From contig CM055911.1 in the NCBI GenBank assembly GCA_029582155.1, positions 22,068,014-22,132,013 on the forward strand: DNA of 64,000 bases, read 5' to 3'. A program made the position numbers and the translations under genes. Positions 1 through 64,000 of the stretch are shown in pieces; position 1 is the first letter of the stretch; each line of letters starts with the position of its first letter. The DNA is from Panopea generosa. Its lineage: Eukaryota > Mollusca > Bivalvia > Adapedonta > Hiatellidae. The notes under the pieces were generated by a model. That model saw nothing but the letters and a program-made list of their open reading frames with translations, made no database searches and had not been told where the DNA came from.

Positions 1-385
1 GTGTTTTGTACATAATTGTTTAGCAAGGGTTTTAAACTTGTTAAGCAAGTATTTATACTTAATTTGTTTAGCAAATATCATACCTACTTGTTTAGCAAGG
101 AGTTTAGCAAAGATTTATACTTACATGTTTTGCAAGGATTTATGCCGACTTGTTTAGCAAGTATTTATACTTACTTGTTCAGCAAGTATATATACTTACT
201 TGTTTAGCAAGTATCTATACTTACAAGGTTAGCAAGTATATATTCTTACTTGTTTAGCAAGTATTTATACTTACATGTTAAGCAAGTATTTATACTTACA
301 TGTTTAGCAAGTATTTATACCTACTTGTTTAGCAAGGAATTTAGTAAGGTTTTATACTTACATGTTTAGCAAGGATTTTATACTC
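1..385. repeat. 25-bp minisatellite
   Basis: This is a degenerate tandem array with a unit close to CTTGTTTAGCAAGTATTTAT plus ACTTA, about 25 bp, repeated roughly 14-15 times. The array runs off the left edge of the window, so its true length is unknown. Copies differ by point changes and by variants such as AAGGATTT in place of AAGTATTT. An open frame of 63 codons across it follows from the repeat and is not evidence of a gene. The 290 bases that follow, up to the next array, hold nothing recognisable. Confidence 0.9.
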
Positions 386-671
386 ACCTATAACCGACGC
401 TGTTTGTCATTATAGACTCAAGTGAAACCTGTCAAAGATGACGTCTTGAAAATAAGAAAACATACGAAAAAGACTTCAACGAAAGATGAAAAGGTCACAC
501 AGTTGTGATCAGAGATAACTATCAGGAGCTGTTATCAGGAATGCAGAAAGACTTCAATCGTCTTGAATTGGAAATTGACGTTAGCCATGAAATAATAAAC
601 ATGATAAACATTGTACATTAATTTACATTGACTAAACCATTTCATTACTGTGTATGTTGCTATGTCTATAT

Positions 672-2015
672 AGAAAGTTATACGGTGTGATACAGTGTTA
701 TACGGTGTGATACGGTGTTATACATATTCTATGGTGTTATACGTGTAATCATGTTATACGGTGTGATACGATATTATACGGTCTGATACGGTGTTATACG
801 GTGTTACACGGTATTATACGGTGTGGCACGGTGTAATACGGTATGATACGGTGTTATACGTGTTATACTGTGTGACACGGTGTTATTCGTGTTATACGAG
901 GTTATACGTGTAATACTGTGTTATACGGCGTTATACTTGTTGTACATGTTATACATGCTATACATGTTATACGTGGTATACGGTGTTATACGTGTTATAC
1001 GCTGTTAAACGGTGTGATACGTGTCATACGGTGTAATACGTGTTAAACGGTGTGATACGTGTTATACGGTGTGATACGTGTCATACGATGTGATACGTGT
1101 TATACGGTGTAAAACGTGTTATACAGTGTGTTACGTGTGATACGTGTTATACGATGTGATTCGTGTTATACGGTGTGATACGTGTTATACGGCGTGATAC
1201 GTGTCATACGTGCTATACGATGTGATACGTGTTATACGGTGTGATGTGTGTCATACGTGTTATACGGTGTTATACGGTGTGATACGTGTTATACGGTTTG
1301 ATACATGTTATACGGTGTCATACGTGTTAAACATGTTATACGGTGTGATACGTTTATACGGTGTGATACGGTCGTATACGGTGTTATACGTTGTTATACG
1401 GATCGATACGGCGTTATACGGTGTTATACGGTGTTATTCGTGTTATACAGTGTTATACGTGTTATGCGTGTTATACGTGTTATACGGTGTGATACGTGTT
1501 ATACGTGTAATACAGCATTTTACGGTATAGTACGGTGTGCTACGGTGTTATACGGTGTTACATATATACGTGTTATACAGTTTTATTCCTGTTATGCTTG
1601 TTATACGTGCTGCACGGTGTGATACGGTGTCATACTGTGTTATACGGTGTTATACGTGTTATACGCCGTGATACGGTATTATACGTGCTATACGGTTTTA
1701 TTTGTGTTATGCGTGTTATACGTGTTGTACAGTGTGATACTGTGTTATACGGTGTTATACATGTTATACGGCGTTATACGGTGTTATACATGTTATACGG
1801 TGTTATACGTGTTATATAGCGTTATACGGTGTGATACGGCGTGATACGGTGTTATACGGTTTTATACGTATTATGCGTGTTATACGTGTTGTACGGTGTG
1901 ATACTGTGTTATACGGTGTTATACGGTGTAATACGTTATATACGGTTTTATACGTGTTATGCGTGTTATTCGTGTTATGCGTGTTATACGTGTTATACGG
2001 CGTTATTCGCTGTTA
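672..2015. repeat. 9-10-bp minisatellite (GTGTTATACG type)
   Basis: A long degenerate array of short units, mainly GTGTTATACG, GTGTGATACG and the 9-bp form TGTTATACG, covers about 1.34 kb. Larger blocks of several units recur; the stretches near 1,680-1,760 and 1,850-1,930, for example, are nearly the same. This suggests local block duplication on top of slippage. Several overlapping frames of 65-109 codons are open across the array, rich in Tyr, Val, Ile and Arg because of the unit, and I do not regard them as genes. Confidence 0.92.
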
Positions 2016-2040
2016 CTTTTGTAAATAGCTATGACCGATA

Positions 2041-3453
2041 ACTATTTTTACTTCTGGTGCTTGTTCTGAATGAAGTTGTCCAGCTTCCTTCTTCTAAGAG
2101 GCATTTAACTTTATTGACTAGGCTACTTCCCAGTACTGTCTTAGTTATTAATTTTGCAAAGTTGTTATTGTTGACGAATTTCGCTTATACATGTATCAAA
2201 AATTCGCAAAACTATCAACTCGCACAAATTATCACAAAAAGCCCGTATTATAAATGCAATACGCTGTTGTGAAATTCTATTTTTAGATTGAATCTACCGT
2301 ATCATGGGTGTTTTGTAGTTCAATAAACTTTGGACAATGAAAGCACCAGTCCCCTATATAAATCCTCCACTTACTAGGTATGAAATAACTAGATAAATAT
2401 GTTATCATATTAAAAACACCCCTAAAGAATAGAATGACGTAGTTTTACAATAGCAAGTTAGATTATTAGTATTTCTTTGTTTTCAGGTGAACGTCACTTT
2501 TGAATAAACGGCGTCACTCGTAACTGTTTATTTTACTATCTGAATTTACTACCCCATTGACGAATAAAAAATAAACAATATATCAACCTAGTTTTAATTA
2601 AAGGATTATATCCGTCAATAATTCTGCACAAAAATAATTCTACGCGAAAATTTGGTAACGCGAAACATTATTTACGTAGTATGCAATTCCAATAAACGGT
2701 CGTGAAATGCATAAAAGCACATCTTGTATGGAGCTCAGTTATTTTTACGCTTTTCGGCAAATATATTACGTTTAAACAACAAATTCGTAGTTTCTATATT
2801 CCTGATATTTATGTATTATTATTCTGTTAGACCATTATTCTACAATGTAGTAACGCAGCTTGTGTTTTGTATATAATAATTTATTAACTTTATTACAGAC
2901 GACGCCATGACAATTTCGAATGTTTACTACGAGTATAGCAGCTTTTTTTCTTATCAGAAAACAATCAAGTTCTTAATTCGTATTAAATTAAAATGCATTC
3001 TAAACATTCGGAATACTTTGGCTGATGACATTTGTTAAATTGTGCCGCTTGATGTAATGACATTGTGCTGGGTGAAAGAATATAAGTGAATTAAACCATA
3101 GCGGTAATCAATTTAAGAGTATTTTAAGTTATTACATAAATTGAGCTGTTTATTCCACGCACACACTGTTGTTATATGTATTGTTTTTCTATTCCGTTGC
3201 ACATCTTATTCAGTGAAGTTGCATTTCCTTGTCGTATTTGGCTCTAATAGCCAAAAAAACGAAGACATGCGTTTGATTTTCATCTAAATCTCTAAACAAA
3301 CGCCATGTTATAGAAATTGATTTTCAACCATGTTGTTTACAATTGATATTGTTTATACGTCTCAATACACTGTTATGCCTTATACATTTCTTATTTCTTA
3401 AGACTGTAACATGTTTCTTGCACTAATAAAATCCTTAATAATCTGGTTAGAAC
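2041..3453. other. AT-rich stretch without recognisable gene
   Basis: About 1.4 kb of AT-rich single-copy-looking DNA. The 71-codon frame at 2,057-2,272 has no recognisable motif. I see no domain, RNA gene, tandem array or terminal repeat. Confidence 0.6.
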
Positions 3454-3830
3454 TATTTTCAAAATGGTATATTATAGGGACTGTGGTTTCTTGCTGCAGA
3501 TTACTAGAGAAAAATCTATTAGAGCACATAATGCAATAACACTCACTAATGTAATAATAATCTTTATAGGATATTAACAGATATATGTATTTATGTGCAT
3601 TTGAGGACTTCTTTTAAAATAAACTTAGTGGTACCACTGCACTGTTTTTAAAAATTACAAGCTGGTCAACACACAAGTTATTGTGCCTTTTCATGTGCAC
3701 ATACATTCCTGCTATGGAATATACATTAAATACTTTTCTTTGTGGATTTTATTACCATGAACATCACAGACCTTATTTTATACAGAACAAAAAACAAAAT
3801 CCAACTATGTTGGGAGACTCATAACGTATA
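3454..3830 (+). repeat. Dispersed repeat, copy 1 (inverted partner at 60.8-61.2 kb)
   Basis: This stretch aligns by eye, with many small differences, to the reverse complement of about 60,835-61,205. Shared landmarks in the same order include TTTCAAAATGG, TGTGGTTTCTT.CTGCAG, CTTTATAGGAT, GAGGAC..CTTTT, CCACTGCAC / TCACTGCAC, ACATTCCTGCTATG and AACAAAAT.CAACT.TGTTG. It is therefore an interspersed repeat about 370 bp long rather than unique DNA. No coding domain, terminal inverted repeat or target duplication could be identified, so the family is unknown. The divergence suggests an old family. Confidence 0.6.
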
Positions 3831-4097
3831 AATACACTAATTATATATTGGAAGAGTGTGTGTGTGTGTAACATTTAGGCAGTCATTTTCGTGATTTCAG
3901 AATAAAACAGTCCGGCATAGACAGATATATTTATGCTTTATTCAATACAAAAGGCCCACCTATGCACATGCTACAATACCACTATACATAAGATGTCAAC
4001 GACGAGTTCAATGCATAATGCAAACCGTACAATAATTATTCCCCTTGTTCAACACGAAATATATGTCAAAAGTATTATATAACACCACTAATACATA

Positions 4098-4251
4098 CAG
4101 TCAAACCTGTACAAGTGGTCACCTCTATTAAGCCGCCACATTCGCTTTTTCCCATTTCTATGTTTTCAGAGCAAATTTACCTGTATTAACCTGTCATAAA
4201 AGTCCACTTTTGCTCCTTCCCTTGACTGACTGCTTAAAACAGGTTTAACTG
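4098..4251. mobile_element. 154-bp MITE with TA target duplication (pogo/Tigger-like ends)
   Basis: The element begins CAGTCAAACCTGTACAAG and ends with the complement of CAGTTAAACCTGTTTTAAG, giving imperfect terminal inverted repeats of roughly 15-25 bp. TA lies directly outside each end (4,096-4,097 and 4,252-4,253), the target duplication of Tc1/mariner/pogo transposons. Ends of the form CAGT(C/T)AAACCTG are common in pogo/Tigger-type elements. At 154 bp it has no coding capacity and would depend on a transposase supplied elsewhere. Assignment to the superfamily rests on the TIR form and the TA only. Confidence 0.75.
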
Positions 4252-4253
4252 TA

Positions 4254-4744
4254 TATGTTCTAATGTTCCTTTCGCCACTATTATCAAATGTTATAATGAT
4301 ATTTGTACAATGAAAGAATTAATTTATAATTCGTTATATCTAATAAATCAGACACCAATTGAAAACGACGATTCGACAATCTGTCATATAACGGTACGTT
4401 TCTGTTGTCAAAATTATATATATGTAAAAGGATGCTTTATGGTTTTCACATGTCATAATTGTAATATTTCAATAAATTTTCTAGTTGTGATTTAAAATAC
4501 AGCATAGTCTGAAATCTTTGTGAAATGGACATTTTAAAACAAAAACGTGATATATTTGACATGTTCTATCTTCTACTGGTATTATATTAGGCATGAGAGA
4601 AACATGTAAGACAAATAGAAATTCATTGATAATAAACAATTGTCTTGTCCTCCTTTACATTCCAATGCAATCATTCAAAACCACTTTTGTATTAAATTTT
4701 TCTTATAGTATACAAATATTTCAGTGAGTTCGGTGCATTTTACT
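4254..4744. other. AT-rich spacer
   Basis: About 490 bp between the MITE and the 13-bp array. A 61-codon frame (4,310-4,495) has no motif I recognise. Nothing else is visible. Confidence 0.5.
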
Positions 4745-7305
4745 GTTATGTATTACATGAGGATATTGCATGAGATAATACGTGAGGATATGACATGAGG
4801 ATATTACATGAGGATATTGCATGAGATAACACGTGAGGATATTACATAAGGATATTGCATGAGGATATTACATGAAGATATTACATGGATATAACATGAG
4901 GATATTGCATGAGCTATTACATGAGGAATTACATGAGGATATTACATGAGGAAATTGCATGAGGATACAACATGAGGATATATCATGAGGATATTACATG
5001 AGATAATACATGAGGATAATACATGAGGATATTACATGAGGTAATACATGAGGATATTACATGAATATATTACATGAGGATTTTACAGGAGGATATTACA
5101 TGAGGATATTGCATGAGATTATACGTGAGGTTTATTACATGAGGATATTACATGTAAGGTTATTACATGAGATATTACATGAGGATATTACATGAGGATA
5201 TTGTATGAGATAATACATGAGGATATTACAGGAGGATATTACATGAAGATATTACAGGAGGATATTACATGAGGATACTACAGGATGATATTACATGAGG
5301 ATATTACATGAGGATATTGCATGAGATAATACATGAGGATTTTACATGAGGATATTGCATGAGAAAATACATGAGGATTTTACAGGAGGATATTACATTA
5401 GGATATTGCATGAGATTATACGTGAGGTTTATTACATGAGGATATTACATGAGGATATTGCATGAGATATTACATGAGGATTTTACATGAGGATATTGTA
5501 TGAGATAATACATGAGGGTATTACAGGAGGATATTACATGAGGATATTGCATGAGATTATACATGAGGATATTACATGAGGTGATACAAGAGGATATAAC
5601 ATGAGGATATTACATGAAGATAATATGCGGATATTACAGGAAGATATTACATGAGGATATTGTTTTAGGATTTTACATGATGATATTACATGTGGAAATA
5701 ACATGAGGCGATACATGATGATATTACATGAGGATATTATATGAGGATATTACATGAGGATATTACATGAGGATATCACATGTGGATATTACATGAGGAT
5801 ACCATATGATGATGCTACATGAGGTAATACATGAGGATATTACATGAAGATATTACATGTGAGGATATTACAATGATATTTCATGTGAACACATTACATG
5901 AGGATATTACATGAGGATATCACATGAGGATATAATATGAGGATATTACATAAGGATATTTAATGAGGATATTACATAATAATATTACATGAGGATATTA
6001 CATGAGGATATCACATGAGGATATAATATGAGGATATTACATGAGGATATTTCATAAGGATATTACATGAGGATATCACATGAGGATATAATATGAGGTT
6101 ATTACATAAGGATATTTCATGAGGATATTACATGGGAATATATCACATTAGGAAATTACATGAGGTAATACAAGAGGATATTACATGAGGATATTACATG
6201 AGATAAAACATGAGGATATTACATGAAGATATTACATGTGAGGATATTACAATGATATTTCATGTGAAGACATTACATGAGGATATTACATGAAGATATA
6301 ACATTTGAGGATATTACATGATGAAATTACATTTGAGGATATTACATGAGGATATTACATGAAGATATCACATGAGGATATAATATGCGGATATTACATG
6401 AGTATATTACATGAGGATATTACATGAGGATACAACATGAGGATATATCATGAGGTAATACATGAGGATAATACATGAGGATATTACATGAGGTAATACA
6501 TGAGGATATTACATGCATATATTACATGAGGTAATATATGAGGATATTACATGAGGATATTGCATAAAAATTTTATATGAGGATAAAACATGGGGAAATA
6601 ACATGGGGTAATACATGAGGATATTACATGAGGACATTATATGAGGATGTTACATGAAGATATTACATGAGGATATCAAATTGTGGATATTACATGAGGA
6701 TAATATGTGAGGTTACTACATGTACATAAGGTAATACATGAGGATATTACATGAGGTAATACATGGGGATATTACGTGAGGACATTACCTGAGGATATTA
6801 CATGAGGAAATCACATAAGGATATTACATGAGGAAATCACATGAGGATATTACATGAGGAAATCACATGAGGATATTACATGAGGTAATACATGAGGATA
6901 TCTCAAGAGGATATTTCACGAGGATATTACATGAGGATATTGCATGAGGATATACATAAGAATATTACATGAGGATATTGCATGAGGTTATACATGAGGA
7001 TAATACATGAGGATATTACATGAAATAATACTTGAGGATATTACATGACGATATAACATGAGGATATCGCATGAGGATATTACATGATGATATAACATGA
7101 GGATAATACACAAAGATATTACTTGAGGTTATTACATGAGGATATTACATGATAATATAACATGAGTTAATACATGAGTTAATACATGAGGATACTACAT
7201 GAGGATATCACATGAGGACATTACCTGAGGATATCAAATCAGGATATTACATGGATATATTTCATGAGGATATGACATCAGGATATTACATGGGGATATT
7301 ACATT
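4745..7305. repeat. 13-bp minisatellite (ATGAGGATATTAC)
   Basis: About 2.56 kb of tandem repeats based on the 13-bp unit ATGAGGATATTAC, close to 200 units. Frequent variants include ATTGCATGAG, shortened units such as GAGGTAATACAT and GAGATAATACAT, and AGGAGG replacements. Because 13 is not a multiple of three no long frame persists, and a 60-codon minus-strand frame is incidental. Longer blocks recur, for example the block around 5,810-5,910 again near 6,170-6,290, which shows higher-order duplication. Confidence 0.95.
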
Positions 7306-9125
7306 AGATATCCTACGTTTTATTTCACTGTTCATTCAAGTGTTGGCTCTTGTTGTGAATTTGTCCTTTAAATACTAAATCTTTTATTTAACATGCATTT
7401 TACCATGTTTTCAATCGTTATAAGTCTCAGTTCGTAGTCATACCCTATCCTAATGGAATGCCCCTATTTTATGTTGTGGCAAGGCCCTTATGCCTATACT
7501 TGTTTATGGGATCAGCATGTTTAGTTCATCTTGTATCCATTCCAGCGTTTCGCTTATCATATATCTTATATAATATCTCATACATATAATCCGAATCTCC
7601 CTTCTATATCTTATATATAATCAAAGCATATATGTCCAAATCCAAATCGACATCTCTGCCCCCTTTTCCATTTTATCTTATAAGACTACTCTCATGTTGA
7701 GACTTTTGGTACAAGCTTAGATGAAATGCTGTGCCCAGTTTTCATAGGAATCAAATGTACTTGGTATTCTGTGACTCAAAATGAACCTTTTAATACATAT
7801 ATTGAAAGAATTAAGCTTTGCAAGGTCAATAAATAGGTATATTTAAAGCCCTGTGAACCGAGCTGTAAATTACAGAAAGCATAGCTGAAAATGACTTTGA
7901 GGTTGTCATTAACATAATTTTTAATTGAAAATGTCACTATAATCAAGTTTGATTCCAAGTATACGACTTCAGAATGGGTTCCTATTAAAATATATGAGCA
8001 GCTGTTTGTCAACAAAAACACTTCGGATGTCTAATACATTTATTCTGATGTATTTTCGGAAACTATCTTTAAATCATTTATTATTCCATTAAATGTTCCC
8101 AGCAGGCTTGCAGTCTGACATATCATTTTGACTTGTGAATGAGCAATTTTATCCCATGAAACGCTGTTATATATAAGGTAATAACCTGAAAATGTAAAAC
8201 AAGAAACCATCATTGAAACTGATTCGCCAAATATGGAAAAATACCGAAACATATATGATCGATTTTGTAAGATTCACATGCAGTTATTGTTAAAATTATA
8301 TCTTCATTATATCATCATAGGGATTGATTGTATCTTATTATGTACATATTCTATAGAACTTAAGTCACATGATACAACCGATACGCATCTTTATACATTA
8401 AATATAAGAAATATATTGACATCTCCCACCGAGAGAATTGGAAAATAAATTTAAGAGCCTTCAGAGAATCTGAGCGATGGTGAATACGAGCATACGTTAA
8501 CTAAGTTGTTTGTTTTGTGTTTTTGTGTAATTGTTTTGTTTTAGCACTCGTTTGGATTTTAAAATAGATACTATAAAATCGGTAGACATTGCATTGTTTT
8601 GCATTACCTTTATCGAAAACTTGAAAAACGCAATGCAATAACAGTATACAGGCAGGATTTTTAATGATTAGATTTCTTGTGATATAATAACTTGCCACAC
8701 AGTATACCTTGCATATCAAAATACAGCTTCGAATATTACAATATACAATATATAACAATCGGTTATAAACAACATCAGTGGCGTTTTTTCCACTTCTTTT
8801 GTTTTGACTGTTCAACTGTCTCCGAAATAAAAAGAATAAAAAAGCCCCGCCTCACGACATGATAAATAGCCGACAAAAACCGATAATAATGAAAGCCAAA
8901 GTTCATTTTGGAAAGTCTCGTTCACCGAGGTGCTGATTATATTATCTCATGCCAGCTAGTTTAATACTGTAGTTTTATAAACCTTATACTGATTTTTTTA
9001 TAAAATTATCATTGTGATACGACCTTTGCAATCAATTTGAGTTTATGTTGGACACAAATATCTGGGAGCAGCAAGCCAAACCAATCGATATAAGCACACA
9101 CGGTATTATTACTACGATTATTCCA
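7306..9125. other. AT-rich stretch without recognisable gene
   Basis: About 1.8 kb with several short frames on both strands, the longest being 104 codons at 8,501-8,815 on the minus strand. None shows a motif, signal peptide or coding-like composition. I see no repeats, terminal repeats or RNA genes. Confidence 0.5.
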
Positions 9126-9330
9126 ATGTAAGATGCGACACCTGGATTGTCGGACGGCTAAACAACTGATTCGGCCAATAGGGTGCCGTCAGAACATATA
9201 AAAACAAACTCAAAGATGAAATGAGTCACGTACAGGATTCCATTCGTCATCAGGCGTTGTCTGAAATGGAAATGACTTTACGTTTGAAACGTGTTCTGTA
9301 TGGCGTATAACAAGGGTAATAAAACAGTAA
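9126..9330 (+). promoter_or_regulatory. Promoter-like stretch (CCAAT plus TATA)
   Basis: A CCAAT box (GGCCAATAGGG, about 9,175) lies some 20 bp upstream of a TATA-like CATATAAAAAC (about 9,198). The local GC content is higher than in the flanks. The part CAACTGATTCGGCCAAT resembles the CAACTGACCAAT of the modules at 22.1 and 45.9 kb, so this may be a distant fourth relative. No downstream coding exon was found. Promoter function is inferred from motif order only. Confidence 0.3.
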
Positions 9331-9731
9331 ACAACGTTATTGAGCATGTCTGGATGATAGCAAGACTGCGATCAAAATAATATTACTGGTACGGCTACTT
9401 ATTTTCCCGCTATTCTTTGGTATGTGAACAAAATATTTGATGATGTTTATAGATTCACTGTTTAAAATTATTTTGCGAAGTATATTGTATTGCCTATAGC
9501 TTCTGTCTATTGCATGTAATTGTAATTAAGAAATACACGTAGCAGTGAATGCATTTTCAATTACTTTAACACATATGAACCGGAGGGAAAAATGAATCTT
9601 TCCTTTTCTGATCATCATCCACATCATTATGATGCAATATCGTATTAGATCATTTAGGAATCGGATGCATCGATTAGCCCAAGCATGGTTTTAAAGCTAA
9701 AATAAGGTAAAGAACTCCATCCATCATAGTC
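9331..9731. other. AT-rich spacer
   Basis: About 400 bp between the promoter-like stretch and a degenerate array. Nothing recognisable is present. Confidence 0.5.
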
Positions 9732-10020
9732 ATATCTTCAACAAATAAACAAACAACATCTAGCAATAATTCAGATAAAATAAGATAAAAGATACGGAAC
9801 CATCCGTGTGTGGACCTTATCAAACAAACAAGACCTAACAATAAATAAGATGAAAAAATGTAAAAGAAAATGGTGCAGTGGGTTTCGTCATCAATAAACA
9901 AACAGACAAATACGACCTCGCAATAACTACGATGAAATAAAGGACAATTAACAGATGTATCGCTGTGTAGTCTTCAACAAACAAGATCTAGCAATACATT
10001 AAATAAAATATCTAATTTTA
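9732..10020. repeat. Degenerate ~80-bp tandem repeat, about 4 copies
   Basis: Four diverged units begin at the landmarks TCTTCAACAAATAAACAAAC (about 9,735), CTTATCAAACAAACAAGACC (about 9,815), GTCATCAATAAACAAACAGA (about 9,887) and GTCTTCAACAAACAAGATC (about 9,970). Each is followed by a motif like (C/T)(C/T)TAGCAATA or CTCGCAATAA and then by AAATAA/GATGAA. The period is about 72-85 bp. Divergence between units is high, so this is an old array. A 75-codon minus-strand frame across it is not convincing. Confidence 0.6.
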
Positions 10021-10029
10021 CTTCGGTCC

Positions 10030-10845
10030 AGCTCTTGGTCTAGCTCTATACAATAACATCTACATTGTTTGAGTCTCAGTCAACATCTACGTGGTGTATC
10101 TTTCTGTCTAGCTCTAAACTATTTGTCTCTCAGTTAACATCTACATTGTATGTGTCTCAGTCTACTTCTACGTGGTTTATCTTTCTGTCTAGCTCTATAT
10201 TGTTTGTCTCTCAGTTTACATCTACATTGTATAGGTCTCAGTCTACTTCATCGTTGTTTATTTTTCTGTCTATCTCTATGTTGTTTGTTTCTGAGTTAAC
10301 ATCTACATTGTATGGGTCTCAGTCTACTTCTACGTGGTTTATCTTTCTGTCTAGCTCTATATTGTTTGTCTCTCAGTTTGCATCTACATTATTTGGGTCT
10401 TAGTCTACTTGTACGTTGCTTAAATCTCTGTCTAGCTCTATATTGCTTGTTTCTCAGTTTACATCTACATTGTATCAGTCTCAGTCTACAACTGCGTGGT
10501 TTGGCTATCTGTCTAGTTCGATACTGTCTGTCTATCAGTTTACATCTACATTGTATAAGTCTCAGTCTACTTCAACGTTGTTTATTTTTCTGTCTACCTC
10601 TATGTTGTTTGTTTCTGAGTTTATATTTACATTGTATGGGTCTCAGTCTACATCTACGTGGTATATCTTTCTATCTAGCTCTATTTTGTTTTTCTCTCAG
10701 TTTATATCTACATTGTATGCGTCTCAGTCTACATTTACGTGATCCAGCTCTCTGTCTAGCTTTATCCTGTTTGGGTCTCAGTTTCAGCTACATTGTATTG
10801 GGTTCAGTCTACATCTACGTGGTTCTGTCTACATATCTCTTAGCG
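10030..10845. repeat. 81-bp tandem repeat, about 10 copies
   Basis: Units of about 81 bp carry the landmarks GTCTCAGTCTACTTCTACGT, TTTCTGTCTAGCTCTAT, GTTTGTCTCTCAGTTTACAT and CTACATTGTATGGG. Each unit is built from two related halves of about 40 bp (GTCTCAGT.TAC.TCTAC... occurs twice). Because 81 is a multiple of three, overlapping frames of 112, 183 and 108 codons stay open, giving a 27-residue repeat rich in Ser, Thr, Leu and Phe. No start context, signal or non-repetitive coding flank supports a gene. I treat it as a minisatellite. Confidence 0.9.
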
Positions 10846-11395
10846 ATTCTGCCGTCGATATAATCTTGGTATAATCAATGTCGGAGAATCCGGTATTGTC
10901 GTTTGCGCCTTTGCACCTTTCAAATAGACTTAGGTATATTATGTTTCTGTTAACAAAGATTATTCTAACTAAATTTTTTTTTTCAGATTCATATTTTAAT
11001 TTGTAAATAGACAAAATATTCTATTTTTTCTCTGTTTGTTCTATTTTGCCACATATAAATATACTACACACGTACACATGTATATGTGTATGTAGGTTGA
11101 AAAAATATAAAAGTAAATGACAAAAATCTTTACGATTTTAGCATGATAAAAAAAGTAAACCCTAAGTGTTCTTCAAAATTAGATGTTTTCATATTTTAAT
11201 TATACCTTCATTTTTTAAAAAAGTGTAATTTTATTTTTCATCTTTACGTTTTTCGCTGAAGACAATATGATCAAACTAAACACATGTTCATCAAAAATAC
11301 GCAATTTCCCTACATTTTAAGCTAGTTTATTGTGTAAATATATCATGTTTTTTTTTTGCCACCAGATTATATTTACAAGTATTACCTAGGGTATA
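10846..11395. other. AT-rich spacer
   Basis: About 550 bp containing poly-T runs, a short alternating CA/TG-rich stretch (about 11,065-11,095) and no recognisable gene or element. Confidence 0.5.
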
Positions 11396-11620
11396 CCAAA
11401 CAATGATCAGAATAGATATACGCTGTAGCAAGAATATCTGACAAAAAACACACCAAATATATGTGCCAAAAATAGGACGAAATTGGAGGAAAACGAGCAT
11501 TTACCAGACAATGATCAGAATAGATATATGCTGTACATGTAGCAGAGAATACCTGACAAAAAACCCAAAACATGTGCCAAAAATAGGACGAAATTGGAGG
11601 AAAAAGAGCATTTGATTTAA
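11396..11620. repeat. 108-bp direct duplication, two copies
   Basis: CAAACAATGATCAGAATAGA starts the first copy and CAGACAATGATCAGAATAGA the second, about 108 bp later. Both run through TGCCAAAAATAGGACGAAAT and end near GAGCATTT. The copies differ by a few substitutions and one short indel. The 83-codon minus-strand frame spanning both is a by-product of the period being a multiple of three. Confidence 0.88.
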
Positions 11621-11629
11621 ATTCAACCG

Positions 11630-12188
11630 ACATTGGAGTGATCCTTTAAAAAAAACAACATAATATTAAAACAAATAAGATGTACACGTACTTAATCTGT
11701 ATTTGATACAAATACATCAGTTTTTTGCGGAGATGGTTGTCCCCGAGTTCTTGTTAAACTGCCAGGATCTCAGGAATGAGTGGCTATGTTTACTTATCGT
11801 CTGTAAGTCCTCGATGGCATAAACATGACAATAAATATTCAAGCAAACAAAAACAATCTTACATTACTTTTAACAAAATGCGGGATCGGATGAGATAATG
11901 TCCTTTAGGAAATAAAACTGTATCAACCACATAATGTTTTTGAAAGTAGCTTAATGGTAGAATATTAAGTAAGGAAATCAAAATGTTTTCCGTATCAAGG
12001 GGTTTTAAATCTAAATCCTTTTTATAATCCACTTTCTTCCGATTCCTGAGTTAATTTTAATAGTCTCCGGGTGTCCTTTCGGAATCAATGATTATTTCAT
12101 GTGTTTTTTGTGAGGTATAGTCATGTTTCATCAATGATCGATTTCCAAGCAGTTATCTGCCGTTGACGTCATTTAAAGCGACATACGA
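11630..12188. other. AT-rich spacer with a weak duplicated block
   Basis: No gene is visible. The part about 12,000-12,110 resembles about 56,100-56,200, with shared landmarks CTTCCGATTCCTGAGTT / CTCCGGATTTCTCATTT, TTTTAATA(G/C)TCTCCGGG and GGAATCAATGATT / GAAATAAAGGATT. This suggests an old duplication between the two places. A TGACGTCA (CRE-type octamer) occurs at about 12,163. Confidence 0.4.
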
Positions 12189-12412
12189 CAATGTCATATC
12201 TACGTATCAACACATTCATTGCTACAATGTCATATCTACGTATCAACACATTCATTACAACAATGTCATATCTACATGTCAACACATTCATTACTACAAT
12301 GTCATATCTATGTAACAACACATTCTTTACAACAATTTCATATCTTCGTATCAACACATTCTTTACAACAATGTCATATCTACTTATCAACACATTCTTT
12401 ACTACAATGTTT
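12189..12412. repeat. 36-bp tandem repeat, six copies
   Basis: The 36-bp unit ACAATGTCATATCTACGTAT plus CAACACATTCATTACT is repeated six times with a few substitutions. The unit is a multiple of three, so frames of 65-84 codons are open on both strands. I reject these as genes. Confidence 0.93.
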
Positions 12413-12840
12413 GTAATACCCAATAAAAATATTTATATAAAATAATAACATGTCTTATTTGACATTTTATGTAAAGGACATTTTATGTATACTTTGCTCA
12501 AAAGAAAATAAATCATTCCTTTTCCTTTCTTCCAAACATCCTGTCACAAGTAACGATGTGTAACAGTTGGCATCATGGATGTTTTATACGCATGAAGCAT
12601 CCTCGTTCTACAATATCATACCAATATACAAACTCAAATAAATTGCATTTTAAGCACCAAAAACCAAGTTTGTATAAAATGCATGATATTCAATTACTTC
12701 AAAACCCGCAATATCAACCTCATACAAATGTATACAATTTGAAGTCAACCTCATAAACATCATGTTTTTCTTTTTTTTTTTTTTCTTTTTTTTTCTTTCT
12801 TTTTTATTTATGTACCTCATCTCGTACATGCACATAACAA
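12413..12840. other. AT-rich spacer with poly-T tract
   Basis: A T-rich homopolymer-like tract lies at about 12,767-12,808, interrupted only by C. No gene is recognised. The tract could be the reverse complement of a retroposon A-tail, but no matching body was identified to its left. Confidence 0.4.
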
Positions 12841-12844
12841 AGAA

Positions 12845-13010
12845 AATGAATTGTTCCCGGTATCGGAGAGTCATGGGTTCGATCTTTCGTCACGACCGTG
12901 TGTTATGCCTTGATAAAGACGCCTTATCTGCATAGATGCGTACTACTGGTTCTACCGAAGAAGACATCGAGATAGGTTTGTATCAGCTGTAAGAACAAAA
13001 TCGATGTAAA
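12845..13010 (+). mobile_element. Probable tRNA-derived SINE fragment
   Basis: The stretch CATGGGTTCGATCTTTCGTC contains a pol III B-box-like sequence (GGGTTCGATC). It is followed by GTGTGTTATGCCTTGATAAA, where molluscan tRNA-type SINEs usually have a phrase like CCTTGGGCAAGGCAC, and then by ATCGAGATAGG.TTGTATCAGCTGTAA, a body-like segment. The A box is not clear and no target duplication is seen, so this is probably an old, partial copy. The SINE call rests on my memory of such families and needs a library match. Confidence 0.45.
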
Positions 13011-13012
13011 TA

Positions 13013-13200
13013 CAATAGAACTACGTTGGCTCGAACACGGATGGCTGAAACACGATATATAGCTCCAACTACTTATATTGTCCTCGAAGAATTTGTATTT
13101 CGATGCATGTACATGCACATATGTTGCATAATACCTGGCTCGAGCAACCCTCAACTCGTTTGTTCAGTACCGTCGGGTTCGAGCTATCGAAGTTCAACTG
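13013..13200. mobile_element. 188-bp MITE with TA target duplication
   Basis: The left end reads CAATAGAACTACGTTGGCTC and the complement of the right end reads CAGTTGAACTTCGATAGCTC. They match at about 15 of 20 positions and continue with GAAC in both. TA flanks each side (13,011-13,012 and 13,201-13,202). This is the structure of a Tc1/mariner/pogo-class MITE. The internal phrase GGCTGAAACACGATATATAG adds nothing coding. It is a different family from the 154-bp MITE at 4.1 kb, although the CAGT(T)GAAC / CAGT(C)AAAC ends are related in style. Confidence 0.72.
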
Positions 13201-13202
13201 TA

Positions 13203-13544
13203 CGTTTAACACAAAGTTATACACATATATGTTCAAAAGTAGACACACTATTCAACAGACATAACCCACACAACAGCACGACTACCCACAATGCATTGTA
13301 ATCATTACAGAATGGACTCCATACACAGTAAATATAACTGACGTTGGAACAGTAGATAGCAAAATTCACCACGTGAGTGCTGATTTCTGGTTTACGTTGT
13401 TCTCAATCTCGTTTATCCTAATCTCTGATATCTCCCAAATCAGGTATGTTAACTCAAATTAAAAAAAAAAAAAATAGGAGATTCCATAATTTCCATAATT
13501 CCCAACAAATGTCCCATAATTTATCGTACTTTAACGCTAACCAA
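13203..13544. other. Spacer
   Basis: About 340 bp with an A-run near 13,460. No gene or element is recognised. Confidence 0.5.
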
Positions 13545-13665
13545 ACTGTGATGTCATTCAACATTTGCTGTAGCGACTGACCAGTCAGCTTGCGCAAATC
13601 CCGCTGCTATGACAACGGCACACATGGGGAGAGATGCGTCCGTTGTACAGATTAATCGTAAAACC
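13545..13665 (+). promoter_or_regulatory. Promoter-like module, copy 1 (diverged)
   Basis: The sequence TGATGTCATTCAACATTTG, then GCGACTGACCAGTCAGCTTG, aligns with the better conserved pair at 22.1 and 45.9 kb (TGACGTCATT.AAACTTTG, then GCAACTGACCAATCAACGTG). About 80 bp further on GTCCGTTGTACAGATTAA parallels GTCCGTACAACAGACTAG and GTCGGTGCTACAGACTAT. In this copy the CRE is TGATGTCA and the CCAAT box reads CCAGT, so it has probably decayed. Function is inferred. Confidence 0.45.
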
Positions 13666-14565
13666 ACAATGTGTAAATAACAGTTATCCCGCGAGCCCAA
13701 TCCTGGTTTACGTGTGCTCTCAACCTCACATTTTCTCGTCTGCTCAAAATAAAATGAGTATATTAAATAACCTGTTTTTCTCGTCAAACTGTTCACTTAC
13801 TAACAACGGAAGCATCCCCATGTGTAAATGTCTACACGCCGAAACCAGTAGACAATACCAAAATAAAAACTAAAATTACAATCATAGAAAAGAGTGATTG
13901 AATTTAGAACACTGCGCTGATAGCATGCAGAAAACGGCTTTAGAAACTATAATCTGATCATTTGTTTCACGTAAAAGATAAATATTCATGCTGCATAATG
14001 GTCATTTTTCAGAATTGTCTGATGAAGAATTATTAGTTTTTTCTACTTCTATAATAGAATAGCTTCGGTCATTACAAAGTGTCTGGGACTTATATTGCAA
14101 CCATGAATATGTTAAAAGATCACGCGGAGATTTTGATATATATAGGATCCGCCATAACCAGTACCTGATGAAGACTCCTTAAAGCAAATAGAAAAGCTGC
14201 GTAAGTAAATAGCAGTTTGTTTTATTTGGATTTCCATTCCTCCATGTTTACACACATAGGGTAAACGCGTTGCTTTGTACTAATAGATTTAGATATACAT
14301 AGAATTAAAACAATAATAGAATAAAACACAAAACATCGTGTTCTATTCTATATCATTACCATCTATCAAAGAACTTATACTTAAAAGAAATCTATACAAT
14401 AATCAAAATACTATGGTGACCATTATATAGATTGTTTAAGTATGGATATGTTGTAGAAATAAAATATCAGTGTTTTGAGTTTTTTTTTATTATTATGATA
14501 TATTCATATTAGTGACAAAGTAGAGCGAATAACACTCTCTGTGGTCACATACCCTAAATTACTTT

Positions 14566-14645
14566 CAGTTTTTTGAAAAAAAGACAGACGTCTGGTCATT
14601 GATTCAGTTTTTGAAAAAAAAAAGACAAACGTTTTGTCATTGATT
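14566..14645. repeat. ~40-bp direct repeat, two copies
   Basis: CAGTTTTTTGAAAAAAAGAC followed by AGACGTCTGGTCATTGATT is followed at once by a second copy with a longer A-run and CAAACGTTTTGTCATTGATT. This is a short tandem duplication in non-coding DNA. Confidence 0.8.
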
Positions 14646-15489
14646 CTATTTCGCTTATTTAGGTCGCCGTTGACGAAACGGACAAACTGTATAGTCCTTT
14701 ATCATGCGAAAAAAATTCAAATTAAATGAAAACAAATTGATTTAAACATATTTTCAAAACCTTGATAATATATACAACTTCATATAACATTGCTTGATTA
14801 CCAATATATCCCAATTATCATAGTCTTATACTCATAGGGTAAACAATGAATTGATGCGTCAACATCTGTAACATACATTTAAACATTGTTGCGTGTCCCT
14901 ATATCATTTCTGCATTGGTAATTATGTCTCATCCCGGCAGACAAAACCTTTACAATTTCAAATCAATCATCCCAACTTAATCACACACTGGTCTGACAGT
15001 TTGCAGTTTTTTCCTTCTTTTCTCCATTAAACACTTTCCACACTTAATAAATACCAGATACAACATAGAGTTTTGGATGTTGCAATCACTAAGTTGAATT
15101 AGGCATAACAAACCAATACAAGTTCAATCAAAATATATCTATATTTACAAATGTTTCCAGCGACACGATTGTCCACGCTGTGCAAAGTTGAAAGGAATTA
15201 TTTCCTCAGACTGATGAACAGGCGTAACACTAAACAACCCTTTCACCATTTATTGAGCGGCGAGGGCATAAACATTACAGCAGAAAAAGGTTTATTTTAA
15301 TACTTTGATTTGAAGCGTGAATCAATTTAAAACAATTTATTCGGCAAACTGTATTACCAAGTTCAAGTCATTGCAGTTCCTTTGTATAGTTCCGGTCGGG
15401 TAAGTTTGCTTCAGGCACGACTTATTTAAACATTAAGATTTTATTTCGATATTTGATTTAGTGTCTATATCGCCAGACGTTGACCCACA

Positions 15490-15503
15490 GTTGCTATGGT
15501 AAC
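15490..15503. promoter_or_regulatory. X-box-like palindrome (RFX-type)
   Basis: GTTGCTATGGTAAC fits the RFX X-box form GT-N4-AT-N4-AC with both half-sites intact. RFX factors bind such sites upstream of ciliary genes in animals. No gene is visible nearby, and by rough base-count reasoning one such match in 64 kb by chance is not improbable, so this is only a candidate. Confidence 0.25.
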
Positions 15504-16932
15504 ATTCTCATTCGAAGTTAATAATCCCTTGATAGAATACTGAATACAAGCTGTTTCATACTTTTAGGAGACAAATTCTTTTTGCTGAATGCTATGCAAA
15601 CAAAATGTGTTGCAGGTTTGATTTTTAGTCAATTCAGTTTGAAATTAAATGCACTTTGAAATTCATTATTATTTGTTATACATAATATTCAATCGGGTAA
15701 TTCTACGTTGCTTATCGGTCAACGCACCTATGTACTTTAAATTTACATAACAATATGTGTTTTGTAATTTTAATTTTTAGACATAACAATCTACAATGTA
15801 CATTTTTGGTTTGAAATGACGATATTGTAAATCTCACTATAATCTGCGTATAGGTTAAAGTTATACGTAGAAAATTCTACGTTACTTTTAGTCGTCTAAG
15901 ATGTTGGTCTTCTTTTTTATTCCTGGAGCGATTTCGTTGGCTGAGTTAATAGGTCAACATCTTCTGAAGGTCATACCATTCTATGTAAAATGGAATGTTT
16001 TTTGTGTGTAAAATATGAGCGAATTCAATGGCTGTGAGTGTAGGTCAACATCTAAAAAGTATTGAAAATCATTGATTAAAGAAATAATTGAAAAAAATAA
16101 ATATATACATATGTCCCTAGGAAGAGAGGGTAGTCGATTGATAGATTTATTCGTGAATATATATGTCATGGAATACAAACAATTATCGTAGGTAAATATC
16201 ACAAAATTACAAGTATTGAACCACAGTATTACATACTTTTCATAATTGTCAATGATAGTCTATTCCTGTTACTATAAGGTACATATATTTGAGTCATATA
16301 TATTTCACAGGATAAGCCATTAAGTTTTAGAACTTATTTCCCTTATGAAAACAAATGTCAAGGTCTCAAAGTACAGGTCGTAGAACCTTTATGGACCTAA
16401 TATAACAGGTAAGAGCTATACATTATGTAACTTAAAACAACAAGATGACTACTCTGACACGTTTGTAGTTCATTTTATATTTTTAATTTCCTAATAACAT
16501 TTATGTTATTTCTTATTATCATAGAATATATAAGATACTTATATTTAAATTAGTTATCAAATATAGACTTAAATGATGACATACATAGCACAGAACATTT
16601 CTTGAATACTTAGAAGTATTAAAATAATTGACAGTATTGAGAAATAAATCAACTTCTTGTTCTGTACATTTCATCTCAATGAGTTGCATTCTAACTTCTT
16701 TTTTAAAAGCAATTTTGTTTTCATTTCTTTTCTTGGAAGACTGCTCCAGTCACGAATAGCGTGATAAAAGAAGGTATTTGACAAATCAAATGGCAAATCA
16801 ACCAAACTACAAATCACATAGACGATAATCATTGTACAATACCTACACTTAACATGACACAGAGGGTCAACACCTTGAACGGTTAACCATAGTTATCAAA
16901 GCTTAAGATAATGCAAATGTAAGGAATGTATT

Positions 16933-18504
16933 AGTAGTATTATAAGAGGGAAAATAGACCTCTTTTCTGCCACATTTTTGGGGCAAATACCACATTTTGT
17001 GGGCAAACCGAATACGAAGAAAACCGATAATCGCCGAAGACGAAAAAACGCGGTATATCAGTTATAGTTATCACAAACGATCTTAAACGGAAACGGCCGA
17101 GCGAGAATCTTCTTTTATATCACTTTACTTTTCTTTCATTTGATTAGCCATTAGGTCGTTAGTGCGTATTTAAATAAAAAAGAGGAACAGTTGCGAAGTT
17201 GTTTAATTTTATAAATATTTTCTAAACATGGCACAAAAACGAACGAACGAGTGCACGAGCTCAGTTTTTAGAAAAATGCTGAAAATTTCAGAGAACGTTG
17301 AATAAGAGGATGAAAAAACTGTGTAAATGATTTTAAAATGCTATTAAATGCCTTAATTTAATGAAGCTTCATTACAGTTAAACTCTTTTAACGGCGTAAC
17401 AATAATAAATAGATGAAGTTGGGAATATATGACGAAATTAACTTGAAGAGTAATCGTCGAAGTAAATTTTGTGGCTAAACTTATAGCCTACATAAATAAT
17501 GGGTATACATATACCAATTTGTTTATACTGAAAGTATCATAGAGATCAGTTTGCTTAAGGCAAACATGTGTATAAGACAACAGATCGGGGTATTCAATGA
17601 AGAAATATAAGCGCACTGATGATATTTCAACCAGTATGTTATAGGTAATTTGTCAACATTGAGGATTTAGTTTTAACTCCTCATTAAAATGAGTTAACTC
17701 TACACTTCTAATACATAGACTTTAGAAACAAGGAGCCAACAAAAAGTGGTTGAAGAGTTACAAAATATAACACATTATTTTAAACTTATTTGATAACTTT
17801 AAATAGCGTTACTAAAACGAAATGTATGCAACCAACAAAATAAAATGTGATGTTCACATTATATGTCCATATAAAAAGTTCGCGATAATTCGGAGTATAC
17901 TAGTATGTAACACTCATGTCTTTTCAATTTTATTTTGCGTGCCTCCTCAAACCTCACCTAGGATTTAGTTAACTCCTCATTAAAATGAGTTAACTCTACA
18001 CTTCTAAAACATATACTTTAGAAACAATGAGCCAACAAAAAGTGGTTGAAGAGTTACAAAACGTAACATATTATTACAAACTTATTTGATAACATTAAAT
18101 AGCGTTACTAAAGCGGAATGTATGCAACCAACAAAATAAAATGTGATGTTCTCATTATATGTCCATATAAAAAGTTCGCAGTAACTCGGAGTATACTAAT
18201 ATGTAACACTTATGTCTTTTAAATTTAACTCTTGCGAGCCTCCTCAACCTAACCGAGGGTTTAGGTTAACTCCTTTTTTAAATGAGTTAACTCCTCCCGG
18301 GTCATGCCAATACTTTATATATATATAAGGATTTAATTAAAAGTGAACAAATCTTTCAGTAGTTTGCTGTCGCCGAGGATGTTCGCCTGTGATCTTTGTA
18401 AAAAGGAGTATAAACGTTAAAGATAATATGCTTCGGCACAAGAAAATAATACACGGAGACGATCATAGTTCCGAGGAAGAGCTGGAGAAAGAAGACCTTA
18501 CCAA
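16933..18504 (+). repeat. Left arm (terminal inverted repeat) of the Polinton-type palindrome
   Basis: The arm pairs with 18,751-20,307. From the tip inward it contains a GC-richer end segment (about 16,933-17,170), a middle of low complexity, and a direct repeat with units starting near 17,663, 17,961 and, in shortened form, 18,257. It ends with the beginning of a zinc-finger frame. Each direct-repeat unit opens with a short palindrome, AACTC(C)TCATTAAAATGAG followed by TTAACTC. Such long inverted repeats are within the range known for Polintons. Confidence 0.8.
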
Positions 18505-18750
18505 CGAATCTAATACCGACGATTCAGATATGGAATCAGACTCGGATGAAAAGGAAGAAACAATAGACCCTTGGTATGGCATGGTTGATTATGCATTAAA
18601 ATTGCTTCAGCCCGAATTCGACAAAATAGCATCAGATTTTGTGAACAACGATGAACTGAATGAAAAGCAAGCAAGAAAAAAGGCATTCAACGAACTATTG
18701 CCGAAATACAGAAAGCTTCTTATCGATAAATATTTATTCAGGGTTTTATG
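18379..18750 (+). pseudogene. C2H2 zinc-finger frame carried by the Polinton-type fossil
   Basis: A frame opening with MFACDLCKKEYK contains one C2H2 finger (C-x2-C-x12-H-x4-H, ending HKKIIH), then an acidic stretch rich in Asp, Glu and Ser, then a segment beginning DPWYGMVDYALKLLQPEFDK that continues to LLPKYRKLLIDKYL. The same opening part appears on the opposite strand in the right arm. Small proteins with one finger, an acidic linker and such a helical segment occur, as I remember them, in several aquatic invertebrate genomes, often in mobile-element settings, but I cannot name a function. The copy is broken in a few places and is treated as a relic. Confidence 0.55.
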
Positions 18751-20307
18751 TCGGTAAGTTCTTCTTTCTCCAGCTCTTCCTCGGAACTATCGTCTCCGTG
18801 TATTATTTTCTTGTGCCGAAGCATATCATCTTTACCTTTATACTCCTTTTTACAAAGATCACAGGCGAACATCCTCGGCGACAATAAACTACTGAATGCT
18901 TTGTTCACTTTTAATTTATTCCTTATATATATATAAAGTATTGGCATGACCAGGGAGGAGTTAACTCATTTAAAAAAGGAGTTAACCTAAATCCTCGGTG
19001 AGGTGAGGAGGCACGCAAGAGCTAAATTTAAAAGACATGAGTGTTACATACTAGTATACTCCGAGTTACTGCGAACTTTTTATATGGACATATAATGTGA
19101 ACATCACATTTTATTTTGTTGGTTGCATACATTTCGCTTAAGTAACGCTATTAAGTTTAAAATAATATGTTACGTTTTGTAACTCTTCAACCACTTTTTG
19201 TTGGCTCCTTGTTTCTAATGTATATGTATTAGAAGTGTAGAGTTAACTCATTTTAATGAGGAGTTAACTAAATTCTCGGTGAGGTTTGAAGAGGCACGCA
19301 AGAGTAAAATTGAAAAGACATGAGTGTTACATACTAGTATACTCCGAGTTATCGCGAACCTTTTATATGGACATATAATGTGAACATCACATTTTATTAT
19401 GTTGGTTGCATACATTCCGCTTTAGTAACGCTATTTAATGTTATCAAATAAGTTTAAAATAATGTGTTATATTTTGTAACTCTTCAACCACTTTTTGTTG
19501 GCTCCTTGTTTCTAAAGTTTATGTATTAGAAGTGTAAAGTTAACTCATTTTAATGAGGTGTTAAAACTAAATCCTCAATGTTGACAAATTACCTATAACA
19601 TACTGGTTGAAATATCATCAGTGCGCTTATATTTCTTTATTAAATACCCCGATCTGTTGTCTTATACACATGTTTGCCTTAAGCAAACTGATCTATACCA
19701 TACTTTCAGTATATACAAATTGGTATATGTATTCCCATTATTTATGTAGGCTATAAGTTTAGCCACAAAATTTACTTCGACGATTACTCTTCAAGGTAAT
19801 TTCGTCATATATTCCCAACTTCATCTATTTATTATTGTTACGCCGTTAAAAGAGTTTAACTGTAATGAAGCTTCATTGAATTAAGGCAATCATTTAATAG
19901 CATTTTAAAATCATTTACACAGTTTTTTCATCCTCTTATTCAACGTTCTCTGAAATTTTCAGCATTTTTCTAAAAACTGAGCTCGTGCACTCGTTCGTTC
20001 GTTTTTGTGCCATGTTTAGAAAATATTTATAAAATTAAACAACTTCACAACTGTTCCTCTTTCTTTATTTAAATACGCACTAACGACCTAATGACTGATC
20101 AAATGAAAGAAAAGTAAAGTGAAATAAAAGAAGATACTCGCTCGGCCGTTTCCGTTTAAGATCGTTTGTGATAACTATAACTAATATACCACGTTCGTTC
20201 GTCTTCGGCGATTATCGGTTTTCTTCGTATTAGGTTTGCCCACAAAATATGGTATTTGCCCCATAAATGTGGCAGAAAAGAGGTCTATTTTTTCCTAAAA
20301 TACTACT
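18751..20307 (-). repeat. Right arm (terminal inverted repeat) of the Polinton-type palindrome
   Basis: This is the reverse complement of the left arm. It contains the opening of the same zinc-finger frame on the minus strand (start at about 18,873), the mirrored direct-repeat units of about 298 bp, and the AGTAGTATT tip at its outer end. The unpaired centre between the arms is about 18,505-18,750. Confidence 0.8.
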
Positions 20308-20313
20308 TGTATT

Positions 20314-21099
20314 AATTACACAGCTTGCAATATAAAACACCATACGCAACATTTATAAACACATTTATCTTAAACATAATGGTTTGTTATGTATTTGAAA
20401 GGAAACGTATCAAATAAAAACTACATCTTGCAGTTTAGACCTCAAATCATACTACACATATGTTAAAACTACAGCAGTCCAAACCAAGAACCGTTGTTAG
20501 TATGAATTGTGACTTTAATACACTTCAATGTACCTGCATGTATATTGTACACAAGAAACAGAGTATTCAATAATACTGATATTACACACGCTATAATCGG
20601 AAACGTACAGGGTCGATAGCTGTAAGATAGCCTCTTTTGGTCAGTTTTACTAGATAGAAGGGTGAACAATCTCGAAGCACGGATGACACCACAACTTAAC
20701 TTCTCTAAGCTGTCTTCAACTCATTCTATGTCAATAAATGCCAGATGGAATATGAACAGTCGTTTTTATCACTAAATTATATCGCAGTGTAATCTCACGA
20801 GATTGGATTTTTGCGTTAAATGATCGGAAAATTGACTCTAAGGCTATTATAATTGTAATACCCTATCTTTATCTCAGATGGCTTCCGCTGTAAACATTAC
20901 CAATGTGCGTAAACTATGTGGTTACAAGATTAGAATGAGAACCATGATCTTTTTTATCGTTTAAAGAGAAATGTTGTACTAGCCAATCGAGTGTAACAAC
21001 TTTTAACAAACATCCGATAGATGAACGAGATGTTGACACTAACCATATTTCGACAATATAAATATAGAACAAAAAACAATATTTTTTTATGAATGTACG
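20314..21099. other. AT-rich spacer
   Basis: About 790 bp between the palindromic element and a duplicated block. No gene or element is recognised; the 66-codon minus-strand frame (20,469-20,669) has no motif. Confidence 0.5.
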
Positions 21100-22880
21100 T
21101 ACTCGAACTGTTTAACAAATCATATCTTTTGAATCTGCATTATTTAATATATTTTAAAGAGACATCTCCATTGAGTTTAATATGTTCGGAATAAAATGTT
21201 ATGAAATAATTATTATTGCATTGATATAATCCTATGAACAAAATTATTTAAATCATGATTGTACCGTTATAAAACATGTTTTTTCATGCTTTTGTTCTAT
21301 AGATAGTGCGATCAGAATACAGCGTTATTGTTAATTATCTTACGTTATATCTTCTATATATTCAAAATATGTGGTGTTTTTCGGACTATGTACGGTTAGC
21401 TCATTTCGCGAACATACATTTATAGTTGTGTCGTCTTTGAAAGTGTGCTATATATGAGAAGTCATAATAGTTTTGTGGTCATAATTTTTAAAAAAATCAT
21501 CGCGCCAATTTGATATGTTAGTTATCTATAATAGACAACACTAACTTACACATAACTTAGTGTTGTTATTCAGATTCCTTGAAAACAACAAGCTCCAAGA
21601 AGTAAAAATACCAGACTCGCTTGTTTTGACATTGTTCATATGGATAAATAAAATATACATCACCGTTCATGACACCCTTGACAACCGATTTGAGTTGTAT
21701 TTAATTTCCGGAAGAATCTGGGGCGTGTTTCATAAAAAAATCTTACGAGAAAAATCGTCGTAAACGTAACCAACATTTATTCATATTATTTTTAATATTC
21801 TTCGAAATGAATCCAAAATTGCTAAACCAATGCAGAAAAGTATATATTTCCTGGAAATGCAATCATTTGAAATATCAATCAAAATTTAAACAAACCACGT
21901 AGTATTTGTCAAATAGACTTACGGCGATTCTTAAGTTATTGTGTGAAACGCAGCGCAAGTGTTTTCTCTTCTTGGACGCGTTCAGTTCTTGTTTTCAATG
22001 GATTCCTTTATCGGTTAGTATTTTAGTCTATTCAAAAATGTGACATCTCTCCCGAATATGTTCTATTAACCACCGATGAAAAAGCAGAGACCTCTATGCC
22101 TGTCACACAATGTATGGCAATTCAACGCTTACTAAACTGACGTCATTTAAACTTTGAGTTGACGCAACTGACCAATCAACGTGCTTAAATGGGGATTGTC
22201 ACCTATGCTATTTAACGGACTCAATCGTCAAAGCTTGGTCCGTACAACAGACTAGCTAATATTTTAAGACAGGAATTCGGATTGCTTATGATTAAGGTGA
22301 AATATTAGACAGAAGGACCTGCTGTGTGTTACTAAGCTGGAAGTAAACAAAAACTTATTTTTTCTCGGGCCAGTAAACACTTAAGTGTGCAGTTTTTATG
22401 GCAATGAAACATAGTACAATGTTACATCATGACATCACATGAAAACATCGTAAATTGATAGAAATGATCAAGTTTTCAATCAAATGAAAAGACGATTTTC
22501 AATAATAACAAAAGAAGTGAAAGCAAAATGATTTATTATAGAGTTTTAGAGATACACATGTAATGATCAACAATTTAGTTTGTCAACAATGTTAGATAGA
22601 TAGATACATTCTATATAAATTATATAGAAAGGGGCATACAGATATATATATATATTTATATCCAAATCAAACTATACACTTGTAACTTAATTGAAATATT
22701 TCGTACAGTATCAAAGTACCTCGATCTGAAGCGTTATATTTTTGAAACAACAATGCTATGAATCTTAAAAGGGACAAGCAAAACGAATATTAACTCATAT
22801 TCATCTATCAAATCAAGATATATACTTGAAACAAAATATAAAATATTACATAAACTACTATCCGCAACTTCATATTTTAG
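21100..22880 (+). repeat. Duplicated block A, copy 1
   Basis: The first part (about 21,110-21,640) aligns with about 37,745-38,190; landmarks are TTTGAATCTG.ATT, TGCGGTCAGA / TGCGATCAGA, GATATGTTAGTTAT and CAGACTCGCTT. The second part (about 22,010-22,870) aligns with about 45,752-46,365; landmarks are TAGTCTAT, ATCTCTCCCGAA, GCCTGTCACACAAT, GAGTTGACGCAACTGACCAA, GTAATGATCAACAATTTAGT and GATCTGAAGCGT. The two parts are 370 bp apart here but about 7.5 kb apart in the second copy. A 67-codon frame at 21,560-21,763 lies in it but is not conserved in copy 2, so I do not call it a gene. Confidence 0.7.
22130..22262 (+). promoter_or_regulatory. Promoter-like module, copy 2
   Basis: In order: TGACGTCA (CRE octamer, 22,138-22,145), GAGTTGACGCAACTGACCAA with a CCAAT box (22,172-22,176), TATTTAA (22,209-22,215) in a TATA-like position, and GTCCGTACAACAGACTAG about 25 bp after it, where an initiator would be expected. 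The arrangement is kept in the copy at 45.85 kb. CREB/ATF, NF-Y and TBP would be the expected binders. No coding exon is visible downstream. Confidence 0.5.
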
Positions 22881-25744
22881 AAAGCACCGAGTAATATTTT
22901 ATGATTGAATATTTTTCAAAATGAATGATTAATAAACGAAATAAATATATTACAATATTGTCAATGTGCAATAAAGATATGTTTCAGTCACTGTTAGAAA
23001 AACAGATACAATTAGATAAGAACTAACATTGGTTTTAATGGTTCGGATAATATGATAATGGCTGACAGAAGACGATTTCAAACTGTCGTATTTTCTTTTA
23101 TCTGCACAATCAGACAACTCGTCGGGGTTCTACGACTTTAATATACCAAGTTTAATTAAACAGACGTTATGCCAATGTAGTAGCAAGTAGGGTTTTTACA
23201 ATCATTTTCAATCGATGCAAAAATTATCATTTTTAGTGCTTTACACAATTACACTGAACATAGTTTCTTACGTCAATTATATCGTATCGTATTAACTGGT
23301 AGAAACGTTAATAAAACATCCATCGCATGTCGCCAAAAATACCAGACATTTTAAATTAAACAGACGTTAGAAAGATAAGCTTAATGATATCGTGCATACA
23401 TTTTTTTCAAAGCGCACAAATGTTGTTTTATGTTTCTTCGGATTTAATAACTGATGAACATTAAATAGGACGAATCGAAGTCGCTTGTATGGTAAGGATT
23501 TAACAACACAACACGACGCAATTTGAAATGGACATTTTAATTAAAAATGCCGGGAATAAGCGTATACATTAATTGCCAATACATATATTCATCAAAACAT
23601 TAAGGCTAAAATAAAAATTAATAGGAGCCAATGAGGAATTAGGGTGATGGTGGTGGATAAAATATAAAAAGGTGACTCGAAAAAATTACACGTCAAGTAT
23701 CCTTGAGTATCCTGTCAGAACTGAGAAATTGACTGGATACCGCGTTCTGTTATAATTTGGGTCGAGTTCACATCGCCCAGGAACCAATATATTAAAGGTG
23801 GTGCCGAATAATGTTTTGGTAAACTATACCAGCCAGATTAGAACATAAATCATCAGACATAAATACTGTATCTGACATATAAACTATATTTATTTCCTAA
23901 ATAAAAAATATCGAAGTATGGTTGAAGTCATCAACTCGTTCATCAATCGATTGTTTGTTAAAAGTTTCTACAATCCAGGCACTAATAAAACATTTCCCTT
24001 TAAAAGACAACATTTATAAAACCTTTCAGTATTTTTAAAACATCAAATCTCACGCGATTACCCTGCAATGCAAATTAGTGATCAATAACGAGTGTCACCA
24101 TTCCAGTTGGCATTAAATGACATTGAATGAGTTTTGAGAAGTAAAGTTGGTATCATTCGGAGTTTTAATGATTCGATTATTTGCCCTTCAAACTAGTTAC
24201 ATTGTTATAAAGAGACATGCTGTCGTCCATCGACCCTGTACATTTCCAATCGTTGTGTTTAAAATAACACATAATTAATGTAGTGACTACTCCTTAGTTC
24301 AATATAAATATCTTTAACTAAGTCATTTGTATTGATATTTATTTCAAAATGTACCCAAACATTCGGTAGCAGGATCTACTCGCTGAGCATAACTTTATAT
24401 ATACTTATTCTTCGCCAATTACATTTTTCATAAAATAACATTCTATTTTACATGACTGTCAATAGATGTTGACTTACTTTATGAGCAAATGCAATCGCTG
24501 CAGAAACGAGACAGTAGATCGACATCAACAATTATCTCCTTTGTCCTGATACAACCGGCAGAGATATGGATAATATGCTAATATCAGTATTGTTTAATAC
24601 AAAACCAGAAACGTTGAATATTTGTTTGCAGTTTCGTAGCCATATAATCATATAAACGTGTTTTATGTAGTGTCTCGGATGTCAATATTTATCTAGGGGG
24701 AATTTTGAACAGCAGTTCAGAAAGTAAATATGTTAACGTAACGTAAATTATCTGCAATATTAATATTAATTGTATTGATTATTCAAATCTCGTGTATTAG
24801 GTTTTGGTAAGCGACAATACATGATTTCAATAGGCGCTTGTCAAAGCGTTTTAGTAATTGAAAACGAATTTTAACAGAAAATATTGTACACTCAACTGGT
24901 ATTCATGTATTTAGAATATCCTAGACGTCTTATTGCAGAGTAGGACGTTCTTCAAATTATCTTAACATTACGATATATTTACACCTTGATTCGCAAACAC
25001 TTATGCGATGCGTTTGTTTAATAAAGCAAAAGTCAAAATAATTCGTATCGCTGGTATACATTGTCTGCTAAGTTAATAAAAGAAGACATATGTTTTATAG
25101 GAGACGTACCACACTTAGCACAAAGTTTGAACAATAGCAAAAGTGTACCATCGAGTTATGGTAGCCACAATCATTAACCTGATACCAGATGTCAATCAAA
25201 CAGGTCGATAATCCGATTAACGATCGACACCCATTGCTACGCCGCCATTTTCTTTAAACAACCTTACGATATCTAAGCATACACTACATTATAAACATAA
25301 CCACGTGGCCAGTTGGTGGGGTGAAAGTCGATCTCGTGCAAGGTTCATTATGTAAAAAATAAACATACACTTGTTTTACTCAAACATTTTACATCGATTA
25401 AATGATGATTCAGTCATGCGCAGTGAAAATGTGTGTAGTAGTAAAGTGACAATTAAACGGATATTTTTTAAAAATAGGTATTTTATATGTTGTTTTTTTT
25501 TGTTTTGTTCGATTGGTATTTGGCAAAATGCATTTCCCTATGATCTATGTAAATCTATATAATTACAAACTCCATCAAGAATACAACATAATACGTCCTT
25601 CAAATAATTGGTTAGAATCGTACGCATCACCGTTATAAATACATGTATAATGGTAACGGAATTTTATACTCAAATGAAAATGATTATTCAAACTGTATTG
25701 ACTAATCTATAAAATAAAAACATAATGTATACGTGTTATATGAC
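22881..25744. other. AT-rich stretch without recognisable gene
   Basis: About 2.9 kb. Only short frames occur (63 codons at 25,371-25,562). No tandem array, terminal repeat or RNA gene was seen. The segment around 25,300 (GGCCAGTTGGTGGGGTG) looks faintly like a tRNA A box but has no B box partner. Confidence 0.45.
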
Positions 25745-25868
25745 ATTGGTCTATTTATATCTTATGACAACATTACATATGCTAAAACTCGATTTGCTAT
25801 AATCCATGAAAACAGAAAGACTTAACTATCCTCTTATACGTAACGAGTTACTATCCTTTGCCAAAATA
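25745..25868 (+). repeat. Left inverted terminal repeat of the DIRS fossil
   Basis: It starts ATTGGTCTATTTATATCTTA, followed by the phrase GACAACATTAC, and ends with TATCCTTTGCCAAAATAC. The inner 60 bp, from GAAAACAGAAAGACTTAACT to CCTTTGCCAAAATAC, match the complement of the right repeat almost perfectly. The outer half is more diverged, as is usual where the two DIRS ends differ. Confidence 0.85.
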
Positions 25869-25880
25869 CGCGCATGCGCG
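25869..25880. promoter_or_regulatory. NRF-1-like palindrome just inside the DIRS left repeat
   Basis: CGCGCATGCGCG contains the NRF-1 core GCGCATGCGC. It sits directly after the left inverted terminal repeat and about 380 bp before the first Gag-like frame, where a retrotransposon promoter would be expected. In this AT-rich window such a CpG-rich dodecamer stands out. A role in driving the element is inference. Confidence 0.4.
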
Positions 25881-26257
25881 AAAGTAACTTCCTCTTCTGT
25901 TTTCGTGACCTCGTGAGAGGTAGTTAATTCGAATTCACTCGTAAAAATTGGTAATTTTCCACGGTTTCTTCGTTATATAGTTGCGTTTAATTGTTTTATT
26001 AAGTTGCACATTCATTAGTTTGTAGTTGTGTTACTTCTTTTCAGCGAATAAATTCGCTTTACAGTTTTATTTCTCAGTTTTTTTTTGGAAGAATTTCACG
26101 GTTAAATTATTAAAAGGTAAAATAGTCGACGAGTTTCTTCGCCATTTAACTGTTTTTTCAAATAATATTTGTAAACTAATCGGCGAAATTGCTCGCCAAT
26201 TTTGTTTTATATTTCAGGATATTTGTACAACCTGCATTTTGCATATATTTGTACAAA

Positions 26258-27858
26258 ATGTCCGAACATAGCATGTATAGTGTTGGGAATCCCTCAGATC
26301 CCAAGGGCCTTCCCATGGAGCAATGTCTCTTGAAGGCACCGTTGGTGTTAGAGCTACACCCTTCGTTAGACCTTCGACCTCCGGGTCTGTCTACAGGGAG
26401 TCTCCAAGGGCTAGGGCTAGTACTGCAACCCAGAGAGAAACGGATAGAAGGAGTCTTTCCAGGAGCTCCTCCAGACCCGCCAGCTATCACCGTCCTAGCA
26501 GCGCACAGCGGCACAAAGATAGGAGACACAACAGGCGGTCGAGAGATACTTCCCGTGAGAAGGGAAGGAAAAGTAGAAGTAGAAAAGGTATAGTTTCTTG
26601 TTCTTCTTCGAGTTTTGACTTTTCGGGTTTCTCTTCCCCTTCTTTTTCCAGGGATTCCAGGGGCAGATCTAGACATAGGAGTAGGGATCATGATATTCTC
26701 GACAAGATTTCAGCGGCGGTCAATTCTCTATCCAGTTCACATCGTCGAGGTCATAAACGTGCAAGGAATGCGAGATCTAGATCTCCAGTACATTCTCCCT
26801 CTACTAGGTCAAACTTTTCTAGGGTTGCTCCTCCTTCCATTGACAATGAGGACATTTTGGTTGAGGGTTTGGAATCACACTTGCACCGATACTCAGAGAT
26901 GATTTTTCTTCTTAGAGAGAGATTGGTCCCAGAACTTTGCCCCACGGTAGTTTCTACACCCTCTACTGTTCAGGGTACCTCAGCCTTAGATTTTTTTAAG
27001 ACTGATACTCCGCCTTACTCTAACATTTCTTACCTCAAAGTAGTCAGGTAACAACGGTTACAGGAGAACCGAGAGGGGAGGAGATGGTCCCATATGGCCC
27101 TCTTTCTCACTTTCCTAAGGCGCTTACGAAAGACAGGTTGAGCTCGAATTTAAAGAATTTTATCAGACGGCATAGGAAATTCTACGTTCCGCAGGACCCT
27201 TTTTTTCCATTGGATTCCCCTGTTACGGATCCTTCAGTGAATGAACTTTTGAAACCAGGCTTATCTAAGTTTTCTTCTTTTGCAATTACTCCGCAATTAC
27301 TTCTTTAGATTCGTTGGCTCGCTTAGGAGTTCAGGTCAATTCTCACTCTGATCTATTTCTATGTGGTATCTTGTCTATTCTGCCAGACCCTAACCCTTCA
27401 CCTGAAGCTCTTCTCGAGCTCCAGAAATACCTCCAGTCAACAGCTAGGGCCAACGCCAATATGATGGAGGTTTTGTCAAGCTTTCACAATCCCTAACTTT
27501 AGTGAGTCGGGATTCTCTTTTGGAGCTAAACCCACAGCTGGTTTCTAGTCTGAGGGTTGTTCCCTTTAACTCTCCTACACTTCTTGAACCTAATTTCCAG
27601 GAAGTGGTCAAGATTCATAGAGAAGAGATTAAGAACTCCTCTTTTCAGCGGTTAGCCATGGCCAAGCTTCATACTAGACCTCCATTACGATTTCCACCTA
27701 AAGTTCCTCAAGTTACAGTCAGTAAGGCTCCAGTAGTTAGGTCTAGAGCCCCCAGATTTCCTCAGACTTCTTCTTCCCGGGTTACTTCTTACCAGAAAGG
27801 AAGTAAGTCTAACAGAGACAGGGGCAGGGGCAGAGGAAGTAGAGCGCTTGCCCCATAG
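26258..27858 (+). pseudogene. Gag-like region of the DIRS fossil
   Basis: The region opens with MSEHSMYSVGNPSDPKGLP and continues into a segment dominated by Arg and Ser (for example SRSRKG, RRSRDTSREKGR), as in the basic N-terminal parts of DIRS ORF1 proteins. It ends with a Gly/Arg-rich tail just before the RT region. Long frames are present in more than one reading frame and the copy is broken in a few places. Assignment rests on its position before the RT and on composition, since Gag of DIRS elements has no strong motif. Confidence 0.6.
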
Positions 27859-28353
27859 GGGTGCCCGCTCCGGGTCTTTACAGAATTGCCGGGTTCTTCC
27901 AACCTAAATTGGAATATCCCAAGGCAAGACATTCCCACAGGAGGCAGACTTTCAGCCTTCTCAGAGGCCTGGGAAAAAATCGCAGTCCCTTGGACACTGT
28001 CAGTGATCCGGGGAGGGTATCTCATTCCTTTCGGGGTCAATCCTCCAACGGTTTCATTTCCCCAAAGATTCTTGAAAAATCTACGGTATCCTTCAAAGCA
28101 GGAGATTCTCGACACAGAAGTAAAGAATCTTCTGTCTCTTGCTGCTATCGAGCCGGTACTCCCCTCCTTTCACAAGAAGAGGTTCTACAGTCGTCTTTTT
28201 GAAGTTCCCAAAAGCTCGGGAGGATGGAGAACCATCATCGACCTTACTCACCTGAACAAGTTTCTTTCCACACCCCACTTCAAAATGTAGACCCTCGACT
28301 CCATTTGTATAGAACTTCAAAAGAATGAGTGGGTTACTTCTCTGGATCTAAAG

Positions 28354-28808
28354 GTCTCACTGAACAATTACCTCCCTTACATGACGGTAGCAAGATTATT
28401 ACGCCCAAGAAATTAGAGCTGTGTAAAGCGGTTGGGTAATTTTTTTTTTAAAAATGCATAACATGTCATATTTCTTTGTGCATATGGGAACATTGGAACA
28501 TTTTCATGATTTCTGCAAAGTTTTGGTGACCCTGGGAACTGTTTGATGATGCTATAACAGTTTAAAGATGCGTAGTGATACACTGCAACAAATGGGCAGA
28601 ATTGTCAAAAATGAAGGGGTGCCATCAAACCATCGAAATTGTGAAAAAGCAATCTGGTCAACCCCATGTTTTTTTCTGCATATTTGGACCAACAGAGGAC
28701 TATCTATGGGAATAAGGCACTTTTAGAACCATTGGTAATGTATCCAGTGTTCCAGAAGTGCATGTCTCTATATGTAGAACAGTACAAAATTAATTGGTGT
28801 GTGAGACG
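28354..28808. repeat. Left terminal direct repeat of the nested element
   Basis: 455 bp, starting GTCTCACTGAAC and ending GGTGTGTGAGACG. The first seven bases and their complement near the end form a short inverted repeat. An incidental open frame begins near 28,666 in both copies. The bases directly inside this copy are TTCAAG. Confidence 0.85.
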
Positions 28809-30979
28809 TTCAAGAACCAGATCATTTTCGGTAGACGCTGAAAGGAAACTGCATCTTTGTGATTCAGATTTACTTTCTTGTTCAAAATATGTCACTTTCT
28901 ATGGGAAATACTGTATTTGAAACCTCTAAATGGAAAAATAAGTGTATTTTTATGAAAAACGGATGACTTTGAGTGAAATAGAGAAGTGTCACACAGGCAA
29001 AACCAAACTTGAAGCTAAAACAGTAAAGCAATTAGGGCAATGAGACTGAGCAGCTGAAAATTTGTCATGGAAATGTTGGAATCAGGATTTATTCAATTCA
29101 ATGGAAGGAACACAAAGTGAGATCATCTACTTAACTGAAAAAGAAATGATCATGTATGCAAATATGCTTTGCTGCATCATGTGATAAGACTTGATTTTAG
29201 CCATCTGTCTCAAAATCCTGGCTAAAATGAATAGAAGTTTGCACTTAAAAACACTTGAAAGTCACACAGAGACAGTGATGCTAATATATCACAACAAAAG
29301 CATGTCTAGAGCATTCACTGCATCCAGATTTCATAATTCATGTAAGTTAAACCATCTTTTTGTGTTAGAAACTCATTATTTATGTATAATTCATACCCCA
29401 CCCACATAAAAATGGTAACACTTGTCGCGATACTGTTTCCACTCTTTAGCGCATGCTTTTTGACAATACGGTTGGTCGCGTATGAGCAATATTGTTTTTA
29501 TGTCGCTGTTTATCAATTAATATTATATTGATCATGAATTATGGAGAAATTTCCTGTTTCATTATTTTGTCATTGATATTTGTTATCAACAGCTCTGTAT
29601 CCAGTTTTCGATAACCGACCGCCAAACTGTCACGTTTCATTTTAATGGTATGGCGTATGACTGCCATTTTTGTTTTACTGTCATTTTTTTCTCCTCATTG
29701 TTGATATTTATGCGGCTGGGTCTGGCTTATACACAGTATTTACCTACTCTTGGACATTCAGTTAAATAGTAAAATGCGACATCTTTGAAATGACGCGAAA
29801 CAGATTCGCCTAATAATTTCTCAGCGTTTAGTTAACCTGTGCTTGAAACTTTTGTACCATCATCTGATTTCTTTCTGTTGTTCTTCTTACTTTTCTTTCA
29901 AATAAAAATACATGATGCTTGCTAAAGAATATAGATTTTGCTTATTGAAGACGATGTTTTTTAACTGTCTGTTATTGAATGTGTACAATATTTTTCTCCA
30001 CATTCAACAGTATAGCATTCTCCAATATGATAATTTCTAATTTTTATATAATTATTGCAACAACTCTATTTTAACTGCCCATTTTTTTATGCCAGTTTTG
30101 GAAAATCTGTAAAGTAACGAGTCATCTCGCGACAAGTATTTCTTATCGCGATATTCTTTGGTATATTTATTTCAAACTAATTTGTCGTAAAGAGATGCGC
30201 TTTAGCAAACCGTCTTTTTGCAATGAGCTTATCGGTCCAGCCAAATATGCTGTATCCATATTTTGTCTCATTTTCATTCATCGTTTCATTTTCTTGCTTT
30301 AAAGTGACTTTCATGCACACTTTACATTTATTTGCTATTTTTATTGATAAAATAAACAAAATAGTATTGGAATTTAATATATGCCTAATAGATACCTCAA
30401 TTGGTAAGCGATATATTCATAGTTGATAATGAATCTAATGCATGTACACAAGTATGTTATTCATTCATGTATTGATAAAGGGGGCATGGTTAGTGTCAGT
30501 GACATGCAAACTATTGCTGGGCACCTTCAAACATTAATATTTGTTTGTTATAGATGTAAAAAAAGTCAAATATATAGTTTTGCAACAAAACAGAGCATTA
30601 TTTGAAGCAAAAACAACTATTTATCCATATATGGTCATGTATTTTGACACTTAAGTTATGTAATGTTGCATATACAATAAAATGAATATGCAGTTAGATA
30701 GATACACTATAGGAGGCAATACAAGGACATTTTCAAAGTATTTATTTTTCTAGAATTATTTTTAATTAGGTACAATGGCTAAAAATTTTTGGCAGTTTTC
30801 CCTATTTTCGAGTCGTCCGAAACTGATTTATGCATGTGTGACTGCCATCTTATTTTGGTGCATGAATTCGAAAACAGTTACGTGATGAATTCAAAAGGCT
30901 TATTTATATATTTAGAAATGGTAAAGGTTTGTTCGACAAAAATTTCAGTCACATGTCATGACAATTTCTACTCTTCAAG

Positions 30980-31433
30980 GTCTCACTGAACAATTACCTC
31001 CCTTACATGACGGTAGCAAGATTATTACGCCCAAGAAATTAGAGCTGTGTAAAGCGGTTGGGTAATTTATTTTTTAAAAATGCATAAAATGTCATATTTC
31101 TTTGTGCATATGGGAACATTGGAACATTTTCATGATTTCTGCAAAGTTTTGGTGACCCTGGGAACTGTTTGATGATGCTATAACAGTTTAAAGATGCGTA
31201 GTGATACACTGCAACAAATTGGCAGAATTGTCAAAAATGAAGGGTGCCATCAAACCATCGAAATTGTGAAAAAGCAACCTGGTCAACCCCATGTTTTTTT
31301 CTGCATATTTGGACCAACAGAGGACTATCTATGGGAATAAGGCACTTTTAGAACCATTGGTAATGTATCCAGTGTTCCAGAAGTGCATGTCTCTATATGT
31401 AGAACAGTACAAAATTAATTGGTGTGTGAGACG
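30980..31433. repeat. Right terminal direct repeat of the nested element
   Basis: 454 bp, about 99 percent identical to the left copy. The six bases directly before it are TTCAAG, the same hexamer that follows the left copy. Confidence 0.85.
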
Positions 31434-31962
31434 TAAAGAATGCTTACTTTCACATTCTGATACATCCAGATTCAAGGCGATACCTTCGCTTCCTTTGGCA
31501 AGGTTCAACCTATCAATTTCGAGCTCTTCCCTTCGGTCGTGCACTAGCACCGTACGTTTTCACTCGAATAGTAAAGTGCGTATGTTCCCATGTGCCTTTT
31601 ATGGGTATTCGTCTCCATACTTACCTGGACGACTGGCTCCAACCCGCCAACTCCATGGACTTGGCTCTGCAACACTCAAGACGTCTTATAGATCTTGTGT
31701 TTGAGCTGGGCTTCATTTCCCAACTGGGACAAGTCAGAATTGGTGCCCTGCCAAATATTTACATTCCCAGGAGCACGTTTCCTACTACATGAAGCCTTAT
31801 TGGGTCCTTCTCTAGAGAGAGAGTCAGATTATTTCAGGTGAATCTGGAACATCTTTTTTCAGTTCCCTCTGCCTCAGCCAGGGAACTTCATTCTCTACTG
31901 AGTCAGATGGAATCTATATCCAAACTCCTACCACAGGACAGAGTACACAAACGTCCTCTGAA

Positions 31963-32560
31963 GTGGGCAATCAAGGACGATGGAATCAAGTTTTCCAACT
32001 CTGGGATTACCAGATAAATTTAGGCTCTTGGTTCCGGAAAGTCACTCAACAATGGAGGGACACAGACTTTCTCATGTCCTTGGTTCCACTCCACCCCGCA
32101 AGCCCGGATCTTCATCTTTTCATAGATGCCAGTCTCAAGGGATGGGGAGCTCACCTGGGAGATCTTCACGCGGCAGGGTCTTGGCCCAATCATTTATTGA
32201 CGAGCCATATAAACGTATTGGATATGAGGGAAATTTTTCTGGCCCTACAGTCCTTTCTAGATACAGTTCGAGGACACTCGGCCATGCTAGCCACGGACAA
32301 CACAACCGTAGCAGCATATGTGAACAAAGAGGTGTGTGTGTGGGGGGGGGGATGGGAGGGGGGGGGGGGCTCATTCTCAAGAGCTCTCGAACTTGACAAC
32401 GGAGACTCTGACTTGGTACTCCCAATTAGGAATCTTTATCAGAGCCAGGGATATTCCAGGCAAGCTGAATGTTCTGGCAGATTCCCTTTCCAGGAATACC
32501 TAGATAGTTCACACAAAATGGATGTTGCATTGATCAACACTAGCTCAGGTGTTCCAACAT
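31963..32560 (+). pseudogene. RNase H region of the DIRS fossil
   Basis: The segment LHLFIDASLKGWGAHLG supplies the first catalytic Asp (about 32,125). DMREIFLAL supplies the Glu (about 32,230), and LATDNTTVAAYVNK supplies a further Asp (about 32,296), in the spacing usual for DIRS and retroviral-type RNase H. The domain follows the RT directly, as in all DIRS elements, and would remove RNA from the RNA-DNA hybrid. The copy is not intact. Confidence 0.8.
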
Positions 32561-32859
32561 TGGGATACATCTCACATAGATCTCTTTGCTACTCGGTTGA
32601 ACAACCAACTACCAACTTTTGTGTCACCAGTTCCAGATCCCCTGGCATGGGCAATAGATGCTCTGTCAATTCCGTGGCAGGGTCTGTTCGCATATGCATT
32701 CCCTCCACTTCTATCTCGGGTACTTCTGAAAGCACAGAGAGAAGACTGCTTGCTGATTTTGATAACACCATTTTGGACAGGACACCCATGGTTTCCAACA
32801 CTGCTATCACTATTAGTGGCTCCTCCAATAGTTCTTCCTCTCAGACGAGACCTTCTGTG

Positions 32860-33990
32860 TTAACCTCTATCTCGTCTAGATCACGCCAGGCCAGAAGTGT
32901 TTCATCTTCACGCTTGTCTCTTATTAAACAACATCTCGAAGCAGAAGGATTTTCTACTCGAGTTGCCAACAGAGTCTGTACTTCTAGAAGATCTTCCACA
33001 AATGCACTTTATGAGTACAGATGGAAATGTTGGGTGGATTGGTGTGGGTCAAGGTCACTGGATCCACATAATCCAACTTTGAGTTCTCTATCAGAGTTTC
33101 TTGTGTCACTTTTCGAAGATAAATGTCTTTCACCATCTTCAGTTAAAGGTTATCGTTCGGCCATTTCGGTAACACTTAAGCAGGTTTCAGGCAAGGATTT
33201 TTCTGATAGTCCACTACTCTCTAACATAATTAGGAGCATAGAATTAGAGAGACCAGCATCTTCTCAGGTCACTCCTAAATGGGACATTCTTCTGGTCTTG
33301 AAGGCCATTTCAGGTCCTCCATTCGAATCACTTATTTCTTGTTCGAGAAGGGAATTAACTTTAAAAACTACTTTCCTTCTAACTCTAGCTTCGGGGCGTA
33401 GACGTAGTGAGCTACATGCTTTATTAGGAACTGACGATTCCATTTACTTTGCAGTAGATGGCTCTTCCATTACATTACATTTCTTTCCGGGGTTTCTCGC
33501 CAAGAATCAACCTCCTTTGGTTGCTAGTCAGTCACTGGTTATCCCAGCTCTACCTATAGACAACCCAGATAACGAGTTTCTTCCTCTGTGTTATGTCCAG
33601 TGAGAAAAATCTACTTGGATCGCTCTAAGGCATGACGCAAGAACAGGAAACGGCTTTTTGTTCCTTATCATCCAGAGGCCATAAGAGAAATTTCTCTTTC
33701 TTCCATTTCAAGATGGATCGTAGAGACAATTAAGTCCTCCTATGAGGTGGAAGGAGTAGAGCTTCCAAGATCCAACCCAACAGCCCATGAAGTTAGAGCT
33801 TCTTGTCTTCTTCTCTTGCTTTGCTGAATTCTATTCCTCTGGATCGTATTCTAAGAGCATGTTACTGGAGTTCCCATAACTCTTTTACTAGGTTCTATCT
33901 CAGAGATTGCTCTCTTTTTAATAATGATTTACTGACTTTAGGCCCTATTGTGGCAGCTCAGTCCGCGATCAGGGTTGAACCTCGAGTTTG
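32860..33990 (+). pseudogene. Tyrosine recombinase region of the DIRS fossil
   Basis: The N-terminal SAM-like part includes YRWKCWVDWCGSRSLDP and SSVKGYRSAISVTLKQ. The catalytic part shows LASGRRRSELHAL with the first conserved Arg (about 33,397), the HEVRA box (His-x-x-Arg, about 33,786-33,797) and FYLRDC with the candidate nucleophile Tyr (about 33,896). These are the R...HxxR...Y landmarks of tyrosine recombinases, which integrate DIRS circles. Position after RNase H agrees with the DIRS1 layout. The copy is not intact. Confidence 0.82.
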
Positions 33991-34668
33991 AGTTTGTTTA
34001 ACAAACTTTACAATGTTAGACTAGGTAGTTTACCTCCTATTGGTGGTTGTTTTTATGTATCAGGATTCCTGATCACATAAATTAATTTTATATTTTTATA
34101 CTTTTATTTTGGATCTTACTGACATTGTTTAATCTCAGTAATTGAGGTGATGTATCTCTAACATAAGATATCAATTTATAGATACATGGGTCACCTACTC
34201 GACTTCTGAAATTCTGATTTTGTCGATTTATGTTAGAAAATACAATATATATATATATTACAAAAAATATTAATTTTTTGTTGACCTTTTGACTGACGTG
34301 TCTCCGGGTATCTTTGACTAGAGTTGCCTCAGTCTATACATGCAGAGTAGTTTTATTCTGCTACTTTATAATATGGATTGAATTACAAGCTGTACTTGTT
34401 GGGAGGATGGTTTTCTACAGCTACACATCTTTCTTCCACTACTCTTTCTTTCCACTCCGGAGATGTTACAGCCCTTACAGACGGTTCTGCAACGTATGTA
34501 AGTTTTGTAGCACTATTATAGTTTATTCAGTTTAGTTCTATGTTAAAGTTCATAACTTATTTTACATGACATATCTTAGTTTTTTAAGATAATTTTCTTA
34601 CAGGCTCCACTGTTCCCTTTTATTTTGACTTATCTATCCTCCCCTCCCCAGGTTTTTATGTTAAAGTC

Positions 34669-34764
34669 AGCATATGTAATGTTGTCGTAAGATATAAATA
34701 GACCAATATAAAAAAATTGAATTCATTTTATTATTTGTCTATAGTATACTTACGACAACATTAC
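34669..34764. repeat. Internal complementary region of the DIRS fossil
   Basis: The first part, AGCATATGTAATGTTGTCGT up to TAAATAGACCAATAT, is complementary to the outer edge of the left terminal repeat. The second part, from TTATTTGTCTATAGTATACT to ACGACAACATTAC, is complementary to the outer edge of the right one. It thus carries the joined ends of the circular form in inverse orientation, the template used to restore the termini. The joint falls at the ATT shared by both ends. Confidence 0.85.
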
Positions 34765-34801
34765 AAACCCTCCCCTCCTCAGAAGAGGATATTGCTTTCG
34801 G

Positions 34802-34948
34802 GTATTTTGGCAAAGGATAGTAACTCGTTACGTATAAGAGGATAGTTAAGTCTTTCTGTTTTCGTGGATATTTGCAAATCGGGTATTAGTAATGTTGTCG
34901 TAAGTATACTATAGACGAATAGTAAAATTGACTAAAATTTTCTATATT
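34802..34948 (-). repeat. Right inverted terminal repeat of the DIRS fossil
   Basis: The inner part, GTATTTTGGCAAAGGATAGT through CTTTCTGTTTTCGTGGAT, is complementary to the left repeat. The outer part, GTAATGTTGTCGTAAGTATA then CTATAGACGAATAGTAAAAT, matches the internal complementary region up to CTATATT, which fixes the right end at about 34,948. Confidence 0.82.
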
Positions 34949-35605
34949 TGTCCGATAGCATCAGTGAATTTCTGCTGACCAATTTCCATGCAGTGTTTTT
35001 TCCCCTGGCTACCATCTAGATATTGAAAATTTCACCAAAGTTCTGTTTTCATAAGTAACAATGATTTATTACTTAAAAGTTCCTTCTACGATTCTACGAT
35101 ATTGTGATTTCTTTCAACACCCAGAACAGTCCTCACAACTGTAAAAAAGGAGTATATATTTAAAGCAGTGAAGAAATCGGAACAAATGAATATTCACATA
35201 CTCCACTGTAGACACTGTTCTAACTTCTTCGTAAGGAGTAAAATGATTGCAATATTGCTTTAAATGTCAACTCATCACATCAGAATTGAATACTAATTAA
35301 TTTCAATCATACTTTGGACGCTTTATGTTGCATTCTCGCATTCCACAGTCGCAAATTCGATAAAGCCTTCGGACCCACTCTGCATAATTTCAACGAAGAA
35401 CAACGTAACATTGATTTAAGGCAAATTAATTTATGTCGTTTATATATCAAGCGTTGTTAAAACGAATTAGAAATATTGAGAAATTGTCAATCAGTTTATT
35501 CTGCGAACATAAATGAGTAAAAACGTTGATAGTTATGAGAACAATATATGTTGTTGTATGGTGTTTAGCGTTGCTTTCAACAGTGTTTTTAGTTATATCG
35601 TGACG
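34949..35605. other. AT-rich spacer
   Basis: About 660 bp between the DIRS element and a SINE. No gene or element is recognised. Confidence 0.5.
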
Positions 35606-35815
35606 GTGTCTTGAGACAGTATTCTGAGCGCTGCCACAGATACATGGTAAGATACCCTACCCTGTCTCATTATACTGGACCGACGAGACCTAGAATTCTC
35701 CTCTAAATGGTGAGCGTCAAGCGAGAAAGCTTTCAGTACCATCTTTGGTATGAGCCGGTCGCATGCGAGGCAAACACTCTACCACTAGACCACGCTGCGG
35801 TCATAGAAAATTATA
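35606..35815 (-). mobile_element. tRNA-derived SINE (minus strand)
   Basis: Read on the minus strand, GTGGTCTAGTGGTAGAGTGT followed by TTGCCTCGCATGCGACCGGC is a tRNA-like head with a clear pol III A box (TAGTGGTAGAG). The body follows: GGTACTGAAAGCTTTCTCGC, GACGCTCACCATTTAGAGGA, CGTCGGTCCAGTATAATGAG and GGGTAGGGTATCTTACCATG. I remember near-identical bodies from abundant molluscan SINEs with GTGACTGGGTGGGGTATCATG. The B box is weak and no target duplication was found. It lies directly before the 33-bp array. Confidence 0.7.
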
Positions 35816-35869
35816 TAATCCTGGCACAGAAACGTCATAAGTCATTGTGCTATCGAGTTATCAAGAGGT

Positions 35870-37735
35870 TCGCGAGATGCACGATTGTGATTGGAGGCCG
35901 ATGCTACGATAGCACAATTGTGACTGGAAGGTGAAACAACGACGGCACGATTGTGACTGGAAGGTGATGCTACAACAAGTACGAGTGTGACCGGATGGTG
36001 ATGCCTACGACAAGCACGATTGTGACTGGAAAGTAATTCTACGACAAGTACGATAGTAACCAGTAAATGATGCTCCGACAAATACGAGTGTGACTTGATT
36101 GTGATACTACGACAGCACGATTGTGACTGGAAAAGATGCTACGACAAGTACGATTGTGACTGGATGGTGATGCTATGACAGCACGATTGTGACTGGAAGG
36201 TGATGCTACATATATGATAGCACGATTGTGACTGGAAGGTGGTGCTACGACAGCACGATTGTGACAGGAAGGTGGTGCTACGACAGAACGATTGTGACAG
36301 GAAGGTGGTGGTACGACAGCACGATTGTGACAGGAAGGTGGTGCTACGACAGAACGATTGTGACAGAAACATGATGCTACGACAGCACGATTGTGACAGG
36401 AAGGTGATGCTACGACAACATGAGTGTGACAGGAAGATGAGCTACGATAGCACGATTGTGACTGGAGGGTGATGCTACATGTATGATAGCACGATTGTGA
36501 CAGGAAGGTGGTGCTACGACAGCACGATTGAGACAGGAAGGTAGTGGTACGACAGCAGGATTGTGATAGGAAGGTGATTCTATGACTGCACAATTGTGAC
36601 AGCAAGGTGATGCTACGACAGCACGATTATGACAGGAAGATGATTCAACCACAGCACGATTGAAAAAAGAAGATGATGCTACGACAACATGAGTGTGACA
36701 GGAAGGTGATGCTACGACAGCATGATTGTGACAGGAAGGTGATGCTACGACAGCACCATTGTGACAGGAAGGTGATGCTACCACAGCACGATTGTGACAG
36801 CAAGGTGATATTATGACAGCACGATTGTGACAGAAGGTGGTGCTACGACAGCACGATTGTGACAGGAAGGTGATGCTACGACAGCACGATTGTGACAGGA
36901 AGGTGATGCTACCACAGCACGATTGTGACAGCAAGGTGATATTATGACAGCACGATTGTGACAGAAGGTGGTGCTACGACAGCACTATTGTAACAAGAAG
37001 GTGATGCTACGACAGCAAGATTGTAACAGGAAGTCGATGCTACGACAGCACGATTGTGAAAGGAAGGTGGTGCTACGACAGCACGATTGTGACAGGAAGG
37101 TGATGCTACGCAGAACGATTGTGACAGGAAGGTGATGCTACGACAGCACGATTGTGACAGGAAGGTGATGCTACCACAGCACGATTGTGACAGCAAGGTG
37201 ATATTATGACAGCACGATTGTGACAGGAAGGTGGTGCTACGACAGCACGATTGTAACAAGAAGGTGATGATGCTACGACAGCAAGATTGTGACAGGAAGT
37301 CGATGCTACGACAGCACGATTGTGAAAGGAAGGTGGTGCTACGACAGCACGACTGTGACAGGAAGGTGATTCTACGACAGCACGATTGTGATGGAAGGTG
37401 ATACTACGACAGCACGATTGTGACAGGAAGGTGATGTTACGACAGCACGATTGTGACAGCAAGGTGATGCTACGGCAGCACGATTGTAACAGGAAGTCGA
37501 TGCTACGACAGCACGATTGTAACAGGAAGGTGATGCTACGACAGCACGATTGTGACAGGAAGGTGATGCTACGACAGCACGATTGTGACAGGAAGGTGAT
37601 GCTACGACAGCACGATTAAGACAGGAAGGTGGTGCTACGACAGCACGATTGTGACAGGAAGGTGATGCTACGACAGCACGATTGTGACAGGAAGGTGATG
37701 CTACGACAGCACGATTGTGGTAGTACGACAGCACG
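35870..37735. repeat. 33-bp minisatellite, about 56 copies
   Basis: The unit is GACAGCACGATTGTGACAGG plus AAGGTGATGCTAC, 33 bp. The left part (to about 36,480) is more diverged and the right part nearly uniform, suggesting growth toward the right. Blocks of several units are repeated: the series containing GATATTATGACAGCACGATT occurs near 36,800, 36,930 and 37,200. Since 33 is a multiple of three, long frames are open on both strands (to 188 codons, an 11-residue repeat such as CHNRAVVASPS). I do not consider these genes. Confidence 0.95.
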
Positions 37736-37744
37736 ATGTATGCA

Positions 37745-38190
37745 TTGTACATGTATCATTAAGCATATGTTATTTGAATCTGTATTGCTAAATATATTTC
37801 AAAGAGACAACCCAATGAGTCCAATATATCAGGATATAATGTTAAAAAAATAGTGATAATTACATCATATAATTATATGCTTAAAGTTATTTTATCATGA
37901 TGCGTTGTGTTAAAACACATCTTTTTTCTGCTTATATTATATGGATTTTGCGGTCAGATTGCAGTCGTGTTATAAATTATCGTTACGTTCTAACGTTTAT
38001 ATATTTAAAAGGTATGGTATTTTTCAGACCATTATAGATGAATCATAATTTCTAAGAACATCGCTTGAATTCGATATGTTAGTTATAATAACTTGTCTAT
38101 AAAAATCGCCTGACACTTTTACTCAATCTTATTATTTCAGGTTCCTTGGAACAAAGACGCTCTAAGATGTGGTAAAGACAGACTCGCTTA
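37745..38190 (+). repeat. Duplicated block A, copy 2, left part
   Basis: It aligns with about 21,110-21,640. Homology begins directly after the 33-bp array and stops around CAGACTCGCTTACAG. Differences are many, so the duplication is old. Confidence 0.65.
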
Positions 38191-39394
38191 CAGCAATAAG
38201 CATTGCGAACCTACAGAAAATGTTGGTTATTACATATTAGTACATATGTGTATACAGGTACACTATTAATCCAACTAAATGTTTTACCATAGCATTTGAT
38301 GGCAGAACAAAGTTTCAACAAACTATCTATAGGGATGGGCACAATTAGCCAAACAAAGTTAGACATGTAGGAGTACTCCTGAATAATCGACTGCCGGATA
38401 ACGATGAAGCCATTAATGCGTGTCCCAAAACAGAATCTTCTCTTTTTTTTTTCGCTGCTACATGTATCTTTTAACATAAATCCCATTCACATAAACCCTA
38501 TACATTCGGCTAATTTAGTAACCAAAATCTGTATCCCAAGACTTTTGTTTGGGACTAAGTAAGATGAAAATCATTTATTTCTGAAATAAACTGTAGAAAA
38601 CTATGCTTCCTTGGTCGAATATATATAACATACTAAATTACTGACCAACTAAACATATGTTTAATGCGCGACTATCAGTTTACAGCTGTGGCAGCAATTC
38701 CAAACAGCGTAGTTTTATCCTCGGTAGTATCAGCATTCACGACAAGTAATTACTATCTAACCATCTCGTTAATTAGTTTAATAAATGGAACATTCCGTAA
38801 CAAAGACTATAGGAAACATTATGTAAACTGACCATTTAAAAATCGGAAAATGAATCATGGAATGTGAGAATGCAAAATGACGATTATTTTAAAATATATT
38901 GCAACATGCACACATGCATAGAAAAAGCTATCATTTGGGAGAGTACAACAGATAGCGATAGTTTACCATATGATTTTAATGTAAGCGTATTGTTGTTTTA
39001 CCAGAATACTACTACTGAAACCGCATCTCTTTGTCGGTACTATGACACATCTTTCAATAATAACAATACTCCGGTGTCCCGTTGGGGCCATCACGGCATA
39101 TTTATTAAATAAATTATACAATACACATATCATAATCGACTGTAATTTTATGCCGGACCAAATGGGTGATTTTTACAACATAATACAGAATTCATATTCC
39201 TGGTTAAATTAAACATATTTTATAACTAATGCTATGTAAGAGGCATTATCAACAATAATGCATGTATGTAACGAAACCCTAGAAGCTAATAGGAAAACGA
39301 ATACTGTTTCCAACGAGCAGAAGTGCACATGAGAATAGCAATATAGTTTGTTTCGAAATGCATGAAAGCTGCTTAGCAGATAGCTATGCATAAG
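38191..39394. other. AT-rich spacer
   Basis: About 1.2 kb with short frames only (91 codons at 38,211-38,486 minus; 82 codons at 38,864-39,112 plus), neither with a recognisable motif. This is part of the DNA that separates the two halves of duplicated block A. Confidence 0.45.
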
Positions 39395-42300
39395 ACGATG
39401 TAATATATTAATCATATATCATATAAGGCTCCAGCATCGTAACAAAAGACAATGTAATATATGAAGCATATATCATATAAGGCTTCCGGCATCATAACAA
39501 TAGATAACGTAATATATGAAGCATATATCATACATGTATAAGGCTTTCAGCATCATAAAAAAAGTCAATGTAATATATGAAGCATATATCATATAAGGCT
39601 TCAAGTATCATAACAAAAGACAATGTAATATATGAAGCATATATCATACATGTATAAGGCTTCAAGCATCATAACAAAAGACAATGTAATATATGAAGCA
39701 TATATCATACATGTATAAGGCTTCAAGCATCATAACAAAAGACAATGTAATATATGGAGCATATATCATATAAGGCTTCAAGCATCATAACAAAAGACAA
39801 TGTAATATATGAAGCATATATCATATAAGGCTTCAAGCATCATAACAAAAGACAATGTAATATATGAAGCATATATCATATAAGGCTTCAAGCATCATAA
39901 CAAAAGACAATGTAATATATGAAGCATATATCATATTAGGCTTCCAGCATCATAACAAAAGACAATGTAATATATGAAGCATATATCATATAAGGCTTCA
40001 AGCATCATAACAAAAGACAATGTAATATATGGAGCATATATCATATAAGGCTTCCAGCATCATAACAAAAGACAATGTAATATATGAAGCATATATCATA
40101 TAAGGCTTCAAGCATCATAACAAAAGACAATGTAATATATGAAGCATATATCATATAAGGCTTCAAGCATCATAACAAAAGACAATGTAATATATGGAGC
40201 ATATATCATATAAGGCTTCCAGCATCATAACAAAAGACAATGTAATATATGAAGCATATATCATATAAGGCTTCAAGCATCATAACAAAAGACAATGTAA
40301 TATATGAAGCATATATCATATAAGGCTTCAAGCATCATAACAAAAGACAACGTAATATATGAAGCATATATCATACATGTATAAGGCTTCAAGCATCAAA
40401 ACAAAAGACAATGTAATATATGAAGCATATATCATATAAGGCTTCCAGCATCATAACAAAAGACAATGTAATATATGAAGCATATATCATATAAGGCTTC
40501 AAGCATCATAACAATAGATAACGTAATATATGAAGCATATATCATACATGTATAAGGCTTCAAGCATCATAACAAAAGACAATGTAATATATGGAGCATA
40601 TATCATATAAGGCTTCCAGCATCATAACAAAAGACAATGTAATATATGAAGCATATATCATATAAGGCTTCAAGCATCATAACAAAAGACAATGTAATAT
40701 ATGAAGCATATATCATATAAGGCTTCAAGCATCATAACAAAAGACAACGTAATATATGAAGCATATATCATACATGTATAAGGCTTCAAGCATCATAACA
40801 AAAGACAATGTAATATATGAAGCATATATCATATAAGGCTTCAAGCATCATAACAAAAGACAATGTAATATATGAAGCATATATCATATAAGGCTTCAAG
40901 CATCATAACAAAAGACAATGAAATATATGAAGCATATATCATATAAGGCTTCAAGCATCATAACAAAAGACAATGTAATATATGAAGCATATATCATATA
41001 AGGCTTCAAGCATCATAACAAAAGACAATGTAATATATGGAGCATATATCATATAAGGCTTCCAGCATCATAACAAAAGACAATGTAATATATGAAGCAT
41101 ATATCATATAAGGCTTCAAGCATCATAACAAAAGACAATGTAATATATGAAGCATATATCATATAAGGCTTCAAGCATCATAACAAAAGACAATGTAATA
41201 TATGAAGCATATATCATACATGTATAAGGCTTCAAGCATCATAACAAAAGACAATGTAATATATGAAGCATATATCATATAAGGCTTCAAGCATCATAAC
41301 AAAAGACAATGTAATATATGAAGCATATATCATATAAGGCTTCAAGCATCATAACAAAAGACAATGAAATATATGAAGCATATATCATATAAGGCTTCAA
41401 GCATCATAACAAAAGACAATGTAATATATGAAGCATATATCATATAAGGCTTCAAGCATCATAACAAAAGACAATGTAATATATGAAGCATATATCATAC
41501 ATGTATAAGGCTTCAAGCATCATAACAAAAGACAATGTAATATATGAAGCATATAGCATATAAGGCTTCAAGCATCATAACAAAAGACAATGTAATATAT
41601 GAAGCATATATCATATAAGGCTTCCGGCATCATAACAATAGATAACGTAATATATGAAGCATATATCATACATGTATAAGGCTTCAAGCATCATAACAAA
41701 AGACAATGTAATATATGAAGCATATATCATATAAGGCTTCAAGCATCATAACAAAAGACAATGTAATAAATGAAGCATATATCATATAAGGCTTCAAGCA
41801 TCATAACAAAAGACAATGAAATATATGAAGCATATATCATATAAGGTTTCAAGCATCATAACAAAAGACAATGTAATATATGAAGCATATATCATATTAG
41901 GCTTCCAGCATCATAATAAAAGACAATGTAATATATGAAGCATATATCATATAAGGCTTCAAGCATCATAACAAAAGACAATGTAATATATGAAGCATAT
42001 ATCATATTAGGCTTCCAGCATCATAATAAAAGACAATGTAATACATGAAGCATATATCATATAAGGTTTCCGGCATCATAACAAAAGACAATGTAATATA
42101 TGAAGCATATATCATACATGTAAAGGCTTCCAGCATCATAACAAAAGACAATGCAATATATGAAGCATATATCATATAAGGCTTCCGGCATCATAACAAA
42201 AGACAGTGAAATATATGAAGCATATATCATATAAGGCTTCAAGCATCATAACAAAAGACAATGTAATATATGAAGCATATATCATATAAGGCTTCAAGCA

Positions 42301-44760
42301 TCATAACAAAAGACAATGAAATATATGAAGCATATATCATATAAGGCTTCAAGCATCATAACAAAAGACAATGTAATATATGAAGCATATATCATATAAG
42401 GCTTCAAGCATCATAACAAAAGACAATGTAATATATGAAGCATATATCATATAAGTCTTCAAGCATCATAACAAAAGACAATGAAATATATGAAGCATAT
42501 ATCATATAAGGCTTCAAGCATCATAACAAAAGACAATGTAATATATGAAGCATATATCATATAAGGCTTCAAGCATCATAACAAAAGACAATGAAATATA
42601 TGAAGCATATATCATATAAGGCTTCAAGCATCATAACAAAAGACAATGTAATATATGAAGCATATATCATATAAGGCTTCAAGCATCATAACAAAAGACA
42701 ATGAAATATATGAAGCATATATCATATAAGGCTTCAAGCATCATAACAAAAGACAATGTAATATATGAAGCATATATCATATAAGGCTTCCAGCATCATA
42801 ACAAAAGACAATGAAATATATGAAGCATATATCATATAAGGCTTCAAGCATCATAACAAAAGACAATGTAATATATGAAGCATATATCATATAAGGCTTC
42901 AAGCATCATAACAAAAGACAATGAAATATATGAAGCATATATCATATAAGGCTTCAAGCATCATAACAAAAGACAATGTAATATATGAAGCATATATCAT
43001 ATTAGGCTTCAAGCATCATAACAAAAGACAATGAAATATATGAAGCATATATCATATAAGGCTTCAAGCATCATAACAAAAGACAATGTAATATATGAAG
43101 CATATATCATATAAGGCTTCAAGCATCATAACAAAAGACAATGAAATATATGAAGCATATATCATATAAGGCTTCAAGCATCATAACAAAAGACAATGTA
43201 ATATATGAAGCATATATCATATAAGGCTTCAAGCATCATAACAAAAGACAATGTAATATATGGAGCATATATCATATAAGGCTTCCAGCATCATAACAAA
43301 AGACAATGTAATATATGAAGCATATATCATATAAGGCTTCAAGCATCATAACAAAAGACAATGTAATATATGAAGCATATATCATATAAGGCTTCAAGCA
43401 TCATAACAAAAGACAATGTAATATATGAAGCATATATCATATAAGGCTTCAAGCATCATAACAAAAGACAGTGTAATATATGAAGCATATATCATATAAG
43501 GCTTCAAGCATCATAACAAAAGACAGTGTAATATATGAAGCATATATCATATAAGGCTTCAAGCATCATAACAAAAGACAATGTAATATATGAAGCATAT
43601 ATCATATAAGGCTTCAAGCATCATAACAAAAGACAATGTAATATATTAAGCATATATCATATAAGGCTTCAAGCATCATAACAAAAGACAATGTAATATA
43701 TGAAGCATATATCATATAAGGCTTCCAGCATCATAACAAAAGACAATGTAATATATGGAGCCTATATCATATAAGGCTTTCAGCATCATAACAAAAGACA
43801 ATGTAATATATGGAGCATATATCATATAAGGCTTCAAGCATCATAACAAAAGACAATGAAATATATGAAGTATATATCATATAAGGCTTTAAGCATCATA
43901 ACAAAAGACAATGTAATATATGAAGCATATATCATATAAGGCTTCAAGCATCATAACAAAAGACAATGTAATATATGAAGCCTATATCATATAAGGCTTC
44001 CAGCATCATAACAAAAGACAATGTAATATATGAAGCATATATCATATAAGGCTTCCAGCATCATTACAAAAGACAATTTAATATATGAAGCATATATCAT
44101 ATAAGGCTTCCAGCATCATAACAAAAGACAATGTAATATATGAAGCATATATCATATAAGGCTTCAAGCATCATAACAAAAGACAATGTAATATATGAAG
44201 CATATATCATATAAGGCTTTAAGCATCATAATAAAAGACAATGTAATATATGAAGCATATATCATATAAGGCTTCAAGCATCATAATAAAAGACAATGAA
44301 ATATATGAAGCATATATCATATAAGGCTTCAAGCATCATAACAAAAGACAATGTAATATATGAAGCATATATCATATAAGGCTTCAAGCATCATAATAAA
44401 AGACAATGTAATATATGAAGCATATATCATATAAGGCTTCAAGCATCATAACAAAAGACAATGTAATATATGAAGCATATATCATATAAGGCTTCAAGCA
44501 TCATAACAAAAGACAATGTAATATATGAAGCATATATCATATAAGGCTTCCAGCATCATAATAAAAGACAATGTAATACATGAAGCATATATCATATAAG
44601 GTTTCCGGCATCATAACAAAAGACAATGTAATATATGAAGCATATATCATACATGTATAAGGCTTCCAGCATCATAACAAAAGATAATGTAATATATGAA
44701 GCATGTATCATATAAGGCTTCCAGCATCATAAAATAAAGACAATAAATATATCAAGAATA
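39395..44760. repeat. 55-bp satellite array, about 97 copies
   Basis: The basic unit is AAGCATCATAACAAAAGACA, ATGTAATATATGAAGCATAT, ATCATATAAGGCTTC, 55 bp. A longer variant of about 59-60 bp has CATACATGTATAAGG. Most units are over 95 percent alike, so the array is recently amplified. Between about 42,420 and 43,250 units with ATGTAATATATG and ATGAAATATATG alternate strictly, making a 110-bp dimer. Elsewhere units marked ATGGAGCATAT followed by CTTCCAGCATC recur as starts of longer blocks (about 40,030, 40,190, 40,590, 41,037). Edges are more diverged, as expected when homogenisation acts on the middle. Confidence 0.97.
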
Positions 44761-45130
44761 TATAATATAAGGATTCCAGCATCATAACATGTCAGAGTTA
44801 AATAATGTTTGACTTCATACATCCAGCATCATAACAAAAGACAATGTAATATATCAAGAATATATAATATAAGGCTTCCAGCATCATAACAAAAGACAAA
44901 GTAATATATCAAGAATATATAATATAAGGCTTCCAGCATCATAACATGTCAGAGTTAAATAATGTTTGACTTCATACATATGTGTTTTAGGTTCCATATT
45001 TATATCATGTAATGTTTCATGTTCAACTCATGTCATAATATAAGGCTTCCATCATCAAAGGACCAGATGTCAGAATTAAATAATGTATTACTTCATACCA
45101 ATATGTTTCAGGTTCCATATTTATATCATG
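44761..45130. repeat. Degenerate border of the 55-bp array
   Basis: Fragments of the satellite (CCAGCATCATAACAAAAGAC) alternate with another phrase, ATGTCAGAGTTAAATAATGT plus TTGACTTCATAC, which occurs three times, and with GGTTCCATATTTATATCATG, which occurs twice. This is an irregular mixture formed by duplication of the array edge with neighbouring sequence. Confidence 0.75.
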
Positions 45131-45134
45131 TAAT

Positions 45135-45600
45135 ATTTCATGTTTAACTCATGTCATATGACATATCTAAGTATCATATGATGATATCATGCTCAACTCA
45201 TGTCATATGTCATATTTAAATAACACGTAATGATATCATGTTCAACTCATGTCCTATGTCATATTTAAATATCATATGATGATATCATGTTCAACTCATG
45301 TCATATGTCATATTTAAATAACATGTGATGATATCATGTTAAACTAATGTCCTATATCATATTGAAATAATATGTGATCATATAATGTTCAACTCATGTC
45401 ATATGTCATATCTAAATATCATGTGATCATATAATGTTCAACTCATGTCATATGGCATATTTAAATATCATGTGATTATATAATGTTCAACTCATGTCAT
45501 ATGGCATATTTAAATATCATGTGATCATATCATATTCAAACTCATGTCATATGTCATATTTAAATATCGCATGATTATATCATGTCCCATATTCATACCA
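45135..45600. repeat. 49-bp tandem repeat, about 9 copies
   Basis: Units of about 49-50 bp: GTTCAACTCATGTCATATGT followed by CATATTTAAATATCATGTGA and TGATATCAT. Variation is moderate. The sequence is rich in CATATG, ATCATG and other short self-complementary words. Confidence 0.88.
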
Positions 45601-45751
45601 ATTCATATTTCCTGACACTTTTGTTTATATTTATTTCAGATTTATTATGTATGCTATACTTAATGCTTTTGTTTTTTTCTTCTCTTATTGTATATTATTA
45701 TTTGAATCATTATAACAAAGAGAAACAATGAGTATAAATAAGAAAATCAGC

Positions 45752-46365
45752 TATTAGTTTAGTCTATCTCAAAACGTGATATCTCTCCCGAAACAGGTCT
45801 ATTAACTATTAATGAAAAAGCTGAGATCTCTTTGCCTGTCACACAATTCATGTGACGTCATTCAAACTTTGAGTTGACGCAACTGACCAATCAACGTGCT
45901 CAAAATTGGGCTTTCCCAACTTTGCTATTTAAAGGAGCCATATGGGAAATCTGGGTCGGTGCTACAGACTATGACAGCAGCGAAATTTTATAGGAGTTAT
46001 CAGGTTTTCAATCATGTGAAAAGGCAAAATTGTTTAAAAAATATCAGTTTCATCAATAAAGAAAGATGGTGAATGCAAAATGATTAAATTTTATACATAT
46101 ACATGTAATGATCAACAATTTAGTTCGGCAACAATGTGAGATAGATACATACATTCTCTCTCTCTCTATATATATTTTGAAAGGGACTTTGAGAGATATA
46201 AATATATTTCTTTTTTGTTACTTAATTGAATTATAACATGCACTATCGAAGTACCACGATCTGAAGCGTAATATTTTCGAAACCACAATGCTTAATCTTA
46301 AAAGACAAACAATATTGTAAACTCATGTTTAGTCATAATCAACTATATATAAAATATTACATGTC
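45752..46365 (+). repeat. Duplicated block A, copy 2, right part
   Basis: It aligns with about 22,010-22,870 and holds the third promoter-like module. Landmarks shared with copy 1 are ATCTCTCCCGAA, TGCCTGTCACACAAT, GTAATGATCAACAATTTAGT and CGATCTGAAGCGTAATAT. Here CT repeats and a TA run replace part of the copy-1 sequence near 46,155. Confidence 0.7.
45845..45982 (+). promoter_or_regulatory. Promoter-like module, copy 3
   Basis: TGACGTCA (45,853-45,860), GAGTTGACGCAACTGACCAA with CCAAT (45,887-45,891), TATTTAAA (45,926-45,933) and GTCGGTGCTACAGACTAT about 25 bp further on. The 50 bases from CRE to CCAAT are nearly identical to copy 2, more alike than the surrounding duplicated DNA. No downstream exon is visible. 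Confidence 0.5.
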
Positions 46366-47964
46366 TCACTATCCTCTTATTGTTAGATATTTAAAGTGCG
46401 TTATAAATTTCCATGAATTCAAACACCTCTCTATAGGGCAGGGGTAAATCTCGGTGTTATACTAATTGCTAATGGTGGATATGTTGTTTTAATTATTAAC
46501 ACAATTTTGACAGTTTTGTCCACTAATTAACTGCCAATCACCCTATGTGTTTAATAAACATGCCAATTACATTTCCAATTTGAAGGAAACGAATTTCGGC
46601 ATTTCACTGACGTTTGTTAATGATCATTGGAAAACATACTAATTGGTATAATAAATTTGGTATAATTTTATGGGATAGGAATAATCTGTTTAGTCTATAG
46701 ACAGCAGCAAATACCGGTTCAATTTAGATTTTTTGTCTTCTATGAAATGAAGATTTTCAACATAAAATCAGAACCTAATATTCCAAACTGATAAAAAAAA
46801 GCCATATACACATTCATATTTTACTAGTTTTCTTTCCTATTTATTGATTTTTTTTCGGCCCAGTTAGTTTACATACTTATTTTTGATCGATTGCGAAATA
46901 AGCCCATAGCTTATACAAATCGCTCTCGAGTCCATTTCTGCCTAGTTGTTTTTTGAGAGACATCGGGTAGATCGTGGGATCGATCCGCAACCCCTGACGT
47001 CAGTAGCCACCTTCTGCAGCCAAAATTTCACCCACGGTTTATAGTCAAGTTAATTCTAAGCTATTTTTTTACATAATTAGATGTGATATGTGTGTGCACA
47101 TTACTTGCAATATAACTGATTTAGTTTGAAACAGCGTTGAAAATAGTGATCTCATATAACGTATTTTATTTATTTTTTTTTATAAAATTTTAATATAAAA
47201 AATATATATTTATAGAACTGCAAGATAAAGTCAACGAAAAAAAGATTTTCACTTTATTGCATCGAATAATTAGTACCGTTAAACCAACAACCTATCGCAC
47301 TGAACAAAATCCTTGATAAAACACGCTAACCTTGACAGCAGTGGGGGAAGGGTGTGATGGTGGTGCAGATAATATGACCCCTTGTGTACTCTGTAACTTA
47401 TGATAACTACTGGCTGTAATTTAGTAATCTTTTGCATACTAGGTGGTTATTTACAGTTCGCAGCGTGTTTAAAACAAAATGTATTGGTTTTTAACCTGTA
47501 AGTTAAACGATATTCTGATTTATGATATAACTGCCAAATTGATGACTAAATGCACAGCTTTATAATGCATTTGTACACCGAAATGCACTAATGAATACTG
47601 CATTGTTAATAATCATGTGGAAATATTATTTTCGTTTAATCACGATTTGTATTATCGACATAACTCTCCTGTATCGAAAGAAAAAGAGTGTATTCGAATG
47701 AACAAGTGCACTCGCAAGCGCGCTCACGATCGCACAAAGTTTATTTTACTGCGTGTAGCGCATACTACATTTCTTAGTGCACTCAGATACGCTGGGATAT
47801 ACTCAATCTATTTCTAGCATTCACGTGTGCGTTAATTATTAAAAACCAAGCGTTTGCTCACGGTTCAGGTCCACTCCGTTCAAGCTACGCTCGCGCTCCG
47901 TTTATGCTATGAGTGAACTCCGTTTGCGTGCATTTGGAGTACTTGAGCGGTTAAGGGTCTGTAA
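46366..47964. other. AT-rich stretch with a CpG-richer end
   Basis: About 1.6 kb. Around 46,965-47,010 the phrase GTGGGATCGATCCGCAAC resembles a pol III B box, but no A box or SINE body is evident. The last 250 bp (about 47,700-47,950) are clearly richer in CpG than the window, with AAGCGCGCTCACGATCGC and GCTACGCTCGCGCTCCG. A 66-codon frame crosses it but shows no motif. Confidence 0.4.
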
Positions 47965-48597
47965 TAACAACTAGCGTGACATAATGACAACGAGTCTGAC
48001 ATACTGACAATTAGCGTGACATAATGACAACCAGCGTGACATCTTGCGTAGCATAATGGCAACCTACGTGACATAATGACAACCAGCGTGACATCTTGCG
48101 TAGCATAATGGCAACCTACGTGACATAATGACAACCAGCGTGACATAATGATAACCAGCGTGACATAGTGACATCCATCATGCCATAATGACAGCAAGTG
48201 TGAAATAGTAAAAACTAGCGTGACAAAATGACAACGAACGTTACAAAGTAACAACCAGCGTGACGTAATGTCAATTATCGTGAAATAATGACAACCAGCA
48301 TGACAACTTGCGTAGTATAATTACAACCAGTGTGTCATAATGAAAACCAGCGTGACATAATGACAACCAGCGTAACATAGTGACAATCAGAGTGACAAAC
48401 TGACAACCAGTGTAATATAATGACAACTTGCGTGATATAATGACAATCTGCGTTACATAATGACAATCAAAGTGACAAACTGACAACCAGTGTAACATAA
48501 TGATAACCTGCATGACACCGGAGTAACATAATGAAGTCCAGCGTAATAAAATGACAATCAGCGTGACATAATGACAACCAGCATGACATGATGACAA
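47965..48597. repeat. 20-bp minisatellite
   Basis: The unit is CGTGACATAATGACAACCAG, about 30 copies with substitutions and shortened forms. A longer block containing CATCTTGCGTAGCATAATGG is present twice (about 48,030 and 48,090) and again in changed form near 48,305. Minus-strand frames of 108-115 codons across it come from the repeat. Confidence 0.93.
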
Positions 48598-51379
48598 TAG
48601 AAACTTCTAATAGGACAGCTGTTTGAAGGATATTTTCAGATTTGCTTTCAATACTCGAAACTGATCATTATAGAATATTGTTATCAGCTACACTCGTATA
48701 ATTCCTTTACTTTGACAATCGTGTTTTGCTTTTTGTTTGCTAGGTTTTTGTTCGTGTTGTTCATTTTGTGTTTGTATCATTGCGAGATCTAGTTAAATTT
48801 CAATTTTCGAATGACGTATTGGGAGTTGGAATGCGACATGCCATTACCATAAGTCTTCTCACATTTGCAAATACATCACCAATTTTAAAACAATGATCTG
48901 ACATGACTTGCATTTCCCGGATATTAATGATGATACGATTTATAACATTGGTCGTATTATACACTTAATTAATGTTCTCACGCTGCTATGACCACTGTAT
49001 AGTCAAGCAAGGAATCATTTGTATTGTCTGCATATATATCAGTGACTTGATTACAGAGACTGACAAGGCCATATTAAGCAGTTCAATACGGTTAACATTT
49101 GGGTAGCATCTTTAGTATTATCTTAATATCTCTCTGCACTTTTGTTTAAATTTAATCATTTTAGTATCAAAGAAAGGCTAATTAAAATGTTGACTATTCT
49201 TTTTTTAATTATGAACTATTTAATACTTTTCTTTTGAATTGAAACATATTTATATATTTTTGGTTGACAAACAAAAAATCTCGCACCAAAAACATTTTTA
49301 ACATCACATTATAGAAACGGAATATTTATGTAGAAAGATGAACAAGTAAGTTATCCAAGGTTGGTGTAAATTTAAATGTATAATTTTTTAAAAAAATATT
49401 TTTTCTTACTTTAAAAAATCGGCTGAAATGATCACAAAAAATAACCGTAAGCGTAAACCTATTTTTCATTTCTATGAAATTCAAAATAGAAAAGTTTGCC
49501 GTCCAAAGTTACAATCAACACTTTCTCAAGATATTAAAATCACAAAAAAACTATATTTTGTTTAGTTCAAAAGGAGTTGTGTTTCTAAAACGCCAAATAT
49601 ACCGTGCGAAATTTTGGCAAGCACCTGCAGTCACCTTTCTCTGTCTTAATGATTCTGTAAATTTGTACATAAATATATATTTTGATTTTGAGCATATACA
49701 GGTGCTTATTGCCACAGTTTTAAGAGCATAGGCTGGCGGGATTTCTTTTGCTTACATCGTCATGTTTTATGATGTGACAGGGAGGTAACGTTTGAGGATG
49801 CGTGAATCAGTTTAAGCTACCCATTGTGATACTGGCCTCCACCAAGTTTATGTGTTTTAGTATGCAATTACGACCAGTAGCATTCGCTACAGTATGGTAA
49901 AGTTAACAATAAAACTTTACTGTATGTTGAAAGGTAGTATGTTTGTAAAAACATAGATTTTCATCCTTTAATAATATATATTTAAAACGGATACAAAGCT
50001 TTTTAATAAATGAACAACAATCCGAAGTGTTTGATGTATATAATTCGTCAGAACATGACATACATGGAATTGACATCTTAATCGGAGTGATACACTTGAA
50101 ACAAAATCTCTATTCTAAATATATACAACACTTAAATGCTGTTTGACGACCTTCATATCGTCATTTAAACTATATCTATGGTAAGCAATTTATACAAAAC
50201 ATTATCAAATATCGAATTCAAAAATGAAACCATTTGACTCTATTGATACGCTACAAAATACGTTGCAGTTTTAATCGCAGATATAGTTTAGTCTAACCTG
50301 GGTGCGGAGACCAAGTTTTGCTATGTTGATTCATCATGCTAAAATAAATACGTATATGTTTATAGCTATACGGGGTCATGTAGTATTTACGAACAGGTTT
50401 AATATATGAAATAGATGAATGAAGAAAATCAGATATACTTCCTTTAAAAAAAAGAAAATTTAGATAGAAATACCTAATTCATATTGTTCTTTCAATGCTG
50501 TAAAATACATTACTGGTTTCTTGCGTTTTAAGTATTCATTCCTCCTTATTTTCGATCAGACCATTACCTTGTAACACCAATCGTCCAGAATATCAAGCAT
50601 TTGTTGCATTACATTTCTATCTGGCAGACATCGACACACTGCATTAATAAATGCAATTGGCAACATCGGTATAGCCTTAAACCAGGCGTAACCGCACAGT
50701 TATTGATTCGACGTTTCAAATACCAATAATGTCGAGTAACGCTGTAATAAATATACGTCTATAAAAGTTATCACGTGTATAAGTTTGGGTTAAATAAATT
50801 TCTCATAAATATTCGTGTTTTCACTTATCTATGTTCAGAGATGAAACTGATTTATTCTTTTAATATTTGTTTTTGTTATTTGGATCGTTTCACGAAGGAT
50901 TTAATAATGTTTACACTAAAACATACCAGAGACAACACTAACTTAAATCGATGCTAACAACGGTATTCTAATCTACGATAAATGTTACATTTTTTTCATG
51001 CATTCCGACTTGTAATGGAACAATGTTTAAAGGGATTTTTTTTTATAAATTTTGTTTTTACAACTATTCATTGCTAACCAGCCAAAGTTCGTGCGTAAAT
51101 ATGAGCAGAGAATGAGCTGATTAAAATGAGTTGGTAACCTCATGGTCCAGTGTTTGTATACTAGTATTTAAATCTATAACATTGCAACCATTTCCCTCAT
51201 TTGTTTAAAACAATGAATATAATATGTTCACATCGAAGGTTTGGTGCGAAATATTTTAACTTAATATTTCTTAATTGTTCATAAAAGACAAATAGCCTGT
51301 TCATTCTTTGATTCTTTGTTCATCAATATTGTCTTAATATAAAATGTCATCGTATTATCTTGCATTGCGTGCAGCAGCT
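48598..51379. other. AT-rich stretch without recognisable gene
   Basis: About 2.8 kb. The longest frame, 85 codons at 49,474-49,731, has no motif. No tandem array, terminal repeat or RNA gene was seen. Confidence 0.45.
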
Positions 51380-51959
51380 GACAAAGCGATAACATGGTGA
51401 CTCTAACCGAACACCGTATAATGTACTGGCAATATTCTCGTTATTGAATGCCTGTGGCAATGACTATGGACATACACTTCATTAAATATATCGTTAAAAT
51501 AATCTGAGATTTTCACACCGGCTGTGGAACACAATGAAAAAAAAACAAATGATTGCTTGAAAGAGATCTTAAGTAATTCATGCTTAAAATTTTGAATTTA
51601 CGATTTCTGTTCACTTTTATAGTAAGATACACAATAAAACATGACGATGTTAACATAAAGACTCCTACCAGATTATCCCTTTATACACATTTTAGCTCAA
51701 TATCCATTATTATGCTCAAATATAAATATAAGTGATGCAATATGCAGACGAACCGTTGACTTTGCAGAGGTCAAGATTGCATGAGTATAATACAAGGTAC
51801 GACAAGACACACACTATAAATAACATCATCAAACAGGACCGGTAAATACAAATCACGCTACATATGTGATTTTGAAATAGAAATGTATTACAAAATGTCA
51901 GGAGACTTGTGGCGGTTAAAATGCCGGTAGTAAGAAATGCTTCATTCCAAATTCCAAAT

Positions 51960-52250
51960 ACATTGAGTGATTGAATATTTAGCGTCATTTGTATGCCATT
52001 AAGGGCTAACAGACGATCAGTTAACCTAACCACTGATTCTTGTGATACTTGAAGGCTAGCCAATACTCGAGCACACACCCTCACCGGAAATAACTGATAA
52101 CTTTCCAAATTGATTCAGAGGTGAGAGACGAATGCTAATGAGACACAATGTGGTATATCAATCGTCACGCGGGCTTTTGCCCGGCAGAGATTTGAGCTAA
52201 CGACCCCTGGATTGATAGTCAGACGCGTTACCAACTGAGCTTATTGGGCC
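51960..52250 (-). mobile_element. tRNA-derived SINE (minus strand)
   Basis: On the minus strand GGGCCCAATAAGCTCAGTTG followed by GTAACGCGTCTGACTATCAA is a tRNA-like head with an A box, and GGGGTCGTTAGCTCAAATCT stands at the B-box position. A body of about 200 bp follows (TGTGTCTCATTAGCATTCGT, CTCTCACCTCTGAATCA, AGTGGTTAGGTTAACTGATC), resembling molluscan SINE bodies I remember. The copy-2 locus at about 63,118 lacks it. The tRNA-like head abuts and slightly overlaps the inverted repeat of the next element. Confidence 0.6.
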
Positions 52251-53385
52251 CAGTGTAATATTAAATTGTGACCCCGTTGAAAGATGACCCCATTTTGGCA
52301 TTTTTGGGTGTAATAAAATGATAATAGGTGGATATAGTGTATTAAATGTCGATTGAAAAACTGACCAGGGCTTATGTTTAATTGTTGCAACACGGGAATT
52401 CAATCATGTTGTTTAAACATCACACATAACTAATACAGAAAGCAAGACTTTCTATATATATTTGTTTCTTACATTGTTTCAACTCTCACTTGAAACTTTG
52501 ATAAATTATATTAACATGTATGCACGTTTCTAAAATATAGTTCAACCACGTTTCCCATTTTAGTATAACAGTTCATATTTAAAAAAAAACACACTGCATT
52601 TTAACCCTCATTTCTACAACAACCAAACCATACTTTAAATTTGTCTTAATGTACCAACTTTCCAAAGTATTCTTTCTAAACTAAAACCCGTTTTTTCATT
52701 TTGCCCTCCAAAGTAAAACTCTCTAAACTAAAACTTGACCTCACATCTCGCCTGCCTGAAGTAAACTGATCTTAACTAAAACTTGATTTAACATCTCGCC
52801 TGCAAAAAGTCCAACTGATCTAAACTAAAACCCGACCTTTCATCTCGCCTGCCCAAAGTAAACTGACTTTCTTCCCGCTCCTTCAGAGCTAAACCCCTTA
52901 TATTCTTGTCATAACAATCATTATTTATCAGGTATACGTCCTGTATATTTATCAACTCTAGTCGCTAAAATGCCCATGAAACATGTTAACTTTCCCTATT
53001 TTTAGCGAGCTGACAGTGTAATATATCAAAAGTTCAAACTAACTAGGACTTCCACAGCCTAATGACTAATGCATTTACCTATAGAATATCTCTCACACAA
53101 GTTTTATATTGGGTTTATTTTTTACATTATCAAACTAAATAAAAATACAATAATTATTAATTGAAGTGACTGACTATAATACAATTTGATGTTTCGCTAA
53201 TATTTAACAAACCGTTTAAAAAGGACCCCTTATCTGATCAAAATTTAACACTGATCAGTTTTCAACGACTGTTTTGATCAGAATTTAATGTTGAAATGTG
53301 ACCCGGGTCAATTTTCATTATTGAAAAATGACGCTTGGAGACATTATTCAACGAGGTCAAAATTTAATGTTACACAGGCACCCAA
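52244..53385. mobile_element. 1.1-kb TIR element, non-autonomous, TA-flanked
   Basis: The left end TTGGGCCCAGTGTAATATTA continues AATTGTGACCCCGTTGAA. The complement of the right end reads TTGGGTGCCTGTGTAACATT and continues AAATTTTGACCTCGTTGAA. These are imperfect inverted repeats of about 45 bp. TA lies outside each end (52,242-52,243 and 53,386-53,387). No transposase frame is present. It contains a short tandem repeat (about 52,680-52,875). The superfamily is uncertain: TA suggests Tc1/mariner-like, but the TIR form is not one I can name. Confidence 0.55.
52680..52875. repeat. ~55-bp tandem repeat inside the TIR element
   Basis: Three to four diverged units with the order CTAAACTAAAAC(C/T)(C/T)GA, TCATCTCGCCTGCC, AAGTAAACTGA. 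The first unit is only partly recognisable. Confidence 0.65.
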
Positions 53386-53566
53386 TACATACTTTAACAA
53401 AAAATAAGTTCTCACAATGAAACACACTAAAACGTTAACATCAACGTAATGAAATTGTAACGGAAAGCAGCAGTTTACGATTATGAAGTCAAAGATTTAA
53501 ACCAGTAAAGCATTTTGCGATGCTATTCAATTATTGGTTATTGAAAGCAAACATAAATAACATAAA

Positions 53567-55080
53567 CTACAATCCAAAAATAAAACAATTTTAAAACTGT
53601 CTTGATAACTGGAATAAACATAAATTGTCGATTTTAGGTAAAATCACAGTAATAAAAACATTTACATTACCAAAACTGATTTCCCCATGAACATTGCTTG
53701 AATCACCTAACATAAACACTATAAACTTAATCAAAAATAAAATGTTCGAATTTCTGTGGGTGGAGAAACTAGACAAAATTAAGCGTCAAACTATTATACA
53801 AAATATTGAAAACGGTGGTATGAAGATGATAGATATAGAACTTTTTATAAATTCAATTAAAGCAATTTGGGTTAAACAATTGACACATGTAAACAATAAA
53901 GACATATGTAAGAATATTAACATTTTATTAATTGAAAAATATGGTGGAAACTCTATCTTTGAGAATAACTTTAATTGCAAAGATGGTATTCTATCTTTAG
54001 CGAAATGTCATTTTTATGTATCATAATAGAATAATGGCCAAAAATTAATTTTAACACTAATATTGAAGATGCTAATATAGTAAAACAATATATATATGGA
54101 ACAATATATGGATTTGTTATTTTACAAATCATGGTTACAGCTAGGAATTAAAATAATAAATCATATTGATGATTCTAGATACAAGACGTTTTATACTTAT
54201 GAACGATTAAAACAATTATACAATATTAATTATTCAGAATATATTAATTATTTTACTATTACCCAAAGTATACAAAAAAAGGATGGAAACATATTATTAA
54301 AACAGCGAATATAATAGAAACTGAAAAAGCACCTTTATAACATCAAGTGAGGAAATGTAATTTTCCAAATAGAATGTTATTTAATATGCAAACTCAGTTA
54401 ATTAATAACGATAATGAAATAAAACCTCATCTAAAAAGGGAAGAAATATTATACAACTTTTACTGGAAAACCATTCACTGCCTACCTTTCTAAAGATCCA
54501 TAATCACAAAACAAAGATCATTTCAATACAATTACAGTATTATTTCAAACAATTAACCCTTCACCATCTGTTATCAAAATATATCGTTCGTGATATATAA
54601 CTCTTCATCATTTCATTTACTTAACTGTATAATGTTAATTGCTAAATATTTCATATTTAAGAATAAATACACGAAGATAGTTTTCAGTATTGAAGCATTC
54701 ATACTATATCTACAAAAAAAACAAGCAAATGGAAAAACTTATTGCAATAAGCAAAAACAAACTTAGATAACATGAAAATAAATGTGGAAACATATAAACT
54801 ATAAAAACGAAAACTATACTGCATACAGTTTCTGATCTTTTCAACTGTAAATTTCTACTCTTCTTGTCTTTGCTCTATCTATACTCTCTTCAATCCATTT
54901 TTAATATTTTCTTTTTAAATTCACCCTTAAACTGTTTCTTGTTAGACACTGTATGCACGTTATGTTAACTAAAGTTATCATGTTCAATTACATAGATTTT
55001 ATTGATCATGAACAGTTTTTGTATTATGTTTTATATGGAATAAAAGATATTCATCACACAAAAAAAAAAATAAAAATAAA
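53567..55080 (+). mobile_element. 5'-truncated L1/Tx1-like LINE with 12-bp target duplication
   Basis: The first 750 bp encode the C-terminal end of a LINE ORF2. They read WNKHKLSILGKITVIKTF, then LPKLISP, an in-frame TGA (53,688-53,690), then FEFLWVEKLDKIKRQTII and NGGMKMIDIELFINSIKAIW, the thumb region typical of L1/Tx1-like elements. A second frame at 54,096-54,314 continues the C-terminal tail (SWLQLGIKIINHI). A 3' region of about 700 bp ends in an A-rich tail. AAATAACATAAA is present directly before (53,555-53,566) and after (55,081-55,092). The orthologous point in copy 2 of block B (about 63,260) is empty, so insertion followed that duplication. The endonuclease and most of the RT are missing through 5' truncation. 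Confidence 0.85.
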
Positions 55081-55600
55081 AAATAACATAAATTATATAT
55101 TTTATTTTAAACCGTCGTTTTAGGAACTGGTATAACCTCTATGGCATGGTGGATGTCACTTTTTGTAAAATGAATGATAATATTAAAAAAGATAAACGGT
55201 TTATTGTAAATGATAAAACATCAGTTCCTTCCAGCAACCTATTTAATGATATTAGAAGCATACTTTGTAATATTTTGATATTACACCTATCATATCAGAC
55301 ATAGTCAATTACTAAATCATATAATCCTGATATTTGTCTAATATGCAGATAAGAGGATACCACATTTTGCCATTGGCTCCTATTAAAAGTGAACGAATAC
55401 ATTAGTTCGTGTTCCAAAGTCATTAATTTCATGGAAAAAATCACGAAATTCAAACTGTTTCAATTGATCGGGATGGTATAATAATATTTCCGGTAGTTAC
55501 TCCCGTGCATTGTCATCGATCAAACTATTCACAGAGCTGTTTATTGTTATATTAGCCGTAACCCTACGTCAGATAAAATATATCTACAGTGAAGTGTATG

Positions 55601-57719
55601 AAAACTACTAAATTTTTTGATGATATACATACGATTCTGATTTCAAAATGTCGCGATTTAGTATAAACATATCAAAAACCGTTAATTGTACATTGACACA
55701 AACAGAAAATGTACATACATTTGATGTGTTGAAATCAATATCAAAGAAACTCTAGATAGTTTACAAAATGTAAATTCATATTCCAAACCTCAACGGTTTA
55801 AAACAACGTAAAAAAAACAAATGTAAATTAAAATATAATGATAAAATGCTTTTCCTGTACCATGCTTTCTTTTCGCACGGTTTGTTTTTTGTCTGATTTT
55901 TAATCCATGGTGGATATGTTATAGCAATATAAAAGGCGTGTATTTATTTGGTATTCAATCGGATTCTATATGAAACCAAGTTGAGTTCATGAGTAAATAC
56001 TACCTTTGACAAAGTGTTCAAACCACGTGACTTTCAACAAAGAAGCTGGACCGTAGGCAATCATCCAAGTTAATGATAATGAAAGAAGTAATCATCTGTA
56101 CGGTTTTATTACATATTTTTCCTCCGGATTTCTCATTTCCCAGTTTTAATACTCTCCGGGGTGACGTTTTGAAATAAAGGATTGCTTAATGTTGTTTGAA
56201 TATGTGCTAAATTTATGTGTTAGCCTTGGGAACAGTTACCTATAGTATTAGCGTAATGTAAAAGACACACACAAAAATATGAAAACAACATGCGCTTAAC
56301 TCCACGCCTCATATCAATCATTATATAAACGAAGTATAATAAAATAAAAATGTTTCTTTCACAGTAACGATAAGATGATGGACTACTTTTATAAAACTAG
56401 CAATAGTTATTCGTTCATAAAAAGCAATTACATAATTATTCAGTTGTAGTTAGCCATTTATTACGAAGTATCTGTATTTTTAAACTCATTCGGAAGATAT
56501 TTTCCTGAACATTTTCAAAAACAAAAATATTTAACCGTTTGATTACAAACATATTTATACTAATTCAATGTTTACTTATGACATATACATGACGTTTACA
56601 TCGTTTTATATTCAAATCTTCCACAAAATGGTTAGCAGTAAATTAGGAGATTTCGTAGCATATAAAATGTTAAGCTCAGGGAATGGTTCCAGCGACACGA
56701 TGTTGCAGTATACATCAATGTGCCGACAGGTATACTGAGAACAAAACTAAATAGTTATACATCGTCGTAATATGATAAGAATATTGTTGGTATAGAAACA
56801 GACGTCAGTATTGTATAATATTCCGTACTTCTCATAAAATTATCAAGGTATTGCAAAAACACAATTAATCCGATTTGTATTCAAGAATTTAATATAGAAG
56901 TACTATCTCTTTGAAATAAAGCTATTGCACTTCAGGCGTTACAAAACTTTTAATTCCCATCTGCAAAACAATTTGCATATTGGTGTGGTTAATACTTAAG
57001 AAACCTGCATTCAGCAAGCACAAATACATTTTATCTGCATAATAATATGCTTAGCAATTGTCTTATCCAGAAATACACTGGATGAAGTTGGTATAAATTG
57101 TCTAAAAACATATATGTAAACAATATATATATATATCAAATAGTATTAAACATATTGTTCGAAAAGATATAACGACAACTGATATTTATTTCCGTCTCAT
57201 CATAATATACAAACATGCAATAAAATCAAGGTACATACGCAATATTTGAATTACAAGAGACACCATATTTAAAAAAAACATGAACAAAAACACAACACAT
57301 TCTTACATGTACAGTTATGGTCCTTCAGTGGACTAATGTATTTGTATTTGTTAAAACATATCACATACATAAATATGACCAGTTATTGTTAATCGTACAA
57401 TAGTGCATCTCAACGTGATACAAAAGGGACTAAAATTGTATTAAAAGGAATAGAAATAAACTGTGATATTTGTTAACTAGCACCTGGGGGCAATTCCACC
57501 CACTTAATAAACGCAAATAAGAAATTGAGTTTAAAAAAAAAATTATCACACCTGCTTAGATCTGTTATGATCTGATTAACAATAACTGTTAACAAAAAAA
57601 ACACATTATGGTGTATAAAAACAATAAACATCTACTACGACTTTGAACAAGAAATGATGTTTGATATAAACTAAAATGCTATCTTGATTGATAACTTCCG
57701 TTGCATGTATAGACATTTT
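55601..57719. other. AT-rich stretch without recognisable gene
   Basis: About 2.1 kb. The parts near 56,100-56,200 and 56,680-56,960 resemble about 12,000-12,110 and 15,150-15,420 in a few phrases, suggesting an old duplication. A short TA run lies at about 57,123-57,135. No gene is recognised. Confidence 0.4.
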
Positions 57720-58640
57720 CTCTGCCGACATTTGTACATTTAGGCTGATCGCCTTTGTGGAATGAAATAGCAGGCTTTCACATGAAATAGCTCAAATTTT
57801 AAATCTTCGTAAAAAGTATATTGCACCATAGCATGTTTTTCATTTTCAAACTCGTTTTGCAGAGTGGACATAATCTTTGTGAAATTTCAAGTCACTCATA
57901 TCTACCCGTTTCCAGACGTAATTGAGAGACACCATATCGGAACTTTGCAAATGTAGTCCTATGTTTCTGTGGCAAATATTCGTACAATATTCTTCAGTTT
58001 AAAAATCGTGTCTAAAATTCTTATATTTTGTAATTTATTTCCACCCCTTCCAGATATACATACCATAGTCTGCGTTGATACCGTGTTTCCAATTATCTTT
58101 TAAAGCATTTAAACAAGCACGTTCGACATTGTTTATGATATATGGCTTAGCAACTGGCATATTAACATTATCAAATTCATGAAGTTGGAATGTCTTTAAA
58201 AAATGTCTATAACTCTGGAGTTCCAATTTCCGCATCTTTCGTTAAACAATAAAGAAATACACTTTCATTGACGCAATTATTTTGCATGTTTGAAAATCTA
58301 CACCAAATATTTGAAACATATTCCATCTGTTTAACAATACATGACATCCAACTCATGTCACCAGACACAGCTGCATATGGGGTATACTTGCCAATTCCTA
58401 AATAAAAACGCATTGCTCTATTCTGTACTGCCTTGATACAAGAAAACAATTATCGCGGCACCATAGGCAATAACGGACCATAGCATAGAGTCATATAACT
58501 GTTTAAACATATTATAAGGCTTTTATATTTTGCAATAAACAAACCAAGAGCTCTGCTGGCAGCTTGTGACACATACTTGCATTAATTATAGAAAATTGTG
58601 ATTTTCCCTATATGGCCATTGCAAAACAAAATTTTGTACT
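57720..58640 (-). mobile_element. LINE ORF2 C-terminal fragment (minus strand)
   Basis: Reading on the minus strand from about 58,600 leftward: SQAASRALGLFIAKYKSL, then a break in the frame, then FSCIKAVQNRAMRFYLGIGK and YTPYAAVSGDMSWMS, then a 66-codon frame from about 58,235 containing KPYIINNVERACLNALKDNW, and near 57,920 the phrase FAKFRYGVSQLRLETGRYE with LCPLCKTSL, a Cys-x2-Cys motif. Together these are the C-terminal region after the RT in a group of LINEs common in aquatic invertebrates. Several in-frame stops and shifts mark it as old. The 5' part, endonuclease and RT core are absent. I could not fix the clade or find a target duplication. Confidence 0.75.
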
Positions 58641-59304
58641 TATTATGGAATTCGATAATTCATGATGTAGGCTTTACAATTTATTTATGTCTGACATTTA
58701 CGGTTAAAGTCAGTGACCAATTTTCCTACAAGTGTTTATTATGTATCTTTATATTTAAGTCGTTTTGATCACATTCACTCTTAGTGTGATGTTTTGTTTA
58801 AATGACACATTTTCTGTTTTGCATTTGTTAACCGTATAAGGACAAAAGTACGTTAGACTCAAGTTGTTTGAAATTGATTCAGATTTAAATTTATAATAAA
58901 ACGAACGTTCCTTGTTGTTTCGTAAGACAGGGTTGTCTTGGTTTATTATGCCTAATTCATCAAGGTGATTTTAAGTTCTGAAATTATGCAACTTGCATCT
59001 GGAATGAATTAATCGTAGACATTTTATGATTTTTTTAGAAGATTTTATTTGAAATAATTGAAGTTTGTCTGTCATTTTGAGATGTAATTTTGAATATACT
59101 TAAGTTAAATGGATATAAACAGCTTTGTTGCAATGAATTTTAGATTAACTAATTTTCACGCAAAAAACACAATATTTACATTTTGATACAATGGCACTGT
59201 TGATATAATTTTGCCCTTTGAACTTTATGTAAAATTTTTTTTTTTTTTTGTGAAAATATAATCAACATCAATATAAGGAAACTACGAATCAAATATATTG
59301 GTGG
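58641..59304. other. AT-rich spacer
   Basis: About 660 bp, poly-T at 59,235-59,250. Nothing is recognised. Confidence 0.5.
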
Positions 59305-59385
59305 ATCACTTAGGCGCTGTCATTCAACGACTTTGCGTCTTACGGCGGAGGTCCTTGGTTCGAGCCCAGTTCGGTCCAAAAACCA
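59305..59385 (+). ncRNA. tRNA-like sequence, probably SINE- or pseudogene-derived
   Basis: GGATC at the start can pair with GGTCC at the end of a stretch of about 74 bases, and CTTGGTTCGAGCCCAG has a B-box core (GGTTCGAGCC) and a partial T arm. The A box (CACTTAGGCGCTGTC) is poor and the anticodon arm does not fold into a standard cloverleaf. I therefore read it as the head of an old SINE or a tRNA pseudogene, not as a working tRNA. The following AT-rich 60 bp and the TA run may be its body and tail. Confidence 0.35.
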
Positions 59386-59449
59386 TTTTGTGAATGCGTT
59401 AAATGAAATATATATATTTGATATGGACTTCAGTGTTGACAATCATGTG

Positions 59450-59541
<92 letters not shown>

Positions 59542-59543
59542 AT
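59450..59543. repeat. (TA)n microsatellite
   Basis: About 94 bp of almost perfect TA dinucleotides with two interruptions by TTTA and TATTA. Frames of Tyr-Ile repeats across it are meaningless. Confidence 0.98.
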
Positions 59544-59545
59544 TA

Positions 59546-60091
59546 TGTCCAGTGTACATACATTCGTATGTACAATATATCATAACAGCACGATTATAAA
59601 TCATCAAGAAGGGAATTTTGCACAACCAATAACTCCGACAAGTTGAGACACTTCATAAGCATAAAAAACATTTATAGACATCATATAATATTACTGTTCT
59701 AATAAATAAATCTGCACAATTCACACATGTTATTGATCACAGTATACGTCTTTTCAGTCACGATAATGTATGTTAATAAGCATTAGTGTTTCAACATAGA
59801 TGAATATTGAAGTATCATGTGGCAAGACAAGCTTCCCGCTTAATAAAGTTTTTTCTGACACCTGACCGATTACCCACATAACCGCGACAAGCAGTCAGCT
59901 TTTCTATTTGTTTTTAATCTTAAATGCGATATGGACGGATGAATCCTCATGTGTTTATTAACAAAATAGTTGTATATACAAGTTCAATATAATTTAGTCA
60001 ATATTTAATTTTCGGCCATCTGGCCTTTATCAAAAATTGAAAATTTAACATTACAGCTAGGTAACGTCCATTTTATTATCAATTGTTTTTC
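59546..60091. other. AT-rich spacer
   Basis: About 545 bp. It contains the phrase CGGCCATCTGGCCTTTATC near 60,014 but no recognised element or gene. Confidence 0.5.
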
Positions 60092-60235
60092 TATAATAAT
60101 GACGTGACGTCATATCCTGTATGGACAACGTCAAAAGACGTAACGTCATTTCACGCACGGAAATAAAGCCGCGAGAAATGATGTTACGTCTTTTGACGTT
60201 GTCTATCCAGGATATGACGTAACGCCATCATTATA
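60092..60235. mobile_element. 144-bp hairpin MITE
   Basis: Two arms of about 61 bp (60,092-60,152 and 60,175-60,235) are complementary with only a handful of mismatches, separated by a 22-base loop (ACGCACGGAAATAAAGCCGC plus GA). The outer ends read TATAATAATGACG and CATCATTATA, so a TA or TATA target may be included in the ends. Each arm contains GACGT words, including TGACGTCA in the left arm. No coding capacity exists. It is a foldback-type MITE of unknown superfamily. Confidence 0.8.
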
Positions 60236-60834
60236 GACAACTTGAAATATGTTGATAATGGAGTCCTATTCAAAAAAGGAAAATGTTATATTAGCAATAA
60301 AGCTGATTCGAAATATATCTTATGTATATGTACACCTATAACAAACCGTATCTCGTGTCGACTACTAAATATGTTAACTCTAACATGTGGTTAGAACCGT
60401 TTATCAAAGAGAGTTGTGTATTGCCTGCTGTTCAACACCTTATTAAATTATTTTAAAAAATGTTCAGTTTGCCTGTCATGTCTGCTGACTATCACAGAAG
60501 GGCAAAGAAATCAATATAAGATAAACTCTCGACAACAGCAACACAAACAAAACAAAATCTAATTTAAAGTCAACTGTATGTGTTTCTTATAGGAATTGAT
60601 ATGATTACACCAGAACGTTAAGGTTGAACTCATGTAATAGAAAATGACAACTGTTTCAAGGGAAGACTTCAATAACAATTGAGTTAATGCTTGCAAACCA
60701 AATTAGAAACTGTTATGTCATTTCAACAGTTTTCTTATATTTATAGTTCAAGATAATAAGCTAAGCAATTCAAAATCTTATGCTATCAGACTGAATATAT
60801 TAAATATTACCGTTTCTTATGGCAAACAGTTTAA
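60236..60834. other. AT-rich spacer
   Basis: About 600 bp with no recognised gene, array or terminal repeat. Confidence 0.5.
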
Positions 60835-61205
60835 TTTTAGGTCTCACAACACAGTTGAATTTTGTTCTTTATTCAATATAAAATAAGATGTAGGGTTTTC
60901 ATGGTAAAAATAAATTCCACCTAGAGTTTTTTTAAGGATTATTTTTCATAGCAGGAATGTATACTCACACAGAAATACACACTAACTAGTAGGTTGCCAG
61001 GCTTTTTTTAAAGAGGGTGCAGTGAAACCCTAAGATTTTTTTAAAAAGTTGTCCTCAGATGCTCATAAATATTTGCATTTATTGAAATCCTATAAAGGTC
61101 ACTTTTTTAACATCAAAGATGTCCTATTGCAGTGTATTTTATGCCGACTTTTGCCATACTCATCTGCAGTAAGAAACCACAACCACTGTGAACCATTTTG
61201 AAAAC
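60835..61205 (-). repeat. Dispersed repeat, copy 2 (partner at 3.5-3.8 kb)
   Basis: Its reverse complement aligns with 3,454-3,830. The minus-strand frame at 61,099-61,299 reads in part NGSQWLWFLTADEYGKSRHK, but this is not preserved in the partner and no family is recognised. Confidence 0.6.
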
Positions 61206-61329
61206 ATTTAAAAATCAAATTACATAGGCCTTTTTTTAAGCGTAAGATACTTGTACCGCGGGGAAAAGGGACGTAACTGTGAAGTGAGACGTTAAGCACT
61301 TATCTTAAAAATCCTGGAATTGTGTCTGT

Positions 61330-61860
61330 AACTCTTGAACATTGAGAAATGCATAATTCATATCAATGTTTTATTTGCGTCTTTCTGTCAAAGTTTGGAT
61401 ATTGTCCGATATATTCTCAGCCAATGAGAATCGTTTATTTCCTTTCAAAATAAAACGTGATTATTTTTCAAAGAAACTTCCTTTTTGTATTACATGCAAA
61501 AGAGAACGGGAAAAAACGAAGCTAACTTGAAATTTCTGAAGCTACACAGATGAATGCCACACATTGTTTTAAATCAAAATCAAAATCACCGTGGCGAATC
61601 AACGTGACCGCATATTATAGAGTGCCAGTTTCTGGTAATATTTCTGCAGATACCGTTAAATTAATGTTTTATGAAAACATCCCAAAACAATGACGAGTGT
61701 CATCTCTATATTTGATATTGTCCAACTTTTTCAGATGATTAGATAGCTCAGGTTTGTTTTCAAAAAAGAACGTTCCATTCCGTGAAAAATAGACGTTTTA
61801 TATTTTTGGAAAAACGAAGCTCACTAAGAATTTCTGAAGCTGCAAAGACGAACTCTACAA
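61330..61860 (+). repeat. Degenerate ~310-bp tandem duplication
   Basis: The phrases TTGGATATTGTCCGATATATTCTCAG (given here only by its parts GATATTGTCC and TTCTCAG) and GGAAAAAACGAAGCTAACTT with ATTTCTGAAGCTACACAGA occur in the first half. GATATTGTCCAAC, TTTTTCAG and GGAAAAACGAAGCTCACTAA with ATTTCTGAAGCTGCAAAGA occur about 310 bp later. Only parts are conserved, so this is old. Confidence 0.55.
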
Positions 61861-61879
61861 TCATGATATCGTATTGTTG

Positions 61880-64000
61880 TGTCATCAACAATTTGTCATC
61901 ATGTTATCTGATATTCTGTGTACAAAACGAAAGCATGATGATCTAACGGAACACCGTATAATTTACAGAAAATATTCTCCAATTTACTACATTTCATTTA
62001 CCATGCCTGAGATCTTCAGATCGACTGTAGTACACATTGAAGCAACGTTACTTGATATAATTGTGGTTTTAAAATTGTGAATCAATAATTTTATTGTGCG
62101 GTCGGTTTAATAAGAATTGCATTAGTTCATGACTGCTACATGATATATAAAGCAAGATCCGTTCAATTTGATGTTAGGATAGAAAATAATAGAAGACTGC
62201 AGAAAGCGAAAAAAAGTAGAAAGTATATTTTTTTTTAATTTCAACCAACAAAATGTGGTCCATTTAATCATTTCGTAATAGGTGTATGAGGATCTGGTTG
62301 GCCATCCCTTTATACACCTTACAAAATTACATTATATGACATAGATAACAATTTAAAGTTATAATGATTTTTTTTCCTTTTTATTTAATAATTCATAAAT
62401 AAATTGTTTTTTTATTCTTCTCTCTTCATTCTGCATGTGTATTTTTCTTCGGAAGCAATATTTCTAAAAAATATAACAGATGTTCTTATCTCAGAATTTT
62501 ATAATTTTTTTTTTTCAATTTCGTTCTGTAACCATGCAAACTGGAGAGAAGGGAAGTAAAATATATTCAACGGGAGACAAAGCATTTAAAACAAACGACA
62601 TATCTACCACACAAGGTGAAACAAAGTGAATGTATTAGATAGCCATAACAAATACAAGCATGCAGAAGGAATTATAACTGGGTCATCACCTTGTAATGGT
62701 CAATATAAAAAACAGCAATTGGGGAAGATCATGGTACACACGACTTCACCCCCCCCCCCCCCCCCCCCATCACAAAATAAAACTTGACGATGTAAATATA
62801 AGGATTCCAATCAAACTTTGTCCCTTATGCTTATGTATTTTCTTCATAAATCATAAAAACGTGATGCAATATGCAGATGAGCCGTTGATAATGCAGAAGT
62901 CATAACAGTATGAAAACAATGAGATATGACAAGACACAAAAAATAAATTGCATCACCAAACAAGTCCGGTAAATAAACAACATTCTGCAGATGTGATGTT
63001 GAAATGGAAATATATTAACAAATGCGAGGAGATTTGTTCTGGTGGAATTGCCGGAATTGCCGGCATTTGGCAACAAATGTCTCATGCTAATTTTCAAATA
63101 CATCATTCGAAATGGAAATAACAAATTTACACAATGGAACACACAGGAAAAAAACGTACCTAACACCATAATATGACTGTAAAGTCAAAGATTTTAATCA
63201 GTGTAGCATCTACAATGCAATATAATCATTGATTATTGGAAGCGAAACGAAAAATACATTTGTATTTCCTAACATTTGTAACCGTCGTTTGAGAAGCTGG
63301 TATTGCCTTTGGGTCACGATGGCTGTCACTTTTTTGTAAAATGTATGACAATATTCACTATTAAAACAAGATAAACGGTTAATTGTTAACGATTAAACAT
63401 CAGCACCTTCCAACAACCTTTTTAATAATATAAGAGTCCTACCTCATAAAAAAGTAGTATTTTGATAAAAGAGCTAGCATAGTAAACAGCTGAGTCGCAT
63501 TCCCCTGATATTTCTCTAATTGCGAAGGTTAAATAGTCTACCACAGTTTTCCATTGTTTGCTATTAAACATTTATGTCATGTTTTTCTGTGAAACATTTG
63601 TTCGTGTATCTTCGCCATAATTTACATTGGAGAAAGATGTAACTATTCATATTAACCGGGTTGGTGTAATACTTTACCGAAAGTAACTCTCGTTTATTAT
63701 TCTCATCGATTAAACTAATTGTTTATTGCAATATTAGCACTAACCTCATATCTACCTGAGGGATGATTTCTTAAGACAGGATCACACGACAAATTACAAA
63801 ACTCTTTCTTCCAAAATGTTCATACATGCATGATAATTTATGCATATGATATTAAATATACTAATATGGATAAAGATCATTACATTCATTTCTGTTTTCG
63901 AAAAGTTGCAAACGAGTTAAAACGCCTTTAAATGTACATAAATAAAATGTAAAATGTACTTGAATTTAATCTAAATCAATTGTATTACTCTTAATCGATC
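61880..64000 (+). repeat. Duplicated block B, copy 2 (runs off the window)
   Basis: It is collinear with 51,380-55,600 but lacks the SINE, TIR element and LINE of copy 1, so it represents the state before those insertions. It carries its own additions, such as a C run (62,749-62,768). The block continues to near 63,760; alignment beyond that is unclear. No gene is recognised. Confidence 0.65.
62749..62768 (+). repeat. Poly-C tract, 20 bp
   Basis: Twenty consecutive C in an otherwise AT-rich setting; on the minus strand a G run able to form a quadruplex. It is absent from the matching place in copy 1 of block B. Confidence 0.95.

Follow-up and report, generated by a model that had tools for sequence, protein, structure and literature searches.

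Protein priming is the presumed mode of Polinton replication. A typical MITE measures a few hundred bp (under ~1 kb), has no coding sequence and derives from a cut-and-paste transposon. AAV does not replicate by protein priming, and palindromic adenovirus deletion genomes would be a closer analogue of the elements described here than AAV snap-back genomes are; by title, no paper on such adenovirus genomes stands among the literature matches listed.

The published rule for Mavericks combines (AGT)2//(ACT)2 ends with 6-bp duplications, and in the parts of the source available to us the end repeat is assigned a role in jumping-back during protein-primed replication, the replication role of Polinton end repeats being worded as an expectation ("would be expected") (PMC8097293). 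Intact vertebrate Polintons are given there as 12.7-24.6 kb long with terminal inverted repeats of 46-1447 bp. AAV replicates by a rolling hairpin, according to the accessible portion of PMC11575299, and its snap-back genomes, as described in the available sections of PMC8235507, consist of one genome moiety joined head to head with its own copy, either symmetric or asymmetric with a loop, and replicate given Rep and helper functions.

Structure of the palindromic element

The window, by which we mean the whole 64,000-nucleotide stretch of Panopea generosa DNA that was analysed, contains at 16933-20307, within C18:22084940-22088320 of the assembly, an element of 3375 bp that moved as a unit and has Polinton-type ends. 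It begins with AGTAGT, that is (AGT)2 (16933..16938, plus strand), and ends with ACTACT, that is (ACT)2 (20302..20307, minus strand), the commonest Maverick/Polinton end motif in the published text available (PMC8097293). The tip AGTAGTATT starts at 16933 and its complement ends at 20307, and the target-site duplication TGTATT stands immediately outside on both flanks (16927..16932 and 20308..20313; 6/6). A left arm of 1573 bp (16933..18505, plus strand) and a right arm of 1558 bp (18750..20307, minus strand), 96.0% identical to it, enclose a single-copy centre of 244 bp (18506..18749), which forms the hairpin loop. The original prediction of a near-complete palindrome with ~1.57-kb arms, a ~250-bp centre, a perfect 6-bp duplication and Polinton ends agrees with these measurements, and AGTAGT//ACTACT fits the Maverick rule as given in the available text of PMC8097293. 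When aligned, the arms share 1490 of 1552 bases (96.01%), the 62 substitutions being 32 transitions and 30 transversions, with 8 gap events; inverted arms of such length and identity are, in our judgement, far beyond chance.

Within the left arm, sub-repeats of ~296 bp stand twice in tandem (17673..18226, plus strand; 93% alike), a partial third copy reaching 18317, and their counterpart in the right arm lies at 19004..19564 (minus strand). The element also holds two remnants of a C2H2 zinc-finger gene. In the left one (18379..18757, plus strand) the frame is interrupted at about codon 13 and the inner junction truncates the gene, and the right one (18750..18872, minus strand) comprises the first ~41 codons only. 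The view of the element as almost nothing but two terminal inverted repeats is thus incomplete, since the arms hold the sub-repeats and the start of the zinc-finger gene.

No open reading frame of at least 150 aa occurs in the element, and the sole open frame of at least 100 aa is the C2H2 remnant; no integrase, ATPase, protease or capsid gene was found in it, and none of the 122 PF03175 (pPolB) matches listed (91 of 190 candidates scored) falls at this locus. The earlier claim of a non-autonomous element that moved as a unit is upheld. As with MITEs, the present elements are non-autonomous, consist mostly of terminal inverted repeats and would be moved in trans; the window element differs in its 3375 bp and its gene remnant, and among the elements read only L039 (0.49 kb) and L040 (0.66 kb) are of MITE size. 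The predicted likeness to MITEs fits these shortest copies, but not the larger ones, which carry a gene.

A multi-copy family with 6-bp target duplications

The 1.47-Gb assembly contains the exact 16-bp tip 53 times, as against no occurrence in a reversed control; we use this exact count, given that a merged table of 82 entries from two lists contains some tips twice. A 300-bp tip query gave at least 42 matches (40 of 262 candidates scored), and the matches listed include at least 12 pairs of tips that face inward at distances of 0.5-15 kb. The search of the assembly that had been proposed thus revealed a multi-copy family (family A), but no second 3.4-kb palindrome among the elements read; the alternative outcome, a one-off collapse beside longer Polintons sharing the tip, was not seen in the regions read either, the tip being multi-copy and the tip-to-tip copies palindromic.

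All seven family-A elements that were read tip to tip are palindromes (7/7), of 0.49 to 6.9 kb, and they differ in length, in inner junction and in duplication, the latter matching at 6/6 in five and at 5/6 in two. In a wider table of 11 related elements, the duplication is 6/6 in eight (the window element, L021, L033, L036, L039, L042, L046 and a pPolB element on C6), 5/6 in two (L038 and L040) and 2/6 in one (L044); L045, where a left tip but no right end was seen in what was read, and L043, which has no left tip, were left out of this table. When flanks of different elements were paired as a control, a match of at least 5/6 was found in 1 of 110 left-right cross pairs and 6/6 in none. The outermost sequences of L036 and L044 differ from family A, and L044 is without a duplication.

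A single family-A end in up to 9.6 kb read was found in 14 of the 20 regions fetched, and four of the six palindromic regions among those 20 had been picked as close tip pairs; the share of complete palindromes may therefore be exaggerated, a short element being caught more easily. As a candidate full Polinton parent we considered a 15.1-kb element on C14, which has family-A tips. The 3 kb read show a longest frame of 101 aa and inverted arms, which match at 93-95% in the ~1.4 kb covered per side, in stretches 0.9-2.4 kb from the tips of the element, and no pPolB or C2H2 match is found there among the matches listed. The inner sequence of this element is common to the one-ended L023, L024 and L025. 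Long frames that overlap one another in L035 and L024 were rejected as genes, as they lie mostly inside tandem-repeat arrays and match nothing in Pfam above the cut-off. Folding the tip as a single strand gave z = -1.9, which is not informative.

Junctions and a shared centre

The recurrent topology can be written as [1..b]+reverse[1..c], with b and c varying between copies; a topology of the window type is equally expected from plain internal deletion. In coordinates of the family unit, the window element runs 1-1824 and then 1592-1 with a 1 bp overlap, its centre being an extension of the left half (unit ~1592-1824). L039 runs 1-331 and then 163-1 with a 2 bp overlap, L038 runs to ~3242 and then 1941-1 with an 8 bp gap, and L042 runs to ~3006 and then from ~2083 with a 32 bp overlap. 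The left half of L033 stops within the sub-repeats, and its right half is unit 3285-1. The overlaps of 1-2 bp at the junctions of the window element and L039 are compatible with a template switch, and equally with end joining.

L036, the putative master palindrome, measures 7167 bp, with arms of 3.37 kb at 96%, AGTAGT tips and a duplication TTGCGC (6/6), and blocks of its centre are also present in L021, L022, L028 (with its near-duplicate L030), L033 and L038. In trees of arms covering at least 85% of a segment (20, 19, 20 and 15 rows), an element's two arms are mutual nearest relatives in 18 of 21 comparisons. The exceptions are the inner 208 bp of the window element, where the similarity to L038 (96.6%) exceeds that between its own two arms (94.7%), the tips of L021, 89.8% alike vs 95.3% to L022, and the right tip of L039, which is equally close to L033.

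The C2H2 zinc-finger gene

The zinc-finger gene inside the arms is broken in the window and open in other copies. In L036 it has 182 codons, the left-arm copy being open and the right-arm copy having one stop. The assembly contains at least 154 matches to the gene (150 of 468 candidates scored), and at least 18 of those listed have no stop over at least 185 residues. A diverged homologue, 40% identical over 177 aa and in an open frame, lies in L046, which is itself a 3.8-kb palindrome with a duplication CCCGGT (6/6); at L047, the other locus read with the diverged homologue, neither an inverted repeat nor an exact tip was found within 7 kb.

The Pfam search with the window remnant gave nothing above cut-off (best sub-threshold match RRN3, E 0.005), the best E in a PHROGs search was only 0.02, and the 27 pattern matches of the C2H2 protein in IMG/VR include no relative. 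Among solved structures there were 22 matches, to zinc-finger proteins and mostly covering residues 14-40. Within the family, dN/dS for this gene, calculated from 18 of the 20 extracted copies (two near-duplicates having been dropped, and copies below 90% coverage left out), was 0.74, while the wrong frames gave 0.85 and 0.67; no purifying selection is thus shown within the family. The zinc-finger protein may have a function in the family.

Relation to Polintons

The window element resembles Polintons in its AGTAGT//ACTACT motifs, inverted ends and perfect 6-bp duplication. It differs in its length, 3375 bp as against 12.7-24.6 kb for the intact vertebrate elements in the available text of PMC8097293, in arms of 1.57 kb that exceed the 46-1447 bp repeats given there, in being almost wholly palindromic with a C2H2 gene remnant, and in being without a listed pPolB match or an open frame of at least 150 aa.

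The same genome contains a pPolB element of 13.2 kb (C6:12941104-12954272) with AGTAGT tips and a duplication ATCATA (6/6). Its inverted ends are 96.9% alike across 898 aligned bp, and each half holds pPolB matches that are oriented outward. No pPolB element bearing the family-A tip was found among the matches listed, and no family-A tip is listed within 30 kb of pPolB, the nearest being at 32.9 kb (65 pPolB loci, 91 of 190 candidates scored). One candidate for a closer connection was rejected: at C3:23771475 (L041) a C2H2 match 20 kb from a pPolB gene proved to be an internal fragment with no tip in the 4.5 kb read. A second inverted pPolB pair, on C4, has outer flanks that are not homologous to each other and is not counted as a palindrome. 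The remaining distances from C2H2 to pPolB were compared by eye. We therefore draw the link to Polintons from the end motif, from the length of the duplication and from a pPolB element that is built in a similar way, and not from a shared full-length parent.

Origin of the palindromes

We consider it probable, at roughly 0.6, that the window element is a copy of a palindromic, non-autonomous Polinton/Maverick satellite family, born by copy-back and mobilised in trans by Polinton enzymes. Specifically, it would be a centre-deleted version of a ~7-kb palindromic satellite that probably arose by copy-back in protein-primed replication and was moved in trans. Movement as a unit and the type of ends are directly shown by the copies; the copy-back origin of the palindromes and their mobilisation by Polinton helper enzymes are inferred.

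The family unit is an arm of ~3.4 kb, comprising the tip, the tandem sub-repeats, the inward-reading C2H2 gene and a TC-rich inner end, and two such arms face each other head to head across a short common centre, as they do in the 7.2-kb L036; the window copy lacks the unit from ~1824 (left) to ~1592 (right), either by a centre deletion or by a new template switch. Each end would be a Polinton-type origin whose (AGT)2 repeat would permit jumping-back in protein-primed replication. A strand-displacement polymerase may then switch to the complementary strand and copy back to the end at which it started, and the product would be a hairpin with a loop and two identical origin ends, which, when replicated through, would give a double-stranded palindrome. 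For such a palindrome, pPolB and integrase supplied by a full Polinton would suffice both for multiplication and for insertion with 6-bp duplications.

The window element has the form of a copy-back product, in that one end meets a copy of itself head to head and the loop between them is asymmetric (unit 1-1824/1592-1). In this it resembles AAV snap-back genomes as the available part of PMC8235507 describes them, but those are packaged genomes, whereas the present elements are integrated, inherited and multi-copy.

A plain internal deletion of an ordinary Polinton with terminal inverted repeats of several kb, with loss of the core genes and neither copy-back nor a palindromic master, predicts the identical topology; long-armed elements with large centres are present (the 15.1-kb C14 element, and the 13.2-kb C6 element with pPolB matches in both halves), and the 14 one-ended regions could be long-armed elements. 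We regard this origin as rather unlikely, given that a centre common to six loci, together with a 7.2-kb L036 that has a duplication of its own, suggests that the ancestor had already been a near-complete palindrome, and that a parent combining the Polinton core with the family unit was not found among the matches listed.

It appears improbable that each palindrome was copied back independently from full or one-ended Polintons, with the palindromic master absent. Inner junctions that differ between the compared copies, the grouping of the arms of one element in 18 of 21 comparisons, the junction overlaps of 1-2 bp in the window element and L039, and the existence of one-ended copies all accord with such repeated origins. 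However, conversion could equally make the arms alike, and the shared centre blocks and the complete L036, with the gene in both arms, argue that an older palindrome was inherited.

Target duplications of Foldback/Galileo elements are 7 to 9 bp long, longer than the 6 bp found here, and when lengths of 4-9 were tried on the seven family-A elements, matches of 6/6 or 5/6 appeared at length 6 only, with no full match at 7, 8 or 9. Foldback/Galileo elements, which have a P-superfamily transposase, are similar in their very long, internally repetitive inverted repeats with tandem sub-repeats, a likeness by description in the accessible part of PMC3573991. IS3EU and GingerRoot elements also make 6-bp duplications, but have TA..TA ends (GingerRoot also TG..CA) in the portion of PMC10045372 available, as against AGTAGT..ACTACT here. 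Given also that the pPolB element in the same genome obeys the same end rule, a DNA transposon of either kind with long repetitive inverted repeats, unrelated to Polintons, is very improbable.

While palindromes are a known fold-back product, an assembly or library artefact can be virtually dismissed, since a fold-back read would give identical arms and those of the window element differ by 4% (62 substitutions and 8 gaps), the target duplication stands on the outer flanks, and like architecture recurs elsewhere with other duplications.

Implications

In the open literature no paper on a non-autonomous or miniature Polinton/Maverick was found, most subscription papers and Repbase lying outside the search, and by title no paper on palindromic Polintons stands among the open-literature matches listed; the absence of such elements from print is not established.

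A further, tentative possibility is that these palindromes are a self-sustaining lineage of Polinton satellites, hairpin genomes having two identical protein-primed origins, which have lost the structural and replication genes of the helper and, in two lineages at least, kept a C2H2 gene of their own in both arms, the protein acting at the arm repeats. Their relation to Polintons would then be that of virus satellites to viruses. The zinc-finger protein would then favour replication or expression of the satellite, or repress the helper. In each of the two C2H2 lineages, the proteins of which are 40% identical, at least one palindromic element was read.

Copy-back palindromes are the expected residue of protein-primed replication gone wrong, as in the comparison with AAV snap-back genomes. 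If the copy-back reading is true, integrated palindromes with Polinton ends, beside an element that has pPolB matches in each half, would amount to a fossil record of the mode of replication, and defective Polinton genomes would be able to become inherited mobile families. A conserved gene in two palindromic lineages would, if true, mark these elements as satellites rather than debris.

Structure of the window element

The window element extends over 3375 bp (16933-20307), starting with AGTAGTATT and finishing with its reverse complement, with TGTATT directly outside both ends. A 244-bp centre separates the left arm (16933-18505) from the right arm (18750-20307); aligned over 1552 bases, the two arms share 96.0% identity and differ by 62 substitutions and 8 gap events. 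The original observation of a palindrome with Polinton ends and a 6-bp duplication was right. The note had also described the element as almost nothing but two terminal inverted repeats, but each arm includes ~296-bp tandem sub-repeats and, at its inner end, the start of a C2H2 zinc-finger gene, which has a broken reading frame and is truncated at the palindrome junction. The most plausible reading of the window copy is a ~7-kb family palindrome that lacks its middle.

Other features were observed in the same window. A reverse-transcriptase fragment (31430-31792; RVT_1, E 9e-8) is enclosed by a 96-nt inverted repeat (25782-25877/34794-34889, 91%), and we take 25782-34889 to be a candidate DIRS-like retroelement. 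On the minus strand, open frames encoding repeated peptides (36039-37755) form a coding-looking minisatellite, an extended 55/61-bp satellite array begins at ~39600, with families of 91-92 overlapping 300-nt copies, and a hairpin at 60087-60240 (arms of 70 nt, 89% complementary, loop of 14 nt) is possibly a further small inverted-repeat element.

Copies of family A

We searched the assembly (1.47 Gb, 39 contigs) with the first 300 bp of the window element and obtained at least 42 matches (40 of 262 candidates scored). There are 53 exact copies of the 16-bp tip AGTAGTATARTAGGAG and none of its reversed control, and among the tips listed at least 12 pairs face inward at distances of 0.5 to 15 kb. 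Seven elements were covered from one family-A tip to the other, namely the window element (3.4 kb) and those at six further loci, L021 (6.9 kb), L033 (5.8 kb), L038 (5.1 kb), L039 (0.49 kb), L040 (0.66 kb) and L042 (4.3 kb). Every one of them has inverted arms, interrupted in L021, and their 6-bp duplications all differ, five being perfect and two carrying one mismatch; when flanks were paired across different elements as a control, at least 5/6 positions matched in 1 of 110 pairs and 6/6 in none. The window element moved as a unit, as had been claimed, and its ends and duplications are of the Polinton type. The genome search with the tip did reveal a multi-copy family with different duplications, but the seven copies read range from 0.49 to 6.9 kb.

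A single family-A end was found in 14 of the 20 fetched regions (L022-L032, L034, L035 and L037; up to 9.6 kb read each), and 4 of the 6 palindromic regions among those 20 had been chosen beforehand as close tip pairs, both of which count against a simple picture of family A. The copies in L026 and L038 are embedded in minisatellites with units of 75 bp and 36 bp, perhaps reflecting a preference for such targets.

Larger palindromes and inner junctions

Locus L036 holds a complete palindrome of 7167 bp (358-7524), with arms of 3.37 kb at 96% and a perfect TTGCGC duplication; its outermost ~50 bp are unlike family A, yet the tips are still AGTAGT (variant AGTAGTAGATAACG). Its last ~204 bp occur in two copies at the right end, and a third AGTAGT copy lies in the centre at 3786. 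Blocks of the L036 centre also occur in L021, L022, L028, L033 and L038, and likewise in L030, a near-duplicate of L028, indicating that several copies descend from one near-complete ~7-kb palindrome.

With L022 as ruler for unit coordinates, the palindromes run from 1 to b and then through 1..c reversed, b/c being 1824/1592 in the window element, 331/163 in L039, ~3242/1941 in L038 and ~3006/2083 in L042; in L033 the left half ends within the sub-repeats and the right half begins at 3285. The halves overlap at the junction by 1 bp in the window element, by 2 bp in L039 and by 32 bp in L042, and are separated by an 8-bp gap in L038. Arms of the same element were mutual nearest relatives in 18 of 21 comparisons, the exceptions being a 208-bp inner segment of the window arms (94.7% to each other versus 96.6% to L038), the L021 tips (89.8% to each other versus 95.3% to L022) and the L039 tip, a tie.

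The palindrome in L044 (131-6840; arms of 2.9 kb at 97.6%) has a family-A inner unit with a different outer ~1.2 kb and tips (AGTAGTAAGGTG), and no target duplication, its flanks matching at 2/6 positions; judged from this element, terminal segments look exchangeable. Inverted arms are present in L043, where the left tip is absent, and the right end of L045 was not found in the stretch read. An element of 15.1 kb on contig C14 (64593064-64608150; L052, L053) has family-A tips and arms inverted over the ~1.4 kb read per side (0.9-2.4 kb from the tips), with inner sequence also found in L023-L025 and no pPolB or C2H2 match among the matches listed. A stretch at the unit's inner end in L037 (~3285-3358) is tRNA-like by eye and perhaps a SINE; ARAGORN reported no tRNA in L037.

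The C2H2 zinc-finger gene

The C2H2 protein gave at least 154 matches in the genome (150 of 468 candidates scored), at least 18 of those listed being stop-free over at least 185 residues. Pfam returned a zinc finger with a score under the cut-off, and a PDB search 22 matches, to zinc-finger proteins. In family A the dN/dS of the gene was 0.74, a value between the wrong-frame controls of 0.85 and 0.67, and thus gives no sign of purifying selection.

A further set of homologues shares 36-41% identity, some with open frames, and two of its loci were examined. The palindrome in L046 measures 3.8 kb and has tips AGTAGTGGTG and CCCGGT on both sides; its gene is open over 223 codons, with 40% identity to the family-A protein over 177 residues. 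L047 carries the same homologous gene, also open; neither an inverted repeat nor an exact tip was found in its 7 kb. That two diverged lineages each have a gene-carrying palindromic member suggests that the gene matters to both.

Link to Polintons

In vertebrate Mavericks, according to PMC8097293, (AGT)2//(ACT)2 is the most frequent end motif, intact elements carry 6-bp duplications, and the end repeats are expected to act in jumping-back during protein-primed replication. IS3EU and GingerRoot likewise give 6-bp duplications, but their termini are TA..TA, occasionally TG..CA (PMC10045372).

A profile search for pPolB, the protein-primed DNA polymerase B, gave at least 122 matches in at least 65 loci (91 of 190 candidates scored). 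One pPolB element, on contig C6 (12941104-12954272) and known from both outer flanks, has tips AGTAGTGAACGA flanked on either side by ATCATA, inverted ends with 96.9% identity over 898 aligned bp, and outward-pointing pPolB matches in each half; it therefore follows the same end rule as the window element and is, at least in part, an inverted duplication. Its type of end, used as query, gave at least 47 matches (40 of 114 candidates scored), and those listed include several opposite-strand close pairs, 0.5-6 kb apart. Many of these matches to the pPolB-type end (L048 1905-2801 and relatives) start at query position 30, so that the outermost ~29 bp seem to have been replaced.

Three results count against the link. 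Among the tips and pPolB loci listed, every family-A tip is more than 30 kb away from any pPolB locus, the only C2H2 fragment near a pPolB locus has no tip in the 4.5 kb read, and a second inverted pPolB pair, on contig C4, did not hold up as a palindrome.

Proposed origin

The first palindrome would have arisen by copy-back in protein-primed strand-displacement replication, and the enzymes of full Polintons would copy and integrate it; shorter forms could derive from deletions or additional switches over the centre. Palindromic adenovirus genomes are one analogue, and our literature search found no title devoted to them. In the literature consulted, the nearest described analogue of the family-A palindromes is the snap-back genomes of AAV, which occur in symmetric and asymmetric forms (PMC8235507).

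The class originally proposed, a non-autonomous Polinton derivative, is largely right, if narrower than the gene-bearing family actually present. The complete copies read of this gene-bearing family with Polinton ends are palindromes, and the same genome holds a diverged second palindromic relative and a similarly built pPolB element; the window family is a variant of the non-autonomous Polinton derivatives.
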